Assembly (NCBI RefSeq): GCF_000013405.1
Contig: NC_007759.1
Span: 1,737,001 to 1,801,000 of the forward strand
Direction of reading: 5' to 3'
Origin: Syntrophus aciditrophicus SB
GTDB taxonomy: Bacteria > Desulfobacterota > Syntrophia > Syntrophales > Syntrophaceae
Length of the DNA: 64,000 bases
Shown here: positions 1 through 64,000 of the stretch, one piece after another
Numbering within the stretch: position 1 is the first letter of the stretch
Layout: the number at the start of each line of letters is the position of its first letter
Position numbers and translations under genes: made by a program
The notes under the pieces: generated by a model
Seen by the model: the letters and a program-made list of their open reading frames with translations, nothing else
Database searches by the model: none
Told to the model about the DNA's origin: nothing

Positions 1-1
1 C

Positions 2-712
2 GATGAAACCGAACTTGCCCTGGTCATCACCCTACGGAACGTAGTCGGCCAGTTGGGGCGGCCTTTTCAGAAAGCGGCGGACGGGCTCTTCAACAGCCTT
101 TACGACGCGGCCTCGTCCATGCCGGTCTACGTGAGGATGGACGAGTCGATCCCGCTCGACAGCAGTCTCCTCAACCGGATCGTGAAGTCGATCCGTCTGA
201 AAAAGATCGCCGGCTTTTATTACAAGTCCGGTAAACCCCACCAGGTGAACATGGAACCATACAGGGTCGTCCATTTCGGGGGGTTTTGGTACCTGGTTGG
301 AAAAGATACGGGCGATTCCGTCATCAAGCGCTATGCCCTCGACAGGATCAGCGACTTCAAAATGGCGCGGACTCCTTTCAGAAAGATTCCCGAAAACCTT
401 GACTCCGCGATCCAGGGCAGCGCGAACATCTGGTTTTCCACGGATCAAAACCTTGTCGTGAAGATCTCCGTTGATGCTTCCAGCTCGGGCTATTTCAAGC
501 GTCGGAAGGTCTTCCCCACCCAGGAAATCACGGAAGAACGTGAGGACGGTTCCCTTATCGTTACTTTCCGGGTGGGCAGGTACGAAGCCATCCAGGATAT
601 ACTCAAGTCCTGGCTGCCGCACATAACCATCCTGGAGCCAGCGGAATTCCGGGATGCATTTCTGGCCGACATGAAAAAGTGGGTGCAGAGGCAGGAACAA
701 GTGGGGTCATGA
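2..712 (+). CDS. WYL-domain transcriptional regulator, 5' end cut by window edge
   Basis: The reading frame is open from base 2 (GAT GAA ACC...) with no start codon, so the N-terminal part, probably a winged helix-turn-helix, lies outside the window. The visible part has the WYL core: a stretch around KIAGFYYKSGK, then MEPYRVVHFGGFWYLVG, then YALDRISDFKM. A C-terminal segment follows, resembling the WCX extension of WYL regulators (YEAIQDILKSWLPHITILEP). WYL domains are ligand-sensing domains of DNA-binding regulators often found near defence and mobile-element genes. The target is unknown. The gene ends 51 bp before the next one, so the two could be co-transcribed. The family call is firm; any link to control of the element is inference. 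Confidence 0.85.
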   Translation, partial: DETELALVITLRNVVGQLGRPFQKAADGLFNSLYDAASSMPVYVRMDESIPLDSSLLNRIVKSIRLKKIAGFYYKSGKPHQVNMEPYRVVHFGGFWYLVGKDTGDSVIKRYALDRISDFKMARTPFRKIPENLDSAIQGSANIWFSTDQNLVVKISVDASSSGYFKRRKVFPTQEITEEREDGSLIVTFRVGRYEAIQDILKSWLPHITILEPAEFRDAFLADMKKWVQRQEQVGS

Positions 713-763
713 AAGCAGGCGAAAGCGTCATGAATCCCACGAATCCGATTAGGAGAGAGCAAG

Positions 764-1783
764 ATGACAGCAAGCATGGCATCCCAGTATGAAAAGGTGG
801 GCAATCGCATTGCCCAGTACATGAAATCTTTACAGCCAGGTGATGAATCGCTTCAGGAAAAACTTGGAGTTTTTTTAAAAAAGTATGAAAAAGCCCCTTT
901 GTTCATAGTTGGCATCGATGAATCCGTGTACGCCGAATGGCTTCGGAATCCCAATCCGGATGCGGTTAAAGAGTTTCGTCTTCCATTTCCAACAATGGTT
1001 CTGGATTTTCCGAGCGGACTTTTGCAGAAGAGCGCAAACCCGAGAATGAGCAACTCCGTTATCATCTACGTTGATACTGTCGGTGAAGATACTTATTTGT
1101 TTGAGGGACTCCAGACGGCAGAAGCTTTCCAAAATGCACTCGATACGGCGCCAGTTGGTGAAAAGGACATAATCACTTCAGCCGGTTGTTCTTTAGAAGC
1201 AGGAGAGATCGGAGAGCCCTTTTCCTTCGTGGTCCAAATGATTCCGGAAACAAATGGCTTCGTCGCAAATTACAGCTGCGAGTTCATTTATGATTGCCAG
1301 GTACCCGTGGCACCGCTCCCCGGGATCACTTCCTATGCAACTTTCAGCCGCTGTCAACCGCCGTCCGGCAATTGCATGACAAAGACTCCGCTCTGTAAAA
1401 TGCTCGATTCTTCAACAAACTTTACGATAGTCTTCATCATGATGGTGATTGAATACATCAATAGGCAAGATCGTTTCATCGTAAAGATCACGCCTGATAT
1501 GACAGACCGCGAAAAACGACTTGCAGCCAAAGGCAAAAAGTTCTCATTCAGCAAAAAGCCGGCGCACATTGTTCTGGATCACTCTCAGGTCCGAGAGCTC
1601 ATTGCTGCCTCAAGGCAAGGAGGTACTCACTCCTCGCCATTGCCGCACCAGAGAAGAGGACACTGGAGAAGGCTCCAGTCTGACTATTTTAGAGAAAAAA
1701 AGAAGATTTGGGTGCGGCCGGCAGATATCAACAAGGGTATGTCTGTAAAGATCAATCGGAACGTCTACGAAGTTATTTCTTGA
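764..1783 (+). CDS. Hypothetical protein with a phage-type C-terminal motif
   Basis: This 339-residue protein starts at an ATG preceded by the purine-rich AGGAGAGAG ribosome site. I do not recognise a family for the whole protein and see no signal peptide or convincing membrane segment. The C-terminal 60 residues contain a basic His/Arg/Gly/Trp cluster (HQRRGHWRRLQSDYF) followed by KIWVRPADINKG. Such a pattern occurs in uncharacterised phage and plasmid proteins. Internal lysine- and cysteine-containing segments (SCEFIYDCQVPVAP, FSRCQPPSGNC) are not a recognised metal site. The gene sits between the WYL regulator and the promoter repeat that opens the transfer operon. Function is unknown. Confidence 0.6.
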   Translation: MTASMASQYEKVGNRIAQYMKSLQPGDESLQEKLGVFLKKYEKAPLFIVGIDESVYAEWLRNPNPDAVKEFRLPFPTMVLDFPSGLLQKSANPRMSNSVIIYVDTVGEDTYLFEGLQTAEAFQNALDTAPVGEKDIITSAGCSLEAGEIGEPFSFVVQMIPETNGFVANYSCEFIYDCQVPVAPLPGITSYATFSRCQPPSGNCMTKTPLCKMLDSSTNFTIVFIMMVIEYINRQDRFIVKITPDMTDREKRLAAKGKKFSFSKKPAHIVLDHSQVRELIAASRQGGTHSSPLPHQRRGHWRRLQSDYFREKKKIWVRPADINKGMSVKINRNVYEVIS

Positions 1784-1903
1784 TCGCGTGTTTACGACAA
1801 GGGTTTTTTGCCTGAGAACAAAACGATCAGTCGTGAACATGTAAGGTCATCCTATCCTGAAGCCTCCCCGAGGCCACAAAATAAATTTTCAATTTTTGAC
1901 CAC

Positions 1904-1932
1904 AAAATCCCTGCATCGAAAACATTATATAT
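1904..1932 (+). promoter_or_regulatory. 29-bp promoter/operator element, copy 1 (tra operon)
   Basis: A 29-bp sequence starting AAAATCCCTGCATCG and ending CATTATATAT is identical to sequences at 27848-27876 and 34723-34751. Each copy lies directly upstream of a transfer-type operon and on the same strand. The AT-rich end could serve as a -10 region. The conserved CCCTGCATCGAAAA lies where a -35 element or activator site would be. Here it is 90 bp before the ATG at 2023. A TTGAC stretch just upstream (1896-1900) is not conserved in the other copies. Shared control by one element-encoded activator is inferred. Confidence 0.7.
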
Positions 1933-2022
1933 CAGATGCGGGGGATCACATTCTGTCCTGACCTCTTAAATCTTCCCGCGATCTCAAAAACAATCTGAGC
2001 TTTGGGTACTGGAGAAACCTCA

Positions 2023-2682
2023 ATGGGATACCTGCGTCAACTTGCATTTTTCCTTTTCATTGCGATCATGCCTTGCATTTCGGTTGCCATGGCGGCCGAG
2101 ATCCGGACGAGCCCTTATAATTACGTCTATGAGAAAGCAGCAGCCAATTCCATTGACCACGAGACCTTCGTCATTTGCGAGCTTTGTCCTCCGTACCGGC
2201 TCCTTGCCCTGAAACCCAGGACACCTGCCCTTGCCGTCCGTGTACCGGAAGCAACGGCGTCGATCACCGCGGACGGTCCACCCACCGAAAAACAGACTGT
2301 CAGTGCGAAAGCAGGGAATAATTCATCGGCGGTCGACATTACCGGATCGAACAGGCCCGACCATGTTTGCGTGCCGACGATTTATTTCCGGTTCAACCGG
2401 TTCGACGTTTCCAACTACGAAAAAGATCAACTCGATCGGCTTGTCTCCCGCCTGAAAGAACGACCCGATCGGCCCCGGGAACTCCGGGTCGTCGGCCACA
2501 CCTGCGACCTGGGAAGCCATCCTTACAATGACCATCTATCCCTGATGAGGGCGGAGTCCGTCGCGGTTTACCTGGGAAGAAACGGCTTCAAGGTTTCCGA
2601 GGCAAAGGGTGAAGGCAAGCGCAGCCCCGTATCGAAGGTCGGAAAACTGAACAGGCGGGTGGAAATCGAAATCATTCATTAA
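2023..2682 (+). CDS. OmpA-family peptidoglycan-binding protein
   Basis: The chosen ATG gives a 219-residue precursor with a clear signal peptide (hydrophobic run LAFFLFIAIMPCISV, cleavage near AMA-AE). An in-frame TTG at 2002 would only add seven residues before the signal. The C-terminal half is an OmpA-like domain: FRFNRFDVSNYEKDQL, then VVGHTCDLGSHPYNDHLSLMRA with the conserved N..LS..RA, and a closing GKLNRRVEIEI. The family binds diaminopimelate-containing peptidoglycan. It is the first gene after the promoter repeat and is 9 bp from dsbC. It may anchor the transfer apparatus to the wall; that role is inferred. Confidence 0.8.
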   Translation: MGYLRQLAFFLFIAIMPCISVAMAAEIRTSPYNYVYEKAAANSIDHETFVICELCPPYRLLALKPRTPALAVRVPEATASITADGPPTEKQTVSAKAGNNSSAVDITGSNRPDHVCVPTIYFRFNRFDVSNYEKDQLDRLVSRLKERPDRPRELRVVGHTCDLGSHPYNDHLSLMRAESVAVYLGRNGFKVSEAKGEGKRSPVSKVGKLNRRVEIEIIH

Positions 2683-2691
2683 GGAGGTCTC

Positions 2692-3411
2692 ATGCTGCTG
2701 AAGAAGATCATGCCGGCCGTCATGGCCATGTTCCTGTGCGCCGCGGTTAGTCACGCCGAGGAAAGCATCACGATCCAGATTTTACATAAAAGTTTCCCGA
2801 ACGTGAAGGCGGAGAAGGCCGGGAAATCGGTCATCCCCGGTCTCTACGAAGTGGAAGCAGGGAACAACGTCTTCTACTTCGAGCCCCGGAACGGCTACCT
2901 CATTTTCGGTGACATCATAACAAAGGAAGGGAAAAATCTCACCGCGGAGAAAAGGCAGGAGCTGCTTGCCCGGAGAGTGAAAGAAATCCCGTTGGAAAAG
3001 GGGATCAAGATCGGCGGCGGCAAGAACGTCGTGATCGAGTTCACGGATCCAGACTGCCCCTTCTGCCGGAAAGCGGCCGATTGGCTCGAAAAGAACCGGG
3101 AAGGGGTAACGCGATACGTATTCTTGTATCCCATCACGCGTCTCCATCCCGGCGCGGACGCCAAAGCGAAATATATCCTCGGGGCCAAGGACCAGGAGAA
3201 GGCCTACCATGAAGTCATGAGCGGCGCGCTGGACAGTATCGACGCGGGCAAGCTCAAGCTCACCGAGAAAGCCGGCACCCTCCTTGAAGAGCACAAGCAA
3301 CTGGCCATTAAAGCGGGCGTCTTCGCCACCCCGACCCTGTGGGTCAACGGGAAACACGTACCCGGGGCAGACATACCGCTTATCGAAAAATACCTGAAAG
3401 GAGAAAAATGA
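2692..3411 (+). CDS. dsbC: DsbC-type periplasmic disulfide isomerase
   Basis: The 239-residue protein has a signal peptide (cleavage near SHA-EE), an N-terminal DsbC-like dimerisation region (SFPNVKAEKAGKSVIPGLYEV) and a thioredoxin fold with the active-site CPFC motif in FTDPDCPFCRKA. The cis-proline loop is ATPTLWVNGKHVPG. DsbC proteins rearrange incorrect disulfides in the periplasm. Their presence in conjugation operons fits cysteine-rich TraN, TraU and TraH, all encoded downstream. The ATG follows an AAGGAGG ribosome site, and the stop lies immediately before the next gene. Assignment is strong; the clients are inferred from operon content. Confidence 0.92.
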   Translation: MLLKKIMPAVMAMFLCAAVSHAEESITIQILHKSFPNVKAEKAGKSVIPGLYEVEAGNNVFYFEPRNGYLIFGDIITKEGKNLTAEKRQELLARRVKEIPLEKGIKIGGGKNVVIEFTDPDCPFCRKAADWLEKNREGVTRYVFLYPITRLHPGADAKAKYILGAKDQEKAYHEVMSGALDSIDAGKLKLTEKAGTLLEEHKQLAIKAGVFATPTLWVNGKHVPGADIPLIEKYLKGEK

Positions 3412-3412
3412 C

Positions 3413-3730
3413 ATGAAGAAACATCCGGGTTCCAAGGAAATGCTGTTGGCAGTCATCGCCGCGCAGGGTCTTCTTATCCTTTTCCATTACGGGGAGGCGC
3501 TCGCCATGACGGCGCCTTCCACGGGGTCCTTCGCCTACGACATCTACGACATCGGAGTCAACTCCATCCTCAAGGGTCCCATCGGCTTCATCGGCGGGGT
3601 CGGCGCTATCGTCTTCGGAGCGATCGAGGCCATACGGGGACGGATACTGGAAGCTGTCCCCGCCATCCTGGGCGGGGCCGCGCTTCTGAAGGCGGATTCC
3701 ATTGTCCAGACCCTGGGTTGCATCATTTAG
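3413..3730 (+). CDS. traA: Pilin-like small membrane protein (TraA position)
   Basis: The 105-residue protein has a long leader (to about residue 31, ending EALA-M), then a short mature region with two hydrophobic, glycine-rich stretches separated by a basic turn (GFIGGVGAIVFGAIEAIRG and ILEAVPAILGGAALL). This is the shape of VirB2/TraA conjugative pilins. It sits directly upstream of traL, where F-type systems usually place the pilin gene. Sequence identity to F TraA is not evident by eye, so the name is based on topology and order. The product would be polymerised into the extracellular pilus. Confidence 0.65.
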   Translation: MKKHPGSKEMLLAVIAAQGLLILFHYGEALAMTAPSTGSFAYDIYDIGVNSILKGPIGFIGGVGAIVFGAIEAIRGRILEAVPAILGGAALLKADSIVQTLGCII

Positions 3731-3743
3731 CCGGTCTGAAGCG

Positions 3744-4010
3744 ATGACGAAGCGCTTTCCGCAGTATCTCTCGGCCCCGCTGCAGGTGCTCTGGTTCGAG
3801 CCGGACGAGTTGGGGGTCGTCTTCACCTGCTTTCTTTTCGCCCTGATCTACGGTTCTTTCTCCTGGGCGCTCCTCTTCATCGCGCCCTGGCAATACAGCC
3901 GGGCGAAAAAGAGGTACCCCAAGGGTTTCTTCCGGCATTTTCTCTACTTCGCCGGGATCACCAGAATGAAGGGATACCCGTCCTTTTTCGAGGAGAGGTT
4001 TTTCGAATGA
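3744..4010 (+). CDS. traL: TraL family conjugation protein
   Basis: An 88-residue protein starting at ATG 3744, chosen because the MTKRFPQYLSAPLQVLWFEPDE start matches the TraL pattern; the open frame extends 14 codons further upstream. One hydrophobic segment (VVFTCFLFALIYGSFSWALLFI) is followed by the TraL-type basic stretch PKGFFRHFLYFAG and a GYPSFFEERFFE end. TraL is a small inner-membrane protein of the F-type channel, related to VirB3. It begins 13 bp after the pilin-like gene, and its stop overlaps the traE start by 4 bp (ATGA). Confidence 0.85.
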   Translation: MTKRFPQYLSAPLQVLWFEPDELGVVFTCFLFALIYGSFSWALLFIAPWQYSRAKKRYPKGFFRHFLYFAGITRMKGYPSFFEERFFE

Positions 4011-4591
4011 GGCTCAATCTTTTTCTGCAGAAGACTTCCAACATCGTCGCGGAGAACAGGCTTCTCAAGTTCGTGGTCGTGGTGATCGGCGTCGCGGCGA
4101 TCGCGAACGCGGTCATGACCTACCGCGCGTTGAATTACCAGCGGACTATCATCGTCCCCCCGGTCCTGAAAAGCCGGATCGAGATCACGGGGGACAGGGT
4201 CTCGGAGGAATACGTGAAGGCCTTCAGCCGGTATATCGCTGCTCTGTCCTTCAGCTATTCCCCGGGGACCGTGAAACCGCAATTCGACGAACTCCTCGCT
4301 CTTTATGCGCCGGAAGCGTTTCCGGAGGGAAAGCGGGTCCTTTACGAACTTGCGGACAGGGTGATCACCACCCGGGTAACGAGCGTCTTCTTCATGGGAA
4401 AGCTGTATGTGGACGGCGAGAAGAACCAGATCGAGGTGTCGGGACAAAGAAGGCAGTACGTCGACGACCGCAAGGTGGAGGACATCACGAAGACATACCT
4501 CATCGATTACAGGATCTCGGACGGCAGGTTCCAGGTCGTCAGGATATCGGAGAAGGAAGATGCGAACAGCCAGGCGGCGAGGTTGCCATGA
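4007..4591 (+). CDS. traE: TraE family conjugation protein
   Basis: A 194-residue protein with one N-terminal membrane span (around residues 20-36) followed by a periplasmic domain, the layout of TraE (VirB8-like). Typical features are TYRALNYQRTIIVPPVL just after the membrane segment and a conserved-looking VYRISDGRFQ-type end (DYRISDGRFQVVRI). VirB8/TraE proteins form an inner-membrane scaffold of the type IV channel. The ATG overlaps the traL stop by 4 bp and the stop overlaps traK by 4 bp, which suggests translational coupling. Order and length agree with the family (about 190 residues). Confidence 0.85.
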   Translation: MRLNLFLQKTSNIVAENRLLKFVVVVIGVAAIANAVMTYRALNYQRTIIVPPVLKSRIEITGDRVSEEYVKAFSRYIAALSFSYSPGTVKPQFDELLALYAPEAFPEGKRVLYELADRVITTRVTSVFFMGKLYVDGEKNQIEVSGQRRQYVDDRKVEDITKTYLIDYRISDGRFQVVRISEKEDANSQAARLP

Positions 4592-5442
4592 AAAAGAACA
4601 TGCTTAAAAAAAAGGTGGGAATGCTTCTCGTTCTCACGCTGGCCGTTTCCGTCCTCGGGAGCGCGGGCATCGCATCCAGCCAGGAAGAAAATGTCCCCGA
4701 AAACCGTGAAACGGCCGACGTACAGATCACTAAACTACCGGCGGAGGGCGCCGTCACCGTCATGCCCGAGGTCGCCCAGCCCGTCGAGCTGAGCAGTTCG
4801 GACGTGAACCGGATCACCTGCCAGGGCGAAATCAAGGACGTCGTCTACTCAAGGGAGAAGGGGATCACGGTCAAGTTCAGCGGCAGGGACGCTTTCGTCA
4901 AGTTCCGTACGGGCTTGAAGGATGGCAAGAGCACGTACAGCACGACGCCGTCGGAGATCTTCGTCGTTTGCGGCGATAACGTTTACAGCCTGATCGCTCT
5001 TCCCAAGAGAATCCCCGCCCGGTCCATCAGGCTCTCCCCGGGAAAAACGGAGAACATCAGGAAGAACAGGTCGCTTTTCGGCGCCCTCCCTTTTGAGAAG
5101 AAGGTCCTCTCCGCGATCCGGAGCCTCTACACGGAAGAGATTCCCGAGAGCTTCACCGTATCCACCCCCAACAAGAGAATCGATCTCTTTCGTGACCTGG
5201 ATATCGTCCTTGCCAGGGTAGCGGTGGTCGAAGGCGAGGGTATCCAGGTTAAGGAGTACCGCGGCACGCTCGCCGGTGGAGACAAGGACAGGATCGAGCT
5301 CGGCGAAAAGGATTTTCTCCGAAACGAAATCTCCACCGACCCCATCGCCGTCTCCCTGGACAGGCTTGTCCTGAAAAAGGGGGAGATCCTGAGAGCCTTC
5401 GTGGTCGAATCTCACCGGGAGGAACCGGGCGATGAAAGATAA
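4588..5442 (+). CDS. traK: TraK family outer-membrane complex protein
   Basis: The 284-residue precursor has an N-terminal signal (MLLVLTLAVSVLGSAGIASS) after a lysine-rich start. TraK is the secretin-like VirB9 counterpart of F-type systems and forms the outer-membrane core with TraV and TraB. Features fitting the family are the SSSDVNRITCQGEIKDVVYS segment and CGDNVYSLIALPKRIPARSIRL. Position between traE and traB is the standard order. The stop overlaps traB by 11 bp. Confidence 0.85.
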   Translation: MKKNMLKKKVGMLLVLTLAVSVLGSAGIASSQEENVPENRETADVQITKLPAEGAVTVMPEVAQPVELSSSDVNRITCQGEIKDVVYSREKGITVKFSGRDAFVKFRTGLKDGKSTYSTTPSEIFVVCGDNVYSLIALPKRIPARSIRLSPGKTENIRKNRSLFGALPFEKKVLSAIRSLYTEEIPESFTVSTPNKRIDLFRDLDIVLARVAVVEGEGIQVKEYRGTLAGGDKDRIELGEKDFLRNEISTDPIAVSLDRLVLKKGEILRAFVVESHREEPGDER

Positions 5443-6625
5443 GTTGAAGACCATCTGGGCGAACGTCACACCGCGGCAAAAGCGGAACCTTGTCCTTCTC
5501 GCCATGGCGACGGTGGTACTGGCGTTCAGCCTCGCGGGGTACCTTTTCAAGACGAGAGACGGCGGGACGGTTTTGGGGAAATCCGCGCAGAAAAAGAAGG
5601 AAATCACCCTGGACGCCGGGCTCCTGGAAAAATCCGCCTACCTCGAAGGGCGAAAAGAGATCGCCAGGACCGAGGAGAAGCTCTCGCTTCTCCAGAAAGA
5701 ACTGGACGAAATCAAGGAAGAGAAGGCGAAGGCCGTCCACGCAGGATCGAAGCAACCCCTTCCGGCGGTCCCGAAGCCGCCCGATCCATCAAAGGCGATC
5801 TCTTACCCCGTTCCGCCTTTGCCGCCTCCACCCGTTTCCTCGGCCGATCCATCCAAGGTCGGGCAGGCGTCCAAGCCCGCCGCGGAGACGACGGGTGATA
5901 TCGAACTCGTCTCGAATCCACAGGCGCAGAAACAGGATCAGAAGGCCGCCGAGGTAAAAAAAAACGAGAAGGGCGACTCGGTCTATCTGCCCCCTTCTTT
6001 CATGGAGGCGACCCTTCTTTCCGGCCTGGACGCCCCGACGGTGGAGTCGGCCAAGGGGAACCCCGTCCCGGTTCTCCTGAGGATCAAGGACCTGGCGATC
6101 CTCCCCAACAAGGTCAAAGCAGACCTTAAAGGATGCTTCGTCATCGCCGAAGGACAGGGTAATCTCGCCGACGAGCGGGCGCACCTGAGGCTGGTGAACC
6201 TCTCCTGCTTGTCAAGGAAGGGCCAAGCCGTGATCGACCAGAAGATCAAGGGCTTCGTCGTCGATTCAGACGGGAAGATCGGCCTCAGGGGAACGGTGGT
6301 CTCCAAGATGGGATCGGCAATCGCGCGGTCCGTCCTTGCCGGGTTCTTCGGCGGAGTCGGAGACGCCCTACGGTCCGCCACCATGACCTCCAGTATCAGC
6401 GCGCTCGGCACGACCCAGACCGTGGATCCCGGGCAGATCGCCCAGGCGGGGTTGGGAAGCGGACTCGCCCAGGGGGCGCACGAGCTCCAGAAGTTTTATC
6501 TGGAACTTGCCAAACAGAGCATGCCCGTGATCGAGGTCGGGGCTACGCGAAACATCACCCTTGTCGTGAGCGAGGGGGTCGACTTGGAGATCAAGGAAAA
6601 ACCAGGAGGGAAGAAGCAGAAATGA
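5432..6625 (+). CDS. traB: TraB family channel scaffold protein
   Basis: The 397-residue protein starts with a basic cytoplasmic tail and one membrane span (about residues 19-39). A probable coiled coil follows (about 55-105, rich in Glu/Lys/Leu heptads), then a proline-rich linker (about 110-145), then a C-terminal beta-barrel-like domain with FLLxG-type substitutes (LKGCFVIAEGQGNLADERAHL). This is the TraB/VirB10 layout: an energy-sensing bridge from inner to outer membrane. A glycine/alanine-rich insertion (AGFFGGVGDALRSATM) matches the antennae region. It overlaps traK by 11 bp and traV by 4 bp. Confidence 0.9.
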   Translation: MKDKLKTIWANVTPRQKRNLVLLAMATVVLAFSLAGYLFKTRDGGTVLGKSAQKKKEITLDAGLLEKSAYLEGRKEIARTEEKLSLLQKELDEIKEEKAKAVHAGSKQPLPAVPKPPDPSKAISYPVPPLPPPPVSSADPSKVGQASKPAAETTGDIELVSNPQAQKQDQKAAEVKKNEKGDSVYLPPSFMEATLLSGLDAPTVESAKGNPVPVLLRIKDLAILPNKVKADLKGCFVIAEGQGNLADERAHLRLVNLSCLSRKGQAVIDQKIKGFVVDSDGKIGLRGTVVSKMGSAIARSVLAGFFGGVGDALRSATMTSSISALGTTQTVDPGQIAQAGLGSGLAQGAHELQKFYLELAKQSMPVIEVGATRNITLVVSEGVDLEIKEKPGGKKQK

Positions 6626-7065
6626 AACGGGTCCTGTGTCTATTAACGTTAACCGCCCTGCTCGGCGGCTGCTCGGTCTTGAATCCATACAAGAGCGAGT
6701 TCACCTGCCCGCAAAAGGAAAACGGCAAGTGCGTAGGCGTGGAGACGGCCTACGGCGAGTCCCTGCAGAAAAAAAATAAAGACGAAAGCCTTGAGCCTGC
6801 AACCAAAAACTCACCGGGCAAAGCGGTGACCGGTCCGGCACAAAAGGTCAATCTTCTCTATCAGGAGGAAGTCTACCGGAAACTCACCGGGCTCCTCAGG
6901 GATCCGGTCACGCCGCTCGTCGCGCCTCCCCGGGTCATGAGGGTGCTTCTCCTCCCTTACAAAGGCGATGGAGGGGAACTCTTCATGCCGAGATACGTCT
7001 ACTTCATGGCCGACGATGCCCGTTGGATCATGGGCGGCTACCTGAAGGAAGGAGCGGCCGACTGA
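6622..7065 (+). CDS. traV: TraV outer-membrane lipoprotein
   Basis: A 147-residue lipoprotein. The signal ends in the lipobox LLGG-C at residue 17, followed by SVLNPYKSEFTCP, a match to the TraV start (NPY.S.F.CP). A second cysteine occurs in KCVGVETAY. The C-terminal half has the RVLLLPYKGDGGELFMPRYVYFMADDARWIMG block typical of the family. TraV anchors the TraB/TraK core in the outer membrane. The stop codon overlaps the traC start by one base (TGATG). Confidence 0.9.
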   Translation: MKRVLCLLTLTALLGGCSVLNPYKSEFTCPQKENGKCVGVETAYGESLQKKNKDESLEPATKNSPGKAVTGPAQKVNLLYQEEVYRKLTGLLRDPVTPLVAPPRVMRVLLLPYKGDGGELFMPRYVYFMADDARWIMGGYLKEGAAD

Positions 7066-9557
7066 TGGGAAAGCTCTTTGACGTGATCTTCGGCGCCCGC
7101 GGGGGAATGACCCGCAAGGATCTCCGAAATTTGACCCGCAGAGACCGGTTTTCCGATTATCTCCCCTGGATCGCTTACGACGGGGAAACGGAAGCATACC
7201 ACAACGCGGACGGGACCAAGGGCTTTCTCTGGGAATGCAGCCCATTGTGCTTCGCAGGGGAAAAGACCCTCTTCACCCTGGAGGGGCTCTTCCGGCTGGG
7301 GCTTCCGCACGGATCGGTCATGCAGTTCATCCTGCACGCCGACAGCCACATCGATCCCTACATCGAGGCGTACCGGTCGGGGAAAACGCGTGACCTCGCG
7401 ATCGTTCACGAGGCCTCCGAGAAGTTCGCCGCTTTCCTTGAGAAGGGCGTGGAGGGCATGGACATCTTCCTCAAAACCCCTCTGAGAAATTTCCGCCTCT
7501 TCGTGGCGGTGAAGTTCCCCGAAGAACGGGAGATGAAGCTCCACGCGAAGGATCTCTCCAACTCCATACTGGAGATCCTGAGGGGGGCGGACCTCTATCC
7601 CAGGCCCGTGCCTCCCCATGCGCTCGTCGAATGGATGCGCAGATACCTAAACGACGTTCCTTCCCCGAATAACGACGCCTACGACGATTCGATTCCCATT
7701 CGGAAACAGGTGATCTTCTCCGATACGGTCATCGAAAAATCCATGGACCGAATGAAGGTAGGGAACCGGTATTTCCGCTGCACCACGGTAAAACACTATC
7801 CCAAGGAAGTGGACCCGCTCCAGACGAACGAGCTCTTCGGGGGCGTGTGGGGAGTGGTCTCCGACGCCAACCAGATCACGACGCCGTTTTTCTTCGCGCT
7901 GAACGTCGTATTTCACAATCTCAAGTCGAAGCTCCACACGAAGTGCAACCTCGTTTTGCAGCAGCAGGGGGTTGGAAGCTTCGCCCCTTCCCTCATGAGA
8001 AAGAAAGACGAGTACATGACCGCGGTGGACGAGGTGGAAAAGGGGACCCCTTTCGTGAGGGTGATCCCGATCCTCTGGGTCTGGGGGGACAGCGAAAAGA
8101 CCGTGAGTGAATCGATCGTGAGGGCCAAGCGGATGTGGGAAGCGCAGGGCTACGTCATGCAGGAGGACAGGGGGATCTTGCCCGTCCTCTTTCTCTCGTC
8201 CCTTCCCTTCGGCCTCTATGACCGGGACGACAACGTGGACAACCTCGACCGGGACTTTATCGCGCCCTGTGACAGCGTAGCGGTGACCCTCCCCGTCCAG
8301 GCGGACTTCTCCGGCGGAGGCAAGCCGAGTCTCATCTTCATCGGGAGAAAGGGGCAGCCCTGTTCCCTGGACGTTTTCGACCGGCACGCCAACAACCATA
8401 ACATTTTCATCGCAGCCTCTTCGGGAAGCGGAAAATCCTTCCTCGTGAATTACCTCGTCTACAACTATTTCGCTTCCAGCGCCCTCATACGCATCGTGGA
8501 CATCGGCGGCTCCTACAAGAAGATGACGAGGCTCTTTGGCGCCCGTTTCCTCGATTTCTCCGAGCAATCGAGGATTTGCATGAACCCGTTCACGAACGTC
8601 ATGGACCCTGCGGGCGATCTCCCCGTCATCGCTTCCATCGTCCTGCAGATGGTCTACTCGTCCACGGACATCGTCCCGGAGGACACGGCGGAGACGGCCA
8701 TGTCGCTCATCAAGTCGGCGGTCAAGTGGGCCTGGCGGACGGAAGGAGCGGACGCCTCAATCGACACCGTCTACGAGTACCTGTCCACCTTCCCTGAGCA
8801 CGCGGAGGAGTTCGATTCCTGCCACGAGAATGATATCGCGGCATTCCGGTCCCTTTCTCGCAACCTCTCGTTCAACCTGACAGAATTCACGAGCGGGCAC
8901 CTCTACGGGAAATGGTTCAACGGGACTTCCGATTTCAACATCGCCGGAGATGAGTTTGTCGTCCTCGAATTGGAACATCTAAAACCCCAGAAGGAGCTCT
9001 TCAAGGTCATTACGCTCCAAGTGATCAACGCCGTGACTCAGGACCTCTATATCTCAGACCGGTCGAGGCCCAGGTTCATCATTTTCGACGAGGCGTGGCA
9101 GTTCATGCAGGAGGGAAGCTCACTGAAAGGGGTCATTGAAGAAGGATACCGGCGGGCGAGAAAATACGGTGGGAGCTTCACGGTCATCACACAGTCCATT
9201 CTCGATTTGAAGCAGTTCGGAAGCATCGGGGACGTGATCCGTTCAAACAGCGCCTTCAAGTTTTATCTGGAATCCAGCGATTTCGATCGGGCGAAGCTGG
9301 AGGGTCTGATCGAGCACGAAGGGTTCGCCCTCAAGATCCTGAAGTCGGTCCGGAGCAACAAGCCCAAGTACTCGGAGATCTTCATGGACACCCCGTTCGG
9401 TCAGGGCGTGGCCAGGCTCGCCGTGGACCCCTTCTCCTATTACCTCTACACGTCCGATGCGGCGGAAATCGCCGAGATCGAATCCCTCGTGGACAACGGA
9501 ATGAGCTATGGCGAAGCGATCAATGAAATGGTCAAGAGATACAGGACGGCCGGTTAG
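7065..9557 (+). CDS. traC: TraC conjugation ATPase (VirB4 family)
   Basis: An 830-residue cytoplasmic ATPase. I place the start at ATG 7065, overlapping the traV stop, rather than at the in-frame TTG 42 bp upstream, because MGKLFDVIFG aligns with TraC starts. Walker A is SSGSGKSF at about residues 451-458; Walker B is FIIFDEAWQF at about 668-677. RARKYGGSFTVITQS and the RSNSAFKFYL block also match the family. VirB4/TraC drives pilus assembly and substrate transfer. Length is normal (F TraC is about 875). Codons and GC are like the neighbours. Confidence 0.95.
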   Translation: MGKLFDVIFGARGGMTRKDLRNLTRRDRFSDYLPWIAYDGETEAYHNADGTKGFLWECSPLCFAGEKTLFTLEGLFRLGLPHGSVMQFILHADSHIDPYIEAYRSGKTRDLAIVHEASEKFAAFLEKGVEGMDIFLKTPLRNFRLFVAVKFPEEREMKLHAKDLSNSILEILRGADLYPRPVPPHALVEWMRRYLNDVPSPNNDAYDDSIPIRKQVIFSDTVIEKSMDRMKVGNRYFRCTTVKHYPKEVDPLQTNELFGGVWGVVSDANQITTPFFFALNVVFHNLKSKLHTKCNLVLQQQGVGSFAPSLMRKKDEYMTAVDEVEKGTPFVRVIPILWVWGDSEKTVSESIVRAKRMWEAQGYVMQEDRGILPVLFLSSLPFGLYDRDDNVDNLDRDFIAPCDSVAVTLPVQADFSGGGKPSLIFIGRKGQPCSLDVFDRHANNHNIFIAASSGSGKSFLVNYLVYNYFASSALIRIVDIGGSYKKMTRLFGARFLDFSEQSRICMNPFTNVMDPAGDLPVIASIVLQMVYSSTDIVPEDTAETAMSLIKSAVKWAWRTEGADASIDTVYEYLSTFPEHAEEFDSCHENDIAAFRSLSRNLSFNLTEFTSGHLYGKWFNGTSDFNIAGDEFVVLELEHLKPQKELFKVITLQVINAVTQDLYISDRSRPRFIIFDEAWQFMQEGSSLKGVIEEGYRRARKYGGSFTVITQSILDLKQFGSIGDVIRSNSAFKFYLESSDFDRAKLEGLIEHEGFALKILKSVRSNKPKYSEIFMDTPFGQGVARLAVDPFSYYLYTSDAAEIAEIESLVDNGMSYGEAINEMVKRYRTAG

Positions 9558-11529
9558 GGTCCTGTTCCTTCTTTTCCTGTGCTTCGCCCCGGGGATCGTC
9601 CATGCGGCGGGTTCCGGAGATCCCGGTCAGGCCGGAAATGATCTCGGGAGTGCCGCCGTCCAGAGGTTCGGGTCGCCTGGCACCGTCAACAGCGAGATTT
9701 CCGTCCCCATGACCTCCCGCGACACGCCCATGCGGACCCTGGACGGGAACAAATTCTTCTCCGCCCAGCTTCTCTGTCCGTCCTCCCGGAAGTTCATCGA
9801 GGTTTCCATTCAGGTCGGGGGTTCCGGCGATCTTTCGCAGATCGCGGTCAGCCAGGACCTCGACATGGATGGGAACACGGATTTCGTCTTCTCCGTCCCC
9901 TTCCCCGTCTCTGGTGTGTGCGCAAACGGGATAATCTCCTGCCAGGCCGGCACATGGGGGAACTGCAGCTATTATCGCTGGAGCGCCGACGCCTCCGCCC
10001 GCGTCGGACTCGCGACCGCGGCAATTTCGGACTTGGGGGGTTGCTACTGCGTCAACGCGAGCTGCGGGAGCAACCTCGTCCAGGGAAACCTGTCGACCGT
10101 TCTCCGTGACCTGGGCGGAGGCGTCTCAAGCGCCGTCCAGGCCGTGAACAGGAAATACGCCGTCACCGACGTAAAAGAGGAAGGATCGACGATCACTTAT
10201 TACGGCCAGGACGCGGGGCAATGCTCCGGTTCTCCCGGTCCGTACGGATCGAGCTCACCGGAGCAATACTACAGTGCGGGAAGCGACGCCGGCCTCGCGA
10301 ACGCCAAGGACGCGGCACAGATCTCCCAAGCGGGAGACCCGGCCAGCTACTACAGCCTGATCGCCAACTCCCAGGCCGCCCAGGAGAGCCAGGGCGATTA
10401 CCGGCAGTGTTCCATCATCAGGAACATCACCGTGACCACGGTGACGGGGTGCTCATCCCCGGGAGATTCCCTGGACCCGTCATTGAACGGCTGCACCATC
10501 AACGACCTGAGCCCTTACCCGCGGACCATCAAGACCCACGACGGGGGGAGCGGCGGAAGCTGCTATTTTCCCCAGCCCGGTAGTATCACCTCTTCCGGCG
10601 GGAGTCTCTACATCGGGAATTACCTCTGTGGAGACCCGCACGGCGGCGTGGTGAAGAATGCACGCATCCGGTTCCTGTGCGGGGGAGCTCAGGTCATCGT
10701 CTATTCCCGCGAGTACGAGACGGCGGCGCTTTCCTGCCCCTCCGGTGACCTCGCGTGGATCGAAGGATGGTATTACACCTCCAACGCGAACCACATCAGT
10801 TGCCCGGCAGGCTACAGCGACGGGCTCTGCAATGGCCTGTGCTGCATGAAACCGGCCGACAAGACGGACATCATCGATGACACGGTGGACAATCGCTGCC
10901 TTGCCTACGAGACCGATCCGCAGTGCCGGCTCAGGGACGAGCAGTCGGACGGGGTCCACACCTTCAATAACTACAATCCCACTACCCTGTCGCCCCTCTC
11001 GTCCTGCCGGACCTTTACGGGATACCTTCCCCACGACGTCTGCCGCGACTGGTGGCGCAAGGACAGGACCTACATCTGCAAGACCCCGGGCCGGTACGAT
11101 TTCACGGACACCAAACGAAGGGTGGACGCCGTCTATTCTTCCAGTTCGGCGCATTCCGGCTCCCTTGTCTATACCGACCTCAGTAAGGACGCGGACGGAT
11201 CGTGGAAAACGGAGAGCGTCACCTCGCCACTGGGGGCGGTTACCCAAGGATCTTCTTCCGATTCCTGCGACCAGGCCTGCAAGACCAAAAAACTCAAGTC
11301 CGACACCCAGGCCGGAAAAACGGGAAACAAGGCGCAGTACCAGAAGAGCGCGGCGGCCTACGACTTCTTTTACCGGCTCTGCCGGAACGGGGTCTGCCCG
11401 ACGGGCGACGGCGAAGAGGTCGTCAACGCCTGCGGCTGCCTCAACGACTTTTCCGAGGCGGCGTCGGTGCTCTCGGTCCTCAACGCCGCGGGCAAGGACC
11501 TGATCTGTACGACGGGGGCGAGGTACTGA
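9508..11529 (+). CDS. TraN-like cysteine-rich surface protein, first of two
   Basis: A 673-residue secreted protein with a signal peptide (hydrophobic VLFLLFLCFAPGIVHA). An alternative ATG at 9523 is equally plausible. The mature part begins with SGDPGQAG and has many cysteines. The block from about residue 480 (CLAYETDPQCRLRDEQSDG, then CRDWWRKDRTYICK) resembles the central region of F/SXT-type TraN mating-pair stabilisation proteins. It lacks the conserved TraN C-terminus, which is instead present in the next gene. So the TraN functions may be split over two proteins. The start overlaps traC by 50 bp and the stop overlaps the next start by one base. Confidence 0.65.
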   Translation: MAKRSMKWSRDTGRPVRVLFLLFLCFAPGIVHAAGSGDPGQAGNDLGSAAVQRFGSPGTVNSEISVPMTSRDTPMRTLDGNKFFSAQLLCPSSRKFIEVSIQVGGSGDLSQIAVSQDLDMDGNTDFVFSVPFPVSGVCANGIISCQAGTWGNCSYYRWSADASARVGLATAAISDLGGCYCVNASCGSNLVQGNLSTVLRDLGGGVSSAVQAVNRKYAVTDVKEEGSTITYYGQDAGQCSGSPGPYGSSSPEQYYSAGSDAGLANAKDAAQISQAGDPASYYSLIANSQAAQESQGDYRQCSIIRNITVTTVTGCSSPGDSLDPSLNGCTINDLSPYPRTIKTHDGGSGGSCYFPQPGSITSSGGSLYIGNYLCGDPHGGVVKNARIRFLCGGAQVIVYSREYETAALSCPSGDLAWIEGWYYTSNANHISCPAGYSDGLCNGLCCMKPADKTDIIDDTVDNRCLAYETDPQCRLRDEQSDGVHTFNNYNPTTLSPLSSCRTFTGYLPHDVCRDWWRKDRTYICKTPGRYDFTDTKRRVDAVYSSSSAHSGSLVYTDLSKDADGSWKTESVTSPLGAVTQGSSSDSCDQACKTKKLKSDTQAGKTGNKAQYQKSAAAYDFFYRLCRNGVCPTGDGEEVVNACGCLNDFSEAASVLSVLNAAGKDLICTTGARY

Positions 11530-14500
11530 TGAAGAAGCCCTTCGAAATCATTTTCCTTGTCCTCCTCCTCGCGGTGTTCTCCCCTTGCCTGGAAACGGTC
11601 TACGCGGACGGATCGCAGAAAATCTGCGCGAAGGACCTGAACGGGGACGGCAACGTCGATTTCACGAGCGAGGTTGCCAACTGCGTGACCGTCCAAGGCA
11701 GCGATTTTTGTCCTCTGGGAGCGGTCAATTGCGGGCTGGGCGTGATGGATCCCCTGTGTCCCACCAACGGGACGGGCTGCCCCGGGGGGACGTACAATCC
11801 CACGCTGAACAGGTGCGAAAGACCGCAGATCGTGACCGGCTACAAGTGCCCGACGACAGGGACGACTTACGGGGACCAGGCCTCGTGCCAGAACGCCTGC
11901 ATCCAGACGGCCGTCTGCCAGACCGGGACGTATTCCGTCTCCGTCTCTCCGGACCAATCGAGCTCGTACTGGTTTTACAACGGTGCTTACCGGATGTTCT
12001 GCAGCGGAAACGGTCTTTACCTGTCGGCGAACCCGGGAGGAAGCAGCCGGAGCTGGACTCTTTCGGGCGCCTCCTGCTCCGGGGACGCGAACGGCGGTGA
12101 AAACGCTTTTATCACCTACCTCCAGGGAAGCGGCAACCAGCTTTACGTTTACGGCTGCGATGGGATGCAGGATCCGGAGTACGGCTCCTGGACGCCGGTC
12201 AATTGCGGCCGGCTTTTCGGCGTTCTCACGTTCGATCACGCAGTAGTGAGCGGATCAACGAGGGGCACGTCCTGCATACTCGACGACGCTTCGTATCTCT
12301 CTTTTCATGACCGGTGCGACTGGGCGACGTGGACGGGCATCGGGATATCGGGCGACTCCTATCAGAACTGTCCCCTCGGAAATTATCCCTGCAGCGGAGG
12401 GACCTGTTTGACCGGATCCGCCTGCACCGCCGTTAACGGCTGCCCGTCCGGCTACCAGCTTGTAAGCGGTATCTGCATCGCCCAGCCCCAAGGGGGCGTG
12501 GCCGTGACAGTCGACAGATCGACTCATCTGTGTGAAGCCCCCGTGACGAACAGCTGCACGGGAGACGGCTTTTCCTTCGACCCAACCGGCGACTCCTGCG
12601 TCAAGAATCCGGGTTGCGGCGAAGGCATGCTGGAAGGCGGCCTCGACCTCTGCATATTCAATATCGGGAGCGACCGGTGTCCGGCCGGCTTCGAATATAA
12701 CGCGGCATTCTCAGCCTGTACCAGGGACGCGGCCTGCCCGGGCGGCGGAATCCTCAACCGGTTGCGGGACATTTGCGAGACGGCAAATGTCTCGTCCTGT
12801 CCGGAAGGGACGGCCATGGACCCGGGATCGGGTAACTGCCTCGCGGACCCTTCCTGCCAGGTCGGAAATTTCGACGCGGACCTCGGTGAATGCGTCCTTT
12901 CGGCGGCGTCCCTCGCCCAGGCGGGATACGTCTTCAATCCCGGCCTTGATCGGTTCGAACGGCCGCCGTCCTGCCCCGACGGGAGCTCGTACTCGGATGC
13001 GGCGGATCTCTGCACGACTCCCGCCGGTCACGCGTGTCCTTCCCCCGGCGTTTACAACGCTTCATCGGGAAAATGCGAGGGCACGGGCGTACCGGTATGC
13101 CCGGCCGCGGGCATGACCTACGACGACGCGGCCGGAGCCTGTTACGCCCCCGCCGCCTGTCCCGGCGCCGGAGCGACCCTGAACGACGTGACGGACCTGT
13201 GCGAGGCGGCTTTCACGCCCGCGTGCGCGGGAGGATATTCATGGAACCCGGCAAGGTTGCTATGCGAGATGGATCCTTTCTGTTCCCCTGGGATGTACAA
13301 TCCCGCGAGAGACAGGTGCGAATCGGCCCCGTCCGGGACGTCCTGCCCGGCGTCTTATGCCTGGAACGGCTCGGCCGGTAAATGCCAGGCGTCGCCGTCC
13401 TGTTCCGCCGGCGCCTATAATCCCGTCACCGATCGGTGCGAACAGTCCGCGACGGCCAGCTACGCGTGTTCACTCGGAGGGAGTTATCCGAGCCTTCCCG
13501 CGTGTTCTTCCTCGTGCGCGCAATCGGCCGCCTGCAGCACCGTTACCCCGAACGTGACGCTGTCGGGACCGCAGGCCTGGTGTCAGCCCAGCCGCATCGT
13601 CTGTTCCGACGGCACTCTTACCTTCTATTGCAGCCAGGGCGGTTCCCTGTCTTACAACGTGACGGGCATGAACTGTTCATCGGACGTATCCCTTCCCAGC
13701 GGTTACTATATTTCCTACCTCGTGGGATCGGGACAGGGATTCACCATTTACGGATGTCAAAACGTGTACGATCCGGAATTCGGATACTACCCCAACGGGA
13801 TTTGCGACTTCACCGGTTACGTAAGCACGCAGGGCGTCAACGTCACGGGTTCGACTTATCCCGGCACGCCGGGTTACTGGAACGCCCTGGACGCCCTGGG
13901 CGTAAACACCTTTCCCGGCTACCCGAACGCGCTTTGGGGGCATGATTCAACGATCTGGACGCCCTGGTACCCCCTTTATTTCAACGGCATCCCTTACCAA
14001 GTCTGCCCTCTGGGTAATTATGCCTGCAGCGGGGGGTACTGCTCAGCACCGGGAGCCTGTTCCGGCCCCACCTATTCCTGCCCGGTCGGCTGGACCCTTT
14101 CCGGCTCCACCTGCTACCAGGCCGCAGGTTGCCCGGCGGGCGGGAGCCTGAACGGTACCTCCGAGAAATGCGAGGCGGCCGGCACGCCGACTTGTTCAAA
14201 CGGCACGTATGATCCTGCTAATGGGGTCTGCTACCAAGCCGTAACCTGTCCCAACGGCGGCAGCCTGAACGGTTCGGTCGATAAGTGCCAGCTCGCCCCC
14301 CCCAATTCCTGCCAAACCGGTTATACCCTGGATTCGGGAAGGGGCCTCTGCACTGCTCTTCCACAATGTGCGGCAGGGGCCTATCATTCCAGTCGCGACC
14401 GGTGCGAGCAGGCGTTCGCTACCGGCTGCGCCGCCGATTATACCTGGAACGGCGGCAGGGGCCTGTGCGAATCCAATCCCACGCACGACTGCCCCCTGTA

Positions 14501-15758
14501 CGGGTTTTCTTACAACCCGGCGATCGATCTCTGCTCGAAAGAAGTTCTCTGCCCGGGCGGCGGATATCTCAGCGGCGAAGCCGATCGTTGCGTTGTCCAG
14601 ATGTATTCGGGAACATGCCCCGCGGGGTTCGTCTACAACCCGTCGACTGATTCCTGCTTGCGCGATCCTTCCTGCTCGGCCGGCGTTTTGAATCCAACGA
14701 CCCGGAAATGCGTTGCACCTCCGGCCGACGGCTGCGCGAGCGGGTACGCTTACAATTCCGGTACCGGAACGTGCCAAATACCCCCGGTGTGCGAGACTGG
14801 AACATACGACGGCGGGATCGACAAATGCGCGGTTCCCGGTTCAACCCTCTGTCCGACCCAGTACACGTTCAATTCCCTTGAATCGCGGTGTGAGCGTCTT
14901 CCCTCCTGCAGTGACGGGGCGATGTATTTGGCCTCCATGGACCTCTGCATGAAGGACCCGGTCCGGCAGTGTCCCACTTCCGATTACACGTACCAGGCTT
15001 CCTCCAGGCAGTGCGTCGCACCTCCTGTCTGTTACGTGGGGAACTTCGATCCTGTCACGAATACGTGCGCGGGATCGTCCACGGGCTGTCCCCTCGGATC
15101 GCAATATGCCTGCCTTCCGAACCCGGCGACCGGGATTCTGCAGTGCTCCGATAACGCCTGTTTCAACCCGTCCGCCATGCCCACCCAAACGACCGGCGCG
15201 GACACGTCCTCCTATCACAACGACGGCACGGTGGACCCTTCGACCGGCGATTGCCAAGGCGCCTTGTACATATTCAACGGGAAGGGAAAAGAATGCAGAA
15301 CCGCCGGGATCAGCACGACCTTCTTCAACTGCTGCAATACCGATCCCGGAGGCTTTCTCTTCATCCAGAACACGTGCGGCTCCGGGGACGCGGAAACGGT
15401 GCAGGCGGTCGGCAAAGGGATGTGCCATTACATCGGGGATTATTGTCAGCAGAAATGGCCCCTCATCGGGTGTGTCCAGAGGGCGAACACTTACTGCTGT
15501 TTCAATTCCAAGCTCGGCAGGATCATCCATGAACAAGGGAGAGCGCAGCTCCAACAATTCGGCGCAAGCGGCGACTGGGGAGGCGCGGAGAACCCTAACT
15601 GCCGGGGCTTCACCCCGGAGGAATTCCAGATGCTCGATTTCTCCCGGATCGACCTCTCGGAGTACTTCGGAGACATCAAGGCGAAGGCGACATCGGAAGT
15701 GCAACAGGACATGCAGCGGCAGGTCTCGGATTTCTATGAAAAGGTTGAGCGGAAATGA
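11529..15758 (+). CDS. traN: TraN-like giant cysteine-repeat protein
   Basis: The start is ATG 11529 because it gives an ideal signal peptide (MKKPFEIIFLVLLLAVFSPC, cleavage near VYA-DG) and overlaps the previous stop. The frame stays open upstream only as an accident of the overlapping gene. The 1409-residue product has about 115 cysteines by my count. After residue 330 it consists largely of tandem units of about 20 residues (C..G..YN......C). Two long related segments of about 230 residues interrupt the array. The C-terminal about 140 residues are the conserved TraN core, including CCFNSKLGRIIHEQGRAQL. TraN sits in the outer membrane and stabilises mating pairs. F TraN is only about 600 residues. 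Confidence 0.85.
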   Translation: MKKPFEIIFLVLLLAVFSPCLETVYADGSQKICAKDLNGDGNVDFTSEVANCVTVQGSDFCPLGAVNCGLGVMDPLCPTNGTGCPGGTYNPTLNRCERPQIVTGYKCPTTGTTYGDQASCQNACIQTAVCQTGTYSVSVSPDQSSSYWFYNGAYRMFCSGNGLYLSANPGGSSRSWTLSGASCSGDANGGENAFITYLQGSGNQLYVYGCDGMQDPEYGSWTPVNCGRLFGVLTFDHAVVSGSTRGTSCILDDASYLSFHDRCDWATWTGIGISGDSYQNCPLGNYPCSGGTCLTGSACTAVNGCPSGYQLVSGICIAQPQGGVAVTVDRSTHLCEAPVTNSCTGDGFSFDPTGDSCVKNPGCGEGMLEGGLDLCIFNIGSDRCPAGFEYNAAFSACTRDAACPGGGILNRLRDICETANVSSCPEGTAMDPGSGNCLADPSCQVGNFDADLGECVLSAASLAQAGYVFNPGLDRFERPPSCPDGSSYSDAADLCTTPAGHACPSPGVYNASSGKCEGTGVPVCPAAGMTYDDAAGACYAPAACPGAGATLNDVTDLCEAAFTPACAGGYSWNPARLLCEMDPFCSPGMYNPARDRCESAPSGTSCPASYAWNGSAGKCQASPSCSAGAYNPVTDRCEQSATASYACSLGGSYPSLPACSSSCAQSAACSTVTPNVTLSGPQAWCQPSRIVCSDGTLTFYCSQGGSLSYNVTGMNCSSDVSLPSGYYISYLVGSGQGFTIYGCQNVYDPEFGYYPNGICDFTGYVSTQGVNVTGSTYPGTPGYWNALDALGVNTFPGYPNALWGHDSTIWTPWYPLYFNGIPYQVCPLGNYACSGGYCSAPGACSGPTYSCPVGWTLSGSTCYQAAGCPAGGSLNGTSEKCEAAGTPTCSNGTYDPANGVCYQAVTCPNGGSLNGSVDKCQLAPPNSCQTGYTLDSGRGLCTALPQCAAGAYHSSRDRCEQAFATGCAADYTWNGGRGLCESNPTHDCPLYGFSYNPAIDLCSKEVLCPGGGYLSGEADRCVVQMYSGTCPAGFVYNPSTDSCLRDPSCSAGVLNPTTRKCVAPPADGCASGYAYNSGTGTCQIPPVCETGTYDGGIDKCAVPGSTLCPTQYTFNSLESRCERLPSCSDGAMYLASMDLCMKDPVRQCPTSDYTYQASSRQCVAPPVCYVGNFDPVTNTCAGSSTGCPLGSQYACLPNPATGILQCSDNACFNPSAMPTQTTGADTSSYHNDGTVDPSTGDCQGALYIFNGKGKECRTAGISTTFFNCCNTDPGGFLFIQNTCGSGDAETVQAVGKGMCHYIGDYCQQKWPLIGCVQRANTYCCFNSKLGRIIHEQGRAQLQQFGASGDWGGAENPNCRGFTPEEFQMLDFSRIDLSEYFGDIKAKATSEVQQDMQRQVSDFYEKVERK

Positions 15759-15937
15759 GTTTATGCCCGCCGATCGATTCGCGGAATTACCCGCGCGAGA
15801 CCTGCATTGTTTGCAAGAAAACTTTCGGGCCTGGAGAGGGGAGATACCTGCGGCCGGAAGGCCTGGTATGCGTGGAATGCCACGACCGAAATGGACGTAT
15901 ACCCAAAGCGCGCGTACGACCGCGAGGGAGAAAATGA
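15755..15937 (+). CDS. Zinc-ribbon miniprotein in tra operon
   Basis: A 60-residue protein with two CxxC knuckles (C17/C20 and C39/C42, in ETCIVCKKTFGPGEG and GLVCVECHD) and a very basic tail (ARVRPRGRK). The spacing fits a four-cysteine zinc ribbon. It has no signal peptide, so it should be cytoplasmic. Both ends overlap neighbouring genes by 4 bp (ATGA with traN, ATGA with traW), so it is a genuine translated member of the operon and not chance. Function is unknown; binding nucleic acid is possible. Confidence 0.7.
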   Translation: MSLCPPIDSRNYPRETCIVCKKTFGPGEGRYLRPEGLVCVECHDRNGRIPKARVRPRGRK

Positions 15938-16569
15938 AAAAGGTCTTCATCCTGGCAGTCCTGTCCTCCTTGCTCCTGGCCCAAGCGGCGGTTTGCGCCG
16001 ATCTCGGCAATATTGGGGCGACTTATCCCGTCGTCGAGCGCGACGCACTCTCCGAAATCGAGGAGCGGGCAAAGGCGGTCGACTGGGGAAAGGCATTTGA
16101 CCCGAAAAGGACGCGCGAAAGAATTCAAAACTACCGACCCGAGGGGATGGAGGCCTTGCCGGCGGCGAAGAAGGACCGGGTCTTCCAGGTGGACGTGAGT
16201 TACACGCTCGATTTCGACATCCCCGACGGGAGGGGCGGGATCCTCTATCTTAGGGGCTTCAGTTTCAACCCCTTGGCCCATGTATTTCTTCCCAACATCC
16301 TCGTCGTGATCGACGGGGGTAACGAGAGACAGATCGAATGGTTCAAGGCGTCCTCCTACGCAAAAGACCATAGGGTCATGCTCCTCCTTTGCGGGGGACC
16401 GTATACCCGGGTCATGGAGAAGCTGAAGAGACCGGCGTTCTACGCGGACGCCAGAATCGTGAAAAGGTTTCAACTGAAGGCGGTCCCCGCCGTGATCGTT
16501 CAAAAGGGTACCGTCATGGAGGTGAGAGAATATGCCCTCGACGACAAGGGGCAAAAGAAGCGGAAGTAG
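15934..16569 (+). CDS. traW: TraW family periplasmic assembly protein
   Basis: The ATG at 15934 gives a 211-residue precursor with a signal peptide (VFILAVLSSLLLAQAAVCA-DL). TraW features: GNIGATYPVVERDALSEIEERAK after the signal, a conserved YTLDFDIPDGRGGILY-type segment, NPLAHVFLP, and a thioredoxin-like C-terminal part ending FQLKAVPAVIVQKG. TraW acts in pilus assembly with TraU and TrbC. The frame is open upstream through traN but that extension is non-coding. It overlaps traU by 38 bp. Confidence 0.92.
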   Translation: MKKVFILAVLSSLLLAQAAVCADLGNIGATYPVVERDALSEIEERAKAVDWGKAFDPKRTRERIQNYRPEGMEALPAAKKDRVFQVDVSYTLDFDIPDGRGGILYLRGFSFNPLAHVFLPNILVVIDGGNERQIEWFKASSYAKDHRVMLLLCGGPYTRVMEKLKRPAFYADARIVKRFQLKAVPAVIVQKGTVMEVREYALDDKGQKKRK

Positions 16570-17551
16570 GGACGTCGTGAAGGGGTTTTTCGTTCTCCTC
16601 ATTCTCTTTCACGCCGTTGGAGCACAGGCTGTATGCAGGTCCGGGATTCCGTTGAACCCGGTGACCGACCTCTGCTGGCAGTGCATATTCCCGGTGAGCA
16701 TCGCCGGGATCGAGATCATTCCCGGCCCGGTGGAAAACAACGTTCCGGACCTTTCGGGCATGCCCGTCTGCGCGTGTCCGGCGCCGCCCCCGCTCTTCAT
16801 CAGGATCGGCATCCCCGTCAGCTTCTGGGAACCGGCCAGGTACGTGGAAACAGTCAAGGATCCTTACTGCTTCCCGAGCCTGGGCTTCGGCCTCACCGCG
16901 GCGGGCGGCTTTCTCGGCGGGGGCTCGCAGGAGCAGGGGAACGCGAGTGTGGATACCTCCACCTTTGCCCAGGCGCATTACTTTATTTATCCCGTTTGGT
17001 CCATTATGGAGCTCCTTACCGATTTTGCCTGCATCGAGCACAGCGGTTTCGACGTTGCGTACCTCACGGAGGTGGACCCTCTCTGGCAGAATGACATCCT
17101 TGCCTTCATTCTGGAGCCGGAGTCGATCCTCTTCGGGAATCCCATCGCCCAGACGGCCTGCATCGCCGACAGCGTCTCGACCAACGCGGGTTTCTCCATG
17201 AGCCCCCTTTTCTGGTGCATCGGCTCGGGCGGGAGCGCCTACCCGCTCACGGGGCACGTGAACGACGACAACGAGCTCATGGCCAATTCCACGATCGCCG
17301 CCCGGATGGTTTACAAGTTGGCCAGGGAGGGGCTCGTCTGCGACACGGCCCTCAACCTGTGCGCCTGCGTCCCCACGCCCATCTGGGTGAAGCACAACTG
17401 GCGCATGCACGTCGCCAAGCCGGTGCGCGACTTCATGTGCCATCCCTTCGGGAGGACGGGGCTCATCTGGGGAGCGCTCAAGAACCCGCCGCTCGTAGGG
17501 GACAACTTCGTCTGGCAGCTCTTCAGGAGAAGGTCATGCTGCGCTTTCTGA
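16532..17551 (+). CDS. traU: TraU family conjugation protein
   Basis: A 339-residue secreted protein. ATG 16532 is preceded by a strong GGAGGTGA at good spacing. A GTG at 16577 is a possible alternative that would still keep the signal peptide (FFVLLILFHAVGAQA). TraU hallmarks: DLCWQCIFPVSIAGIEI, CACPAPPPLFIRIGIPVSFWEPAR, the YFIYPVWSIMELLTDFAC block and a late CACVPTPIWVKHNWRMH. The many cysteines need periplasmic disulfide enzymes. TraU is needed for DNA transfer and pilus assembly. Confidence 0.95.
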   Translation: MPSTTRGKRSGSRDVVKGFFVLLILFHAVGAQAVCRSGIPLNPVTDLCWQCIFPVSIAGIEIIPGPVENNVPDLSGMPVCACPAPPPLFIRIGIPVSFWEPARYVETVKDPYCFPSLGFGLTAAGGFLGGGSQEQGNASVDTSTFAQAHYFIYPVWSIMELLTDFACIEHSGFDVAYLTEVDPLWQNDILAFILEPESILFGNPIAQTACIADSVSTNAGFSMSPLFWCIGSGGSAYPLTGHVNDDNELMANSTIAARMVYKLAREGLVCDTALNLCACVPTPIWVKHNWRMHVAKPVRDFMCHPFGRTGLIWGALKNPPLVGDNFVWQLFRRRSCCAF

Positions 17552-18396
17552 TCAAGAAAGGAACCCGGATGGGACTACTGATCCTTTTCGCGTTTATGGG
17601 TTTCTTACATGCGTCCATTCCCGACTCTGGAGCGGATGACATGGAGGACATCAGCCGATTCATGGAGAACGCAGGCCGGATCGGCCGGAACATCGAGATC
17701 CCGGAGAATCTCCACAAGGCTCAGGGGCAGAAAGAAGCGGGAAAGCTGCTGGAATACTACCAGTCGGAGGCGTTCAAGAGGAAATACGAGGCGGAGATCG
17801 AGCGTCTCAAGGGAACGGTTTTCAAGGATACGATCGATTCCTATTACGGAGATTCCAACGGAGCGGAAAAAGACAGCGTCAAAGGGGGAACCCTCCCCGG
17901 AAACGAACGGATCTATCTTTTCATATCCTCATCCGTTCCCATCGGCACGCTAAGGAACTATGCGAGGGACCTGGATAGGCTTGGCGACCCGAACGTCTTC
18001 ATGGTGCTGCAGGGCTTCGTGGGCGGGATGAAGCGCGTGAAGCCCACGATGGATTTCGTGCGTAAGATCATCACCGAAGATGCGGACTGTGACATTCAAA
18101 AGAACAAATGCAGCGCTTACAAGGTCAAAGTCAAGATTGACCCCCTCCTCTTCCGAAAATACGGGATCACCCGGGTGCCTGCCGCCGTTTACGTGCCGGA
18201 CGTCCGGATCATGGATGTGACGTTGAGCGAGGGAATGGAAGGGAACGCGAAGACGGGCGATCATTATGTTCTCCACGGAGACGCTTCACTGGCATACATG
18301 CTGGAGACCCTGCGCAGGCCATCCGGGAGGCGCTCGATCGACCTCCTGATCGAGGCACTGAAAGGCGGAATTTACCACGAGGTGAACAAGAGATGA
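17536..18396 (+). CDS. trbC: TrbC (F-type) periplasmic protein
   Basis: The 286-residue protein starts at ATG 17536 inside the end of traU (16 bp overlap). A signal-like segment (MGLLILFAFMGFLHA) is followed by a helical region and then the TrbC thioredoxin-like fold: RIYLFISSSVPIGTLRNYARDL, VFMVLQGFVGGMK and FRKYGITRVPAAVY. In F-type systems TrbC works with TraW and TraU in pilus assembly. The stop overlaps trbI by 4 bp. Confidence 0.9.
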   Translation: MLRFLIKKGTRMGLLILFAFMGFLHASIPDSGADDMEDISRFMENAGRIGRNIEIPENLHKAQGQKEAGKLLEYYQSEAFKRKYEAEIERLKGTVFKDTIDSYYGDSNGAEKDSVKGGTLPGNERIYLFISSSVPIGTLRNYARDLDRLGDPNVFMVLQGFVGGMKRVKPTMDFVRKIITEDADCDIQKNKCSAYKVKVKIDPLLFRKYGITRVPAAVYVPDVRIMDVTLSEGMEGNAKTGDHYVLHGDASLAYMLETLRRPSGRRSIDLLIEALKGGIYHEVNKR

Positions 18397-18791
18397 AGGA
18401 AAGCATTGAGAAAGAAGAAATGATGGAGTCCAGCGCCGCTCAACCGGGAGAAATCCCCGCGGGTGCAGGGAAAACGAAACAGGAAGGCAAGGTGGGGCGG
18501 GTTCTTCCCTGCCGGCTGGTAACCGCCCTCCTGGTCCTCGGGATTTCGCTTGCGTCATCCGCGGCGTCGATTGTCATTTATGACAGGTACTTCGCGACGC
18601 GGATCGTCGCGGTCGACATCAAGGGATTTATCGCGGCCCAGAGGGATCTATTTGTCCAAGGAAAGATTGACGACGACCAGTTGAGGAAAAACATCGAGTC
18701 GCTGGAAAAAGCGATCGAAGGTATCCCCTCGAACGAGGTCGTGATCATGGGGGACGCCGTTGTCCGAAACGCGAAAACCATCAGGCCTTAG
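18393..18791 (+). CDS. trbI: TrbI-like inner-membrane protein (F-type)
   Basis: A 132-residue protein with an acidic cytoplasmic tail, one membrane span (about residues 44-62, VTALLVLGISLASSAASIV) and a short periplasmic region (VVAVDIKGFIAAQRDLFV, then a predicted helix). Size, topology and position next to trbC, traW and traU match F-type TrbI, which influences pilus retraction. Sequence similarity is moderate by eye. It overlaps the peptidase gene by 32 bp. Confidence 0.7.
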   Translation: MKESIEKEEMMESSAAQPGEIPAGAGKTKQEGKVGRVLPCRLVTALLVLGISLASSAASIVIYDRYFATRIVAVDIKGFIAAQRDLFVQGKIDDDQLRKNIESLEKAIEGIPSNEVVIMGDAVVRNAKTIRP

Positions 18792-19245
18792 GCTCATTCT
18801 CTTCATGGGAGCTCTCGCCGCGGCGGGGATGCTCATTCCCTCACGCTTCGCTGTGAGCATCACGCCTTCGACGGAACACAGGATCTTTTTTCTGAAAAAA
18901 GGGCCGCCCACGGGAGAACTGAAAAGAGGCGCTTACGTGATGTTTGATATCAGGTCGAAATACGTCGACCATGGGACGCCCCACCGGGTCATCAAGAGAA
19001 TTGCCTGCGCCGGGGGAGAGGAACTCGACACCGTCGGCCATGACTTTTACTGCGATGGAAGGGAAATCGCGGTGGCGAAGGATCTTTCCCTCAAGGGAGA
19101 GGAGCTTCCCCGGTTTCACTACAGCGGGAAGATCCCGGTGGACGCGGTGTTCGTCACGGGACAACACCGGGACAGCTTCGATTCGAGGTATTTCGGATTC
19201 GTGAGAAATGAGGAGGTGAAGGCCGTTGCCTGTCCGCTCTTCTGA
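18760..19245 (+). CDS. S26-family signal peptidase-like protein (TraF/TrhF type)
   Basis: A 161-residue protein. It starts with TTG at 18760, preceded by GGGGGA; an ATG at 18805 is possible. An N-terminal membrane anchor precedes the S26 serine motif (ITPSTEHRIFFLK, probable nucleophile S) and the lysine motif (HRVIKRIACAGGEEL). The segment VFVTGQHRDSFDSRYFGFV is the conserved box near the C-terminus. Such peptidases of SXT/R27/RP4-like systems mature the pilin. The pilin-like gene at 3413 has a long leader that would need removal. Confidence 0.88.
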   Translation: MSETRKPSGLRLILFMGALAAAGMLIPSRFAVSITPSTEHRIFFLKKGPPTGELKRGAYVMFDIRSKYVDHGTPHRVIKRIACAGGEELDTVGHDFYCDGREIAVAKDLSLKGEELPRFHYSGKIPVDAVFVTGQHRDSFDSRYFGFVRNEEVKAVACPLF

Positions 19246-20128
19246 GAAGAAATTGATGTTCCGGGTCCTGATCATTTGCCAGGTTGTCCTTCTTTTCACG
19301 ACGGGCACCCCTTGCGCCGGGGAACCGCCGTTCATGGAGGAAAACGGCAAGGCGTATTACGGGGACGCCAAGCGGGGCTGGTGGTGGTACGAGAAGATCC
19401 CCTTGGAGAAAAGGGACCGGGACGAGAAAGTCGAGGACGGTAAGAAGCGCTCTCCGCGCCTTTCGGACTACACAATGGAGGAACTCTGGAATATGTACCC
19501 CGACGATTTCCAGGCCGTCCTCATGGCCTTCCAGAAGAAGGCCGTCCAGGTCCCCTCGGAAAATAACGTGAGGGAATATTACGTGGTCCAGGACATCGCC
19601 CGGAGAAAGTCCCTCGCCTTCGCCAACGTGTCCGCGGCGGTCATGCAGAAATACCCGGACCTCTCCGTGGCGGCCGACTACCCGATCACGGCCCCGGGAA
19701 GAAACGCCGAGGTCTCGCAACGGACGGACGAGATCAAATCAAGGATCCGGAGCGCCCGGGAAGAATTCGCGCTCATCTATTTTTCCTCTGCGGGCTGCCC
19801 GTACTGTGCCGAGGAGGGTTCGATTCTCAGCCGTTTCGTCGAGAAGTACGGGTGGGAGATCCGGGAAATCGACATAGAAAGGGAGGCGGCGGTATCGTCC
19901 GTCTTCGGGATCGAGACGACTCCGACCCTTCTTCTCATTTATCGTGGGAGCGCCGACCATATCACCGTTTCGGCCGGAGTGGCATCCCTGGCCGAGCTCG
20001 AGGAAAAACTCTACCGGGGACTCCGGCTTTTGAAAAACGAGATCACCCCGGAGGAGTATTCTCTCTACGAGTTCCAGCGGGGCGGCGCCTTCGATGTGAA
20101 GGCTCCCTTGAGGCGGGACAAAAGATAA
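19226..20128 (+). CDS. traF: TraF thioredoxin-like conjugation protein
   Basis: A 300-residue precursor. The TTG at 19226 has a well-spaced GGAGG; an ATG at 19256 would also give the signal peptide (VLIICQVVLLFTTGTPCAG). The middle carries the TraF-type GWWWYEKIP and MYPDDFQAVLMAFQKKAVQ segments. The C-terminal thioredoxin fold has an active CPYC motif in YFSSAGCPYCAEEG and a cis-proline loop in TTPTLLLI. F TraF lacks the active cysteines, while this protein keeps a full CxxC, so it may be a working disulfide enzyme. It is part of the pilus assembly set with TraH. Confidence 0.92.
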   Translation: MPVRSSEKKLMFRVLIICQVVLLFTTGTPCAGEPPFMEENGKAYYGDAKRGWWWYEKIPLEKRDRDEKVEDGKKRSPRLSDYTMEELWNMYPDDFQAVLMAFQKKAVQVPSENNVREYYVVQDIARRKSLAFANVSAAVMQKYPDLSVAADYPITAPGRNAEVSQRTDEIKSRIRSAREEFALIYFSSAGCPYCAEEGSILSRFVEKYGWEIREIDIEREAAVSSVFGIETTPTLLLIYRGSADHITVSAGVASLAELEEKLYRGLRLLKNEITPEEYSLYEFQRGGAFDVKAPLRRDKR

Positions 20129-20144
20129 AAGCGAAGGTGTGGCT

Positions 20145-21605
20145 ATGAATAAAGGAATTATTCTCAAAAGCATCGTGGTCCTTGTAATTATTGCTCTCCT
20201 CCTGTCGCCCCTTGGCCCGGACGGGCCTATGGCTGGCTGGGTTGACGACTGGCTCCAGCAGAAAACGGAGACCTCCCCTGGGTACTTCGAGGGGCAGAAA
20301 AGGGGTTATTTCACCGGCGGGAGCTTCTCGGCGAGGTGGCAGCAGGGAAACGACTACCTCTTCACCGCCATGCCACCCAAGGTGAAGGCGGGCTGCGGCG
20401 GGATCGACGTCTTCCTGGGCGGGTTCTCCTATCTGAATTTCGAATACCTGGTAACCAAGCTCCAGCGGATCATGCAGGCCGCACCGGCGGCGGCCTTCGA
20501 CATCGCTTTGAACGTTCTCTGCGAGCCCTGCTCGAAGACGATCAAGTCCCTGGAAGCTATCACCAACACCCTGAACAACCTGCAGCTCGATGAGTGCAAG
20601 GCGGGCCGGGCGCTCGTGGCGACCATGGTGCCCCCGTCCCTCGCCGAAACGAAGGACAAACAGGCAAAGCTCGCCGGAATCCAGGGGGACTTCCTCCAGT
20701 CATCGGGCGTTAACGACCTCTGGAAGAGCATCAACGACCAGACAAGCGCAAACGCGAACAAGCCGGTCACGAACATGAAGCAGGCACTCGCGGGCTGTCC
20801 CCAGGACATCCGGGACGTCTTCGGGACCAGCGGGTCGGTCATCAACAACATCGCAGCCAAGACCGGCTTCAACAACCAGTCCTACCTCGACATGCTGAGA
20901 GGGTTCGTCGGTGACGTATACATCATCGACGCCGGGGACGCGGGTTTCCAGGTGGGTCACACGCCCCCCTGCGATCAAAACCGGTACGCCTCCTTCGACA
21001 ACCTCTTGGACGGAAGCGTCTACGCCCGGACGGCAGGAGGCGCCTGCGCACAAATTACCGACAGCTCGGCCGACCTCACGAATTACGTGCGGACGAAGAT
21101 GACCCGGATCGCGGGAAAGATCAAGGCGAAGCAGGCCCTCTCGGACGAGGACAACGCCTTCGTGAACGCTAGTCCCCTTTCCATCGGGCTCGTTCTCAAG
21201 GCGGCCGTGGGAACGAACCAGGAGTCATCCATCATCAGTACCCTCTCCGACGTGACCGCCAAGGCCTACGCCTTCCAGCTCCTCTCGGACCTCTACACGA
21301 AGGTCTGGAACATCATGGAAAAGGCGAGGAGCCTCGCCCAGGCTCAGCCGGGGGCCGTGCAGGGCGCGCAGGAATACCAGTGCAAGATCGAGATGCTCTC
21401 CGGTGCGATCGACGGCACGGCGGAGATGCAGGCCAGAATCGTGGAAATGGTAAGCGGAGTCCGGAGATCCTACGCCGCATCCGTCCAGGAGGTGATGGGG
21501 GTCTACAACCTGGTGGACAAGATGGAGAAATTCGACAGGCTGGCCCTGAGCATGCTGAGTTCGAAATTCGGAACGGCCGTCGCGGCCAGGTCATTGTCAC
21601 GCTGA
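20145..21605 (+). CDS. traH: TraH family pilus assembly protein
   Basis: A 486-residue secreted protein starting at ATG 20145 (a GTG two codons upstream is the alternative), with a hydrophobic N-terminus (SIVVLVIIALLLSPL). TraH features: YFEGQKRGYFTGGSFSARW, VKAGCGGIDVFLGGFSYLNF and LCEPCSKTIKSLEAITNTLN, plus IQGDFLQSSGVN. TraH is periplasmic and needed for pilus assembly. The cysteines fit the DsbC/TraF supply in the operon. traG follows 19 bp downstream. Confidence 0.95.
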   Translation: MNKGIILKSIVVLVIIALLLSPLGPDGPMAGWVDDWLQQKTETSPGYFEGQKRGYFTGGSFSARWQQGNDYLFTAMPPKVKAGCGGIDVFLGGFSYLNFEYLVTKLQRIMQAAPAAAFDIALNVLCEPCSKTIKSLEAITNTLNNLQLDECKAGRALVATMVPPSLAETKDKQAKLAGIQGDFLQSSGVNDLWKSINDQTSANANKPVTNMKQALAGCPQDIRDVFGTSGSVINNIAAKTGFNNQSYLDMLRGFVGDVYIIDAGDAGFQVGHTPPCDQNRYASFDNLLDGSVYARTAGGACAQITDSSADLTNYVRTKMTRIAGKIKAKQALSDEDNAFVNASPLSIGLVLKAAVGTNQESSIISTLSDVTAKAYAFQLLSDLYTKVWNIMEKARSLAQAQPGAVQGAQEYQCKIEMLSGAIDGTAEMQARIVEMVSGVRRSYAASVQEVMGVYNLVDKMEKFDRLALSMLSSKFGTAVAARSLSR

Positions 21606-21624
21606 ACGCTCGGAAAGAAATCTA

Positions 21625-24600
21625 ATGGGAATTTTTGGAAAGACAATTCTTATATTTGGCTTCACGGTCGTCATGTTGTCAGCTGCACCGGACGCCCATG
21701 CAGTGGACATGGAGTACTATACCTACAACGGCTTCGGAGCCGTCGTGACTGCCTTCCAGAAGATATCCCTGATCTTTTCGGATAACGGCTATCGGGCGCT
21801 CTTCTTCACCGTGACCGCCCTCGGGATCTTCATCGCCGGGGCTGCGGCGTACTTCCATCTCCTCAAGGGGGCAAGGTTTTCGCCCCTCTCATGGGCCTGG
21901 CCGGTGGGTCTCGGGATATGCCTCTATCTTGGGCTCATGGTACCCACGGGAAACATCACGATCTACGATCCTGTCCTCAACCGCTTCCAGACCGTCGGGC
22001 GGATCCCTGACGGCATCGTGGTCGTGGCCGGGACCCTGAACAAGATCGAACGGGGACTCGTGGATATCATCTCCACGTCGGGCACGCCCCAGAATTTCCA
22101 GGACTACGCCGGCGGCATAGGCTTCGACATGCTTTTGAAGGCATCCGGGGGGCACCTCAAAATCCGGGACCAGTACATCGATGAATCGCTGAAACGGTAC
22201 ACAAAGGACTGCCTGTTCTTCGAGCTGCAGCGGCCGGGGACGTCGTTGAGCGTAAACGACGTCACGAGTTCCAGCACGGACTTCATGAGCCAGTACGCCC
22301 AGGCAGCGAACCCGGCCGTCTTCACCGTCTGGTATTCGGAATCGGACCGAACCGGGACGACCATGTCCTGCGCGGATGCCTGGACCAACTTGCAAGGTTA
22401 CTTCAGCGATCCCCTCAACATGGGAGACACGATCCGCTTTGCCTGTGCGAACGCCGGCTTCAATGCGGACAACGCCGGTGAGCTCACGAAATGCACGGAG
22501 ATCATCTCGAACTACGCCTCCTACGTGGAGGGCGGCGCATTCACGATCCCGGCACCGAACTTCATGAGACAGGTCTACATGGCCGAAGTATTGAATGACA
22601 TGCTGCTCGACGCGAACCCCGATCTTGCCGTGAAGGGCCTGGCGTCGAGGAGCATCATGACCGGCGGGCTCGGCATGGGAATCGTGGCGAACGAGTGGCT
22701 TCCCGTGGCGAGGGCTGTAATCACGGCCGTGGCCATCGGTCTCATACCGATCCTCGTCATTTTCATTCCCACACCGCTCGCGGGAAAGGCCCTGGGACTC
22801 GTCGCGGGGATGTTCATCTGGCTCACGGCCTGGGGCGTGACCGACGCGATCACCCACGGGATCGCGACCGACTATGCCTACGGGGTCTTCGAGTACGTGA
22901 GGCAAAACGCCCTGGGCTTCGCGGCCGTCATGAACATGCCCGACGCGTCTCTCAAGGCCCTCAGCATGTTCGGCCTCATCAGGACCTCGGGCATCATGCT
23001 GGCCACGGTGATCACAGGGATGCTCGTCCGGTTCGGCGGGCATGCCTTGGCCATGATGGCGGGGACCATCTCCGGGACGGTCCAGTCCCAGGGGAGCCAG
23101 GCGGCCTCACAGGCGTCAACGCCGGAAGGGGGGGCGAGATCCATGGACTCGGCGAGAACGGCCATTCCCACCTGGTCGAACGCCAACCGCTGGAGCATCC
23201 AGGACTACTCAGACCTGGAGACGGCAAGACGCGTGGGCTCAACTGCCGGAATGATGAAGGTCCGCGACGAATTCGGGGCGGACCGGTTGGGCGGTATGCA
23301 CGGGGACGCGGCAGTGGGCGGCTTTCTCCCCCGCGCGGCGGCCGGGTCCGGAATGGTGGAAGTGGGCCTCGACCGGTCGCAAGGTCTTCTCAAGGCCGGA
23401 AACATCTCCAGGCTGGGAAAAACCGAGGGCGACCTCGAATCTTTCCGTGAGTCGGGCCATGCCGGGGACTTTTTCGACTACCATGCCGATCAGGCAGCCG
23501 TGGAGGGAAAGAAACGGTACTTCGCCGCCATGAAATACGACGAGGCGATGGAGGAGGCAGGCCGAGGAGACCGGATATCGGGCTACAGAGCCGTGGCCGA
23601 CTACGATGCCCACAAGACGGCGGGAGTGATCCGGGAGGGAGAGAAACACGGCGTTGAAGCGAAAGCGCTCGGAGAGACAAAGGGTCGGTTGGACGCGCTC
23701 CAGACCGTGGCCGCCTTCAGGGGGATCGAAGCCGTCGGCGAGGGCGCCTATCTTGACGCGAGGCGGGACGCCGTGATCGACGATGTCGCCAAGTGGGGAG
23801 CGCTCCGGTCCTTCGCCGAATCCAGAGGAGTGGATTTTGAACGTTTCGCGGCGGACCGGCACCGAACGGCCGATATCTCCGTGAACGCCGCTGAAGCAGA
23901 GCGGTACGGCCTCCCCGGGGCGGGGAGCTACCGCATGGCCTGGGGAGGGCATGGCGAACTGCTCTTCACCAACCGGTCCAGCGGAAGCCAGTATCAGGTC
24001 GGTACCTTCGGGAAGAGCGGGCGGGATATTGCGGGATACAATATATCCAGAAGCGAGGAAGGAAACCTCAGAAAGATATACAGCAATTTCACGGACCGGG
24101 TGGGAGGATCACACAGCGTCCGCTACGATGATTTCCGGGAAAGCGTCTCGGGGTTCCGGGGCAGAGGCTACAATGTGAGTATTGTCGAGGACGCATCGAT
24201 GGCGGGCGGCCATCGCGTGATGGTCTTCGACCCTTCACACAAAAAACCGGTACTCGTTTCCGGGAACATCAATCACCTCGTGAGTTCTTACCGGCAGACG
24301 GCAGACGGCGCCACTAAGGAAGCGATCGTCCCACTGACAGGAGACGTCCTCGCTTCTGAAAGCACGATCGGAAGTGTCCGGACGCAAAACCAGGACAGGC
24401 TGAACGTAAACATGGGTGTGAAGGCGGATGGAACTGTTACGGAAGGAGTGAGAAAAGTGGCGGGCGAAACGGTCGCGGTGGGCGCGGCTGCTTCCATGGA
24501 CGGACTGGCATCCATCGGGAGTACTGTAAGGAGCGTAAAACAACTGGGCGAACTCGGAAATAATTTCAAGTTGAACAGGACCAAGGGGGAGCCGACCCTT

Positions 24601-24663
24601 GAGGGTGGTGAAACAGCGAAGGGCGAGATATCTCCCGGCCCTGCAAGTGATCCCGTGCAATAA
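21625..24663 (+). CDS. traG: TraG mating-pair stabilisation protein
   Basis: A 1012-residue inner-membrane protein. A signal-like start precedes MEYYTYNGFGAVVTAFQKISLIFSD, the TraG N-terminal hallmark. Several membrane segments follow (about residues 55-75, 90-110, then 360-395 and 400-480). The C-terminal about 500 residues are periplasmic or cytoplasmic, polar and Gly/Ser/Asp-rich. F TraG N-terminus acts in pilus assembly and its C-terminus in mating-pair stabilisation and recognition of TraS. Entry exclusion specificity here would lie in the variable C-terminus. It is the last gene of the operon; no TraS-like gene is obvious. Confidence 0.9.
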   Translation: MGIFGKTILIFGFTVVMLSAAPDAHAVDMEYYTYNGFGAVVTAFQKISLIFSDNGYRALFFTVTALGIFIAGAAAYFHLLKGARFSPLSWAWPVGLGICLYLGLMVPTGNITIYDPVLNRFQTVGRIPDGIVVVAGTLNKIERGLVDIISTSGTPQNFQDYAGGIGFDMLLKASGGHLKIRDQYIDESLKRYTKDCLFFELQRPGTSLSVNDVTSSSTDFMSQYAQAANPAVFTVWYSESDRTGTTMSCADAWTNLQGYFSDPLNMGDTIRFACANAGFNADNAGELTKCTEIISNYASYVEGGAFTIPAPNFMRQVYMAEVLNDMLLDANPDLAVKGLASRSIMTGGLGMGIVANEWLPVARAVITAVAIGLIPILVIFIPTPLAGKALGLVAGMFIWLTAWGVTDAITHGIATDYAYGVFEYVRQNALGFAAVMNMPDASLKALSMFGLIRTSGIMLATVITGMLVRFGGHALAMMAGTISGTVQSQGSQAASQASTPEGGARSMDSARTAIPTWSNANRWSIQDYSDLETARRVGSTAGMMKVRDEFGADRLGGMHGDAAVGGFLPRAAAGSGMVEVGLDRSQGLLKAGNISRLGKTEGDLESFRESGHAGDFFDYHADQAAVEGKKRYFAAMKYDEAMEEAGRGDRISGYRAVADYDAHKTAGVIREGEKHGVEAKALGETKGRLDALQTVAAFRGIEAVGEGAYLDARRDAVIDDVAKWGALRSFAESRGVDFERFAADRHRTADISVNAAEAERYGLPGAGSYRMAWGGHGELLFTNRSSGSQYQVGTFGKSGRDIAGYNISRSEEGNLRKIYSNFTDRVGGSHSVRYDDFRESVSGFRGRGYNVSIVEDASMAGGHRVMVFDPSHKKPVLVSGNINHLVSSYRQTADGATKEAIVPLTGDVLASESTIGSVRTQNQDRLNVNMGVKADGTVTEGVRKVAGETVAVGAAASMDGLASIGSTVRSVKQLGELGNNFKLNRTKGEPTLEGGETAKGEISPGPASDPVQ

Positions 24664-24692
24664 GATTTAATTGTTGAGGAACAGAGAACATA

Positions 24693-24998
24693 ATGCTCAC
24701 AGCCTACAAATACCTAAAAATAAACGGGGGACTGCTGGCGGTCTTCGAAAAAGGGATCTCCTTCGGCCAAGGATTGCCTCTCAATATCGTCATGATAGAG
24801 AACGACCCGTACCTGAAGATCGGGCGGGACCACTACATCCGCCTCGATAAGGAAACAATAGAATGCCTGGAAAGCTGCAATCGTATACATATCGCCGTGA
24901 GCGATCTTTTCGAAAGCAGGATCGCCCTTCAGGGAACAATCGAAATAGACGATGTCGCGAAAGGGAAACTCCTGGCCTACGTCGAGATGAACAGATAG
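24693..24998 (+). CDS. Small protein of unknown function
   Basis: A 101-residue protein without signal or membrane segment. It alternates beta-like strands (ISFGQGLPLNIVMIENDPYLKIG, HYIRLDKETIECLE) and ends in LAYVEMNR. I do not recognise the family. It begins 29 bp after traG and is followed by the AbiE promoter. It could be an exclusion- or regulation-related gene by position, but nothing in the sequence shows that. Confidence 0.5.
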   Translation: MLTAYKYLKINGGLLAVFEKGISFGQGLPLNIVMIENDPYLKIGRDHYIRLDKETIECLESCNRIHIAVSDLFESRIALQGTIEIDDVAKGKLLAYVEMNR

Positions 24999-25033
24999 CT
25001 CTACTCCCAGCAAATTCTATCAGAAGAATTCAG

Positions 25034-25062
25034 TTGACCTTCGAACCATGTTTTATTATATT
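25034..25062 (+). promoter_or_regulatory. Candidate promoter of the first AbiE pair
   Basis: TTGACC (25034-25039), a 17-bp spacer and TATATT (25057-25062) form a good sigma-70-type promoter. Transcription would start around 25069, about 20 bases before the ATG at 25090. Confidence 0.55.
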
Positions 25063-25066
25063 TCTC

Positions 25067-25091
25067 ATAAATTGCGTGGCGGACAATTTAT
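25067..25091 (+). repeat. Inverted repeat over the abiEi start
   Basis: ATAAATTG (25067-25074) and CAATTTAT (25084-25091) are perfect 8-bp arms. The loop holds the GGCGGA ribosome site and the right arm covers the first two bases of the ATG. It could be an operator for AbiEi autoregulation or an RNA hairpin that hides the start. The position also supports ATG 25090 as the true start. Confidence 0.55.
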
Positions 25092-25920
25092 GGGAAATAA
25101 AATAACACAAAACAAAACCGAATTCGGCTCTCTCGAAATGAGGCTCCTCGCATACGTCCAGATGCGGAAGATGGACGTCGTGCGCACGAAGGAAATCGCC
25201 GCGGCTCTCAAGATCACTCCCAAGCAGGAGCGGGAACTATTCAGCAGAATGAGCCGGTCCGGCGTGTTCATACGTCTGACGCGTGGAGTCTACCTGGTTC
25301 CTCCCCGGTTTCCAGCCGGTGGGCGATTGGCCGTCAGTGAATATTACATTCTCTCAAGGTTGATGAGGGAAATCGGAGGCAAATACCAGGTCAGCGGTCC
25401 CAACGCGTTTTACCTTTATGGATTCGATGACCAGGTGCCGAATCGGGTATATGTTTACAATAACCGGATCAGCGGAGAGAAGAACATAGGCAGTTTCGAT
25501 TACGTTTTCATGGAAATCTCGGATAACCGGCTTGGGGCTTCCACTGAATTCGCTGCACCTGATGGGGAGAAGATTTTAATTGCAACAAAAGCCCGTGCCC
25601 TGCTTGATGCGGTTTACGACTGGTCGAGATACAATACAATCCCGCGGGCTTATCAATGGATAATAGCAACGATAAAGAAGGATACCGTTTTTTGGGATGA
25701 GTTTACAAGAACTTCCCTGAAATACGGAAATAAGGCTACCATGCGCCGGATAGGATATCTCCTCGCCGTCGCAGGTATACCCGAAAACATGCTCAAGGGA
25801 TTTAAAAAGAAAGCCGGTTCCATGAAGTCCCTGATCAAGTGGATCCCTGGGAAGCCGGCAAAAGGATCCGTGAACAGGGAATGGGGGTTGATCGTAAATG
25901 GCGCTATCGAAACCGATTGA
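25090..25920 (+). CDS. abiEi: AbiEi-type antitoxin of a type IV toxin-antitoxin pair
   Basis: A 276-residue protein. ATG 25090 is chosen because a purine-rich site and an inverted repeat sit right at it; an ATG 42 bp upstream lacks a ribosome site and falls within the promoter. An N-terminal winged helix (MRKMDVVRTKEIAAALKITPKQERELFSRM) precedes GVFIRLTRGVYLVPPRFPAGG, the AbiEi signature. A middle segment has SGPNAFYLYGF. AbiEi represses its own operon and counteracts AbiEii without binding it. The gene overlaps the toxin gene by 23 bp. Pairing confirms the call. Confidence 0.88.
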   Translation: MGNKITQNKTEFGSLEMRLLAYVQMRKMDVVRTKEIAAALKITPKQERELFSRMSRSGVFIRLTRGVYLVPPRFPAGGRLAVSEYYILSRLMREIGGKYQVSGPNAFYLYGFDDQVPNRVYVYNNRISGEKNIGSFDYVFMEISDNRLGASTEFAAPDGEKILIATKARALLDAVYDWSRYNTIPRAYQWIIATIKKDTVFWDEFTRTSLKYGNKATMRRIGYLLAVAGIPENMLKGFKKKAGSMKSLIKWIPGKPAKGSVNREWGLIVNGAIETD

Positions 25921-26791
25921 AATTTCACTTCATGAGGACGAGCCGCTTTTCCGCGAAGCGGTCCTTTATACCGCGCGAAAAACCGGCTTGAATGCGGCTC
26001 TCGTGGAGAAGGATTATTTCTGCTCGGCGCTGCTCGCGGACCTCTGTAGCGGCTGCAAACTGCCCCCCGTATTCAGGGGCGGCACATGCTTGAGCAAGAT
26101 TCACGCTGACTTCTACAGGTTGAGCGAGGACCTTGACTTTACTATTTCGTTGTCGGCCGCCGCAAGCAGATCGGATCGGAGCCGGATGATCACCCCCGTC
26201 AAGGAGTGGATTTCCGCCCTTGGAAAAGAGTCCTCTGTCTTCAAGATGGAGCAGAAACTGACCGGGTTCAACAATTCTAAACAATACGTGGCGCAGGTCG
26301 CCTATCCGACGCTGGTCGGTTCCGGGCTCGGCCGGATCAAGATCGAGGTCGGGCTACGCGAAGAGATCCTGGTTCCGCCCGTCAAGGGAAGCGTCAGGAC
26401 ACTCCTGGAAAATCCCTTTACGAGCATGCCGGGGGTCGAAGAATTCGAGATCGTGGTCCTTACGCGTGAAGAGACCTACGCGGAGAAGCTGAGGGCGGCA
26501 TTGACGCGAAGAGAACCGGCAATCCGTGATTTTTACGACATCGACTATGCTGTTTCCAGGCTCGGCGTCAATCTTGAAGACCCTCATCTTGTCGGTCTGC
26601 TGAAGAGGAAGCTCCAGGTTCCGGATAACGACGAAATCGATATTTCCATTGCTCGGAAAAAGGAATTGCTGTCTCAGTTGGAAACGCAGCTAAAGCCGGT
26701 TTTGAGATCTTCCGATTATGATATGTTCGACTTTGAGAGGGCCTTCAGAATGATTGCCGATCTGGCTCGCATGATCGCAGGTCAATCGTGA
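25898..26791 (+). CDS. abiEii: AbiEii-type nucleotidyltransferase toxin
   Basis: A 297-residue protein of the AbiEii/AbiGii family. Motifs: the KDYFCSALL start block, FRGGTCLSKIHADFYRLSEDLDF (GG-T-LSK and the D-x-D metal-binding pair, the nucleotidyltransferase signature), and TREETYAEKLRAALTRREPAIRDFYDI. The family transfers nucleotides to an RNA target, with tRNA as substrate in known cases, causing growth arrest and phage protection. It overlaps its antitoxin gene by 23 bp, as in other AbiE operons. A second, diverged AbiE pair lies at 61508-63279. Confidence 0.9.
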   Translation: MALSKPIEISLHEDEPLFREAVLYTARKTGLNAALVEKDYFCSALLADLCSGCKLPPVFRGGTCLSKIHADFYRLSEDLDFTISLSAAASRSDRSRMITPVKEWISALGKESSVFKMEQKLTGFNNSKQYVAQVAYPTLVGSGLGRIKIEVGLREEILVPPVKGSVRTLLENPFTSMPGVEEFEIVVLTREETYAEKLRAALTRREPAIRDFYDIDYAVSRLGVNLEDPHLVGLLKRKLQVPDNDEIDISIARKKELLSQLETQLKPVLRSSDYDMFDFERAFRMIADLARMIAGQS

Positions 26792-26805
26792 TAAAAGGAT
26801 TAGCT

Positions 26806-27042
26806 ATGCTAAAAAAGCTTTTCAAACGCGCAACTCCCGGCCAGATAATGGTTCTGGTGTTCCTCTTAGGGCTTCTGATATTTTTTCTGAAAGATGCCGG
26901 GATCAGCACCATCCTTATCGTACTTACTATAGCTGTCATAATGGGGCTTGTTCTGGTACCCTGGGCTGAAAAGGAGGATTTTGACAAGGATGATATAACC
27001 GATTGGAACCTTGTCAATCGGCTTTGGCATAAGGATGAATAA
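26806..27042 (+). CDS. Small two-span membrane protein
   Basis: A 78-residue protein starting at ATG 26806, with AAAAGGA spaced 5 bases before it; a GTG at 26788 overlapping the toxin stop is possible. A basic start (MLKKLFKRATPGQ) is followed by two hydrophobic segments (about residues 14-30 and 35-56) and an acidic cytoplasmic tail (EKEDFDKDDITDW). No family recognised. It follows abiEii with a 14-bp gap and may belong to that operon. Confidence 0.55.
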   Translation: MLKKLFKRATPGQIMVLVFLLGLLIFFLKDAGISTILIVLTIAVIMGLVLVPWAEKEDFDKDDITDWNLVNRLWHKDE

Positions 27043-27067
27043 ACACTCTTGCACTCCGAGAATGCAG

Positions 27068-27098
27068 ACGACACCATGACAAAGAATATCGGTGTCGT
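27068..27098. repeat. Inverted repeat between convergent genes
   Basis: ACGACACC (27068-27075) and GGTGTCGT (27091-27098) are perfect 8-bp arms with a 15-bp spacer. It lies between the plus-strand AbiE cluster and the minus-strand HigA gene. It has no following U-run, so it may be a weak bidirectional transcription stop or a protein site. Confidence 0.4.
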
Positions 27099-27152
27099 TC
27101 ATCAGTATCCCTTCAAACTTTAAGGGGTTTCGAGTTGGCGGCTATTGAATCT

Positions 27153-27539
27153 TCAATTCAATGACCTATCCGAAATGAAACGATCCATCGGCACGTTGAA
27201 CAATTTTGCCAGCTTGCGCGCGGTATTGCTGCTGATCGGCCTTTTCCCGTGCTCCATGTTGGAAATATGCTGCCGGGGAATGTCGCCTAACAACTCGCCC
27301 AACTTTTCCTGGGTCCACCCCTTCGCCTCCCTATAAATGCGCGTGGTGTCTCCCGGAGTCGTTTTCTCCTTGAGGTCCTTGTACCAGGGCGTTTCCAGGA
27401 TGTTCACCAGAACATCATCATCGTCGGTGATCTTGACCTTGTCTCCATATTCGTCTTTCAAGGCATAGATCAACTTAGTCGGGATATTCTTGCCCCGGAT
27501 TTTAATATCAATATGGCGCGTTTTCACGACTGCCTGCAT
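27153..27539 (-). CDS. HigA-type antitoxin with XRE helix-turn-helix
   Basis: A 128-residue protein. The N-terminal part is beta-rich (KTRHIDIKIRGKNIPTKLI). The C-terminal part is an XRE helix-turn-helix (TRIYREAKGWTQEKLGELLGD...PRQHISNMEHGKRPIS...ARKLAKLFNVPMDRFI). It is the second gene of a toxin-first operon. Its ATG lies inside the last codons of the restored toxin frame (27508-27764), the overlap typical of HigBA-type pairs. The antitoxin is expected to neutralise the toxin and repress the operon. The gene is intact although its partner is frameshifted. Confidence 0.85.
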   Translation of the reverse strand: MQAVVKTRHIDIKIRGKNIPTKLIYALKDEYGDKVKITDDDDVLVNILETPWYKDLKEKTTPGDTTRIYREAKGWTQEKLGELLGDIPRQHISNMEHGKRPISSNTARKLAKLFNVPMDRFISDRSLN

Positions 27540-27764
27540 AATACACCTCGATAATTATAGATTTCTTTTCGCAATGCCAACAGGCCACCCATTTTCTCGA
27601 CAGATGGCATCGAATGTTCCTATTTTCCCAAAATTCGGCCATTCATTCCTGATGGGACCTTTTTCCCGCAAGTCATCAATCAGGTTCACGAGTGCCTTTT
27701 GAATCGCCTCCGGTAATTTTCCGATATCCTTAAGAACCCTCTTTTTTACCAGAACTTCGTACAT
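27508..27764 (-). pseudogene. RelE/HigB-type toxin gene with a frameshift
   Basis: From ATG at 27764 the first frame reads a RelE/HigB-like start (KKRVLKDIGKLPEAIQKAL, LREKGPIRNEWPNFGKIG) and then becomes unrelated (FDAICRENGWPVG) and stops at 27555. One base added near 27611-27616 moves it to a frame reading RCHLSRKWVACWHCEKK and then IIIEVYYAGSRENAPY, the conserved toxin end, with stop TGA at 27508-27510. The restored C-terminus overlaps the antitoxin start by 32 bp. So the toxin is either inactivated by a 1-bp deletion, needs frameshifting, or there is a sequencing error. Confidence 0.85.
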
Positions 27765-27769
27765 GGCTA

Positions 27770-27798
27770 TTTGTAACCTAATAATGATTACATGTCAA
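27770..27798 (-). promoter_or_regulatory. Promoter of the HigBA-type operon with nearby operator
   Basis: On the minus strand, TTGACA (27793-27798), a 17-bp spacer and TACAAA (27770-27775). The predicted start is at about 27763, essentially on the toxin ATG, so the mRNA would be nearly leaderless. A 13-bp palindrome GTTGAATTTCAAC (27800-27812) lies just upstream and could be the antitoxin operator. Confidence 0.45.
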
Positions 27799-27847
27799 TG
27801 TTGAATTTCAACGAGGCATAATCTCGATTTTTACTGATTTCCAACCA

Positions 27848-27876
27848 AAAATCCCTGCATCGAAAACATTATATAT
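27848..27876 (+). promoter_or_regulatory. 29-bp promoter/operator element, copy 2 (TraD operon)
   Basis: Identical over 29 bp to 1904-1932 and 34723-34751. It lies 65 bp upstream of the gene at 27942, which opens the second transfer operon. A perfect hairpin (CGCGGC GAA GCCGCG, 27888-27902) follows in what would be the 5' leader. Confidence 0.7.
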
Positions 27877-27941
27877 TAAGGAGCGATCGCGGCGAAGCCG
27901 CGCATCGACTCGTCAAAACACAAGTAAATCAGGAGGTAGTC

Positions 27942-28289
27942 ATGGAAGACAAGCGCGAAGAGCTGGGCAAGTGCCCGGAATGCGGGAAACCGGTCTACGA
28001 GGGAAAAAAGTCTTACTATTGCTCGGGTTACAAGGAGGGATGCAAGTTCGTGCTGTGGAAGAACAGCCTCGACCGGCTCGGGCACGCCGACATCACCCCC
28101 GCCCAGGCCAGGCAGTTGCTGAACAACGAGACAGTCGCCTTCACCGGTCTCAAGTCCAGGGCCGGCAACGAATTCGACGCCGAGGGGAAACTCGCCAAAA
28201 ACGAGACCTACGGATGGCAGATCGGCCTCATCTTCGGCGACGCCGGCAAAGAAAAACAACAGCCCTCCGGCCGGGAAGAAAACGAATAA
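27942..28289 (+). CDS. Topoisomerase-type zinc finger/C-terminal domain protein
   Basis: A 115-residue protein. The N-terminal half is a topoisomerase C-terminal zinc finger: KCPECGKPVYEGKKSYYC followed by GCKFVLWKN. The second half (ITPAQARQLLNNETVAFTGLKSRAGNEFDAEGKL) resembles the C-terminal repeat of topoisomerase III/TraE-type enzymes (GKx F.A.L.L). There is no catalytic topoisomerase domain, so it is a stand-alone DNA-binding module. An AGGAGG site precedes the ATG. It opens the operon that encodes the coupling ATPase, so a role in DNA processing is plausible. Confidence 0.8.
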   Translation: MEDKREELGKCPECGKPVYEGKKSYYCSGYKEGCKFVLWKNSLDRLGHADITPAQARQLLNNETVAFTGLKSRAGNEFDAEGKLAKNETYGWQIGLIFGDAGKEKQQPSGREENE

Positions 28290-28404
28290 ACAAAAAAATC
28301 AATAAACGGCATTTTCAACAAACCAATAAACAAAAAAACGGTAACCGCGAGCCCGCCCCTGGGAATTCCAATCATAGCGCCTCGGCAAGGGAGGAAAAAT
28401 CACC

Positions 28405-28815
28405 ATGAAAAAAGTCGTCGTCCTCTTTTCATTACTTTTCCTCTTTCCCGCGGGGCAACTCCATGCCTTCTGCTTCGAGGAGGCAGGCTCCATCTATAAC
28501 GTCTCCCCCCGACTTCTCTGGGCCATCGCCAGGGTGGAGAGCGGTTTTCGGCCCGGCGCTCTCAACCGCAACGCCGACGGCTCGTATGACTACGGACTCA
28601 TGCAGATCAATTCCTCATGGGCGCGGGTCGTAGGAAAGGAGCTTTGGTCCTCCCTGGGCGATCCGTGCACGAACGTGAAGGTCGGCGCCTGGATCCTCTC
28701 CGATTGCATCCGGAAACACGGCTACACATGGGAAGCTGTCGGAGCCTATAACGCCTCCCAGAAACACAAACGCGCCAGGTACGCCAGGAAGGTATACACG
28801 GCCCTGCGGAAATGA
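28405..28815 (+). CDS. Lytic transglycosylase (SLT family)
   Basis: A 136-residue precursor with a signal peptide (VVLFSLLFLFPAGQLHA). The SLT domain has the catalytic glutamate in WAIARVESGFRPGALN, then the family motif YDYGLMQINSSWA and VGAYNASQKHKRARYA. These enzymes open peptidoglycan for the transfer apparatus (VirB1, P19/Orf169 of F). Two cysteines in the mature protein may pair. A 4-bp ATGA overlap couples it to the next gene. Confidence 0.95.
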   Translation: MKKVVVLFSLLFLFPAGQLHAFCFEEAGSIYNVSPRLLWAIARVESGFRPGALNRNADGSYDYGLMQINSSWARVVGKELWSSLGDPCTNVKVGAWILSDCIRKHGYTWEAVGAYNASQKHKRARYARKVYTALRK

Positions 28816-29564
28816 ACCCCATGTTTGACGTTCGTGAACTCGCGGATATTTACGGCCTACCTGAAGAAACCGCGAAGGCGGAACTCCTGAAATCGCTCTC
28901 CAACTCGCTTTCCACTGTTTTCGGCGCCGAAATAGAAGTCCTGTCGAGCGAAGCAGGCGCCCTGGAAATTTACTCGTACCGGGACTCGTCCGGCGACCTC
29001 CAGGTCAGGAGCATTCCTCTTTCCAGCATCGGCAGGCACGCGATAAAAAGGATCCGGCGAGACCTCTCCCTGTCACTGGCCAAAATACGGGTCCTTCGCG
29101 ATTACGATCTCAGCCGGGACCTCGTCGGCCGCGTTGTCGAGGGCATGATTGTGAAGGCGGTAAATCACGGATCCCTGTCCATACGGCTGCAGGCGAACGG
29201 TTCCTGCAATCCCGGAAACCTGGTCGGCTCATGCCCTTACCGGTTCCAGACGCCGAAGGAACGGGGGACATATCGTCCCGGAGATGTCCTGTCGTTTCAA
29301 GTCCTGAAGGTGTCCCCCGTAATGGAAAACGGCATGCCCCGGCTCGAAATCACTCTGGGCAGGAACGGCAGGGGACTGGTCGAAGGCCTCATCATGAAGC
29401 GAGTTTGGGAAAACCCTTCATGCAGAGACGTGAAAGCCAGGTGTGTGAAGAGGATCGCTGGGGCTTACTCGGAAGTCGTCTCCACTGCGCCGGTTTCTCG
29501 TGATGCCATAAAGAGCGTTTCGGACGAATTGAAAGAGTACATCCGGGTGGTGAGGAAATCATGA
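28812..29564 (+). CDS. NusA-like RNA-binding protein (N-domain, S1, KH)
   Basis: A 250-residue soluble protein. The first 70 residues resemble the NusA N-domain (GLPEETAKAELLKSLSNSL, then EIEVLSSEAGALEIYSYRD). The next part is like NusA S1 (DLVGRVVEGMIVKAVNHG, YRPGDVLSFQVLKVSP, then RLEITLGRN). It ends with a stretch resembling the KH1 start (VKARCVKRIAGAYSEVVST). NusA controls RNA polymerase pausing and antitermination. No second KH domain or acidic repeats are present. It starts by a 4-bp overlap with the transglycosylase gene and overlaps traD by 4 bp. The assignment rests on alignment by eye and is the least certain of this operon. Confidence 0.55.
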   Translation: MNPMFDVRELADIYGLPEETAKAELLKSLSNSLSTVFGAEIEVLSSEAGALEIYSYRDSSGDLQVRSIPLSSIGRHAIKRIRRDLSLSLAKIRVLRDYDLSRDLVGRVVEGMIVKAVNHGSLSIRLQANGSCNPGNLVGSCPYRFQTPKERGTYRPGDVLSFQVLKVSPVMENGMPRLEITLGRNGRGLVEGLIMKRVWENPSCRDVKARCVKRIAGAYSEVVSTAPVSRDAIKSVSDELKEYIRVVRKS

Positions 29565-30922
29565 TTGCTCGGTTCCTCAAGAGTTCCTGCGGGAAGGGCG
29601 ACCGAAAAACTTCCCGAACGATTCTCGGCGTCGGACACGGGATGTCGGATCCAGACATGTCCATGCATATCGCCGTCTCCGATTCATCCCGGAAGGGGCA
29701 TTTCTGGTGTTTCGGAACCACCCGGGTGGGGAAGACCCGGATTATGGAGAACATGGTCGAGCAGGACATCCGCAAAGGTTACAGCGTCGTTGTCATCGAC
29801 CCAAAGGGGGATATCGATCTCTTCTCCAAGATCGTGCAGGTCGCCTTTGAGGAGGGCCGGGACCGTGAGCTCATCCTCGTCACGCCCATCTACCCGCACC
29901 TGAGCGCCGTGATAGATCCCCTGGCCTATTACTACATGCCGGAGGAGTTGGTGGGGCACATCGTCTCCGGGGTAGAGGTGGGGAAGGAGCGGTTCTTCTT
30001 CAACGTCGCCTATGAGATCAGTCTCGTGATCGTCCAGGCGCTCATCATGCTTGCCGCCTGGGAGGGGAAGGCCAAGAGCTTCAACCTAAACGACGTCAAG
30101 AACAAGATGTCGCGGGAGGAGCTCGAAAAGCTCAAGGGACAGATCGACTGCGTAGACACCGAGGAGGCGAAGCAGCTCTCCTCGGACATCCAGAAGATCC
30201 TGAACTCGCCTCAGGACTATTACGGGAAGGTTTCCTCGTCTCTCCGGGTCGCCCTGATGGAGCTCACGAGCGGGAACATCGGGAAGGTCGTGGGAAAGGC
30301 CGACGAGAACCGGTTCATCGACCGCCTGGAAAAGGGGAAGCCGGTAATCATGGTGGTCCACCTCGGCTCCCTGATCACTCGCAAGGCGGCGTTCACCCTG
30401 GGAAAGGTGGTCATCTCGATGGTCCAGAGCTTCGTTGGACGGGTCTTCTCGTCGGGAAGGCGGGTAACCCCACCACTTTGCCTTTACATCGACGAGTGTC
30501 AGAATGTCCTCTACTACGGGATCGAGGATCTCTTCGCCAAGGCTGGCGGCGCCGACGTGTGGGTCCACGGCTTCGCCCAATCCGTCTCCCAGCTCTACGC
30601 CATGATCGGAAAGGATTACGGGAACGCCATCCTCGACAACACCAACACCAAGCTCTTCATGCGGGTCCCTGACACGGATACGGCCTCGTACGTAGCCAAG
30701 CACTTCGGGGAGTTCCGGCGCTATTCCCCGATTCTCAACGTGGACGGCGGGGTGTCGGTCCGGGAAGAGGAGGACACGATCCTGAAGCCCTCCGACATTC
30801 TTGAACTCGCAGAGAGAGAGTTCTATCTCATGACTTATTCCGGCCTGTTCCGCGGGCGGAGTCTCGATGTCTCCACACTTTATCTGGAAATCAAGTTCCC
30901 AGACCTCACGGCTGAGTCATGA
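29561..30922 (+). CDS. traD: TraD-like coupling ATPase without N-terminal membrane domain
   Basis: A 453-residue ATPase. Walker A is GTTRVGKT at residues 52-59; the SVVVIDPKGDIDLFSKIV segment and Walker B (LYIDECQN) followed by WVHGFAQSVSQLYAMIG match the VirD4/TraD coupling family. Coupling proteins link the relaxosome to the transfer channel and pump DNA. Most have an N-terminal membrane domain and are 600-700 residues long. Here the ATP site starts 50 residues from the N-terminus and no membrane span is visible, so the membrane part may be supplied by another gene. It is coupled to the genes on both sides by ATGA overlaps. Confidence 0.85.
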   Translation: MIARFLKSSCGKGDRKTSRTILGVGHGMSDPDMSMHIAVSDSSRKGHFWCFGTTRVGKTRIMENMVEQDIRKGYSVVVIDPKGDIDLFSKIVQVAFEEGRDRELILVTPIYPHLSAVIDPLAYYYMPEELVGHIVSGVEVGKERFFFNVAYEISLVIVQALIMLAAWEGKAKSFNLNDVKNKMSREELEKLKGQIDCVDTEEAKQLSSDIQKILNSPQDYYGKVSSSLRVALMELTSGNIGKVVGKADENRFIDRLEKGKPVIMVVHLGSLITRKAAFTLGKVVISMVQSFVGRVFSSGRRVTPPLCLYIDECQNVLYYGIEDLFAKAGGADVWVHGFAQSVSQLYAMIGKDYGNAILDNTNTKLFMRVPDTDTASYVAKHFGEFRRYSPILNVDGGVSVREEEDTILKPSDILELAEREFYLMTYSGLFRGRSLDVSTLYLEIKFPDLTAES

Positions 30923-32310
30923 AAGCGATCACGACGATCCTTTTCATCCTCGCGGTCGGCTGCCTCGCGATTTATGCCATATGCATATACATTTCCGCCT
31001 TGTGTAAATCACGAAATCCCGGAATATCTTCCTTAAAGGAAAAACGGGAGATCGCCCTGGAGGGTCTTGCGGTGATCTGGACACAAAGGCAGAAGGAGGA
31101 ATCATCCCCCAAAAAAGACGAAGGCGAAGCAAGAAAAGAACCGGAAAAGAAACAGAGTGGAACTCATACGCCCGACACCGTCTCTTTCCGCGATCCGGAT
31201 TTGAACACATTTTACATCGAAAATGTACGCAATAAGGCTGGGTTCCCTCACGGGGCGAGACAGGTTGCCGAGGGTATCCTGGAGATCTTGGACAGGGAAG
31301 GAGATTGTCCCTCGGTTGTCAATACCCACGGGGAGATTGAGGCCAGCATGGAAATGGGCGCTTACAACCGCCTGGCCCGGGTCACCTTGCGCGAGCACGC
31401 CTTTGACACGGCCAGGGAGATGCTTTGCCTGATCGATCCCGGTCCGATGACGCCCATGGCAATCATCGCCGCCCTCGGCCATGACCTCGGAAAGATCCCC
31501 GCTTACAGGCAACATCTCTACTCCCTGGGGGACCATCCGGTCATCAGTGTTACCATCCTGGACAAGATCCCTGGATTCTCCGAGATGCCCAACAGGGGGG
31601 ATATCATCACGGCCATCCGGGACCATCACCGCAAGCCCATCGATTTCTTCTCGATCAAGCTCAAGGAGGCCGATCAGGAGGCAAGGAAAAAGGAACTCGC
31701 ACGAAACTTCTCCCTCGGAGATACCAGAACTGGCCGGGAATCAACCTCTCGGGAAGAAGAGCCGCCCAAACGGGCTGCTTCAGCCGGCAGAGAGACAATT
31801 TTCTGGGATGACGAGAACAAGACAGAAGGCAGAAAGAGAAAAGGGAAACCCAAGGAGGTCGAAATTCCCTGGTACAACGGAAAAGCTATCCTTCAGGAAA
31901 TCGCCGGACGCATCAACAAGGTTGATGAGGGTCGGTGGGAGGCCTTCTCTATGGTGAACGGGTACGTCTACATCCAGGTCGGCCTCCTGTGGTCGGTCGC
32001 CAAGAAGGTGGCACGGATGAATGGCGATCCATCCGTTTTGATCGCGGACACCGACGATGAGTTGAGAGCGAATATCCTCTACTCCATCGTGGAGCGGCTC
32101 AAGACGGAGGAGAACGCGATCGCGCGGGGGCTCATTCGCGACGGATACTTCAGCGCACCCTTCGTAGTCAGTATGCAGGACGGGACGGTCCATTCCAAGG
32201 CGTCATACGTGCCGTTCAACCTTGAAGCTTTCGGGATGCTCACCTCGGAACTGGAGTCTCAAAAATACGGCAAGGTAAGAGAAATCGTCGATGTCACGCC
32301 GAAGTGGTGA
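30919..32310 (+). CDS. Membrane-anchored HD-domain phosphohydrolase-like protein
   Basis: A 463-residue protein with one N-terminal membrane span (about residues 5-27), then a Lys/Glu-rich linker and an HD domain: REHAFDTAREM (H160), AALGHDLGKIP (H188, D189), DHPVIS (H206) and IRDHHRKP (H236/H237). A charged linker (about 245-325) and a C-terminal domain of about 140 residues follow. MOBH relaxases also contain an HD-type domain, but the MOBH histidine pattern upstream is not seen here. Its place after traD makes it a candidate for relaxosome or nucleotide signalling; the substrate is unknown. Confidence 0.7.
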   Translation: MKAITTILFILAVGCLAIYAICIYISALCKSRNPGISSLKEKREIALEGLAVIWTQRQKEESSPKKDEGEARKEPEKKQSGTHTPDTVSFRDPDLNTFYIENVRNKAGFPHGARQVAEGILEILDREGDCPSVVNTHGEIEASMEMGAYNRLARVTLREHAFDTAREMLCLIDPGPMTPMAIIAALGHDLGKIPAYRQHLYSLGDHPVISVTILDKIPGFSEMPNRGDIITAIRDHHRKPIDFFSIKLKEADQEARKKELARNFSLGDTRTGRESTSREEEPPKRAASAGRETIFWDDENKTEGRKRKGKPKEVEIPWYNGKAILQEIAGRINKVDEGRWEAFSMVNGYVYIQVGLLWSVAKKVARMNGDPSVLIADTDDELRANILYSIVERLKTEENAIARGLIRDGYFSAPFVVSMQDGTVHSKASYVPFNLEAFGMLTSELESQKYGKVREIVDVTPKW

Positions 32311-32667
32311 AATATTTGCGTTGATTTCAGTGCGATACCCCGAACCTATAGTAAATATACAATATTTGAAAAGCTCTTTCACCTACGACTAAAGGAATTT
32401 CTGTGTGGACTTCAAATGCGGATCACCACTTGTACTGTTAAATTTTGTTTCAGGGGAAATTGGCCATTAGCTGCAAGGATAGCAGTAAGAATGTAATCGA
32501 GGAAGTCTCCGGATGTTAGCACAGCAATGACCACGGTGGGGATATGATCATTTCCTAATGAAGTCCTTTTGGACCACTCAAGGGAAGCTCGGCCCAAAGC
32601 TATATGAAACAACCCTCAACCAATTGGAATCAATAATTTCGCCTATCCCATAAGAGAACAATTTTCA
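32311..32667. other. Intergenic region of 357 bp with a possible gene remnant
   Basis: AT-rich sequence between the HD gene and the ABC-F gene (convergent). The minus strand 32412-32612 could encode 66 residues (LEWSKRTSLGNDHIPTVVIAVLTS then GDFLDYILTAILAANGQ) that look like a protein fold but match no family I know and have no ribosome site. It may be a remnant of a lost gene. No promoter or terminator stands out. Confidence 0.4.
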
Positions 32668-34173
32668 CTACAAAATCTGCAAATAAAAGAAACCTTCTGA
32701 TGCCGGTTTATGACTGATTCGCCATTCCTTTTCGGTAAGTTTTTCCAGAAAACGGCGATCGTGGCTGACGAGCAATAAACAACACGGACAGTCAGCCAAT
32801 GCAGCCTCCAGGCATTCGATGGACGGCAGATCCATATGATTCGTTGGTTCGTCCATAATTATGATGTGTGGTTTGTGTGTCATGCCGAGCGCCAGGAGCA
32901 GTTTGCGTGCTTCGCCGGGGCTGGGCTCCATGCTTTCCAGAAGCCGATACGGGCGCGATCCCAGACGACTGACAATTGTCATTAGATGTCCCAATTGCTC
33001 ATGAGGCAAGTTCTGCGCCTGGATCAAGATGTCACGGCATTGCTGTGCATCGATTTCCTGCGGCACGTACGTGACCTGCTGAGGTGGAGCATTAAGCAGC
33101 GGCAAAAGGTTTCGCAGCAAGGTGCTCTTTCCGCCACCGTTCGGACCGGTAAGAGCAAGGCGATCGGTGGGCCGCAATACCAACTGGGGACACATCAGCT
33201 TCTTCTGACCGCCAAGCGGCACAGTGTGCGGCGGAAGGTTGAGCAATACATCCCGCCTGGATACTGAACTAGGCAGCCAAATGCCAACTGAATATTGCTT
33301 TGTGACACGAATGCTTTCTAATTCATCCTGCAGATGGGCGAGCCGTCCGTCCAATTGCCTCAGCAGCTTGCCACCAATGGCGTCTTTACCTGTTACACGT
33401 GCCCCATTAATCTTTGCTTTCGCATCGTGATCGTGCTTGGCGATTCCTCTTTTCGATAACTTGCTGTGATTGGCAAGATCTCGACGACGCCTGGCCTCGT
33501 ACCGTAATTTTTTGAGCGCGTTTTTTCTGGTCTCATATTTTCTTCGGAGCGTTAGATCTTCCTCTGCCGCCAGGCCAGTTCCCTTTGAATACCCGCCGGG
33601 ACGCACCACCACAATAGGCGGTTGGATAAAGGCGCATTGTATGCAAAGGGAATCGAGCAATTCGCGATCATGGCTGACAAGTAAGCCCACACCCTTGAAT
33701 GTGCGCAGTGACTGAATCAGAATGTCCCGTGCCTCGGCATCTACGTGGTTAGTCGGCTCGTCTAACGCCAGCATGTCAGCATCAAGCCAAAAAGCCACGG
33801 CGACCTGCGCCCGCTTACGTTCGCCGTGCGAGAGCGTCGACCACCGGTTGAGCCAGTCCCCCTTAGCGCCGAATTGCTCTTTGATCAAAGAAGCCTTTTT
33901 CGAAAAATCCTGAAACAACTCAACAAAATGTTCCGGCGGATTGTCGGTGCGCTGAGGACAATAAACGATCCGTTCGGGGCCGACCACAACACCGGCATCC
34001 GGCGAAAGCAAACCGGTTGCTAATTTCAAGAAGGTGGTTTTGCCAGCACCGTTCGCACCAACGATGCCAGTCCATCCTGTAGAAATATGAACGGATATGT
34101 CTTTGAATAGCGGATCTATCGCGGTATCATATCCGAAGACAACCTGCTGAAATCTCAAAAATGGTTGAGGCAT
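32668..34173 (-). CDS. ABC-F family ATPase, possible ribosome-protection protein
   Basis: A 501-residue protein with two ABC domains and no membrane segments. Domain 1: Walker A GANGAGKTT, signature LSHGERKRAQVA, Walker B LALDEPTNHVD. A basic linker of about 90 residues follows (RKYETRKNALKKLRYEARRR). Domain 2: Walker A GPNGGGKST, signature SPGEARKLLLA, Walker B IIMDEPTNHMD. ABC-F proteins act on the ribosome; those of this length include antibiotic-resistance proteins (Msr/Vga/Lsa types) that dislodge drugs. Resistance here is inferred. Strand, codon style and leader mark it as inserted cargo between two element modules. Confidence 0.88.
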   Translation of the reverse strand: MPQPFLRFQQVVFGYDTAIDPLFKDISVHISTGWTGIVGANGAGKTTFLKLATGLLSPDAGVVVGPERIVYCPQRTDNPPEHFVELFQDFSKKASLIKEQFGAKGDWLNRWSTLSHGERKRAQVAVAFWLDADMLALDEPTNHVDAEARDILIQSLRTFKGVGLLVSHDRELLDSLCIQCAFIQPPIVVVRPGGYSKGTGLAAEEDLTLRRKYETRKNALKKLRYEARRRRDLANHSKLSKRGIAKHDHDAKAKINGARVTGKDAIGGKLLRQLDGRLAHLQDELESIRVTKQYSVGIWLPSSVSRRDVLLNLPPHTVPLGGQKKLMCPQLVLRPTDRLALTGPNGGGKSTLLRNLLPLLNAPPQQVTYVPQEIDAQQCRDILIQAQNLPHEQLGHLMTIVSRLGSRPYRLLESMEPSPGEARKLLLALGMTHKPHIIIMDEPTNHMDLPSIECLEAALADCPCCLLLVSHDRRFLEKLTEKEWRISHKPASEGFFYLQIL

Positions 34174-34233
34174 TTGATTCCATCCATTTCTGCCACGGTA
34201 CCCGCTCGTGTTTTTTTCTTTCCATTGAAAACA

Positions 34234-34263
34234 AAAAGGCCACGGAGCGCTCCGTGGCCTTTT
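34234..34263 (-). terminator. Perfect 30-bp palindrome with T-run in the ABC-F leader
   Basis: AAAAGGCCACGGAGC is followed directly by its reverse complement. Read on the minus strand, the hairpin is followed by TTTTTGTTTT, an intrinsic terminator lying 60 bp before the ABC-F start. The candidate promoter is directly upstream, so the terminator would interrupt the ABC-F leader. On the plus strand it has a shorter T-run. A role as attenuator is inferred. Confidence 0.7.
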
Positions 34264-34278
34264 GTAGGCTATACCTTG

Positions 34279-34306
34279 ATGATATAAAATCCAGTGCCAC
34301 GGTCAA
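34279..34306 (-). promoter_or_regulatory. Candidate promoter of the ABC-F gene
   Basis: On the minus strand, TTGACC (34301-34306), a 16-bp spacer and TATCAT (34279-34284). Transcription would start near 34272, just before the hairpin at 34234-34263. Confidence 0.5.
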
Positions 34307-34722
34307 GATAAAGTAAGAAACCAATTATTGACGCAGGCTAGTAATATCCCATCATTCCGGTGGAACGATCGGCAACCAACGTCAACTATTCTGTTCCTTA
34401 TTATCTTTTCACGCCTGTGACATCTTTCTAGGTTCTTCTTTTCATTATTATCAGTGTATTATCGAATTTGAAAGAAAAAAATGACAAAATCCTCACGGGT
34501 AAGATATGGGAAAAAGGCAGCATCTCATCAGAAGTACTGTTTGAAATATTGCCTCCCTGAAAAAATGTTCGAACACTAACTTTCAGGAAGCTGTTGCGGA
34601 CACTTACCAGTTTACCTATAGGATCGAGATACCAAATAATTTTAGGATCTCAAATCATCCAAGTTGCCGAAATCACACCGCGTTACTGCGTCAATCTGCT
34701 GCCTTCCAGAAACTTCCCGCCC
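34307..34722. other. Intergenic region of about 415 bp without recognised gene
   Basis: AT-rich sequence between the ABC-F promoter and promoter copy 3. The only structure seen is a hairpin with CCTGAAA (34556-34562) and TTTCAGG (34581-34587) arms around the palindrome TGTTCGAACA (34566-34575). No reading frame looks coding. Confidence 0.4.
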
Positions 34723-34751
34723 AAAATCCCTGCATCGAAAACATTATATAT
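34723..34751 (+). promoter_or_regulatory. 29-bp promoter/operator element, copy 3 (membrane-protein operon)
   Basis: Identical over 29 bp to 1904-1932 and 27848-27876; copies 1 and 3 also share the next three bases (CAG). The first gene starts 33 bp downstream (34785), the shortest distance of the three. Confidence 0.7.
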
Positions 34752-34784
34752 CAGGAGAACTATGTAAAAAAGGGATGCCCGGTC

Positions 34785-35033
34785 ATGGACTTTCTGGAAT
34801 TCCTGAACCCGCTCAGGTACTTTTCCCACGAGGGATACCAGTCCTTCTGGCGGACGCTCTTCGCCACTATCCTCCAGGGATTCTGGGCGAGGTTCTTCGC
34901 TGCCTCTTTCCTCTTCCTTGCCTTCTGGTTCGGTGTGCGGAAGCAGCGGTTCCAACTCGGCATTGCCTACTTCGTGATATCGGTCGTAATCACTTACGGG
35001 GCCACAGTCGTGAGATTCCTGGGGTTCAGGTAA
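34785..35033 (+). CDS. Small membrane protein, first gene of promoter-copy-3 operon
   Basis: An 82-residue protein with two hydrophobic segments (about residues 22-48 and 58-78; FFAASFLFLAFWFGVRKQ and AYFVISVVITYGATVV). No signal peptide and no recognised family. The start is the ATG after AAAAAAGGGATGCCCGGTC, a moderate ribosome site. It is 13 bp from the next gene. Since it is controlled by the same promoter element as the transfer operons, a role in transfer or exclusion is possible. Confidence 0.6.
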   Translation: MDFLEFLNPLRYFSHEGYQSFWRTLFATILQGFWARFFAASFLFLAFWFGVRKQRFQLGIAYFVISVVITYGATVVRFLGFR

Positions 35034-35046
35034 AAAGGAAGCGTTT

Positions 35047-35751
35047 ATGCCGGGCGGAAGCGGAACGGTTGTCATCACGAGTGGCGGCGGGGAGTCGAAG
35101 CCTAAGGGGATTATCGACGCCCTGTCCGAAATCGAAAAATTCTCCGCCATGGACAGGAAGGGAAGCGAGATCCCGGAGCGGTTTTTCACAACCAAGAACC
35201 GGATCGAGTACTTCGAGGCGGGTTTCAAGGGCTCCCTGGTAAGCGGACTCGTTAGCGCCCTCCTCGCCCCTATGGCGATCGGGGTACTGGAAAAACTGAT
35301 CCCGGTGTTCGGGGAGGCGGAGCCGACGACATTCGACAAAGGTTTCGTCTTCCTGATCGCGCTCAGCTTCAGCATCGGCTACGCCGTTTTCATCGGGGGC
35401 ATGGGAAGATACTACGCCGGGAGATTCACCCGGGTCATGATCCGGAGCTTCGTGAGCGGGACGATCGTCGGGGCGATCCTGAAGATGGTCCTGGCTTTCA
35501 TCCTGTTCCACTTCCTGTACCTGGTCGTCCTGACTGATGGGAGGATCGCGGCGTTTCTCTCGATATTCCGCTCCTGGGTCGCGCCGGGGACGCTGGAGAA
35601 TGTTTACGGCTGGATCGTCGAGTTCAAGCCGGTTCTCCTCATATCGGCCTGGTTCATCGTGCTCACGACCGTGATCTTCATCATGGTCCCGGTGTTCAGC
35701 ATCGGGATCGCTTTATACAGGGAACGAAAAACATCTCTCAAGGAGGAATGA
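35047..35751 (+). CDS. Polytopic membrane protein of unknown function
   Basis: A 234-residue protein. A polar N-terminal domain of about 65 residues (SGGGESKPKGIIDAL) is followed by about four membrane spans (SLVSGLVSALLAPMAIGVL, FVFLIALSFSIGYAVFIGG, VGAILKMVLAFILFHFLYLV, LLISAWFIVLTTVIFIM). The tail is short and basic. No family recognised. It is 3 bp from the next gene, so the three genes 34785-36099 form one operon. Its membrane domain could complement the TraD-like ATPase, which lacks one, but this is only a possibility. Confidence 0.65.
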   Translation: MPGGSGTVVITSGGGESKPKGIIDALSEIEKFSAMDRKGSEIPERFFTTKNRIEYFEAGFKGSLVSGLVSALLAPMAIGVLEKLIPVFGEAEPTTFDKGFVFLIALSFSIGYAVFIGGMGRYYAGRFTRVMIRSFVSGTIVGAILKMVLAFILFHFLYLVVLTDGRIAAFLSIFRSWVAPGTLENVYGWIVEFKPVLLISAWFIVLTTVIFIMVPVFSIGIALYRERKTSLKEE

Positions 35752-35754
35752 CGC

Positions 35755-36099
35755 ATGGAAGAGCAAAACCGGTTGACCGACCGAATCGAAAGGAAAGTCT
35801 CCCTGGCCAGGGAGCGGGATACAAGGGTCATCATCACCAGGACTTCCGATACCCACCGGGTCCTCGACATCGTGAGGAGCGCCGACAAGGCTATCCGCAT
35901 CCTGAGAAACGGACTCCTGATCCGCTTCACGACCCCGGAGGTACTTCCCCTCTTGGAAGACTACCAGAAAGCGGTCGAGGGGTTGAACCGGATCGCCGCC
36001 CGGATTTGCGAGAAGGCCGGGGTGCCCTACCGCCCTCCCAAGGGAATGGAGAATCGGGAGGACGGCGCCGACGCCGAGGAGAAGGGCAAAAAGAAGTAA
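35755..36099 (+). CDS. Small charged protein of unknown function
   Basis: A 114-residue soluble protein, rich in Arg, Lys and Glu, predicted helical (RERDTRVIITRTSDTHRVLD, EDYQKAVEGLNRIAARICE), with a flexible Lys/Asp/Glu tail. AAGGAGGAATGACGC precedes the ATG. No family recognised. It ends the operon; a GC-rich hairpin (36103-36119) follows immediately. Confidence 0.6.
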   Translation: MEEQNRLTDRIERKVSLARERDTRVIITRTSDTHRVLDIVRSADKAIRILRNGLLIRFTTPEVLPLLEDYQKAVEGLNRIAARICEKAGVPYRPPKGMENREDGADAEEKGKKK

Positions 36100-36446
36100 A
36101 TTTCCCGGTCGTTCCGGGATACGAAATATTTTTATTAATCTCCCTAAAGGAGAACCCCCTTCCGGGGCCGAACTCATCCGTAACCAGCCGGATGTTTCAA
36201 ACTGCCGGGCACGGCAGGGAGTCGAGTAAGCGATCAAATGATAATTGTCACAGGGGGTGGTCTGCCTGGTTTCAGGAGCCGATCCTTTTTGTGAAACCTC
36301 GTGTGGAGTAACGGGAAAGTTTCCCGGAATCTTCGACTTTAACGAAAACTGAATACATCAAGAAGCTAGAAGGTCTGCCGTTGGGAAAACGCCTGGCCTT
36401 TTTTGTTTTCAAAGACCTGAACGTAAAAAGGAAAGGAGGACAGGAG
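36100..36446 (+). other. Structured intergenic region with several hairpins and a terminator-like element
   Basis: 347 bp without a gene. It holds TCCCGG/CCGGGA (36103-36119), CTGCCG/CGGCAG with a 4-base loop (36202-36217), a 15-bp palindrome CGGGAAA-G-TTTCCCG (36312-36326), and an imperfect stem (36373-36399) followed by a T-run (36400-36410). The TTTCCCGG motif recurs at 36101 and 36320. The last stem ends 36 bp before the next ATG, so it may act as an attenuator or close the previous operon. Confidence 0.45.
36373..36410 (+). terminator. Intrinsic terminator or attenuator upstream of 36447
   Basis: GGTCTGCCGTT and AACGCCTGGCC form an imperfect stem with a 5-base loop (two mismatches), followed by TTTTTTGTTTT. 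It lies directly upstream of the ribosome site of the gene at 36447. Confidence 0.5.
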
Positions 36447-36845
36447 ATGAAAGCGTTGAGCGGAAAGGCGCGGGAGGTCATGGACCTCCTGACAAAAGGA
36501 CTCCACGTCGAAGGACATCGCGTTTTCGATAACGCGAAAGGCGCCTACATGGCGGTCCACGTTGAGAAGCTCCGACTGACGGAGCAGGAAGCGCTTTACA
36601 GCGTTGCCCACTACTTCGAACAGAACGGCGATCTCATGCGGGATCCGGACATGGAGTTCATGAAGATCGGGGATGACTACTACCCTGTCTACTTCCGCCA
36701 GGACGGCGGCGTCGCCCTCGAACAGGAGGCGGTCGTCTATGGACCCGGCGGGAAGATCGAGCGGTATTACCCGAAACTGCAGGCCGACTTGGCGGCGTTC
36801 GCCGATCGGTGGATGAGAAACATCAAGGAACAGCAAAAAATTTAA
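36447..36845 (+). CDS. DUF6908-like small protein
   Basis: A 132-residue protein; start chosen at ATG 36447 because AAAGGAGGACAGGAG precedes it. The segments MRDPDMEFMKIGDDYYPVYFRQDGG and VVYGPGGKIERYYPKLQADLAAFADRWM resemble proteins annotated DUF6908 in mobile elements; the match is by eye and uncertain. No signal peptide. It heads a run of three small genes that lead into the amidoligase cassette. Confidence 0.6.
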   Translation: MKALSGKAREVMDLLTKGLHVEGHRVFDNAKGAYMAVHVEKLRLTEQEALYSVAHYFEQNGDLMRDPDMEFMKIGDDYYPVYFRQDGGVALEQEAVVYGPGGKIERYYPKLQADLAAFADRWMRNIKEQQKI

Positions 36846-36860
36846 GAAAGGAGAAAGGCA

Positions 36861-37037
36861 ATGAAGAACATCGAGATGAAAGTGGAAGGTGAAATTCTGA
36901 CGATCAGGATCAACCTGGCGGAGGATTTCGGGGCGAGCAGGACCGGCAAGACCCGGATCATCGCCTCCACCGAGGGGAACAAGCCCGTGGAGGGGAAACC
37001 GGGAATCTACGTCGGCGTCAACTGCTACAAAAAGTAA
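36861..37037 (+). CDS. Short protein of unknown function (58 residues)
   Basis: A 58-residue reading frame with a good AGAAAGGAGAAAGGCA ribosome site 15 bp after the previous stop. The protein starts KNIEMKVEGEILTIRINL and contains a Lys/Arg-rich middle (GASRTGKTRIIASTEGN) and ends VNCYKK. It looks like a small beta-rich fold of the type found in many phage and plasmid gene clusters; no function known. The short intergenic gaps and ribosome site support that it is translated. Confidence 0.65.
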   Translation: MKNIEMKVEGEILTIRINLAEDFGASRTGKTRIIASTEGNKPVEGKPGIYVGVNCYKK

Positions 37038-37075
37038 GTCGATCAACCAACAAAAATCATGAAAGGAGAAGAACG

Positions 37076-37426
37076 ATGAAAGACGAAAAAAACACGAACG
37101 AGACGGAAAAGGGACTGGGTTTCGACGCCGAGGACATGTTCGGCCGAGAGGAAGACACCGCAGGAGAATTTTCTCCCGGTGGTTTCACCAGGGGGAAGTT
37201 CCGCAAGGTTTTCATCAGCGCCGTCAAAAGGGACGGCACGGCAATCCGGGTCAAGGATCGGTGGTACGAGATCACCGACAGGACCAAGAACGAGGCCGGC
37301 GAACTGGTGAAGGGCATGGAGATCAACCTCTACTATGCCACGGGCGAGAAGAAGAACTTCGCCAACGCGATTTACCCGGTCGCAGAGGCGCTCGCTCCCG
37401 CCGGCGAAATGGTTCCCGTAATGTAA
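37076..37426 (+). CDS. Small protein with OB-like C-terminal half
   Basis: A 116-residue protein. The first 45 residues are acidic and probably unstructured (GLGFDAEDMFGREEDTAGE). The second half (KFRKVFISAVKRDGTAIRV then EITDRTKNEAGELVKGMEI) looks like a small beta-barrel of OB type. Ribosome site GAAAGGAGAAG precedes the ATG. Function unknown. It is followed by the hairpin-rich leader of the amidoligase gene. Confidence 0.6.
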   Translation: MKDEKNTNETEKGLGFDAEDMFGREEDTAGEFSPGGFTRGKFRKVFISAVKRDGTAIRVKDRWYEITDRTKNEAGELVKGMEINLYYATGEKKNFANAIYPVAEALAPAGEMVPVM

Positions 37427-37467
37427 GCGGAAATAAAAAGCAAGTCCCCCGGCATCGCTGGGATGAA

Positions 37468-37543
37468 CCCTGACGAAACAATCAGGGCATGCAGTCTCCA
37501 GCGGTCGAGGGAAACCCCTCTTCCTCCGGACGGCTGCATGCCC
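37468..37543 (+). promoter_or_regulatory. Alternative hairpins in the leader of the amidoligase gene
   Basis: Hairpin A: CCCTGA (37468-37473) with TCAGGG (37482-37487). Hairpin B: GGGCATGCAG (37485-37494) with CTGCATGCCC (37534-37543), a perfect 10-bp stem that also encloses GAGGG/CCCTC (37507-37520). Both need the same GGG (37485-37487), so they exclude each other. Hairpin B ends two bases before the AAGGAGG ribosome site of 37557. A translational or transcriptional switch is inferred. Confidence 0.5.
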
Positions 37544-37556
37544 GAAGGAGGAAAAT

Positions 37557-39302
37557 ATGCCAGACTCAAGAAGCGCGGAAGCAGCGGAATATAACTCCCG
37601 GGCGGGACTTCCCGCCGGGGATGAAACGTCAAGTCAATGTCTCCCGGAGAGGTCCTGCCACGGATGTGGACTGATCCTCGGAAGGGAGACGATCGAGTGC
37701 CCCTCCTGCGGGGCCATCAACCTGGACCGGAAGCGCCTGCGGCATCAAGACAACCGGCCTGGCCGGGAGATCGCCCAGAGCGTCACGTCCGCCAATTACA
37801 ACGGCAAGTACAACATCTACCGCAACTCCGACGGCAGCTATTCATGCAACTGCCTTTCCTTCCTTCGCCAGAAGGAGGTCCGAAACGGGCACGGATTCGC
37901 GGCCTGCAAGCATATCCAAGAATACCTGAATCAAAATCCCATGGAAGTTTTAAAAGATCCCCCCAAGCCGACCGACTGGCAGCTGATCGCCATGAAGCGG
38001 CTCGGGGTCGAGTGCTCCGAGCACCTCACGGACGCCCAGGCGTACTTCATCTTCCGCGACATGCTCAACAAGCAGGGCGTGGAATACCGGGAATACGAAG
38101 AGCTCCTGAAGGAGCACGGCACCGTGAGTCTCCTTCCTATCTATTCCTTCGGAGTGGAGTTCGAGGGCTTTGTCCGGAGCTCCCACGGCATCGAGGGGCT
38201 CGGTCGTAGCCTCACGGACGCGGGGATCTCGACCGTGAGCCTCGGCTACACACACGCGCTCATGAACGAGTGGAAGATCGTTCCCGACAGCTCGGTCAAC
38301 GGGCTCGCCGGGTACTCGCCACTGGAGCTCGTCACGCCGAAACTCTTCGGCGCCTACGGATTCCAGCTGCTCAGGAAGGCCCTCGACGCCTGGAAAGAGG
38401 CGGGGGCCGGCGTAAACGCATCCTGCGGGACTCACGTCCACATCGACGCCTACAACTGGGACCGGCGGGACATGCTGGAACTGGCCAAAATCTGGGCCAA
38501 AATCGAGAGCAAGGTGGTCTGGGGCCTCGTTTCCCCCTCCAGGAGAAACAACTCCTATTGCCGTCCCGTGGACCGCGAGTATCTGAAACAGCTCGCTTCC
38601 TACGGGGCGACCCACCTTGACCGTTACCACAGCCTGAATCTCTCGTCGTACGGTCTCTACCACACCGTCGAGTTCAGGATCCATAACGGCACCTATGAAG
38701 CGAAGAAGATCATCCCCTGGATCGTTTTTCTCCTCAAGCTGACGGATTCCGTCAAGAGGGGGCTCACGCACGGGGCTTTGACCGACCTGTCGATCGACGG
38801 CGTCCTGGACGCGATCGGGCTCAACCGCTCGGCGACTTCCCTCCTCAGGGAGGCCCGGGAATACCTGGTATCCAGGTTCCAATACTGGACAAGGGACGCC
38901 GAGACCAACCCGTCGCACGCCTGGACGAACCATGAGATCGACCTGGACGGCATCGAGGAGGAAGTCAGGTATGACGGCGCCCTAAGGCGCTATCACCAGG
39001 AAAGGAGAACGCCCGCGGCATCGGAAGACCCGGCGCTGCCGGCAAACTCCGTTATGAATCTCGCGGGCCGCATCCCGTCGGCATCTCTCTCCGACAGCGA
39101 GCTCATCCACGGGTTGGTGAGCAGTTCCTGGGAGGTGCGGAGTCGGAGAAGCGAATTGATCCACGTCGTCATTCTCAACCCAGACGACACGCTTACCTGC
39201 ACCTGCCGGACGTTCCGATCGAACAAGCACTGCCTCCATACCGTCAACATTGCTAGGTTCCTGACGGCACTCAGGCGGGAAACCGGCGCGGCAGGGAGGT
39301 AG
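37557..39302 (+). CDS. Amidoligase (COOH-NH2 ligase) flanked by zinc ribbon and two SWIM fingers
   Basis: A 581-residue protein. An N-terminal zinc ribbon (C34/C37/C48/C51, CHGCG and CPSCG) precedes SWIM finger 1 (C97, C99, C117, H119: YSCNCLSF and FAACKHIQEYL). The catalytic region spans about 195-400: YSFGVEFEGF (E201, E203), EWKIVPDSSVNG, LELVTP (E257), SCGTHVHIDA (C290, H293, H295) and HTVEFRIHNGTYE (E372, R374), the pattern of amidoligase_2 proteins with the glutamine synthetase-like fold. SWIM finger 2 lies at C548/C550/C559/H561. Amidoligases use ATP to join an amine to a carboxylate. The substrate is not known. A GAT-II gene starts 3 bp downstream. Confidence 0.85.
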   Translation: MPDSRSAEAAEYNSRAGLPAGDETSSQCLPERSCHGCGLILGRETIECPSCGAINLDRKRLRHQDNRPGREIAQSVTSANYNGKYNIYRNSDGSYSCNCLSFLRQKEVRNGHGFAACKHIQEYLNQNPMEVLKDPPKPTDWQLIAMKRLGVECSEHLTDAQAYFIFRDMLNKQGVEYREYEELLKEHGTVSLLPIYSFGVEFEGFVRSSHGIEGLGRSLTDAGISTVSLGYTHALMNEWKIVPDSSVNGLAGYSPLELVTPKLFGAYGFQLLRKALDAWKEAGAGVNASCGTHVHIDAYNWDRRDMLELAKIWAKIESKVVWGLVSPSRRNNSYCRPVDREYLKQLASYGATHLDRYHSLNLSSYGLYHTVEFRIHNGTYEAKKIIPWIVFLLKLTDSVKRGLTHGALTDLSIDGVLDAIGLNRSATSLLREAREYLVSRFQYWTRDAETNPSHAWTNHEIDLDGIEEEVRYDGALRRYHQERRTPAASEDPALPANSVMNLAGRIPSASLSDSELIHGLVSSSWEVRSRRSELIHVVILNPDDTLTCTCRTFRSNKHCLHTVNIARFLTALRRETGAAGR

Positions 39303-39305
39303 GCT

Positions 39306-40253
39306 ATGTGCGGAATATTCGGGTTCACGGGACATTCCTCATGGAAGACCTCCGTCCTCCTGCAGGCGCTCTGCATCGCCGACGAGGTGAGAGGGCAACA
39401 TTCCACGGGGCTCGTCGTCCAGACGTCGACCAGTGATTTTTTCATGTCCAAGAAGGCCCTGCGGGGCAAGGCTTTCGTCGCCAGGGGGCATTGCGCCTTC
39501 CTCTTCAACAGGAAGTACGGTAACGCCCTCGGGCACAACCGCTTCGCGACAGCCGGGGCCGTGAACGATCGCAACGCCCATCCCTTCGCCGTCAAGGTCG
39601 GCGCCGGGAAGTGGAATTTCGGCGTTCACAACGGCATCGTCGGCGACAAGGAAGTGATCGCCAGGGATTACGGCGTCCGGAACCACGACGTGGATTCGGC
39701 CGTCGCTCTCGGGGCGATCGGGAAACTTCAGCTCCAGGGATACGAAGTGATCGACGCCATCGAGGAGGTCACGAATTTCATCTCCCCGAGGGCGGACTTC
39801 GCCTTCGCGTACCTGAACGGCTTCGAGAAGGCGGTCTACCTCTGGAGATCCCCGGACAGGCCGCTCACGGTCATTGACGCAAGGCGGCTTAATCTGGGTC
39901 GCTGGTTCTGCTCAACGCCGGAGATATTCAAGGACGCCTGGAACATCCTCCGGGGCGCCCTGGGCGATCTCAGAAAGGTCTCCAAGTTCGAAGCGGTGCC
40001 TTACCGGTTGTACCGAGTCGCCGATGACGGGGAGTTCGAAGTGGAGCCGGTCCGCGAGCTCAAGCACACGAGCAGGCTCGCCTGGGGCGAAGGCGTCGAA
40101 AGTATTTTCGACCAGGAGATCCCGGGCGGAGCACGCCGGCATCGCGGGAGTCGGCATTCAAGCAGTAATCAGCGGGGTCTTTTCGGGAACGAGAATTCTG
40201 ACGTTTTCCAGGGCCGGATCGATTACCGGCCGAAAGGAGAGATTGAATTATGA
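39306..40253 (+). CDS. Class II glutamine amidotransferase (GAT-II, Ntn-type)
   Basis: A 315-residue protein. The catalytic cysteine is residue 2 (MCGIFGF) and becomes N-terminal after Met removal. Other GAT-II motifs: EVRGQHSTGL (RGxxSxG), GHNRFATAGA, VHNGIVGD (HNG) and HDVDSAVAL. The enzyme hydrolyses glutamine and delivers ammonia, here most likely to the amidoligase encoded just upstream (3-bp gap). The last about 60 residues (RRHRGSRHSSSNQRG) are basic and likely flexible. It overlaps the acetyltransferase gene by 4 bp. Confidence 0.92.
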   Translation: MCGIFGFTGHSSWKTSVLLQALCIADEVRGQHSTGLVVQTSTSDFFMSKKALRGKAFVARGHCAFLFNRKYGNALGHNRFATAGAVNDRNAHPFAVKVGAGKWNFGVHNGIVGDKEVIARDYGVRNHDVDSAVALGAIGKLQLQGYEVIDAIEEVTNFISPRADFAFAYLNGFEKAVYLWRSPDRPLTVIDARRLNLGRWFCSTPEIFKDAWNILRGALGDLRKVSKFEAVPYRLYRVADDGEFEVEPVRELKHTSRLAWGEGVESIFDQEIPGGARRHRGSRHSSSNQRGLFGNENSDVFQGRIDYRPKGEIEL

Positions 40254-40660
40254 AGCTTCTATTCAAGAAAGTAATCAAGAGGGCGACCATCTTCCGGATC
40301 AGGGAGATCATCGAGGGATATCACTCCCTCGCCGTATTCGAGGGCCGCTATTACGTCACGCTTAAGGACGGCAGGATAGCGGGCTGCGTCTCCTTGGTGG
40401 AGCGAGGATGGTACATGACGGAAATAAAGCACCTGTTCGTCAAGGAAGAATATAGGGCAAGCGGGGTTGGCAGGTTCCTTCTGGAGGAAGCCCTGAAAAA
40501 GGTCTTCACTCCCCTGGTCTGTTGCACCGTTCGATCGGACAACAAGAGAAGCGCTGACCTTTTTCTGAAGAACTCCTTCGACATCATGGGCACCTTTCAG
40601 AATTCCATGACGGACCGGGAGATTTTCCTCATGGTGAGAAACTTGCAGCAAAAGGAGTGA
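40250..40660 (+). CDS. GNAT-family N-acetyltransferase
   Basis: A 136-residue protein. Motif A (HLFVKEEYRASGVGRFLLEEAL) contains the acetyl-CoA pyrophosphate loop (R-x-x-G-x-G/A type). C-terminal strand segments (VCCTVRSDNKRSADLFLKNSF) agree with GNAT motif B. The start overlaps the GAT-II stop as ATGA. It could acetylate the amine or the product of the amidoligase pathway, but the substrate is unknown. A strong terminator follows. Confidence 0.9.
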   Translation: MKLLFKKVIKRATIFRIREIIEGYHSLAVFEGRYYVTLKDGRIAGCVSLVERGWYMTEIKHLFVKEEYRASGVGRFLLEEALKKVFTPLVCCTVRSDNKRSADLFLKNSFDIMGTFQNSMTDREIFLMVRNLQQKE

Positions 40661-40675
40661 GTCAGTATCAACCCG

Positions 40676-40699
40676 GGGGCGGCCATGCCGCCCCTTTTT
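40676..40699 (+). terminator. Intrinsic terminator after the amidoligase cassette
   Basis: GGGGCGGC, loop CAT, GCCGCCCC, then TTTTT. It closes the operon ending at 40660. Confidence 0.9.
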
Positions 40700-40803
40700 G
40701 CATTGCCCCAAAAAAGATATAGCCGGAAAATGCTGATCTCTGTCAGAAAAATCGCCTTCGTCTTAGCGACAAAAAAATTGGGGTTCCTTTTAACTTTTTT
40801 CTT

Positions 40804-40823
40804 GCATATGTTATATCATATGC
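40804..40823 (+). promoter_or_regulatory. Palindrome and promoter before the XRE gene
   Basis: GCATATG-TTATAT-CATATGC is a perfect inverted repeat inside a possible promoter (TTGCAT at 40803-40808 and TATAAG at 40826-40831, 17-bp spacer). It is a natural candidate for XRE autoregulation. Confidence 0.55.
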
Positions 40824-40876
40824 TATATAAGACCACTTAGCTAAGAGACGAACCAAATTTGTGAGAGGAAACTCGC

Positions 40877-41104
40877 TTGTGGGTTAATAATTATAATTAC
40901 GTGGTTCTTGTAAAAGAAGTCCGCGTTCAACTAGGCCTGAGCCAAGAGGATCTGGCTCGGGAGTTAGGGGTCAGTTACGCCACCATCAATAGGTGGGAAA
41001 ATGGGCGGTTCTCGCCTTCCAGATTAGCCGTAATGCAACTTGAGACTTATTGCGACAGGATGATTGGACTGGAGAGACTGGTTCTACCCGGATATAAAAA
41101 ATAA
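40877..41104 (+). CDS. XRE-family DNA-binding protein
   Basis: A 75-residue protein that is essentially one XRE helix-turn-helix (VRVQLGLSQEDLARELGVS, YATINRWENGRFSPSRLA). The TTG start is 7 bases after GAGAGGAA. It is complete, with a short Leu-rich C-terminal helix. It lies 27 bp from the left end of the IS21 element. A palindrome in its promoter suggests self-regulation. Its target elsewhere is not known; RSH and stress genes start just behind the insertion element. Confidence 0.85.
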   Translation: MWVNNYNYVVLVKEVRVQLGLSQEDLARELGVSYATINRWENGRFSPSRLAVMQLETYCDRMIGLERLVLPGYKK

Positions 41105-41127
41105 GAAAAATCCAATAAAAAAGTTGA

Positions 41128-41131
41128 CATA
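41128..41131. repeat. Left target-site duplication CATA of the IS21-family element
   Basis: CATA occurs directly outside both terminal repeats (41128-41131 and 43668-43671). Confidence 0.75.
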
Positions 41132-41169
41132 TGTCAAGTATCACGTTATTTCACCCCCCCGGTATCACA

Positions 41170-41937
41170 TTAATTCACCCCCCTGGAGGTAGAGGGTGAT
41201 ATTTTGGGTTTGAGAATCCGCCTGTACGAGTCTCCTTCCGTGATCAAGTGGTGAGCGTTGTGGGCCAGCCTGTCGAGGGCGGAATTGGCCATGACAGGAT
41301 CGGGGAAAAGGGGTAGCCAATCCTGAGGCGGCCTGTTGCTTGTGATGATGATGGAAGACCTGAGATAGCGCTCCGCAATGATCTCGTAGAAGTCTTCCGC
41401 CTGCAGTGGGTTCAGAGCGGACAGCCCAAAATCATCTATGATGAGCAGGTCGGGAGCGAGATATCTTTTCATCCGCTTCTCCCAGGATTGATCGGCCCGC
41501 CCCGCCAGCAGGACGCGGAAGAGCTTCACTGCTTTTGTAAAGAGGACATCATGACCGAGGCGGCAGGCGTGGTGGCCGATGGCCTGAGCGATATGAGTTT
41601 TTCCGACGCCGGAGGGGCCGCACAGAAGAACGTGCTCGTGCTTTTCGATAAAGGTGCATCGGCACAGGTCCCGGACCACTTTGGCGCTTATCTTGGGGTT
41701 GAAGGAGAAATCGAACCCTTCGAGGGTCTTCTCTTCTTCGAAACAGGCCCGGCAGATGCGCAGGTTGAGCTTTTTGGCCTCCCGGCGTTCCACCTCGTCC
41801 TGCAGGAGTACTTGAAGGAACTCGAGGTAGCCCAGGGAGTCCTTTTGAGCCTGCTGGAGCCTCAGGTCGAGGCTCTCGAGAAAGCCGCTCAGACGCAACG
41901 TTCGCAGCTGTTCTTTGAGCTGGTGGTCTAGGTTCAT
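41170..41937 (-). CDS. istB: IstB ATP-binding helper of IS21-family transposition
   Basis: Start placed at ATG 41937, which overlaps the istA stop (ATGA). The 255-residue protein has the IS21 IstB layout: an N-terminal helical part with RLQQAQKDSLGYLEFLQVLLQDEVERR, Walker A GPSGVGKTHIA and Walker B LLIIDDFGL. The family is an AAA+ ATPase that assists IstA. Final residues run to a stop 38 bp inside the left IS end. Confidence 0.95.
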   Translation of the reverse strand: MNLDHQLKEQLRTLRLSGFLESLDLRLQQAQKDSLGYLEFLQVLLQDEVERREAKKLNLRICRACFEEEKTLEGFDFSFNPKISAKVVRDLCRCTFIEKHEHVLLCGPSGVGKTHIAQAIGHHACRLGHDVLFTKAVKLFRVLLAGRADQSWEKRMKRYLAPDLLIIDDFGLSALNPLQAEDFYEIIAERYLRSSIIITSNRPPQDWLPLFPDPVMANSALDRLAHNAHHLITEGDSYRRILKPKISPSTSRGVN

Positions 41938-43514
41938 GGGAGCACCTCCGTCTTGGAGGTGAAGTAATCGGCGGGACGCAAAAAGCTTTTTCCCAACTCG
42001 GACAGCTCGAGGCGGACCTGCTCCACGGGCTCCTGTGGGGGCTTCCAACCGTTTTCCAGGATGGCCTTGATGCTGCGGTAACGGAAGTTGCCGAAAAAGA
42101 GCGATCTCTCAGCCGCCGACTCCATGGCCGCGCTGCCGTACTTTTTGGCCAGCCTCAGAACCGCTTGCGCCTTGCGAAGGTTGCGCATGGCGTGGTCGCC
42201 CAGGATGCTGCGGACCAGGGCCTCCGTCTGGGGACCGATCTGGGCCGCCTGGCCTCGGCAATAAGTCGGGGCCGCCATGAGATAGGCGAGCTTATCCGGC
42301 GGATAATCCGACTGATCGGTCACGAAGGTCCCCGGGACAAAAGAGCGGTTATGGGTCTTGATCAGCTGTCCATCGAGAAAAACATGAACCTGGCGGCAGC
42401 CGCCCCGCACCCAGACCTGCCTGCCGATGAAGCGGGTCGGCAGGGAGTAATAAGAGCGGTCGAAAACGACATGGTGATCGGGATGCACCGTACAGGCCTT
42501 CCACAGGGGGATGTCGAACGCTTCGGCGGGAAGCGCTTTCAAACAAGAGGCCTCCTCGTTCTGGAAGACCTCGAAGGGGCGCCGCTTGGTGGTGCCGTGA
42601 ATCTGCATGCCGATCTGCTCCTTGCACCACAGGAGAGCCTTTTCGTTGGCCTCTTCGATATCCCGAAAATCCCTGCCCGCCAGGAGCTGCCCACGGACGA
42701 CCGGCACCAGCCTCTCCACTTTTCCCTTGTGTTTGGCCTCTCTTACCTTGGCAGGGTCGGCGACAAACCCGTAATGCCTCTCCATCTCGGCATAGGCCCG
42801 GTTCAGGGTGGGGTCGTAGATATCCGGCTTGATCACTCCCGATTTGAGATTATCAAGGACCACGGTGGCGGGGCAGCCGTTAAAAAAGGCGAAGGCCCTC
42901 TCGTGGCAGTCAATCCAGGTCCTCACGTCCATGTGGAAGACAAAACGGACATACCGGTGGCGGCTGTAGGAGAGCACCATGATAAACGCCCAGGCCTTGC
43001 GCAGCCGTCCGCCCGGCGCTTCTCTCATCATCCCCGCAGAGCCAAAATCCACCTGGGCCTGGCTGCCCGGCTCCACTTCGATCCTCACCGTGACGACAGG
43101 AGCGCACCAGTGGAACTCGCTGCGCAGGTACCGCAGCATCGTGCAGTAGCCGATCCGCCGCTCAGTCTTCTCTTCAAAAAGACGCCAGATCTGCTTGGCG
43201 TCAATCTTCTTGCCTTTGTGCAGAAGCTCGGCAATCCAGTCTCTATGAGGCGCGATCAGCGCCCGCGCCGGCGTTGTCCTCAAAAAAGAAGCCTCCCCGG
43301 CCGCTTGGAGCTTCTGCGCAAGCTCCTCCTCGGGGGGGAAGGGGGTTCCCCGTGCCACGCCGGCAACTTGAGCGAGCCGGATATACTTGCGCACGGTGTT
43401 GCGGTCAAATCCCAGGGAGCGCTCGATCTGTTTGAAGCCGGCTCCCTGATGCCACTGAAAAATCATCTCGACAATCTCGTTCATCGTTACCTGCCTCCTG
43501 GACACCGATACCAT
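41934..43514 (-). CDS. istA: IstA transposase of the IS21-family element
   Basis: A 526-residue DDE transposase. An N-terminal helix-turn-helix region (FDRNTVRKYIRLA) is followed by the DDE core: QAQVDFGSAG (first D), TVVLDNLKSGV (second D) and the KGKVERLVP region (E). Start could be ATG 43514 or 43484 (second Met). The coding direction is opposite to the flanking element genes. A nearly 500-codon frame on the plus strand over this gene is a composition artefact. Confidence 0.95.
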   Translation of the reverse strand: MVSVSRRQVTMNEIVEMIFQWHQGAGFKQIERSLGFDRNTVRKYIRLAQVAGVARGTPFPPEEELAQKLQAAGEASFLRTTPARALIAPHRDWIAELLHKGKKIDAKQIWRLFEEKTERRIGYCTMLRYLRSEFHWCAPVVTVRIEVEPGSQAQVDFGSAGMMREAPGGRLRKAWAFIMVLSYSRHRYVRFVFHMDVRTWIDCHERAFAFFNGCPATVVLDNLKSGVIKPDIYDPTLNRAYAEMERHYGFVADPAKVREAKHKGKVERLVPVVRGQLLAGRDFRDIEEANEKALLWCKEQIGMQIHGTTKRRPFEVFQNEEASCLKALPAEAFDIPLWKACTVHPDHHVVFDRSYYSLPTRFIGRQVWVRGGCRQVHVFLDGQLIKTHNRSFVPGTFVTDQSDYPPDKLAYLMAAPTYCRGQAAQIGPQTEALVRSILGDHAMRNLRKAQAVLRLAKKYGSAAMESAAERSLFFGNFRYRSIKAILENGWKPPQEPVEQVRLELSELGKSFLRPADYFTSKTEVLP

Positions 43515-43667
43515 CCTCCTTGTCTGAACGTGATAAATCGACGGCAGGATATATCGGTTTATTGTTTGTCTCTACCCGGATGCAGGGGGTGAATTAAATG
43601 ATACTGGGGGGTGATATGAGTTGATACTGAACCCCTCCAGGGGGGTGAATTATCATGATACTCGACA

Positions 43668-43671
43668 CATA
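43668..43671. repeat. Right target-site duplication CATA of the IS21-family element
   Basis: Matches 41128-41131 on the other side of the element. Confidence 0.75.
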
Positions 43672-43696
43672 TTGTTGATCCTTAGAATTTCGAGCA

Positions 43697-45202
43697 ATGG
43701 GACGAGATACTCAGGTATTGGCTTGTGGCAGCCTATTTATTGAAAAAATCGAAAATACCTACACGGCAAAAGATGCCAACCTCTTAAAAAAGGCATACGC
43801 CTTTTCAAGACAGCGAGAATCCGACTGCGATTCATCATCTTTCAAGGCCGCTGAATTGCTCATTGAGCAGGGGGCGGATGGCGAAACTGTTGCGTGTGCC
43901 CTGGTAGCCCCCCATTTTTGGCAAGGCCGCGTTAAACCAGAGGAAATTCGGGAACACGTCAGTCAAGATGTAGCCGATACACTCGCATATCTCAAACAAC
44001 CCTTCAGCCTCCGTATCGATACCGAAATCCATCGGCGCAAGGATATTAATGCTCTCCTAGTGTCCATGTCCGAGACGCCCCGCGCGGCCATTCTTCTTAT
44101 CGTTTTCCGTCTAATAGAATTGGAAACGACGCTTGAATCCCAAGGAAAGAATCCATGCCATATGGCGCAGGAAACGCTTCATTTCTATGTGCCAATCGCG
44201 GATCGGTTAAGCCTTGGCGAGATGCGCCGCCGTCTTGAAGATGTTTGCTTTCGCATTTTGCATCCCTTTCAGTATGAAAAACTGAAGCAGGACGTGACTC
44301 CGATTCAGTCCGAAGATGAGAAGTGTCTGGAGATACTGATTGAAGGCGTCAAACGTCTGTTGGACAAGAACCGCATTCATGCGGAAGTTCACGGTCGCGC
44401 AAAGAGCCTTTATAGCATCCACCTGAAGATGACCCTAAAGGGAACGGCGCTGGAGGACATCATGGATCGCATCGGACTGCGAATCATCGTCTCGTCCGTG
44501 CCCGAATGCTATGCTGTACTCGGACTGCTGCATACCCATTTCAAACCGATTCCCGGAACCTTTGACGATTACATCGGACTTCCCAAGGATAATGGCTACC
44601 AGTCTCTGCACACCTGTGTCTACCCAATGCGAGAGGTCACCCATAAACCGATTGAGTTCCAGGTGCGGACCGAACTTATGCACATGGAAGCTGAGCACGG
44701 CTCGGCTGCGCATTGGCTCTATAAAAGTGCTGTCGCTATGGGAAAAGACTCCCTCAAAAACCAATGGTTGAAGGGGCTCGTGCGCCGGCATGACCAGGCA
44801 AAGAGCACCGATGCGTTTATTGAACTTTTACGCCGTCAGGTTTGCGAGGATCACATGGTGGTTTTCGGCAAGGGCGGCAGAATCACCCGCTTGCCCGACA
44901 AAGCCACCGTTCTCGAATATCTGGATGCCGCCAATTTCTTTGCTTCACGGAGCAGTGTCGTAAAGGTGAATGGAAAATTAGCCAGCTTAGATCAAACCCT
45001 CCGGGATGGAGATTCCATTGAGATCGTTGACTGCGAAGATTCTGCCAGTCCAGGTACAGTTGTTGATGACATGGGGGACATAATCGGACAGCATAAAGCG
45101 TCACCCATGAACACGGAAGGTTGCAAGGTCTGGGCCACAGCGCAAGGATCTATTTTGAGACATAAAGAGGAGAACAGCCATGCCTCAACAGAAGGTCCAT
45201 GA
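43697..45202 (+). CDS. RelA/SpoT-like (p)ppGpp synthetase with degenerate hydrolase domain
   Basis: A 501-residue protein. The HD hydrolase region is recognisable but has lost its key residues: the HD-x-x-ED motif is replaced by APHFWQ. The synthetase domain is well kept: HGRAKSLYSIHLKM, EDIMDRIGLRIIV (D), GLPKDNGYQSLHTCVYP and EFQVRTELMHMEAEHGSAAHW (E). A TGS domain follows (MVVFGKGGRITRLPDKATV). It lacks the ACT/zinc-finger C-terminus. It probably makes but cannot degrade the alarmone. It lies 30 bp from the IS element and overlaps the next gene by 23 bp. Confidence 0.85.
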   Translation: MGRDTQVLACGSLFIEKIENTYTAKDANLLKKAYAFSRQRESDCDSSSFKAAELLIEQGADGETVACALVAPHFWQGRVKPEEIREHVSQDVADTLAYLKQPFSLRIDTEIHRRKDINALLVSMSETPRAAILLIVFRLIELETTLESQGKNPCHMAQETLHFYVPIADRLSLGEMRRRLEDVCFRILHPFQYEKLKQDVTPIQSEDEKCLEILIEGVKRLLDKNRIHAEVHGRAKSLYSIHLKMTLKGTALEDIMDRIGLRIIVSSVPECYAVLGLLHTHFKPIPGTFDDYIGLPKDNGYQSLHTCVYPMREVTHKPIEFQVRTELMHMEAEHGSAAHWLYKSAVAMGKDSLKNQWLKGLVRRHDQAKSTDAFIELLRRQVCEDHMVVFGKGGRITRLPDKATVLEYLDAANFFASRSSVVKVNGKLASLDQTLRDGDSIEIVDCEDSASPGTVVDDMGDIIGQHKASPMNTEGCKVWATAQGSILRHKEENSHASTEGP

Positions 45203-47594
45203 TTCAAGAATAAAGAAAATCGCCCTGGTTGGTAACTATATTCCGCGCCAATGCGGTATAGCCACTTTCACGTCCGATCTTCTTACGGCATTGGCCACGG
45301 AAGATTCGACGGCGGGATACTGGGCGGTCGCGATGAACGACGTTCCCGAGGGTTACCCCTATCCGGCTCAGGTTCGTTTCGAAGTCAATCAGCACCTGTC
45401 GGCGGATTACCGGCTCGCGGCGGACTTCATGAACATGAACCGGGTGGAGACAGCCTGCCTTCAGCACGAATTCGGGATTTTCGGCGGAGATAACGGTGCA
45501 CACATTTTGGAGTTGCTAAGCGGTCTGCGGATGCCCCTGGTGACCACCCTGCACACGGTCATCCAGAGCCCGTCTGCTGGGCAGATGGTCGTCACCAGAC
45601 GCATCGCCCAATTATCTGACCGGCTGGTCGTAATGAGCCGGAAGGCCGTCGCAATCCTGCATGAAGTGTACGGCGTTCCTTCGGAAAAAATCGTCGTAAT
45701 CCCCCACGGCATTCCCGATGTACCCTTTGTGGACCCCAACTTCTATAAGGATCAGTTCGGGGTCGAGGGCCGCAAAGTGATCCTGACCTTCGGGCTGCTT
45801 TCCCCCGGCAAAGGTATTGAGACCGTCATAGAAGCCCTACCACAAGTGGTCAGGGAAAATCCGGAAGCGGTCTACATTGTCCTCGGAGCCACGCACCCGC
45901 ATATCAGGAAGGATCAGGGTGAGTCTTACCGCCTTTCTTTGCAGAGCCGCGCCAGGGAACTGGGAGTCGGCGGGCATATCATTTTTCACAACCGGTTTGT
46001 TGATCTGGAAGAGCTATGTGAATTCATCGGAGCGGCGGATATTTATGTCACACCCTACCTCAACCGGGAACAGATCGTCTCGGGCACGCTCGCCTATGCC
46101 CTGGGAAGCGGGAAGGCGACGATCTCCACCCCTTACTGGTACGCCGAGGAAATGCTGGCCGACGGGCGCGGCCGGATCGTTCCTTTCCGCGACACTGAGG
46201 CCATGGCCAGGGAGATCAACAGTCTTCTCGCTAGGGAGGTGGAACGGCATACCATGCGCAAGCGCGCTTACACTTTCTGCCGGGATATGACCTGGAAAGA
46301 GGTGGCGCGGAGGTACTTGGAAGTTTTCAAGGAGGTGAAGGAAGAAAGAGAAAAGAAGCCCAAAACAATATTCCGGACCAGGACGTTGAATTCCTCCCCC
46401 CGGGATGTGCCCCAGCCCAAATTGGACCATATTGCCCGGCTGACCGATGACGTCGGGATCATGCAGCATGCCAAGTTCATCATTCCCGATCGCCGCCACG
46501 GCTATTGCACCGATGATAACGCGAGGGCGCTGATGGCGGTTCTCATGGCCCGGGAAATGGTTCCCGACAGCGCACGCGTGATGGAACTGGCCTGCACTTA
46601 CCTGAGCTTTTTGCATCATGCGTTTGACGAGCACACGAGCCGCTTCCGAAACTTCATGGACTACGAACGCAGGTGGAAGGATGAAACCGGCTCCCAGGAC
46701 AGTCACGGCCGAGCGCTCTGGAGTTTAGGAGAGGTCATAGAGCTGGTCGAGTCAAATGATATCCGCGGAGCGGCCCTGGAACTATTCGAAAAAGCCCTGC
46801 CGGCGGTACTGGAATTCGATGCGCCCCGTTCATGGGCATTCGCGCTTGGGGGAATACACGCCTATTTGCAGAAATTCAGCGGTGACAGCGAGGCGAGGCG
46901 CATTCAGGAGAAGCTGGCAGTTCAACTCTACGAGTGCTGGCGGAAATGCGCCTCGGATGACTGGCCATGGATCGAGGAGAACCTTACTTATGACAACGGC
47001 AGCATATGCCGGGCGTTGATCACGTCAGGAAACTGGATGCAGAGGGAGGATATTTTGGAAGCCGGCCTGATTTCACTCGCGTGGCTGATGAGAATTCAAA
47101 CCGGCTCCGGCGGACATTTCGCGCCCGTAGGGAACAAGGGCTGGTTTCCGCGCGGAGGCGTGATGGCTCGTTTCGACCAGCAGCCGATCGAAGCATTAAG
47201 CATGATAAAAGCGTGCCGTGCCGCTTATGACCAGACCCGCGACGCGAAATGGCTCATGCATGCCCGGCGTTGTCTGGAGTGGTTCCTCGGGCGAAACGAT
47301 CTTGGCGTTCATCTATACGACCAAGTGACGGGTGGCTGCTGCGACGGCCTGCAGGCCAACGGTCCGAACCTGAACCAGGGCGCGGAATCGACCCTATCCT
47401 GTTTTCTGTCTCTAATCAATCTGCACCAAATCAATGCCCAAGTCTCCCTGGAGGGATCAAGTGAAGGCAGGAAGGATATCCATCAAGAGCCTGTAGTCCC
47501 CTCCCCGCTGGCTCTTTCCAGAGAAATCAAAAACCGGACCGTGATAGACGAAGGCACCGACATTTCTTCAGGGAGGATCACCGCAGGCACATGA
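45180..47594 (+). CDS. Glycosyltransferase family 4 protein with large C-terminal alpha-helical domain
   Basis: An 804-residue protein. The N-terminal about 400 residues are a GT-B enzyme of GT4 type: VGNYIPRQCGIATFTSDLL, then VVIPHGIPDVPFV and LTFGLLSPGKGIETVIEALP; the acceptor-site DIYVTPYLNREQIVSGTLAYALGSGKA has the E-x7-E-like motif. The rest (LDHIARLTDDVGIMQHAKF onward) is an alpha/alpha-barrel type region (YCTDDNARALMAVLMARE, DDWPWIEENLTYDNGSICRAL) like those of glycan-processing enzymes. It overlaps the RSH gene by 23 bp and the GH130 gene by 4 bp. A role in making or trimming a protective glycan is inferred. Confidence 0.85.
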   Translation: MPQQKVHDSRIKKIALVGNYIPRQCGIATFTSDLLTALATEDSTAGYWAVAMNDVPEGYPYPAQVRFEVNQHLSADYRLAADFMNMNRVETACLQHEFGIFGGDNGAHILELLSGLRMPLVTTLHTVIQSPSAGQMVVTRRIAQLSDRLVVMSRKAVAILHEVYGVPSEKIVVIPHGIPDVPFVDPNFYKDQFGVEGRKVILTFGLLSPGKGIETVIEALPQVVRENPEAVYIVLGATHPHIRKDQGESYRLSLQSRARELGVGGHIIFHNRFVDLEELCEFIGAADIYVTPYLNREQIVSGTLAYALGSGKATISTPYWYAEEMLADGRGRIVPFRDTEAMAREINSLLAREVERHTMRKRAYTFCRDMTWKEVARRYLEVFKEVKEEREKKPKTIFRTRTLNSSPRDVPQPKLDHIARLTDDVGIMQHAKFIIPDRRHGYCTDDNARALMAVLMAREMVPDSARVMELACTYLSFLHHAFDEHTSRFRNFMDYERRWKDETGSQDSHGRALWSLGEVIELVESNDIRGAALELFEKALPAVLEFDAPRSWAFALGGIHAYLQKFSGDSEARRIQEKLAVQLYECWRKCASDDWPWIEENLTYDNGSICRALITSGNWMQREDILEAGLISLAWLMRIQTGSGGHFAPVGNKGWFPRGGVMARFDQQPIEALSMIKACRAAYDQTRDAKWLMHARRCLEWFLGRNDLGVHLYDQVTGGCCDGLQANGPNLNQGAESTLSCFLSLINLHQINAQVSLEGSSEGRKDIHQEPVVPSPLALSREIKNRTVIDEGTDISSGRITAGT

Positions 47595-48550
47595 AGTTCG
47601 AGCGATCCAGGGAATTGTTCACCCGGTTTGAGAAAAACCCAATCATCCAGTCAAGAGATATCCCTTACCAGGCGAATTCGGTTTTTAATGCCGCCGCGAC
47701 CCGGATCGGGGAGGACACCCTGCTTTTGATGCGCGTGGAGGATCGCCGGGGCATATCGCATCTGACAGCCGCACGCAGCCGCAACGGCGTAACGGATTGG
47801 AGGGTTGAATCCGAACCGACCCTGTCACCTGATCCCGATGGCCACCCTGAAGAGGTATGGGGGATCGAGGATCCCAGGATCACCCGTATTGAAGAACTTG
47901 ATCTCTGGGCGGTCGTTTATACCTCCTACTCGGAAGGCGGTCCGCTGGTATCGCTGGCCACTACGAAGGACTTCGTGTCCTTCACGCGAAAAGGAGTCGT
48001 CATGCCGCCGGAAGACAAGGATGCAGCCCTGTTTCCCATCCGGTTTGGCGGCCGTTGGGCGATGCTGCACAGGCCCGTGTCGGCCTTTGCGGGAATCGGT
48101 GCGCACATCTGGATTTCATTCAGCCCCGACATGAAGCACTGGGGGGATCATCAAATTCTCATCCCGGCTCGCAGGGGCGGATGGTGGGATGCGAACAAGA
48201 TCGGATTGTCCCCGCCACCCTTGCTGACTGAGGAAGGCTGGTTAATTCTCTATCACGGTGTCCGCATGACGCCCAGTGGATGCATTTACCGGCTGGGATT
48301 GGCGCTTCTCGATTTGGAAAATCCTCTTCGAGTATTGGCGCGATCGGATGAATGGGTATTTGCACCGGAAAAGAATTATGAATTGGAGGGCGACGTGGAC
48401 AAGGTGGTTTTCCCCTGCGGCTGGATAGTCGAGAACGAAGTCATTCGGTTGTACTACGGCGGGGCAGACAAATGCATCGCCCTGGCTACGGCGCGCCTCT
48501 CTGAATTGCTGGATTGGCTGGAAAGATACAGGCGGAAGGACTCCAAGTAA
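47591..48550 (+). CDS. GH130-type glycoside phosphorylase or hydrolase
   Basis: A 319-residue five-bladed propeller protein of family GH130. Characteristic segments: RFEKNPIIQSRD, SVFNAAATRIGEDTLLLMRVED, EEVWGIEDPRITRIEE (catalytic Asp region), KDAALFPIRFGGRWAMLHRP, WWDANKIGLSPPPLLTEEGWLILYHG. GH130 enzymes act on beta-mannosides, most by phosphorolysis. Overlap with the glycosyltransferase (4 bp) suggests matched substrate use. Substrate cannot be read from sequence alone. Confidence 0.9.
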   Translation: MKFERSRELFTRFEKNPIIQSRDIPYQANSVFNAAATRIGEDTLLLMRVEDRRGISHLTAARSRNGVTDWRVESEPTLSPDPDGHPEEVWGIEDPRITRIEELDLWAVVYTSYSEGGPLVSLATTKDFVSFTRKGVVMPPEDKDAALFPIRFGGRWAMLHRPVSAFAGIGAHIWISFSPDMKHWGDHQILIPARRGGWWDANKIGLSPPPLLTEEGWLILYHGVRMTPSGCIYRLGLALLDLENPLRVLARSDEWVFAPEKNYELEGDVDKVVFPCGWIVENEVIRLYYGGADKCIALATARLSELLDWLERYRRKDSK

Positions 48551-48580
48551 CTTCGATCTTGTAACTCTCCTGGAGATCCT

Positions 48581-49702
48581 ATGGAGGATGTGCCTTCTTA
48601 TTATATAGAGGTTGGCGTGATGAATGAAAACTTGCATGACACCCCTTCGCCGGAAGAGTGCGTAGCTCGGATCTTCGAATTGAGCGGTACCAAACTTGAA
48701 CCGGATGTCGCGTCCGGACTCTGGCAACAAATACTAAACCACAAGTGGTTCTTATCGGAAAAAGTGGGGCGGGATATCGGTATGCGCGCCGCCTGCATTG
48801 ATTTCCTGGAGAATATCCAGCAGGCGACCGGCGAATACAAGGCTTATAAGAACAGGAACATATTAAACGAGATGGGGGCTCAGGTGATCGGAAGAAGCAT
48901 ATGGAATACCATAGCCGATACTCAACCCCCGAAACAACTGGTCAAGCGCAGGATCATTCTGCCATTAACCCGGGAGGGCCTTTCCAGGAAGCATGGAGTC
49001 GTTCCCCCCAAAACCATCCTCTTCTTCGGCCCTCCCGGTACCGGGAAAACTCACTTTGCAAGGGCGATCGCCGGCATCCTTTCCTGGTGGTACGTAGAGA
49101 TTGCACCCAGCATGTTGATGGTGGATGGAATGGAAAAGATCGGCGCTAATCTGAGGTCGATAATGGAGAAAGTAAGGATACTGGATGAATTGGTTCTCTT
49201 CATTGATGAGTTTGAAGAAATCGCCGCCAGTCGTGACAATGGGGACCGGATTGACAAGTCCATTACCAACGAGTTTCTTAAACAGTTGCCCTTGCTTAAA
49301 AACCAGGGGAACAAGATTCTTCTCGTGTGCGCCACTAACTACATCCAGCAACTGGATGAGGCGATGCTTCGTCCGGGCAGGTTCGACTGCATTATTCCAG
49401 TCGGCGGATTGGACAGGGAAGGATCCAAGACCATCCTGCAAAACTATCTTTCCAAGCTGAACGTCGGCGAAATAGACCTCAATCAAGTAGCGGAAATGAC
49501 GACCGGATTTACCCCGGCGGATATCGAATATCTTTTCCAGAAGATCGCACAGTTTGCCTTCGAACAAGAACTGGCTACCAAGCAGGATTACCGAGTCACA
49601 ACGGAAACCTTGCTCCAAATAATACCCACGATCCGTCCATCCCTGACTGATAAGACGAGGGAAAAATTTGAAAAGGACATTGTTGCTTATTCGAGGTTTT
49701 AA
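48581..49702 (+). CDS. DUF4032-like N-terminus fused to AAA+ ATPase
   Basis: A 373-residue protein. The first about 90 residues (CVARIFELSGTKLEPD, LWQQILNHKWFLSEKVGRDIG) match the C-terminal region of DUF4032 proteins. The rest is an AAA+ ATPase: Walker A GPPGTGKTHFARAI, Walker B LVLFIDEFEEIAA, LLVCATNYIQQLDEAMLRPGRFDCII (sensor 1 and arginine finger) and a C-terminal helical lid. The ATPase is closest to FtsH/CDC48-like chaperone ATPases. It follows the GH130 gene and belongs to the stress cassette. No protease domain is visible, so it is probably a remodelling ATPase. Confidence 0.8.
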   Translation: MEDVPSYYIEVGVMNENLHDTPSPEECVARIFELSGTKLEPDVASGLWQQILNHKWFLSEKVGRDIGMRAACIDFLENIQQATGEYKAYKNRNILNEMGAQVIGRSIWNTIADTQPPKQLVKRRIILPLTREGLSRKHGVVPPKTILFFGPPGTGKTHFARAIAGILSWWYVEIAPSMLMVDGMEKIGANLRSIMEKVRILDELVLFIDEFEEIAASRDNGDRIDKSITNEFLKQLPLLKNQGNKILLVCATNYIQQLDEAMLRPGRFDCIIPVGGLDREGSKTILQNYLSKLNVGEIDLNQVAEMTTGFTPADIEYLFQKIAQFAFEQELATKQDYRVTTETLLQIIPTIRPSLTDKTREKFEKDIVAYSRF

Positions 49703-49735
49703 GCGATCTTTATATTTAGTCTTCGGAGCAAAAAA

Positions 49736-50185
49736 GTGTGGTGGAAAACTTTTCTGGATCGCCTTGTAAAAGGCTCAACGAAAAACGTATTACCCGATTA
49801 CCAGGAAAAACAAAAGCTCCTTTATAAGGGAAACATCTCACATGACGAACTTATCTCTTATGGTGACAGATACAGAAAGGCAAATCGTTTTTTCGACGCC
49901 CTTGAATTTTACCAGAAGGCGAAACATGGTCCAGGGTTAAGGGAGATCATGGCGGAATCAATTTCCTTAGGAGACGCGATGCTTTACGAGCAGGCCGCCA
50001 AAGCGCTTGGGGCTGCGGCTTCCACAGAGGAGTGGAATCGGATCGGCAGACGGGCCTTTGCCTTGAAAAAATACCTTTTTGCCCGGTATGCCTTCGAAAA
50101 GGGCGGGGATGGAAACATGCTGGATAAGATCAATAAAATCGTCGCGGGAGGAAACGTTCAAAAGTCTGATGATCACAAGGCGTGA
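49736..50185 (+). CDS. Small helical (TPR-like) protein upstream of dnaJ
   Basis: A 149-residue protein starting at GTG 49736 with GGAG 9 bases upstream. It consists of paired helices ([61 protein letters not shown]) in a repeat of about 34 residues, so a TPR-type scaffold. No signal peptide. It overlaps dnaJ by 17 bp. It could act as a chaperone adaptor, but this is inferred from position. Confidence 0.65.
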
Positions 50186-51242
50186 CTATTATAAGATCCT
50201 GGGCGTAGAGAAAAGCGCCTCGACTGAGGAAATAAAAAAGAGCTATCGACAGCTCGCCATGCAGCACCACCCTGATCGGAATCCGGGCGACAAGGAGGCT
50301 GAGGAGCGATTCAAGGAGGCAGCCGAGGCCTACGAGGTCCTAAGCGATCCTGAGAAAAGGGGCATCTACGACCGGTACGGCCATTCGGGGTTAAACGGGG
50401 CCGGCTACCGGGGGTTCACGGATTTCGAAGACATCTTTGCCAGTTTCGGAGACATCTTCGGGGACTTCTTCGGCGGCCGTGCGGGGCGAACCCGCGCCCG
50501 ATCAAGCGTCAGGGCGGGGGCGGACCTGCGGTATGACCTGCGCGTTCCCTTCCTGGATGCCGCGCTTGGCACAACGACCGAAATCAGAATTGAAAAGTCC
50601 ATTCGCTGCCCTACCTGCGGCGGTTCCCGTTGCGCACCGGGAACTTCGCCGCAGCTCTGCGATCTTTGCGGGGGGCGCGGTCAGGTGACCCAGTCCAAGG
50701 GCTTCTTCAGCATCCGTTCGACCTGTCCCCAGTGTCACGGTATGGGCAGCGTAATCGCGAGTCTCTGTCGGAAATGTTCCGGTCGGGGAAAAGTCCGATC
50801 GAGCAAGACCGTCCAGCTCAAGATACCGGCGGGCGTGGAAACGGGTTCCAAACTCAGAGTAAGGGGGGAAGGAGAGGAAGGAGTATCCGGTGGCCCCAGC
50901 GGCGATCTCTACGTCTTCATCACAGTGGAGCCGCACGATCTGTTTGAAAGAAACGGGAACGACATCCACTGCTGCGTTCTCATCACCTTCGTTCAGGCCG
51001 CCTTGGGAGGCGCTGTGGAGGTGCCTACCCTGCGAGGTAGGGAGTCTTTGAAGATCCCTCCGGGAACACAGTCGGGAAGCCGCTTTCGCCTCCGAGGCAA
51101 GGGAATTGCGAGCCTGCAGGGAGACGGTTACGGCGATCAGGTGATCGAAACCGTGGTGACTGTGCCGACGAACCTGACGAGGCGACAAGAGGAACTGCTA
51201 AAGGAATTTGAGAGGTTGGAAAACGAAAAAAGGGGGTCTTGA
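50169..51242 (+). CDS. dnaJ: DnaJ (Hsp40) co-chaperone
   Basis: Start at ATG 50169 so that the protein begins [18 protein letters not shown] (the frame stays open upstream inside the previous gene). The 357-residue protein has a J domain with HHPDRNPGD (HPD motif), a Gly/Phe-rich region ([16 protein letters not shown]), four CxxCxGxG-type zinc repeats ([36 protein letters not shown]) and the C-terminal substrate-binding domain. It stimulates DnaK; no dnaK is present in the window, so it likely works with the host DnaK. Confidence 0.95.
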
Positions 51243-51290
51243 CAAGGCCGAATCTGTGATTATTTTACGCTCAAAAAAGGCATTAAACTT

Positions 51291-51307
51291 AACACTATCA
51301 TAGTGTT
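51291..51307 (+). promoter_or_regulatory. Palindrome upstream of hsp20
   Basis: AACACTA-TCA-TAGTGTT is a perfect 7+7 bp palindrome, 38 bp before the hsp20 start. TTGACA lies 51239-51244. It does not match CIRCE (TTAGCACTC-N9-GAGTGCTAA). Confidence 0.5.
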
Positions 51308-51345
51308 GCAAACAAATATTCCGAAAGGGAAAGGAGGAAAAGCAT

Positions 51346-51837
51346 ATGATTAGAAACCTGTTGCCCACCGTATGGCGGAGAAGCGAAACGCCCCTGCGAC
51401 GCGCAGAGGAAAGCCCCTTCTTGGCCCTGCATCGGGAAATGAACCGGATGTTCGACGACTTTTCCCGAGGCTTTGACTTGTCGCCCTTTGATGGCGGATG
51501 GAGTTGGGGCTTTTCGCCCCCGGTCGACGTTCGGGAGGACGAAAAAGAGGTCACCGTGAAGGCCGAGCTGCCGGGCATGGAGGAGAAGGACATTGAGGTG
51601 AATCTTGCCGACAATGGCCTCACGATCAAGGGGGAGAAGAAGGCCGAGAAGGAAGAGAAGGGGAAGGACAATTGGTATCGGGAGACGAGCTACGGTGCCT
51701 TCCATAGGTTCATCCCGCTTCCCGAAGGACTCGACAAGGAGAAAGTTGATGCTCGCTTCAAGAACGGCGTCTTGACCGTTACCCTTCGCCGGTTGGAAGA
51801 GGCCAAGGGGAAGAAGATCGCTATCAAAGCGGAATAG
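51346..51837 (+). CDS. Small heat-shock protein (Hsp20/alpha-crystallin)
   Basis: A 163-residue protein with the alpha-crystallin domain: SPPVDVREDEKEVTVKAELPGM, KDIEVNLADNGLTIKGEKK, SYGAFHRFIPLPEGL, and the A-x-x-x-n-GVL motif ARFKNGVLTVTL. The N-terminus is variable (RNLLPTVWRRSET). It holds unfolding proteins for DnaJ/DnaK and GroEL. AAAGGAGGAAA precedes the ATG. Confidence 0.95.
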   Translation: MIRNLLPTVWRRSETPLRRAEESPFLALHREMNRMFDDFSRGFDLSPFDGGWSWGFSPPVDVREDEKEVTVKAELPGMEEKDIEVNLADNGLTIKGEKKAEKEEKGKDNWYRETSYGAFHRFIPLPEGLDKEKVDARFKNGVLTVTLRRLEEAKGKKIAIKAE

Positions 51838-51868
51838 CCGTGCTGACGGCGTCATTTGAATTAGTGAG

Positions 51869-51904
51869 TTCCCCCCGGCCATTGGGCGGGGGGAAACCCT
51901 TTTT
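51869..51904 (+). terminator. Terminator between hsp20 and groES
   Basis: CCCCCCGGCC pairs with GGGCGGGGGG (one bulge), followed after a few bases by TTTTT. It separates the hsp20 from the groESL transcription unit. Confidence 0.65.
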
Positions 51905-52009
51905 GACCGAGCCTGATCCTCTCCGACCCGGAATTCACCGGATCAACAAAATCACGATTGCGGGGGCATCCCCGCTCGTTCATCATTATTCTAGAAGGAG
52001 GTTTTGAAA

Positions 52010-52300
52010 ATGAAGTTTAAACCGTTACATGATCGGATCGTGGTGTCACGCGTCGATGCAGAAGAGAAGACTGCCGGCGGGATCATCATCCCGGATACGG
52101 CCAAGGAGAAACCCCAGGAGGGGAAAATTATCGCCGTCGGTCCTGGCAAACGGGACAATGACGGGAATATCATCCCCTTGGACGTGAAAGCAGGCGACCG
52201 GGTTTTGTTTTCCAAATGGGCCGGCACGGAGTTCAAGCTTGACGGTCAGGAGCATATGATCATGAAAGAGGACGATATCCTCGGCATTATTGAATCATAA
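52010..52300 (+). CDS. groES: GroES co-chaperonin
   Basis: A 96-residue protein (start ATG 52010, AAGGAGG nine bases upstream). It begins [20 protein letters not shown] and has the mobile loop [20 protein letters not shown] and the [13 protein letters not shown] motif, with a terminal DDILGIIE. It forms the lid of GroEL. groEL starts 18 bp downstream with an AAGGAGG ribosome site. No CIRCE element occurs upstream. Confidence 0.97.
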
Positions 52301-52318
52301 TACAAGGAGGTAGGAACC

Positions 52319-53947
52319 ATGCCTGCAAAGGAAATAAAATATGATATGCAAGCCCGCGAAAAAATAATGAAGGGCGTTGATACGTTGGCCAATGCGGTAA
52401 AAGTCACCCTGGGACCCAAAGGACGGAATGTGGCTATCGCCAAATCCTGGGGCGCCCCTCAGGTCACAAAGGACGGCGTTACCGTGGCCAAAGAGATTGA
52501 GTTGGAAGACAAATTCGAAAACATGGGGGCGCAGATGGTCAAAGAAGTTGCCTCCAAGACTTCGGATAAGGCGGGCGACGGCACCACGACGGCTACCGTG
52601 CTCGCCCAGGCGATTTATCGTGAAGGATCCAAGCTTGTCGTCTCCGGTATGAACCCCATGTCGCTGAAGCGAGGGATCGACAAGGGGGTGGCTCTCGTTG
52701 TGGATGAACTGAAGAAGCGCAGTAAGACCATCAGCGACAAGAAGGAGATTGCCCAGATTGGCACCATTTCGGCAAACAACGATGCGACTATTGGAAACAT
52801 CATCTCCGAAGCAATGGAGAAAGTCGGCAAGGATGGGGTGATCACCGTTGAAGAAGCCAAGGGAATGGAAACCGAATTGGAGATCGTTGAAGGGATGCAG
52901 TTCGATCGGGGCTATGTCTCGCCCTACTTTGTCACCGATGCGGAGAAAATGGAGGTCCGCCTGGATGATCCCTATATCCTGCTCCATGAAAAGAAGATCA
53001 GCGCCATGAAAGACATGGTTCCTCTTCTGGAGCAGATCGCCAAGACGGGCAAGCCGCTCCTGCTCGTCGCGGAAGATATCGAGGGAGAGGCTTTGGCCAC
53101 CCTGGTCGTCAACAAGATGCGCGGGACCCTCAAATGCGTGGCAGTCAAGGCACCTGGCTTCGGAGACCGCCGCAAGGCCATGCTCCAGGATATCGCCGTT
53201 CTGACGGGAGGAAATCTTATTTCCGAGGACGTGGGAATAAAGTTAGAGAACGTCACGCTTCAGGATCTGGGCACTTGCAAGAAGGTCACTGTTGACAAGG
53301 ACAATACCACCATCGTGGACGGCGCCGGCAACCGCGCTGACATCGAAGGGCGCGTGAAGCAGATCCGGGCGGAGATCGAGGAGACAAAATCGGACTATGA
53401 CCGGGAGAAGCTCCAGGAGCGGCTGGCCAAGATCGTCGGGGGCGTGGCGGTTATCAGAGTTGGCGCCGCCACGGAGATCGAGATGAAAGAGAAGAAAGCG
53501 CGGGTCGAGGATGCCTTGCATGCCACGCGAGCCGCTGTTGAAGAGGGCATTGTTCCGGGCGGCGGCGTGGCATTCATCCGCTCCATCGGTGCATTGGCGG
53601 ATGCAAAATTGCCCGATGAGGAGCAACAGGGATTGAACATCGTCCGGCGCGCCTTGGAAGAGCCGTTACGTCAGATCGCCGCCAACGCAGGCTGCGAAGG
53701 CTCCATTGTAGTGGAAAAGGTGAAGGAGTCAAACGGGACTCATGGTTTCGACGCCGAAACTGAGCAGTACGTTGACATGCTGAAGGCCGGGATCATCGAT
53801 CCCACGAAGGTCGCCCGCTTTGCCCTCCAGAACGCCGCGTCGGTTGCTTCGCTCCTATTGACCACCGAGGCGATGATCGCGGAAAAGCCGAAGAAGAAAG
53901 AACCGCCCATGCCTGCCATGCCGTCGGACATGGGGGATTATGACTAA
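52319..53947 (+). CDS. groEL: GroEL chaperonin
   Basis: A 542-residue chaperonin. ATP-site motifs include [24 protein letters not shown] and [15 protein letters not shown]. The C-terminus ends with [18 protein letters not shown], lacking the usual GGM-repeat tail. This is likely an extra, element-borne groEL; a housekeeping copy would be expected elsewhere. The product folds proteins together with GroES. Confidence 0.97.
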
Positions 53948-53958
53948 CCCCTCCTGAA

Positions 53959-53997
53959 GCCGCCCTCCCGCTTCCGGGAAACCGGGGCGGGGGCGGT
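53959..53997 (+). terminator. GC-rich hairpin after groEL
   Basis: GCCGCCCTCC pairs with a GGGGGCGGT-rich stretch (near-perfect stem). The following sequence has only a weak pyrimidine run, so termination is likely but not certain. Confidence 0.45.
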
Positions 53998-54016
53998 CCC
54001 TCCCTTTGTTCGCGCA

Positions 54017-55756
54017 ATGAGAAGTTCATATCAAACCATACCGAAATCCACGGCCGTTCCATCTGCACTGGCAGCTAAGGAACTCCTGAAACTTTCCGGC
54101 AGCGCCCTGCTCAACCGCATCCTGGACGAGGAGAGTCCCAAGGTCTTTATCCGCTGCCTTCCGGAAGAGGACTTCTTCTGGATCGTCAAGAGGATCGGCG
54201 AGGCGGACTGCCTTCCCCTCCTGAGGCTCGCCTCGGAGGATCAGTGGGAATACCTTCTTGATCTGGAGACCTGGGAGAAGGACCGGCTTGATGCGGACAG
54301 GGTGCTGTCGTGGCTTTCGCAGCTGAGCGACGCCGATCCGGCGCGATTCGCCGTCTGGCTATTCAGCCAAGGTGATGCCCTGTTTTCCTTGCTCATCAAC
54401 GGGAAAGCGGAAGTCATCATCAGGGACGGCGAAGAGGAAGCCGATCTTTCAGCGGGATATTTCACGCTGGATGGTCTGTTCTATATCCGGCCAATCAGGG
54501 AAGAGGATCGCGAGGCCATCGAAGGGCTTCTGCGGACCCTGGCCAGTAAGGATCATCATGCCTACCAGGCTCTTCTTTACGGCCTCGCTGCCCTCATTCC
54601 TACCGAGGTCGAGGAGGAACTCTACCGTTTTAGGAACGGCCGTCTCGCCGAACACGGATTTCTTCCCTACGAGGAGGCAGTTGCCGTATACGCTCCCCTT
54701 GACCCGGCGGTACTTCGCGCCGAGAAGCCGCCGCTCCTTCTTCCTGGACGGCTCTGCTCCACCGAGGAAGGCGCGCTTATCCCTGTCTCTCCGCTCATGC
54801 ATGTCGGAGAGGACCTCCTGTTTGCCGAGGCACTTTCGCGTATCGGCGATCCCCTTCTCCAGGACCGCATCCGCCTGGAATTCGCCGGCCTGTGCAACCG
54901 AATCGTTGCCGCCGACACCCCTGCCGGGGAGATCGATTCCGAACGGCTGTCCGCATCCTGTCGGCGAGCGGCTTCCTATCTGAATGTCGCCCTGGAACGG
55001 CTCTGCGACAAGGACGGCGAGGCGGCGGCAACCCTGCTCAAGGACAACCCCTTGCTGGCGATATTCCGGGTGGGGTACGGCCTGGCCCTGAAGCTTCGCT
55101 GGGAGGCGGATCGGTGGCTAAAGAAGAGCCTCTTTCTCCAGCAGGGGAAGACGAATGCCTTTTGGGGAACACCCTGGGAGGAGACCTTGGAGGGGCTTTG
55201 CGCCCCCCGTCCCCTTTATTTCGCAGGCAGGGAGGCGCAGAATCCGCACCGGGATTTCAGAATGGTCGCGGAACTGGAAGAAACCCGTTGCCGGGTCGAG
55301 CAAGTCAAGGCGATCGACCGCTTGTTGATGGACCTCGCCGTAAGGCACGGAGAAAGCTCGCGATTGCCAGCCTGGGCGGAGACGTTTCATCCGCTTATCT
55401 TCAACCGGTGGGTGCGCGCCATCCTGGGAAGCGTGATGTCGGCGGAGCCCCTCGCGGGGGAAGAAGCGAGGCGCTTCTTCCGTCTGGTCCGCCGGAACGA
55501 CAAGGGACCGCCCTACCGTATGGCGGGATTCAAGGAGGCTTTTATCCGCGACCTCTCCCGGGCGTCCTTCGATGTTGACGAGAAAGCAACGCAAGCCCTT
55601 CGTGAAGCCCTCTCCGGAATCTGGGATTCATTCCGCGGGGAATACGAAAATATCGAAGAAGGAAATCTGGAGAGGCGTTATCTTAGGTTTCTTCGTGTGA
55701 CCCTATTAGATGGTCCCGAGCAGAAAGACCGGTTCAATGAAAGTCCAAAAATTTGA
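54017..55756 (+). CDS. DUF6178 family protein
   Basis: A 579-residue soluble protein. It resembles DUF6178, a family seen mainly in Desulfobacterota: LLKLSGSALLNRILDEESPKV (N-terminal), LPEEDFFWIVKRIGEADCLPLL, DLETWEKDRLD, FTLDGLFYIRPI, AGREAQNPHRDFRMVAELEE. Function unknown. It follows groEL by about 70 bp and is AddA-opposed on the other side. If it is mobile cargo, its family argues for a deltaproteobacterial source. Confidence 0.75.
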   Translation: MRSSYQTIPKSTAVPSALAAKELLKLSGSALLNRILDEESPKVFIRCLPEEDFFWIVKRIGEADCLPLLRLASEDQWEYLLDLETWEKDRLDADRVLSWLSQLSDADPARFAVWLFSQGDALFSLLINGKAEVIIRDGEEEADLSAGYFTLDGLFYIRPIREEDREAIEGLLRTLASKDHHAYQALLYGLAALIPTEVEEELYRFRNGRLAEHGFLPYEEAVAVYAPLDPAVLRAEKPPLLLPGRLCSTEEGALIPVSPLMHVGEDLLFAEALSRIGDPLLQDRIRLEFAGLCNRIVAADTPAGEIDSERLSASCRRAASYLNVALERLCDKDGEAAATLLKDNPLLAIFRVGYGLALKLRWEADRWLKKSLFLQQGKTNAFWGTPWEETLEGLCAPRPLYFAGREAQNPHRDFRMVAELEETRCRVEQVKAIDRLLMDLAVRHGESSRLPAWAETFHPLIFNRWVRAILGSVMSAEPLAGEEARRFFRLVRRNDKGPPYRMAGFKEAFIRDLSRASFDVDEKATQALREALSGIWDSFRGEYENIEEGNLERRYLRFLRVTLLDGPEQKDRFNESPKI

Positions 55757-55871
55757 CGAAGCTGCCACAAGCAAGCATGATGATGTTTTTGTTGGAGTAA
55801 ACGACCTTCTAAGGTAACCTGATGGTCAGTCTCGTTTTCGAAAGCCATCGGCTTTTCCTATCCAAAGCTTA

Positions 55872-58709
55872 TTAAATTATCACAATCCGTTGCGGCTCGT
55901 CCACGAACAGCAGATAGCACTCGACCGGACGCCCTGCGAACAGCCCCTGGAGAATCATCCGGTAGCGGAGCATCTGGGGCCGATACTTGTCAGCCAAATG
56001 GCCGACGCGACCCGTCTTGAAGTCGATGAGGGTGATGCGGTCGGGGGCGATGATGAGCCGGTCCACGATGCCGAAGGTGCGGGTGTCGGAGATGTGCTGT
56101 TCGACGAGGACCTTCCCGGGTCGGAAGAGGATCTCTCGCACCTTCTCTTCGTGCAGGAACCGCTCGACCACGGCCTGCTCTTCTGCGGCGAGGCTGTCAG
56201 GGGCAATCGTTTGGCGATCGCATGTGAGGCGGGCGAGGATCGCGTGGATGCGAAGACCGCGCTCAATTCCCGCCTCGATGGCGGCGGAGCGCAGGGCCGC
56301 GTCCATTTCGTCGCTGTCGGCTGGCACGGCGGGGAGATCGCCCAGATCAGGCTCGATCAGATCCTCATGGTCCGCGGGGCGCGGCTTTTCGAGGCCGTAG
56401 TCATGCCGCCAGCCGAATTCGGTGCGCTCGGCGTCCGCTATAGGTTCCTGGGCCGTTGTAAACATTCGCTCACTGTAGCCCTTCAAGGCGCCCTCCCGGT
56501 CCGCCCGCAGGAGGATCGTCAGACTCTTGGCGGCGCGGGTCGCGGCGACGTAGATGATATTGGCCGTCTCTTCGGCCCTTTCTTCCTTCACAACAGTTAC
56601 CGCCTCGGCAATGGCTGCAGCTCCTTCTATCGGGTCGGTAGCGAGAAAAGCCAGTTCGTCTTTGCTCAGGCTGAGCGGACAGCCATCTTCGGGGTGCGGA
56701 ATTTCGGGCGCCCTGTCGTGCTCCTCTTTCCAGAAAAGAAAGACATGGGGAAATTCAAGGCCCTTGGTACCGTGGATCGTGGCCAGCTTCACCCGGTCAG
56801 CATGCTCTCCCTCGGGTATGGTGATAAGGTGCGACATGGTGAGCAGGTAACGCAGGAAGGCGGCGGCATCGACGGCATCGGGCCGGACGAAGTATCGCTC
56901 CGCCTCATCCCAGAGCGTCTCGATGAGGATGCGCGGAAAATGAGGCGCAAGGTCGCGCAGGGCGGATGCGAAGGCCGCGAACCGGTGCGGCCGGGGCGCG
57001 TTGCCGACAGTTTCGGCGAGCTGCGCGACGGCGGACATCAATGTCGCGCCCTGGGCCTCGCCATAGTCCAAAGACTTGAGGGCGCGAGGAATGAAGCGGC
57101 CGTCGTGGGCCGTGAAAAGCGCGATGAGCGAAAGATAGAGCGCCGTTCCCTCCCGGAGTGACAGCATCTCGCGGCCGCGGATCCCCGAGGTGGGGATTCC
57201 GGCTCTGGCCAGCGCCGCGGCGGCCCTATCCATATGCCTGTTGGTGCGGCACAGCACTGCGATATCGCCCCAGGGGCGACCGCACTCCGCCTTTTTTTTG
57301 ACAATTGCTTCGATGAGCCGCTCGTACACCGGCTCGTCTCCCGCTCCGCAGGCGACCGGGATAACCGCCACCTCGGAGATGCCGCCGTAGGGGTGCTTCG
57401 GCTTTTCCGGCGGCGCCTGCATGTTGACTTTGTCGGTTCCGGCGAAGAGGTCGGCGACCAGATGGTTGAAAAATTCGATAAGAAGCGGTGTCGAACGGTA
57501 GTTGTAAGGAAGAGTCTCGGCAGCAATCTGTCCGCTCGCGAGGGCTGGGGTGAGCGAGGCCCGGAGCATATCGGGCGCCGCCCCCCGCCACTGATAGATC
57601 GACTGTTTCCAGTCTCCCACGAGGAAGATCGACCGGTCTCCCTCGGCATTGCTCCCCACGGAGCCGAGGATATCTTCGATCAAAGGCCGAAGCAGGGTAA
57701 ACTGGATTTGCGACGTGTCCTGAAACTCGTCGAGGAGCAGATGGGCCGTTCGGTGGAAGCCCATTTCATAGAGGCGTGCAGCAAAAAGCGGTCGGTCGGG
57801 GCTGTCCGGTCCATCAAGGGCGATGAGCTTCCGTGGGACGTCGTCGAAGAAGAGCCGTCCGAGTTTTTCCTTCTCCTCGGCAATGACGTCGGCACGCAGG
57901 GCGATGAAACGCTTGAGAAGGGCGCTTCGCAACCGTTTCGTGTTGATGAGGTGTTCGGAGATCAGAACGCGCATTCGCGGATAGAGGTCCTCCAAGGCCG
58001 CGTAGGCGGGCGTGGCGCGATCGGCTGCAGCTACGCGAACATCAGCGAGGTTGTCTTTGAGGAAAAGCGCCCGTTTGAGGTCCACCCCGGCGAGCGGTTC
58101 AAGCAAGGGGGCGGCCACCTGGCTGCGCAGGGCTCCCCGCGTCGCTTCCGCGACGACTTGCACCTTGGCACGCAGCTGATCGTACTCGGCGACAAGCCGC
58201 GACTGTTCGCCCTTGAGTGCATCGAGCAGACGCTCGGGGCAGTCCCATGCCTCCAGTGACTCTCTGCCCTTATCCAGCTCCGCAATCAGGGAATCGGGTT
58301 GCAGATGGAGGATTCGGGCCGCGATCACGATGCTTTCGATGTCGGCCAGAACGCGCGGATGCTGGAAAAAACGCGTGTCGGCGAGCGTGGCGATGATCGC
58401 CTTCTCATGGTCGTCTGCCAACTGCGGAACATAGGCTTCAGTGGAAAGAAACTGGTGAAAGAGCGCATCGATCGTGGAGAAGTGGACCCTAGCGGCCCGC
58501 ATGATGAACCGCAGCTTGTCGACGGGGCTCTCCTTCCCTTCGTCGATAGCATCGAGGATCCTTTTTTCCATTTCTGCCGCCGCGGCGCGGGTGAAGGTGG
58601 CGGCGACAACGAATTCTCCCTCCCGGTCGAGGTGGCTGCGGACCTCACGGGTCAGGCGGAAGGTCTTCCCCGAACCGGCCGAGGCGGTGACGAAAAGGCT
58701 CTTCACCAT
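55872..58709 (-). CDS. addA: AddA-like UvrD-family helicase/nuclease
   Basis: A 945-residue protein starting at ATG 58709 (in the overlap with addB; the frame is open for 23 further codons). Motif I is TASAGSGKTFRL; TRAAAAEMEKRI, STIDALFHQF, LLLDEFQDTSQIQ, FLVGDWKQSIYQWRGA, LPYNYRST and TIHGTKGLEF are UvrD motifs. The C-terminal RecB-type nuclease (FGIVDRLIIAPD, TLIDFKTG, YRPQMLRYRMIL) is present. AddA/AddB process double-strand breaks for recombination. A genuine helicase-nuclease is expected. Confidence 0.93.
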   Translation of the reverse strand: MVKSLFVTASAGSGKTFRLTREVRSHLDREGEFVVAATFTRAAAAEMEKRILDAIDEGKESPVDKLRFIMRAARVHFSTIDALFHQFLSTEAYVPQLADDHEKAIIATLADTRFFQHPRVLADIESIVIAARILHLQPDSLIAELDKGRESLEAWDCPERLLDALKGEQSRLVAEYDQLRAKVQVVAEATRGALRSQVAAPLLEPLAGVDLKRALFLKDNLADVRVAAADRATPAYAALEDLYPRMRVLISEHLINTKRLRSALLKRFIALRADVIAEEKEKLGRLFFDDVPRKLIALDGPDSPDRPLFAARLYEMGFHRTAHLLLDEFQDTSQIQFTLLRPLIEDILGSVGSNAEGDRSIFLVGDWKQSIYQWRGAAPDMLRASLTPALASGQIAAETLPYNYRSTPLLIEFFNHLVADLFAGTDKVNMQAPPEKPKHPYGGISEVAVIPVACGAGDEPVYERLIEAIVKKKAECGRPWGDIAVLCRTNRHMDRAAAALARAGIPTSGIRGREMLSLREGTALYLSLIALFTAHDGRFIPRALKSLDYGEAQGATLMSAVAQLAETVGNAPRPHRFAAFASALRDLAPHFPRILIETLWDEAERYFVRPDAVDAAAFLRYLLTMSHLITIPEGEHADRVKLATIHGTKGLEFPHVFLFWKEEHDRAPEIPHPEDGCPLSLSKDELAFLATDPIEGAAAIAEAVTVVKEERAEETANIIYVAATRAAKSLTILLRADREGALKGYSERMFTTAQEPIADAERTEFGWRHDYGLEKPRPADHEDLIEPDLGDLPAVPADSDEMDAALRSAAIEAGIERGLRIHAILARLTCDRQTIAPDSLAAEEQAVVERFLHEEKVREILFRPGKVLVEQHISDTRTFGIVDRLIIAPDRITLIDFKTGRVGHLADKYRPQMLRYRMILQGLFAGRPVECYLLFVDEPQRIVII

Positions 58710-61156
58710 GGGTGGCCTCCTGGTCGTCCTATCGTCTGATAGAGGTCTGGTTTGAGGCAGAGAGCCTTGTAGGGGCAATAGGAACAGCCGTCGGCGCGGA
58801 AGTTCGGAGTGAAGCGTTCCAGGGCCAGCAGCGCATCAAGTCGCCCGGCGATGCCCTCCATCGTGGCATCACAGGCGTCCAGGTCTTCCTTGGCAAGATG
58901 GCCCTCATAATCGCCGCGCATTCTCGGACGCAAAAAGAGATGGGCTGCATCGAGCAGGCCGGGCGTCGCCCTTTTGTTCTGCAGGGCGAGATAGGCATAA
59001 ATGAGGAGCTGGAAACGATCGTCGAAGACGTCGGTCTTCTCCAGCCGATCTACGAGGCGATCCTTTTCAGCGTAGGTTTTCTTCTCTTTGTATTTGAGAT
59101 CGGTGATGAGTGTTTGGTCTCCATCGCGCTGTAGGCGGTCGATGCGCCCTTTAAGTCGGTAGCGGCCGCCGCCGAAGGGAGCACTCAGTTCGAGTTCGGC
59201 TTCCGTAACCTCATCGGAAAAGAGAATCGACCGGCCCGTTTCCTTTTCCCAGGCGGCAATATCGGCCAGATGGCTCTGGACGATAGCTTTGCGCACAGCC
59301 TGGTCCGGGAGTTTCATACGCAGATCCTCGTCGCTCTCCCATCTCGTGTCGAACAGTTCCTGCCAATGTAGGACGGCGGGGCGATGTTCTTTCAGCTCTG
59401 CAAAGAAGCGGTGGAGGAACTCTCCGATGAGGAGATTGGTGCTGTCTTTGTCTTCAAAGCAGGAGGGAGGTTTCACGGCCTCCATATCTTCCAGGATGAA
59501 GCGGCAGGGGCAGGTGAAAAAGTTCTTCAGCGAGCTGAAGGACCATGTATGCCGCCGGAGCCGCTCTTTCAGTTCATCCGTGTTCTCGATAACGAGGCTG
59601 CCGGCCGGTCCGCGCAACGCTGCCGGAACCATCCGCCGCTTCACCATTCTTTGGCCGAATTCGGTGGCAAGGAAAGAGAAGTGGGCTGATGGCGCATCGC
59701 CGTTTGCCTGATCGTACAGGGCGGCGATGTGGGCCGTCCGGCCGAAGGAAAGGAACTGCCTCAGCGCGAGATCGTCCGCCTCGTACTGCGTCCGGTAGAT
59801 GCGCGGCAGATGGATCAGGTTGAGGTAGGGACCGCTGAAGGGCCTGCGCGGGAAGATGTCGCTGTTCATGGGCAGAATGACGGTGCGCGCATAGGGGACG
59901 CCGGTTGCGTCGCCCAGCCCCACAACCTGTATGGGTGCGTCACGCCTGCCGCGCAGTCGCAGCTTCTTTACGGCGATGAAGTGCTCGGCTAGAGGCAGCC
60001 ACTCGTTTTCTGTAAACGGCATCAGTGCCCGGAGCCGATCCAACTCGTCGCACAGCGTGATCCCTCCCTCGAACGCGGAATGATCGGCCTCGTCGAGTTC
60101 GTTCCACCGGGTGGTAAGCTCGGAGACGAGATCCCGCCGCATGGCTGCCAGTCCCTTTCCGTCGCGGATTCCCTCGCGAAGCCGTTGCGCAGCCGCGAAG
60201 TGGGTGAAGGGAAGCCACGGCGCAAAGTTGACTTGTCCGCCGAGGGGCCGGAAGAGGAATTCCCAGAGATAGAATGACAGTTTCTCGTCCAGAGGCACGA
60301 TGAAGAGCTGTTCCCTATCGCTACCGTAATTCCGTAAGAAGGTGTCGATCTCCCGGGCGAGAAGCGTCGGTAGGGCGGCCCGTTCGGCAAGTTCGGTGAA
60401 CCCGGGCAACTCGCCGTCATGGCGCCGTTCGGCGATACCGATCCGTCTGACGAGCGACAGGGCCGTCTCGTAATCGGGCGGCTCAATTGGCATGTTGGGG
60501 CCGAAAAGGGGCGCATCCACAAAGAGCCGATCTTTCGGGATGCGGCTGAAAAAGCGCTCGTTCCCGGGGGTCATGAGGGGAAGGCCGATGAAGAATTCAC
60601 CGTCGCCCGGTGTGAGGTCGGCAAACCGTGTCGCTTCGAACGGCGGATAAAAAAGCCCCCCGGTGGCAAGACGGGCGCGGAAGGCCTCCATCGTCGCGAA
60701 GAACCAGTCGATCCGTTCGAATTGTTCTGGGCCGATCCGGTCCAGCGCGCGCAATTCGTCGATGGTCACGGAAAACTCGGCGAGCGTGGTCAAAAACGAG
60801 AGCAGACGCTGGGTGTCGGCTGGGGGAAGAGAGCGGCCCTCTTCACGGCAGCGAAGGGCATGAAAGTGGAGGAAGGCTTCATCCTCCGGCACGGCCGTGC
60901 GGCCTGTCGCTTCGGCGATGCGGTGGGATCTGTAGTCGTTGAAGGAAAGGACGGCGGGGAGGAGACCGCCGATCCGGGTATGCACGAGGTGATGCAAAAA
61001 ATCGCGGCCGCGGCCCGTCATCGAAACGGCGGTGAATCCGCTCATGTCCGGGTAATAGGCACGGAGCCGCCTGATGAGCGCGTCTACGGCGAGAGCATTG
61101 GCAGCCGAATGGAGGTCATCCGGCAGAGAGTTGAGATGGGCGGCCCGATCGGACAT
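58703..61156 (-). CDS. addB: AddB-like helicase/nuclease with iron-sulphur cluster
   Basis: An 817-residue protein (start ATG 61156). The helicase-like N-terminus has a degenerate ATP motif. The C-terminal PD-(D/E)XK nuclease carries RYRLKGRIDRLQRDGDQTLITDLKYKEK (D and K). The Cys set in FRADGCSYCPYKALC is the AddB iron-sulphur site near the C-terminus. It pairs with AddA by a 7-bp overlap. AddAB degrades linear DNA; on an ICE it could aid recombination or control phage and plasmid DNA. Confidence 0.9.
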   Translation of the reverse strand: MSDRAAHLNSLPDDLHSAANALAVDALIRRLRAYYPDMSGFTAVSMTGRGRDFLHHLVHTRIGGLLPAVLSFNDYRSHRIAEATGRTAVPEDEAFLHFHALRCREEGRSLPPADTQRLLSFLTTLAEFSVTIDELRALDRIGPEQFERIDWFFATMEAFRARLATGGLFYPPFEATRFADLTPGDGEFFIGLPLMTPGNERFFSRIPKDRLFVDAPLFGPNMPIEPPDYETALSLVRRIGIAERRHDGELPGFTELAERAALPTLLAREIDTFLRNYGSDREQLFIVPLDEKLSFYLWEFLFRPLGGQVNFAPWLPFTHFAAAQRLREGIRDGKGLAAMRRDLVSELTTRWNELDEADHSAFEGGITLCDELDRLRALMPFTENEWLPLAEHFIAVKKLRLRGRRDAPIQVVGLGDATGVPYARTVILPMNSDIFPRRPFSGPYLNLIHLPRIYRTQYEADDLALRQFLSFGRTAHIAALYDQANGDAPSAHFSFLATEFGQRMVKRRMVPAALRGPAGSLVIENTDELKERLRRHTWSFSSLKNFFTCPCRFILEDMEAVKPPSCFEDKDSTNLLIGEFLHRFFAELKEHRPAVLHWQELFDTRWESDEDLRMKLPDQAVRKAIVQSHLADIAAWEKETGRSILFSDEVTEAELELSAPFGGGRYRLKGRIDRLQRDGDQTLITDLKYKEKKTYAEKDRLVDRLEKTDVFDDRFQLLIYAYLALQNKRATPGLLDAAHLFLRPRMRGDYEGHLAKEDLDACDATMEGIAGRLDALLALERFTPNFRADGCSYCPYKALCLKPDLYQTIGRPGGHPW

Positions 61157-61507
61157 ATGACAAATTCCTTCCCAGGTTGCATCACAGGAAACTTAATCTT
61201 CAGGGGATGGCGTTTCAATTCACGCTTAATAAAACATCGCCTCTCTCCTGCGGGGAAATACCACATCTCGGCCCATAGTCAATAAAATGCTGTGGCGATT
61301 TCAGTAAAAAAACTTGTATTCGCCATCGAGCATTTCAGCCAAGGACTTCTGCGCTTGACATTTATAAACGAAACCCATAATGAAATTATGGGTATTGATC
61401 GATATTGTCAATAAATCCCATTCACGATCCAATATAATACTTGACATGCAATATCAAAACACCTAAATATATTACGTGTTACGTTAATAAACATCAAGAG
61501 CAAGCTA
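61157..61507. other. Intergenic region between addB and the second AbiE pair
   Basis: AT-rich, about 350 bp, between divergent genes. It has a perfect inverted repeat ACCCATAAT-GAA-ATTATGGGT (61373-61393), the abiEi promoter (61441-61469) and a direct repeat TTACGT-G-TTACGT (61472-61484). TTGACA at 61355-61360 may be part of a second promoter. No gene is visible. Confidence 0.5.
61441..61469 (+). promoter_or_regulatory. Promoter of the second AbiE pair
   Basis: TTGACA (61441-61446), 17-bp spacer, TAAATA (61464-61469). Repeats around it (61373-61393, 61472-61484) may be AbiEi binding sites. Confidence 0.55.
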
Positions 61508-62314
61508 ATGAAACTCGGACTTTTTTTCAACAGACAGCCTGTCTTTACGGGCGATGAGCTTGCTGCCTTCCTTGCCTCCGAAGGCCCGCGCAATCCCCGG
61601 ACGCAGGAGGCTTTACTCCTCTATCACGTGAAGATGAGCCGGTTGGTCCGGGTGCGCCGCGGTCTCTATGCCGTCGTCCCTACCGGGGCGTCTGCCGCAT
61701 CCTATCCCGTCGATCCCTTCCTGCTGGCCTCTCGGATGACAAAGGATGCCGTGCTGGCCTACCACACGGCCATGGAGTTCCACGGCAAGGCCTATTCGGT
61801 CTACGAGCACTTCGTCTATCTTTCCGCCGCACCTGCGCGGCCCATCAGCTTCCGGTCCTACCAGTTCAAGGGAGTTCGCTTTCCCGGGGCTCTGCCTCCC
61901 GAGGTCGCTGTCTCCTTCGACGTAGTCAAGGCTGATCGCGCGGGTCTGGAGGTCCGAGTGACGGGCCTGGAAAGGACCTTCGTGGACGTACTCCACCGGC
62001 CCGGCCTGACTGGGAGTTGGGAGGAGATATGGCGCTCCCTTGAGTCCGTGGAGTTTTTCGATCTCGACAAGGTGACTGCCTACGTGCAACATCTCGGCAA
62101 CGCCACGACCGCGGCCAAGGTCGGCTTCTTCCTGGAGCAGCACCGGGAAGGCCTGATGGTCGACGAGGTGCACCTGAGTGCCCTCCGTGACCTCCGGCCA
62201 CAACACCCTCACTACCTGGAACGCAGCCGGCGGAAAGCGGGACACTTCGTGGCCGCCTGGAACCTCGTCGTTCCCCAAGAGATCTACGAGAGATCGTGGG
62301 AGGAACCTTCATGA
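61508..62314 (+). CDS. abiEi: AbiEi-type antitoxin, second copy
   Basis: A 268-residue protein. A winged helix at the N-terminus (VFTGDELAAFLASEG) is followed by the AbiEi signature VRVRRGLYAVVPTGAS and DPFLLASRMTKDAVLAYHTAMEFHGK. The segment FVDVLHRPGLTGSWEEIWRSLESV is typical of the C-terminal domain. It differs clearly from the copy at 25090, so the two pairs were probably acquired separately. It ends in a 4-bp overlap with the toxin gene. Confidence 0.9.
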   Translation: MKLGLFFNRQPVFTGDELAAFLASEGPRNPRTQEALLLYHVKMSRLVRVRRGLYAVVPTGASAASYPVDPFLLASRMTKDAVLAYHTAMEFHGKAYSVYEHFVYLSAAPARPISFRSYQFKGVRFPGALPPEVAVSFDVVKADRAGLEVRVTGLERTFVDVLHRPGLTGSWEEIWRSLESVEFFDLDKVTAYVQHLGNATTAAKVGFFLEQHREGLMVDEVHLSALRDLRPQHPHYLERSRRKAGHFVAAWNLVVPQEIYERSWEEPS

Positions 62315-63279
62315 AGATCTCCCCTGAAACGCTCGCCGTCCAGTCGGAGGCCGCCGGTTTTCGCCCGGACATGCTGGAAAAGGTCGCGCTGTTGCTCCAA
62401 CTGCTCGATGCCATCCGTAGCCATCCCTTCCTCAAGGACAAGTTGGTCCTCAAGGGCGGCACGGCCCTGAACCTCTTCATCTTCGCCGTTCCCCGCCTCT
62501 CGGTGGACATCGATCTCAATTACATGGGAGCGGTGGACCGGGAGACGATGCTGTTGGAACGGCCCAAGGTCGAGGAAGCCCTGCAGGCGGTCTTTGCCCG
62601 GGAGGGATTCATGGTCCGGCGCGTGCCGACAGAGCATGCGGGCGGCAAATGGCAGCTCCGTTATCCCAGCGCCGGCGGCCAGGGAGGCAACCTGGAGGTG
62701 GATGTCAATTTCATGTTCCGGGTCCCACTGTGGCCGGTGCAGCGGATTGATTCACGGCAGGTCGGCATCTGGCAGGCCACAGGCATCTCGGTGGTGGACG
62801 TCCACGAACTCGCGGCTGGCAAGCTCTCGGCGCTGCTCTCGCGGCGGCAGGCGCGTGATCTGTTCGATTGCAGCAACCTCTTCCGTCTGGGTGGTCTCGA
62901 TCGGGAAAGGCTGCGTTTGGCCTTTGTCGTCTACGGCGCCATGAGTCGCACCGACTGGCGAACCATTGCACTGAAGGATGTGGATGTCGATACCGCCGAT
63001 CTGGAACAAAAACTCATCCCCACGCTAAGGTCCGCAGGGAGCGAATATATCCGGAAGGATCAGTTTGGGAAGGGGCTTGTCGAGGACTGCCGTAATCTTC
63101 TTGCCAGCTTGCTGCCGTTCACCGCACCGGACCAGGAATTTCTCGATCGGATTTTGGACATGGGCGAGATAGCCCCCGAGCTGCTGACCGGTGACGAGGC
63201 CCTGCAGAACCGCATCCGGCGCCATCCGCTTCTGGAATTGAAAGCCGTGAATGTAAGAAGCCACAAGAAGGGTAGTTGA
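62311..63279 (+). CDS. abiEii: AbiEii-type nucleotidyltransferase toxin, second copy
   Basis: A 322-residue protein starting at ATG 62311 (GGGAGG upstream; a GTG at 62296 is an alternative). Nucleotidyltransferase motif: LVLKGGTALNLFIFAVPRLS and VDIDLNY (GG-T-ALN and D-x-D). HELAAGKLSALLSRRQARDLFD is the family's second signature. As for the first pair, it should modify RNA and arrest growth when the antitoxin is absent. Confidence 0.92.
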   Translation: MKISPETLAVQSEAAGFRPDMLEKVALLLQLLDAIRSHPFLKDKLVLKGGTALNLFIFAVPRLSVDIDLNYMGAVDRETMLLERPKVEEALQAVFAREGFMVRRVPTEHAGGKWQLRYPSAGGQGGNLEVDVNFMFRVPLWPVQRIDSRQVGIWQATGISVVDVHELAAGKLSALLSRRQARDLFDCSNLFRLGGLDRERLRLAFVVYGAMSRTDWRTIALKDVDVDTADLEQKLIPTLRSAGSEYIRKDQFGKGLVEDCRNLLASLLPFTAPDQEFLDRILDMGEIAPELLTGDEALQNRIRRHPLLELKAVNVRSHKKGS

Positions 63280-63572
63280 AAATCGATTCCTCTCCAATGA
63301 GGCATAAAAAAGTCCTCAGGAGTGATGCCCAGCTTTCATTACCCAATTACCTTGGTCATTACTTTACAAAAAATATCCCCTGTTTCCCTTGCATTTCCCT
63401 GGTTCCCTCTGAATGAGAAAAACGGGATAACTACTCGAATCTTCACTTTCTTTCGTTATCCCATCTTATCCCTCGTTGTCCCTGATCGTGCGTTCAGGGT
63501 CTAGTGGGTAGGAGTGCTCCCGTCGAGGATCAAATCCCCCGAATACGGGATTCCGGCGAGTATCCCAGTGCA
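63280..63572. other. Intergenic region between AbiE and integrase genes
   Basis: About 290 bp with several TTATCCC/GGGATAA-like repeats and pyrimidine-rich stretches (TTTCCCTGGTTCCCTC, 63389-63404). No gene, tRNA or clear terminator is visible; an attachment site or a binding site cannot be shown from this sequence alone. Confidence 0.4.
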
Positions 63573-64000
63573 TTATCCTTTGATTGTCTTGAACGGAACC
63601 AACACGCCGTTTGCCTTTAATCCGTCAAGATAATCCGCCCATATCTGCATCATTTTCCGGCGTTCTTCAAGGTGGGCCGTCCGATTGTAAGCCCGCCCGT
63701 TCGGGTCACGCACGGCATGGGCAAGCTGATGCTCGATGTAATCAGGCCGGACATGCAGGACTTCATCGAGAATGGTCCGCGCCATTGCCCGAAAGCCGTG
63801 GCCGGTCATGGTTTCCCTATCGTACCCCATGCGGCGAAGCGCTGCGTTAACGGCATTGTTGCTCATTGGCCGCGCGAAGGAGCGCCCGGACGGGAAAACG
63901 TAACGGCTTGGCCCGGTCACTTCCTTCAGTTCCGTCAATATCTCCACCGCCTGGCGGCAAAGCGGTACGATGTGTGCCTGTTTCATCTTCATCTTGTGCG
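63573..64000 (-). CDS. int: P4-type tyrosine integrase, C-terminal part (cut by window edge)
   Basis: The frame runs from its stop at 63573 past base 64000, so the N-terminal half is missing. The visible part begins HKMKMKQAHIVPL, a P4-integrase signature. It also contains TGHGFRAMARTILDEVLHV (catalytic H-x-x-R), QLAHAVRDPNGRAYNRT (H and tyrosine nucleophile), and ends RRKMMQIWADYLDG. It is expected to integrate the element, usually next to a tRNA gene beyond the right edge. Since its stop faces the other genes, the attachment site should be on the far side, outside the window. Confidence 0.93.
   Translation of the reverse strand, partial: HKMKMKQAHIVPLCRQAVEILTELKEVTGPSRYVFPSGRSFARPMSNNAVNAALRRMGYDRETMTGHGFRAMARTILDEVLHVRPDYIEHQLAHAVRDPNGRAYNRTAHLEERRKMMQIWADYLDGLKANGVLVPFKTIKG

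Follow-up and report, generated by a model that had tools for sequence, protein, structure and literature searches.

A conserved, mobile NusA-family paralogue with a reduced KH1 domain is paired with the coupling protein TraD

The genome of Syntrophus aciditrophicus SB, a single contig of 3,179,300 bases, carries an F-type transfer region, which we analysed in a window of 64,000 nucleotides (NC_007759.1, positions 1,737,001 to 1,801,000). The upstream block of tra genes, recognised by profile matches (4588..24663, + strand), includes TraK (starting at 4588), TraB/TrbI (5432), TraC (7023), TraU (16532), TraF (19226), TraH (20139) and TraG (21625). On its 3' side lies a run of four genes, all on the + strand: a lytic transglycosylase with an SLT domain (28405..28815; Pfam SLT, 1.6e-23), a NusA-like gene (28812..29564), the coupling protein TraD (29561..30922; profile matches to TraG-D_C / TrwB_AAD / SXT_TraD-like families) and an HD-domain protein with a hydrophobic N-terminus (30919..32310; Pfam HD, 7e-6), which is a conserved partner. 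The NusA-like gene is defined by its open reading frame, NusA profile matches, an AlphaFold model and PDB matches, and the coordinates previously assigned to its 250-residue product proved exact. Between TraG and the transglycosylase-TraD run, a pair of genes resembling, by eye, an AbiEi/AbiEii toxin-antitoxin system is inserted (25048-26791); an HTH antitoxin-like ORF, likewise recognised by eye, lies at 27153-27539 (- strand), and a small zinc-ribbon protein related to a topoisomerase C-terminal repeat (Toprim_Crpt, 1.6e-8) is encoded at 27942-28289, just 5' of the transglycosylase.

The NusA-like gene overlaps the transglycosylase (stop at 28815) and TraD (start at 29561) by 4 bases each, and a preliminary description of the locus had proposed translational linkage on both sides. 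On the TraD side the overlap is firm: GAGG precedes the TraD ATG, and the arrangement recurs in relatives. On the transglycosylase side it hinges on the choice of start codon, as the two nearest relatives (L002/L068 and L005) have no ATG at the annotated start position and begin at the equivalent of Met4, here a possible alternative start at 28821, which would leave a gap of ~5 bases instead of an overlap. TraD itself seems to be devoid of the usual N-terminal transmembrane region, with Walker A as early as about residue 52; the hydrophobic N-terminus mentioned above belongs to its HD neighbour. The latter protein has invariant H160, HD188-189, H206, HH236-237 and D252 (alignment A7) and usually lies beside TraD. 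Because MOB-suite types no relaxase on most of the plasmids concerned, it is a candidate MOBH-like relaxase.

The product of 28812-29564 is a NusA-family protein, composed of an N-terminal domain (NTD), an S1 domain and a KH1 domain reduced by an internal deletion, without KH2. Only NCBIfam and family profiles expose this kinship, as Pfam alone found no match in the 250-residue protein and a phmmer search of the PDB with the single sequence gave no significant match. The protein on its own matches the NCBIfam NusA model with an E-value of 4.4e-6 over residues 61-222, and its score of 25.9 bits against a curated cut-off of 253.4 for TIGR01953 indicates that it is not a NusA orthologue. NusA is matched by each of the five members of an initial alignment and by 14 of the 19 in a larger one (best E 1.1e-15), and hhalign aligned the family with 15 chromosomal NusA sequences at 98.8% probability over 218 columns. 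The same comparison with NusG gave 5%, placing the family outside the NGN/KOW proteins (NusG/RfaH/ActX). When the 19-member profile was run against the PDB, 15 NusA sequences headed the list (best Mycobacterium tuberculosis NusA, 1k0r, E 3.8e-13), with only NusA among the clear relatives. A designed repeat protein, 8etq, had also been matched by a profile, with only ~6 bits per copy in the helical N-terminus; it is missing from the list of the larger profile and was discarded. A full-length match to a different family, sought in these profile and PDB comparisons, did not appear; NusA was found instead. The resemblance to NusA, previously assigned by eye, is confirmed and goes well past anything that chance would give.

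A nine-member profile run against the host phylum retrieved the short members first, followed by open frames of ~415-600 residues from about 60 genomes; the ones examined proved to be chromosomal NusA, their GACVG...G motif intact. The host encodes a full-length NusA elsewhere in its genome (420 bits), so the NusA-like gene is not the sole housekeeping copy, and a full NusA accompanies it in 8/8 carrier genomes checked (the host and seven others). No relatives were found in viral contigs or in PHROGs, and this is therefore not a known phage family. In a tree whose rooting is arbitrary and whose branches are long, every family member is placed on the same side of the NusA branch; for that reason, support for a single origin comes mainly from the shared KH1 deletion.

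An AlphaFold2 model built on 16 family sequences (pLDDT 89, pTM 0.80) agrees with the profile results: the top 15 Foldseek matches are all NusA, and NusA takes places 1-14 in a second structural comparison (Z 16.9 to 12.2). A predicted structure unlike NusA, which would have told against the assignment, was not obtained. Model residues 1-250 superpose on residues 1-277 of full-length NusA entries with a global rmsd of 4-9 Å, which we read as a probable difference in the angle between NTD and S1. The NTD and linker helix (residues 1-104; 28812..29123, +) comprise two helices, three strands and a long helix. They are followed by the S1 domain, an OB-fold of beta strands (residues 105-186; 29124..29369, +), and by the KH1-derived segment (residues 187-250; 29370..29561, +), which ends before KH2. 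Residues 109-261 of M. tuberculosis NusA (2asb), covering S1 and the KH1 remnant, match the model with an rmsd of 2.1 Å over 137 residues. Homology to the NusA superfamily, by sequence profile and by structure, thus extends across both NTD and S1, and domain order and fold equal those of bacterial NusA (TIGR01953; PDB 1k0r, 4mtn, 6flq) from the NTD through the linker helix and S1 to the start of KH1. The NTD is headless, as described for Mycobacterium and Planctomycete NusA (PMC4642336), the former also supplying the best sequence match, 1k0r. The call of N-domain, S1 and KH1 in the preliminary description is therefore upheld for the NTD, for S1 and for part of KH1, whereas the part of KH1 that holds the GXXG motif has been deleted.

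This deletion sets the family apart from bacterial NusA. The span from a conserved arginine of KH1 to a conserved glutamate of its last helix is 37 in 15/15 NusA sequences and 25 in 17/19 family members (24 and 27 in the remaining two), corresponding to a loss of 12 residues in the 17 and of 13 and 10 in the others. The deleted stretch holds a KH1 helix as well as the RNA-binding GXXG loop and is absent in essentially all members (GXXG in 0/19, against 15/15 NusA). The KH1 strands and flanking helices are retained in the model, in the order helix-strand-strand-helix-strand, one helix fewer than in a type II KH fold. KH2 is missing altogether, the protein ending at the position that corresponds to NusA residue 277. 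With both this domain and the GXXG loop lost, its mode of action must differ in some respect from that of NusA. Unlike the acidic NusA, the family is also mostly basic, besides scoring far below the NusA cut-off, being mobile and not being the housekeeping copy: pI is ~9-10.6 in 16 members and 6.0-8.7 in three head-bearing ones (see below), compared with ~5 for the corresponding part of NusA, and net charge is positive in S1 of most members and in the KH segment of all.

The loss of KH2 and GXXG might be taken as the mark of a remnant or non-functional nusA copy. We consider this hardly credible, as it is contradicted by conservation: purifying selection acts on the gene (dN/dS 0.24-0.32 against near relatives; 0.06 for TraD), and dozens of genomes have the frame intact, its length and its context being fixed. 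The S1 fold, the basic charge and the overlapping genes would also suit a post-transcriptional regulator whose S1 domain binds tra mRNA, such as the message of the overlapping transglycosylase, traD and HD genes, and controls how stable it is or how it is translated, without touching RNA polymerase. Such a role has no need of a NusA-type NTD, yet all members have kept one, and we regard it as distinctly unlikely.

The association with TraD holds well beyond this locus. In a sample of 395 genomes across the host phylum, a short NusA-like member occurs in 11 and a TraD of the matching kind in 16, with 11/11 carriers falling within the 16 (Fisher p 5e-18, shared ancestry ignored). Within the class of one carrier, 36/277 genomes are positive, with up to four copies each; 38/43 copies lie directly upstream of TraD, and 38/39 TraD genes of the carrier genomes are paired with a NusA-like gene. 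The gene is plasmid-borne in Pelobacter, Geobacter and Desulfosarcina, and plasmids of Nitrosophilus and of two species of Campylobacter (Campylobacterota) carry more diverged copies, which lie 0.8-1.4 kb upstream of TraD. In 14/20 loci the two genes overlap, and their pairwise distances are correlated (r 0.79 over 20 loci). No recognisable substitute was seen where TraD occurs without the NusA-like gene in G183, G296, G336 and G372, two of these lying near contig ends. A 238-residue gene upstream of TraD in Aliarcobacter was considered and set aside, as its product resembles a membrane protein and does not belong to the family. On Campylobacterota and Thermovibrio plasmids (L093, L094, L097), genes for GGDEF (diguanylate cyclase), EAL and HD phosphohydrolase proteins adjoin TraD, hinting at cyclic-di-nucleotide control of transfer.

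This is, then, a conserved and mobile NusA-family paralogue with a crippled KH1 that is tied to TraD. The recurrence of the gene pair in numerous mobile elements of two phyla suggests that these elements carry an undescribed transcription-elongation (or RNA/DNA-binding) factor of their own. Strict pairing of this kind leaves room for a role in DNA transfer, in which the NusA scaffold would be reused as a basic RNA/ssDNA-binding adaptor, an accessory of the coupling protein or relaxosome that acts on the transferred strand together with TraD and the HD protein, its NTD binding TraD or another partner in place of RNA polymerase. The direct upstream position, the overlaps and correlated distances, the lost GXXG and the high pI all fit such an accessory. 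Correlated trees, however, arise from co-inheritance on one element alone, and the Campylobacterota plasmids, Desulfosarcina and one antisense case have the gene away from the TraD start. Also hard to reconcile with a DNA adaptor is that a NusG-like gene can fill the same slot, and on balance we find the accessory role, although the main rival to the reading favoured below, rather unlikely.

The slot replacement is seen in a single lineage, in G500, G547 and G561 (L105-L107), where a related TraD has no NusA-like gene at that place and a NusG/RfaH/UpxY-like ORF overlaps the TraD start instead; a similar ORF is found at L099:7975-8385 (- strand). Both kinds of gene thus share a slot in front of TraD genes that belong to one family and whose start they overlap; the ORF, being of NGN-KOW type, is unrelated to NusA. 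By hhalign the G500-type ORF has 93.7% probability to NusG versus 1.3% to NusA; this identity rests on profiles, as its AlphaFold model is poor (pLDDT 55) and the Foldseek matches, led by NusG/RfaH, are not significant. The host genome also encodes, besides its main NusG, a second, diverged NusG paralogue at G000:C1:2392475-2392969 (TIGR00922, E 1e-18).

Most copies of the NusA-like gene are headless and linked to TraD. A second form (L016, L059, L064/L104 and L069), most members of which keep a longer, head-like stretch in the NTD, scores better against NusA (2e-14 for L059) and has the same KH1 shortening (L104 being outside that count). Within the retrieved stretches, a small gene resembling sigma-70 region 2, each a sub-threshold match, lies near 3/4 head-bearing copies (L016:21706-22272, -; L069:7579-8148, +; L059:2586-3116, -), and one of the three is an annotated sigma factor. 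Together, the NusG-like replacement and the sigma-like neighbours point to element-encoded transcription machinery. With a NusG/RfaH-like gene in the same slot and sigma-like genes near the more NusA-like subgroup, antitermination is better supported by context than action on transferred nucleic acid.

The most likely role, which we infer from sequence and context and to which we give about even odds, is that of a specialised factor, encoded by the element, for transcription elongation or antitermination on the transfer genes. Homology to NusA along almost the entire protein, the positive charge of S1 and of the KH segment, and the presence of a full NusA in the same genomes speak for it. Its NTD would dock on the beta-flap tip of RNA polymerase, replacing or competing with host NusA, and the linker helix would place the basic S1 and degenerate KH1 over the nascent transcript, so that polymerase on the transfer genes would become resistant to termination or pausing. 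As GXXG and KH2 are gone, the KH-KH grip of NusA on RNA should be missing, and the factor would depend on S1 and basic surfaces or act through displacement of host NusA. Residues L27, L31, I43 and V45 of the E. coli NusA NTD, which are affected by RNA polymerase binding (PMC4642336), align gap-free to L25, L29, I41 and V43 of the NusA-like protein; almost all of the 19 members have a hydrophobic residue at positions 25 and 29. This conservation is compatible with polymerase binding through the NTD, although it is weak evidence, since the same positions are also core positions. The E. coli NTD alone enhances pausing (PMC4642336), which makes the direction of any effect on elongation uncertain.

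Some observations speak against antitermination, among them the loss of the KH1 GXXG loop and of KH2. The NusA-like gene adjoins TraD and is not first in a long operon, where antiterminators are usually found, and it tracks TraD phylogeny closely, as a protein partner of TraD would. The region has no excess of terminator-like sites (23 found, 21 expected from shuffles), so internal terminators provide no argument in its favour. The truncated architecture would also suit a host-directed antagonist, a shortened NusA that occupies the beta-flap and weakens host termination or transcription generally, not specifically on tra genes; LoaP, which antiterminates by antagonising NusA (PMC12691694), is a precedent. 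We hold this to be very unlikely, as the gene sits within the transfer operon beside TraD and not among early establishment genes.

Many specialised paralogues of NusG serve to release long operons from termination. Like ActX, RfaH, UpxY and LoaP (PMC12691694, PMC13250579), the family described here is a paralogue of a universal elongation factor tied to particular operons; unlike them, it derives from duplication of NusA and not of NusG. Of these, ActX, an RfaH paralogue on conjugative plasmids, has been reported as an activator of conjugation in IncX plasmids (PMC13250579). Gram-positive conjugation operons carry bipartite antitermination systems (PMC8955417), which are similar to the role proposed here in that antitermination of conjugation genes is encoded by the element, whereas the NusA-like family occurs in other phyla. 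A literature search, which missed most subscription journals, found no NusA paralogue or NusA-like protein in conjugation, and no mobile family of NusA paralogues comparable to this one is known to us.

With a likelihood that we put a little short of even, these genes constitute a dedicated NusA-paralogue elongation/antitermination family for conjugation, evolutionarily interchangeable with a NusG-like factor in the same slot, which may tie tra transcription to the DNA-export motor. If the protein does modify RNA polymerase, it would be a minimal natural NusA, without GXXG and KH2, with which to separate the roles of NTD and S1 from those of the KH domains, and would offer a handle on how anaerobes express F-type transfer regions. 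Should DNA be its target instead, the protein would represent a NusA scaffold recruited to conjugation.

Follow-up and report, generated by a model that had tools for sequence, protein, structure and literature searches.

Pairs of an Amidoligase_2 ligase and a class II glutamine amidotransferase span phages and genomic islands, and in the portions of the literature available their function is proposed, not demonstrated. The neighbourhoods of this kind credited to Iyer et al. 2009 by papers citing that work share the ligase family and the glutaminase type with the locus analyzed here. Individual pairs are encoded by genes 65/66 of Arthrobacter phage Ottawa and, according to the accessible description, by ORF23 and ORF25 of the LUZ24-like phage UFV-P2. 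The mobile element Tn6164 of C. difficile carries, in the part of its description available, a ligase of the same family paired with a cyclotransferase. Such amidoligase-cyclotransferase (AIG2/GGCT) pairs are also found in the mobile genomes of Geobacillus phage GR1 and Bacillus phage 055SW001, where the cyclotransferase stands in the place of the GNAT acetyltransferase of the present locus and no glutaminase is annotated in the stretches examined. MurT/GatD combines a Mur-ligase fold with a glutaminase of a class other than II. In the source portions available, this peptidoglycan-amidating system is likewise a glutaminase-fed ligase, but it is a housekeeping wall enzyme.

Ligase and glutaminase genes were located within 3 kb of each other at no fewer than 11 of the 18 genomic and 19 of the 55 viral amidoligase loci. 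Where a third enzyme was found at these pairs, it was usually gamma-glutamyl cyclotransferase, which was present together with the glutaminase at 8/18 genomic loci. The original prediction knew of no described ICE-borne trio of this composition; given how widespread the ligase-glutaminase pair is, the unusual features are the zinc modules and a GNAT in the slot often occupied by a cyclotransferase. The window locus differs from the neighbourhoods credited to Iyer et al. 2009 in the zinc ribbon and SWIM-like modules of its ligase, in a GNAT as third gene and in its carriage by an F-type conjugative element. An amidoligase with SWIM or zinc modules, or such a trio, is undescribed in the accessible parts of the literature searched, with the reservation that Iyer et al. 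2009 may describe zinc fusions. The operon is a variant of the known ligase-glutaminase pairing with zinc modules and a GNAT.

Operon layout and leader

The window, i.e., the whole stretch of DNA analyzed, is 64,000 nucleotides long and comes from a syntrophic bacterium. The following features are discussed:

34785..36099, + strand: genes for a small membrane protein, a 234-aa membrane protein and a 114-aa protein, found together with the ligase pair in two elements
37468..37487, + strand: P1, a possible short alternative leader hairpin sharing GGG with the main hairpin
37485..37543, + strand: main leader hairpin, just 5' of the ribosome-binding site (folding energy, conservation)
37557..39302, + strand: 581-aa amidoligase bearing the zinc ribbon and the SWIM-like modules, ribosome-binding site AAGGAGGA (PF12224, fold, invariant residues)
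37656..37709, + strand: putative zinc ribbon, Cys 34, 37, 48 and 51 (sequence motif)
37845..37913, + strand: N-terminal SWIM-like motif, C97-x-C99 ... C117-x-H119 (four ligands invariant in alignment A1)
38142..38741, + strand: amidoligase catalytic core, residues 196-395 (Pfam range)
39165..39239, + strand: C-terminal SWIM-like motif, C548-x-C550 ... C559-x-H561 (four ligands invariant in alignment A3)
39306..40253, + strand: 315-aa class II glutamine amidotransferase with MCGIFG at its N-terminus and lacking a synthase domain (profiles, fold, residues)
40250..40660, + strand: GNAT acetyltransferase, 136 aa, its start overlapping the glutaminase stop by 4 nt
40675..40695, + strand: terminator-like hairpin ending the operon (9 pairs, 8 of them G-C, TTTTG)

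The 3-nt gap between the ligase and glutaminase genes and the 4-nt ATGA overlap between the glutaminase and GNAT genes are exact, in agreement with the coordinates first proposed, and each of the three genes is preceded by its own ribosome-binding site. Terminator-like sites numbered 4, against 4.6 expected by chance, so the argument for the terminator rests on its position and stem strength.

The main leader hairpin had a folding energy of -41.7 kcal/mol (z -5.26), equalled by 0/200 shuffles. Past the first 20 columns, the leader was identical to the L003 copy at 109/114 and to the L002 copy at 113/115 positions, was more conserved than the genes alongside, and occurred as a single copy in the genome. 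Forcing P1 placed the structure 0.5-1.6 kcal/mol above the MFE in three copies; one compensatory change (G-C to A-U, window vs L003) is, as a single event, weak evidence for it. The reading of the leader as a known riboswitch is unsupported, as no Rfam match was obtained within the window. The leader pattern had zero copies in the viral contigs searched, and no leader-like fold was found upstream of the ligase of L051 (an element in G432:C3, G432 being another genome of the same phylum) or of L085 (a contig with a Mu-like phage). A strong hairpin at L051 has a U-run and resembles a terminator.

The three enzymes and the putative zinc modules of the ligase

The ligase matched the Amidoligase_2 profile (PF12224) at E 1.4e-42 (146.7 bits, cut-off 22). 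Its model had a pLDDT of 72-93 (blocks of ten, residues 191-470), and the active-site residues F198, G199, E201, E203, D244, E257, G291, H293, H295, R356, N361, E372 and R374 were invariant across 32 sequences. Foldseek placed a type III glutamine synthetase at the top (1.3e-4), with a gamma-glutamylmethylamide synthetase at 5.3e-4, and VIA gave Z values of 13.3 (1tt4, a predicted glutathione synthase), 13.2 (a glutamine synthetase), 13.1 (YbdK) and 12.2 (Dop). Sequence search of solved structures with the ligase yielded no convincing relative (best E 0.06). The protein is an Amidoligase_2 enzyme, with a model in the glutamine synthetase/YbdK/Dop fold. An ATP-dependent ligase had been proposed, to be doubted if structure prediction gave a model without ATP-binding geometry; the model has the fold of ATP-using ligases, together with an intact family signature, and ATP-dependent amide ligation is a predicted activity.

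The presence of gamma-glutamylmethylamide synthetase and YbdK among the fold neighbours of the model may point to a small-molecule pathway, in which the ligase would make a gamma-glutamyl or other metabolite amide and the GNAT would acetylate it. Gamma-glutamyl cyclotransferase, an enzyme of gamma-glutamyl amines, is present in related operons, which fits the same pathway. A further point in its favour is the role in nitrogen and amino-acid metabolism proposed, in the accessible text of PMC10945688, for an amidoligase, a glutaminase, a cyclotransferase and a glutathione synthase that occur as a set in a phage. However, the pathway leaves the zinc modules unexplained, Pfam recognised no further biosynthetic gene in the conserved block, and gamma-glutamyl cyclotransferase was unmatched in the window, its genome (G000) and G039. 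We consider it rather unlikely.

The glutaminase was matched by GATase_6 (E 1.1e-5, 25.9 bits vs cut-off 27), PHROG 4736 (2.8e-26) and the fold of 1xff (1.5e-12). The N-terminal parts of the NCBIfam glmS/purF models matched at 2e-13 to 4e-10, far below the whole-protein cut-offs, a shortfall to be expected where a glutaminase domain stands by itself. The catalytic Cys follows the N-terminal Met, and the R, N-G and D of the glutamine site are conserved: R79, N109, G110 and D130 were invariant in 18/18 sequences and C2 in 16/18, the remaining two being gaps. The protein had been taken for an ammonia-supplying glutaminase, and the NCBIfam models, PHROG and fold bear out a stand-alone glutaminase without a synthase domain, which would hand over ammonia to the ligase. 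The glutaminase type of the trio was found in 2 of the 155 genomes of the class, own genome included.

In ergothioneine synthesis, EgtC acts after EgtA, and by analogy the class II protein could be a hydrolase that takes off a gamma-glutamyl mark which the ligase has attached, not an ammonia source. The conserved residues would fit glutamine or a gamma-glutamyl amide equally, but GlmS/PurF glutaminase domains are the nearest matches and adjacency to the ligase is the usual glutaminase-synthase arrangement, which makes such a write-and-erase pair distinctly improbable.

The third gene product is a GNAT, as originally predicted, by its Acetyltransf_1 match (E 4.7e-12, 46.6 bits vs cut-off 20.7) and the motif R/Q-x-x-G-x-G/A, present as RASGVG in the window and as RRQGIA in L085. 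At a threshold of 1e-5, none of 50,697 phage records matched it.

The first description of the ligase was incomplete: the enzyme itself was recognised, but its zinc modules, visible as motifs with profile scores below cut-off, were overlooked. Zn_ribbon_3 matched at E 0.18 only, and the L005 ligase homologue is without the ribbon. A stand-alone homologue (L051:10902-11183) aligned to residues 34-124 of the window ligase (8.7e-5); the SWIM profile (PF04434, cut-off 19.6 bits) scored 8.2e-4 and 19.3 bits on this homologue, and E 0.79 and 9.8 bits on the window ligase. The C-terminal SWIM ligands were kept throughout alignment A3, including L051 and L005, and were missing from L085, where no SWIM profile match was obtained at E 0.5. 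The SWIM motif occurred six times in 80 amidoligase ORFs (shuffle mean 0.2), four of these occurrences being in three loci chosen beforehand as close relatives and the others in L133 and L120. Since the SWIM scores are below the Pfam cut-off and the zinc regions were modelled at pLDDT <50 (residues 1-117 and 553-563), zinc binding is argued from motif conservation. Scans of two other classes (277 and 340 genomes, some of them already covered by earlier searches) gave no SWIM-spanning ligase; of the 550 model positions, the matches listed there reached only 157-388. The target of the ligase may be chosen by its zinc ribbon and its two terminal SWIM-like motifs, and a targeting module, whether fused or encoded by a separate neighbouring gene, gives a handle on that target.

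Our tentatively preferred reading is a small amidation operon on an F-type conjugative element, in which the zinc modules would guide the ligase to an intracellular macromolecule; such a target is suggested because SWIM and zinc-ribbon modules elsewhere act on intracellular protein or nucleic acid. The glutaminase would split glutamine and pass ammonia to the amidoligase which, judging from fold and family, would use ATP to turn a carboxylate into an acyl phosphate and then form the amide. The zinc ribbon and both SWIM-like modules would anchor the ligase to a protein or nucleic acid inside the cell, whose carboxyl groups would be amidated, and the GNAT, in the place held by gamma-glutamyl cyclotransferase in related operons, may acylate an amine of this substrate or of the product.

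A pilus or surface protein, suggested earlier as the target, has no direct support, and the SWIM and zinc-ribbon modules would favour an intracellular protein or nucleic acid. The operon might instead amidate or cross-link wall or surface material and so make superinfection by phages or conjugative elements more difficult. Such a function suits genes that phages and a conjugative element carry, glutaminase-fed wall amidation has, in the sources available, a precedent in MurT/GatD of S. aureus, and the accessible texts of PMC10580990 and PMC11318856 propose envelope modification for phage amidoligases, e.g., that of phiEco32. That proposal, as far as these texts go, comes from comparative genomics, however; zinc ribbon and SWIM modules would be unexpected in a wall enzyme, and Pfam recognised no wall-synthesis gene among the scanned neighbours (34785-41101). 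Envelope modification thus appears rather unlikely.

Copies, relatives and conjugative setting

The trio was intact in three copies, one in the window and two in another Syntrophales genome. The dN/dS of ~0.09-0.25 (ratio of computed dN and dS values, three copies) indicates that all three genes are under purifying selection. L085 carries a divergent fourth trio in the same order (39/49/38% identity), and chance adjacency was rejected on these three intact, co-conserved copies and the fourth. In L085, the repressor separates the trio and an SSB gene from MuA/MuB, so that these genes may belong to the flanking replicon; given this position, the trio is not claimed as part of the Mu-like phage. 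Apart from the trio (with overlapping frames) and a generic SSB, the ORFs of L085 had no match in the window or in the related loci compared. In viral scans, the glutaminase profile matched 4 loci and the GNAT profile 1, with a strong match only in the L085 contig. The ligase cores of the window, L085, L051 and L020 formed one clade (support 0.99); as the G432 element has no GNAT and L020 is without either partner, ligases of this clade do not require a GNAT.

PF12224 was found once in the own genome and, with that genome counted, in 26 of the 395 genomes drawn from the phylum. The ligase protein was matched in 4/100 relatives (own included; one match core only), and among 60 relatives of G432 the SWIM-type ligase was found only in G432, with one further match, core only. 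Within the genomes sampled, this sparse distribution led to the rejection of a housekeeping role. Homologous trios within a housekeeping pathway, named in advance as evidence against the prediction, were not found in the genomes searched.

F-type transfer genes TraN, TraH, TraG and TraD share the window with the trio, and the host genome is one contig of 3,179,300 bp; these chromosomal transfer genes support the proposed carriage of the trio by an integrative conjugative element. The small membrane and 234-aa membrane genes (34785..36099) are transfer-region genes elsewhere, both being near a TraG homologue in 7/8 other loci. L051 resembles the window in TraD (65% identity), HD (32%) and, near its ligase, homologues of the three neighbours (membrane proteins 42/43%, p35755 53%), and its ligase-SWIM (26%) and glutaminase (32%) are within ~9 kb of these genes. 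It differs in that the zinc-ribbon-SWIM is a separate 93-aa gene, the GNAT is absent and a cyclotransferase lies ~8 kb from the ligase. As both elements have the ligase-glutaminase pair near the same transfer genes, the pair can travel with the module. Tracking of transfer genes by the trio was seen in part: the two are linked in the window, in one of the two Syntrophales copies, whose contig also carries the window's transfer genes, and, for the pair only, in G432, but the pair is absent from the majority of the module's relatives sampled.

Given the link of these enzymes to conjugation genes, the substrate may be sought among parts of the transfer process. SWIM modules could hold the amidoligase on DNA or a DNA-bound transfer complex, where amide groups from glutamine-derived ammonia and an acyl group from the GNAT would be added. 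Such nucleic-acid or relaxosome modification by conjugative elements and phages, shielding the incoming element from restriction, would be similar in effect to Mu momylation, which uses other enzymes; we give it little credence. That the trio is passenger cargo of no present use to the host would agree with its absence from the greater part of the module's sampled relatives, but this already disfavoured idea is hardly tenable in view of the purifying selection on the three genes and a leader that outconserves the adjoining genes. In the L003 copy, an apparent DUF6908 frame break is probably due to an over-long start of the window ORF.

Operon layout and leader

The trio lies on the single 3,179,300-base contig that makes up its genome, with the genes for F-type TraN, TraH, TraG and TraD located upstream of it in the window. 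The following features were assigned:

37557-39302, + strand: ligase ORF, 581 aa
39306-40253, + strand: class II glutaminase ORF, 315 aa
40250-40660, + strand: GNAT ORF, 136 aa
40675-40695, 3' of the GNAT gene: terminator-like hairpin of 9 pairs, from sequence

The spacing described in the original prediction was borne out: the ligase and glutaminase genes are separated by 3 nt, and the glutaminase and GNAT genes overlap in ATGA. A ribosome-binding site rich in purines precedes every gene (AAGGAGGA for the ligase, GGGAGG for the glutaminase, and AAAGGAGAG for the GNAT).

The gap 5' of the ligase gene is 130 nt long. Past its first 20 columns, the window was identical to the two copies in the Syntrophaceae MAG UBA6078 at 113/115 (L002) and 109/114 (L003) positions; for comparison, the L003 ligase gene was 90.4% and the gene preceding the gap 89.2% identical to the window. 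The leader folds into a 59-nt hairpin that stops just 5' of the ligase ribosome-binding site (− 41.7 kcal/mol, z − 5.26). This hairpin shares three bases with a much shorter one, P1 (37468-37487), in which one G-C to A-U double change is seen. A regulatory role of this leader is likely.

Ligase domains, fold and partners

The Pfam Amidoligase_2 match covered ligase residues 196-395. Thirteen columns were invariant among 32 aligned sequences, including ExE 201/203, D244, E257, GxHxH 291-295, R356, N361, and E-x-R 372/374, the arrangement by which relatives of glutamine synthetase bind metal and ATP. In the structure model, the ligase had pLDDT of 72-93 at residues 191-470 and below 50 at 1-117 and most of 485-521. 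Foldseek ranked type III glutamine synthetase and gamma-glutamylmethylamide synthetase at the top and placed the depupylase Dop fifth (1.8e-3); VIA-align Z scores were 13.3 (1tt4), 13.2 (a glutamine synthetase), 13.1 (YbdK), and 12.2 (Dop), the alignments spanning 217-227 residues with rmsd 3.8-4.9. On this ligand-free model, the original prediction is therefore not refuted by a lack of ATP-binding geometry.

The core appears to be flanked by zinc modules, a feature missed by the original prediction:

Ligase Cys 34, 37, 48, 51, N-terminal to the core: putative zinc ribbon, by motif
Ligase residues 97-119, N-terminal to the core: CxC...CxH motif
Ligase residues 548-561, C-terminal to the core: second CxC...CxH motif

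Pfam scores were weak (SWIM 0.79, Zn_ribbon_3 0.18). Support for the modules comes from invariant ligands, a separate gene and a motif excess over shuffles. All four ligands of both SWIM-like motifs are invariant between the window ligase and a 33%-identical, 594-aa SWIM-amidoligase-SWIM protein of G015 (L005/L020), which is without the zinc ribbon. G432 is a genome of the same phylum, 1.7 Mb in size and 100% complete; there the ribbon-plus-SWIM part stands alone as a 93-aa gene matching ligase residues 34-124 (8.7e-5), and its product scored 19.3 bits against the SWIM profile (8.2e-4; cut-off 19.6). Six SWIM-like motifs were counted across the 80 amidoligase ORFs that came from other loci, four of them in L085, L051 and L020, preselected as close relatives, and two in L133 and L120; shuffled sequences gave a mean of 0.2 and at most 2 (200 shuffles), and non-amidoligase ORFs 10 in 4,735. 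The ligase of L085, a 36-kb IMG/VR contig, has the N-terminal CxC...CxH motif and gave no SWIM profile match at E 0.5.

The core-domain tree comprised 77 domains after four of 81 were dropped as duplicates or too short. The window, L085, L051 and L020 formed one clade (support 0.99), within which the window and L085 paired at 0.81 and L051 was placed at only 0.46. Viral ligases with putative zinc modules (L133, L118, L120, L138) branched outside this clade, and therefore the modules were probably gained more than once. The SWIM-like viral protein is L133:7647-9242, and those with CxxC-rich N-terminal regions are L118:7188-8654, L120:7446-8729 and L138:7167-8696, each with a glutaminase close by. 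The G015 ligase gene is followed by an ORF resembling a small lipoprotein, and neither a glutaminase nor a GNAT of trio type was found in the 20 kb examined there.

The glutaminase begins with MCGIFG; among 18 sequences, R79, N109, G110 and D130 were invariant and C2 was present in 16, the remaining two being gaps. Its model (pLDDT 89-98 at 1-240, below 50 at 256-315) matched the GlmS glutaminase domain (1xff, 1.5e-12). No synthase domain is attached to it, so the ligase is likely its partner. The acetyl-CoA loop motif is retained in the GNAT.

Copies, distribution and linkage to transfer genes

UBA6078 carries two copies, on contigs C8 and C9, with all three genes intact in both. C9 matched window 34659-40699 at 90.6% identity, with sequence on either side unmatched, and also the transfer genes at 19907-32308, mostly at 91-92%. 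C8 matched 36127-41132 at 96.8%; this copy starts at the contig edge, with transfer genes beyond view. The dN/dS values for C8 and C9, respectively, were 0.014/0.145 and 0.040/0.361 (ligase), 0.031/0.123 and 0.061/0.466 (glutaminase), and 0.016/0.107 and 0.045/0.262 (GNAT). L085 holds a fourth trio whose gene order is the same and whose glutaminase and GNAT frames overlap (39%, 49% and 38% identity for ligase, glutaminase and GNAT). This contig also has MuA- and MuB-like genes, and its trio lies in the phage or in an adjoining replicon.

Amidoligase loci were profiled in 55 viral and 22 genomic cases, the window and UBA6078 being outside the counts. Of the genomic loci, 20 came from the 28 non-own matches in a 395-genome phylum set and two from a search of 100 related genomes with the window's ligase protein; four (L059, L060, L061, L069) in which the profile detected no ligase were excluded, so that 18 remained. 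Figures for the 3 kb on either side of the ligase are lower bounds, as the glutaminase profile misses the annotated glutaminase of phage Ottawa and many loci end at contig edges: a glutaminase in at least 19/55 viral and 11/18 genomic loci, a cyclotransferase in at least 3/55 and 8/18 (all eight also with glutaminase), and a trio-type GNAT in at least 1/55 and 0/18. A general acetyltransferase family match was present in nine of 50 viral records; among these nine, none besides L085 had it within 3 kb, the nearest being 4-5 kb away. The L004 match (1501-3243) sits on the opposite strand of that locus.

A check proposed with the original prediction was whether the trio tracks transfer genes. In G432, homologues of the window's TraD (65%), HD protein, p35755 and two membrane proteins are found no more than about 9 kb from a ligase, the separate zinc module and a glutaminase. 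Both membrane proteins are encoded by transfer genes: seven of eight other loci have the two near a TraG homologue, and in the eighth (L147) the larger is near TraD. A fixed link is disfavoured: the larger membrane protein occurs in 13/395 genomes, of which only the window's genome and G432 are among the 26 amidoligase genomes; plasmids pSD and pPRO1 carry it, and neither belongs to the three plasmid records in which a ligase match was found. Thus, the ligase-glutaminase pair can travel with the transfer module and is usually absent from it.

Proposed working and neighbouring cargo

The trio forms a genuine operon that is mobile, under selection and of a kind already known; unusual are the ligase domain architecture and the third partner. 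No earlier description of such an operon was found in the literature searched, a scope that did not extend to the founding paper. Quite probably, the glutaminase would supply ammonia to the ligase, which would activate a carboxylate with ATP and then form an amide. More tentatively, the target may be an intracellular macromolecule, on which the zinc modules would position the ligase. The GNAT may acylate an amine on the substrate or product.

Three other readings were weighed. Cell-wall modification has its counterpart in a proposal for phage amidoligases cited in PMC10580990 and PMC11318856, and a small-molecule or nitrogen-metabolism role in one made in PMC10945688. The third is a gamma-glutamyl write-and-erase pair, in which the class II protein would remove a mark added by the ligase. 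In L053-type operons, a cyclotransferase gene overlaps the end of the glutaminase gene by 4 nt and occupies the slot that the GNAT has in the window. No gamma-glutamyl cyclotransferase match was found in the window's genome or in genome G039. The G432 conjugative element encodes one at L051:18383-18751 (PF06094, 4.3e-27), the sole match in that genome.

Just after a small XRE gene, an element is inserted at 41127-43672 with a 6-bp ACATAT duplication; it is presumably of IS21 type, with ORFs 41170-42048 and 41934-43514 resembling istB and istA, and is absent from the C8 copy. Beside the trio, 43697-53947 encodes RelA/SpoT-like, glycosyltransferase, GH130 phosphorylase, AAA ATPase, DnaJ and Cpn60 chaperonin proteins, a putative stress or chaperone island on the conjugative element. 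C8 was 97% identical to 43667-51474 and 79% to 51996-55178. An AbiEi/AbiEii pair lies amid the transfer genes (25048-26791), and a second AbiEii-like protein toward the right edge (62296-63279). Between the HD gene and a small membrane gene, 32310-34659 is a variable slot, holding in the window an ABC-ATPase gene (32668-34173) in which ABC_tran matches twice, and about 21 kb of unmatched sequence in C9.
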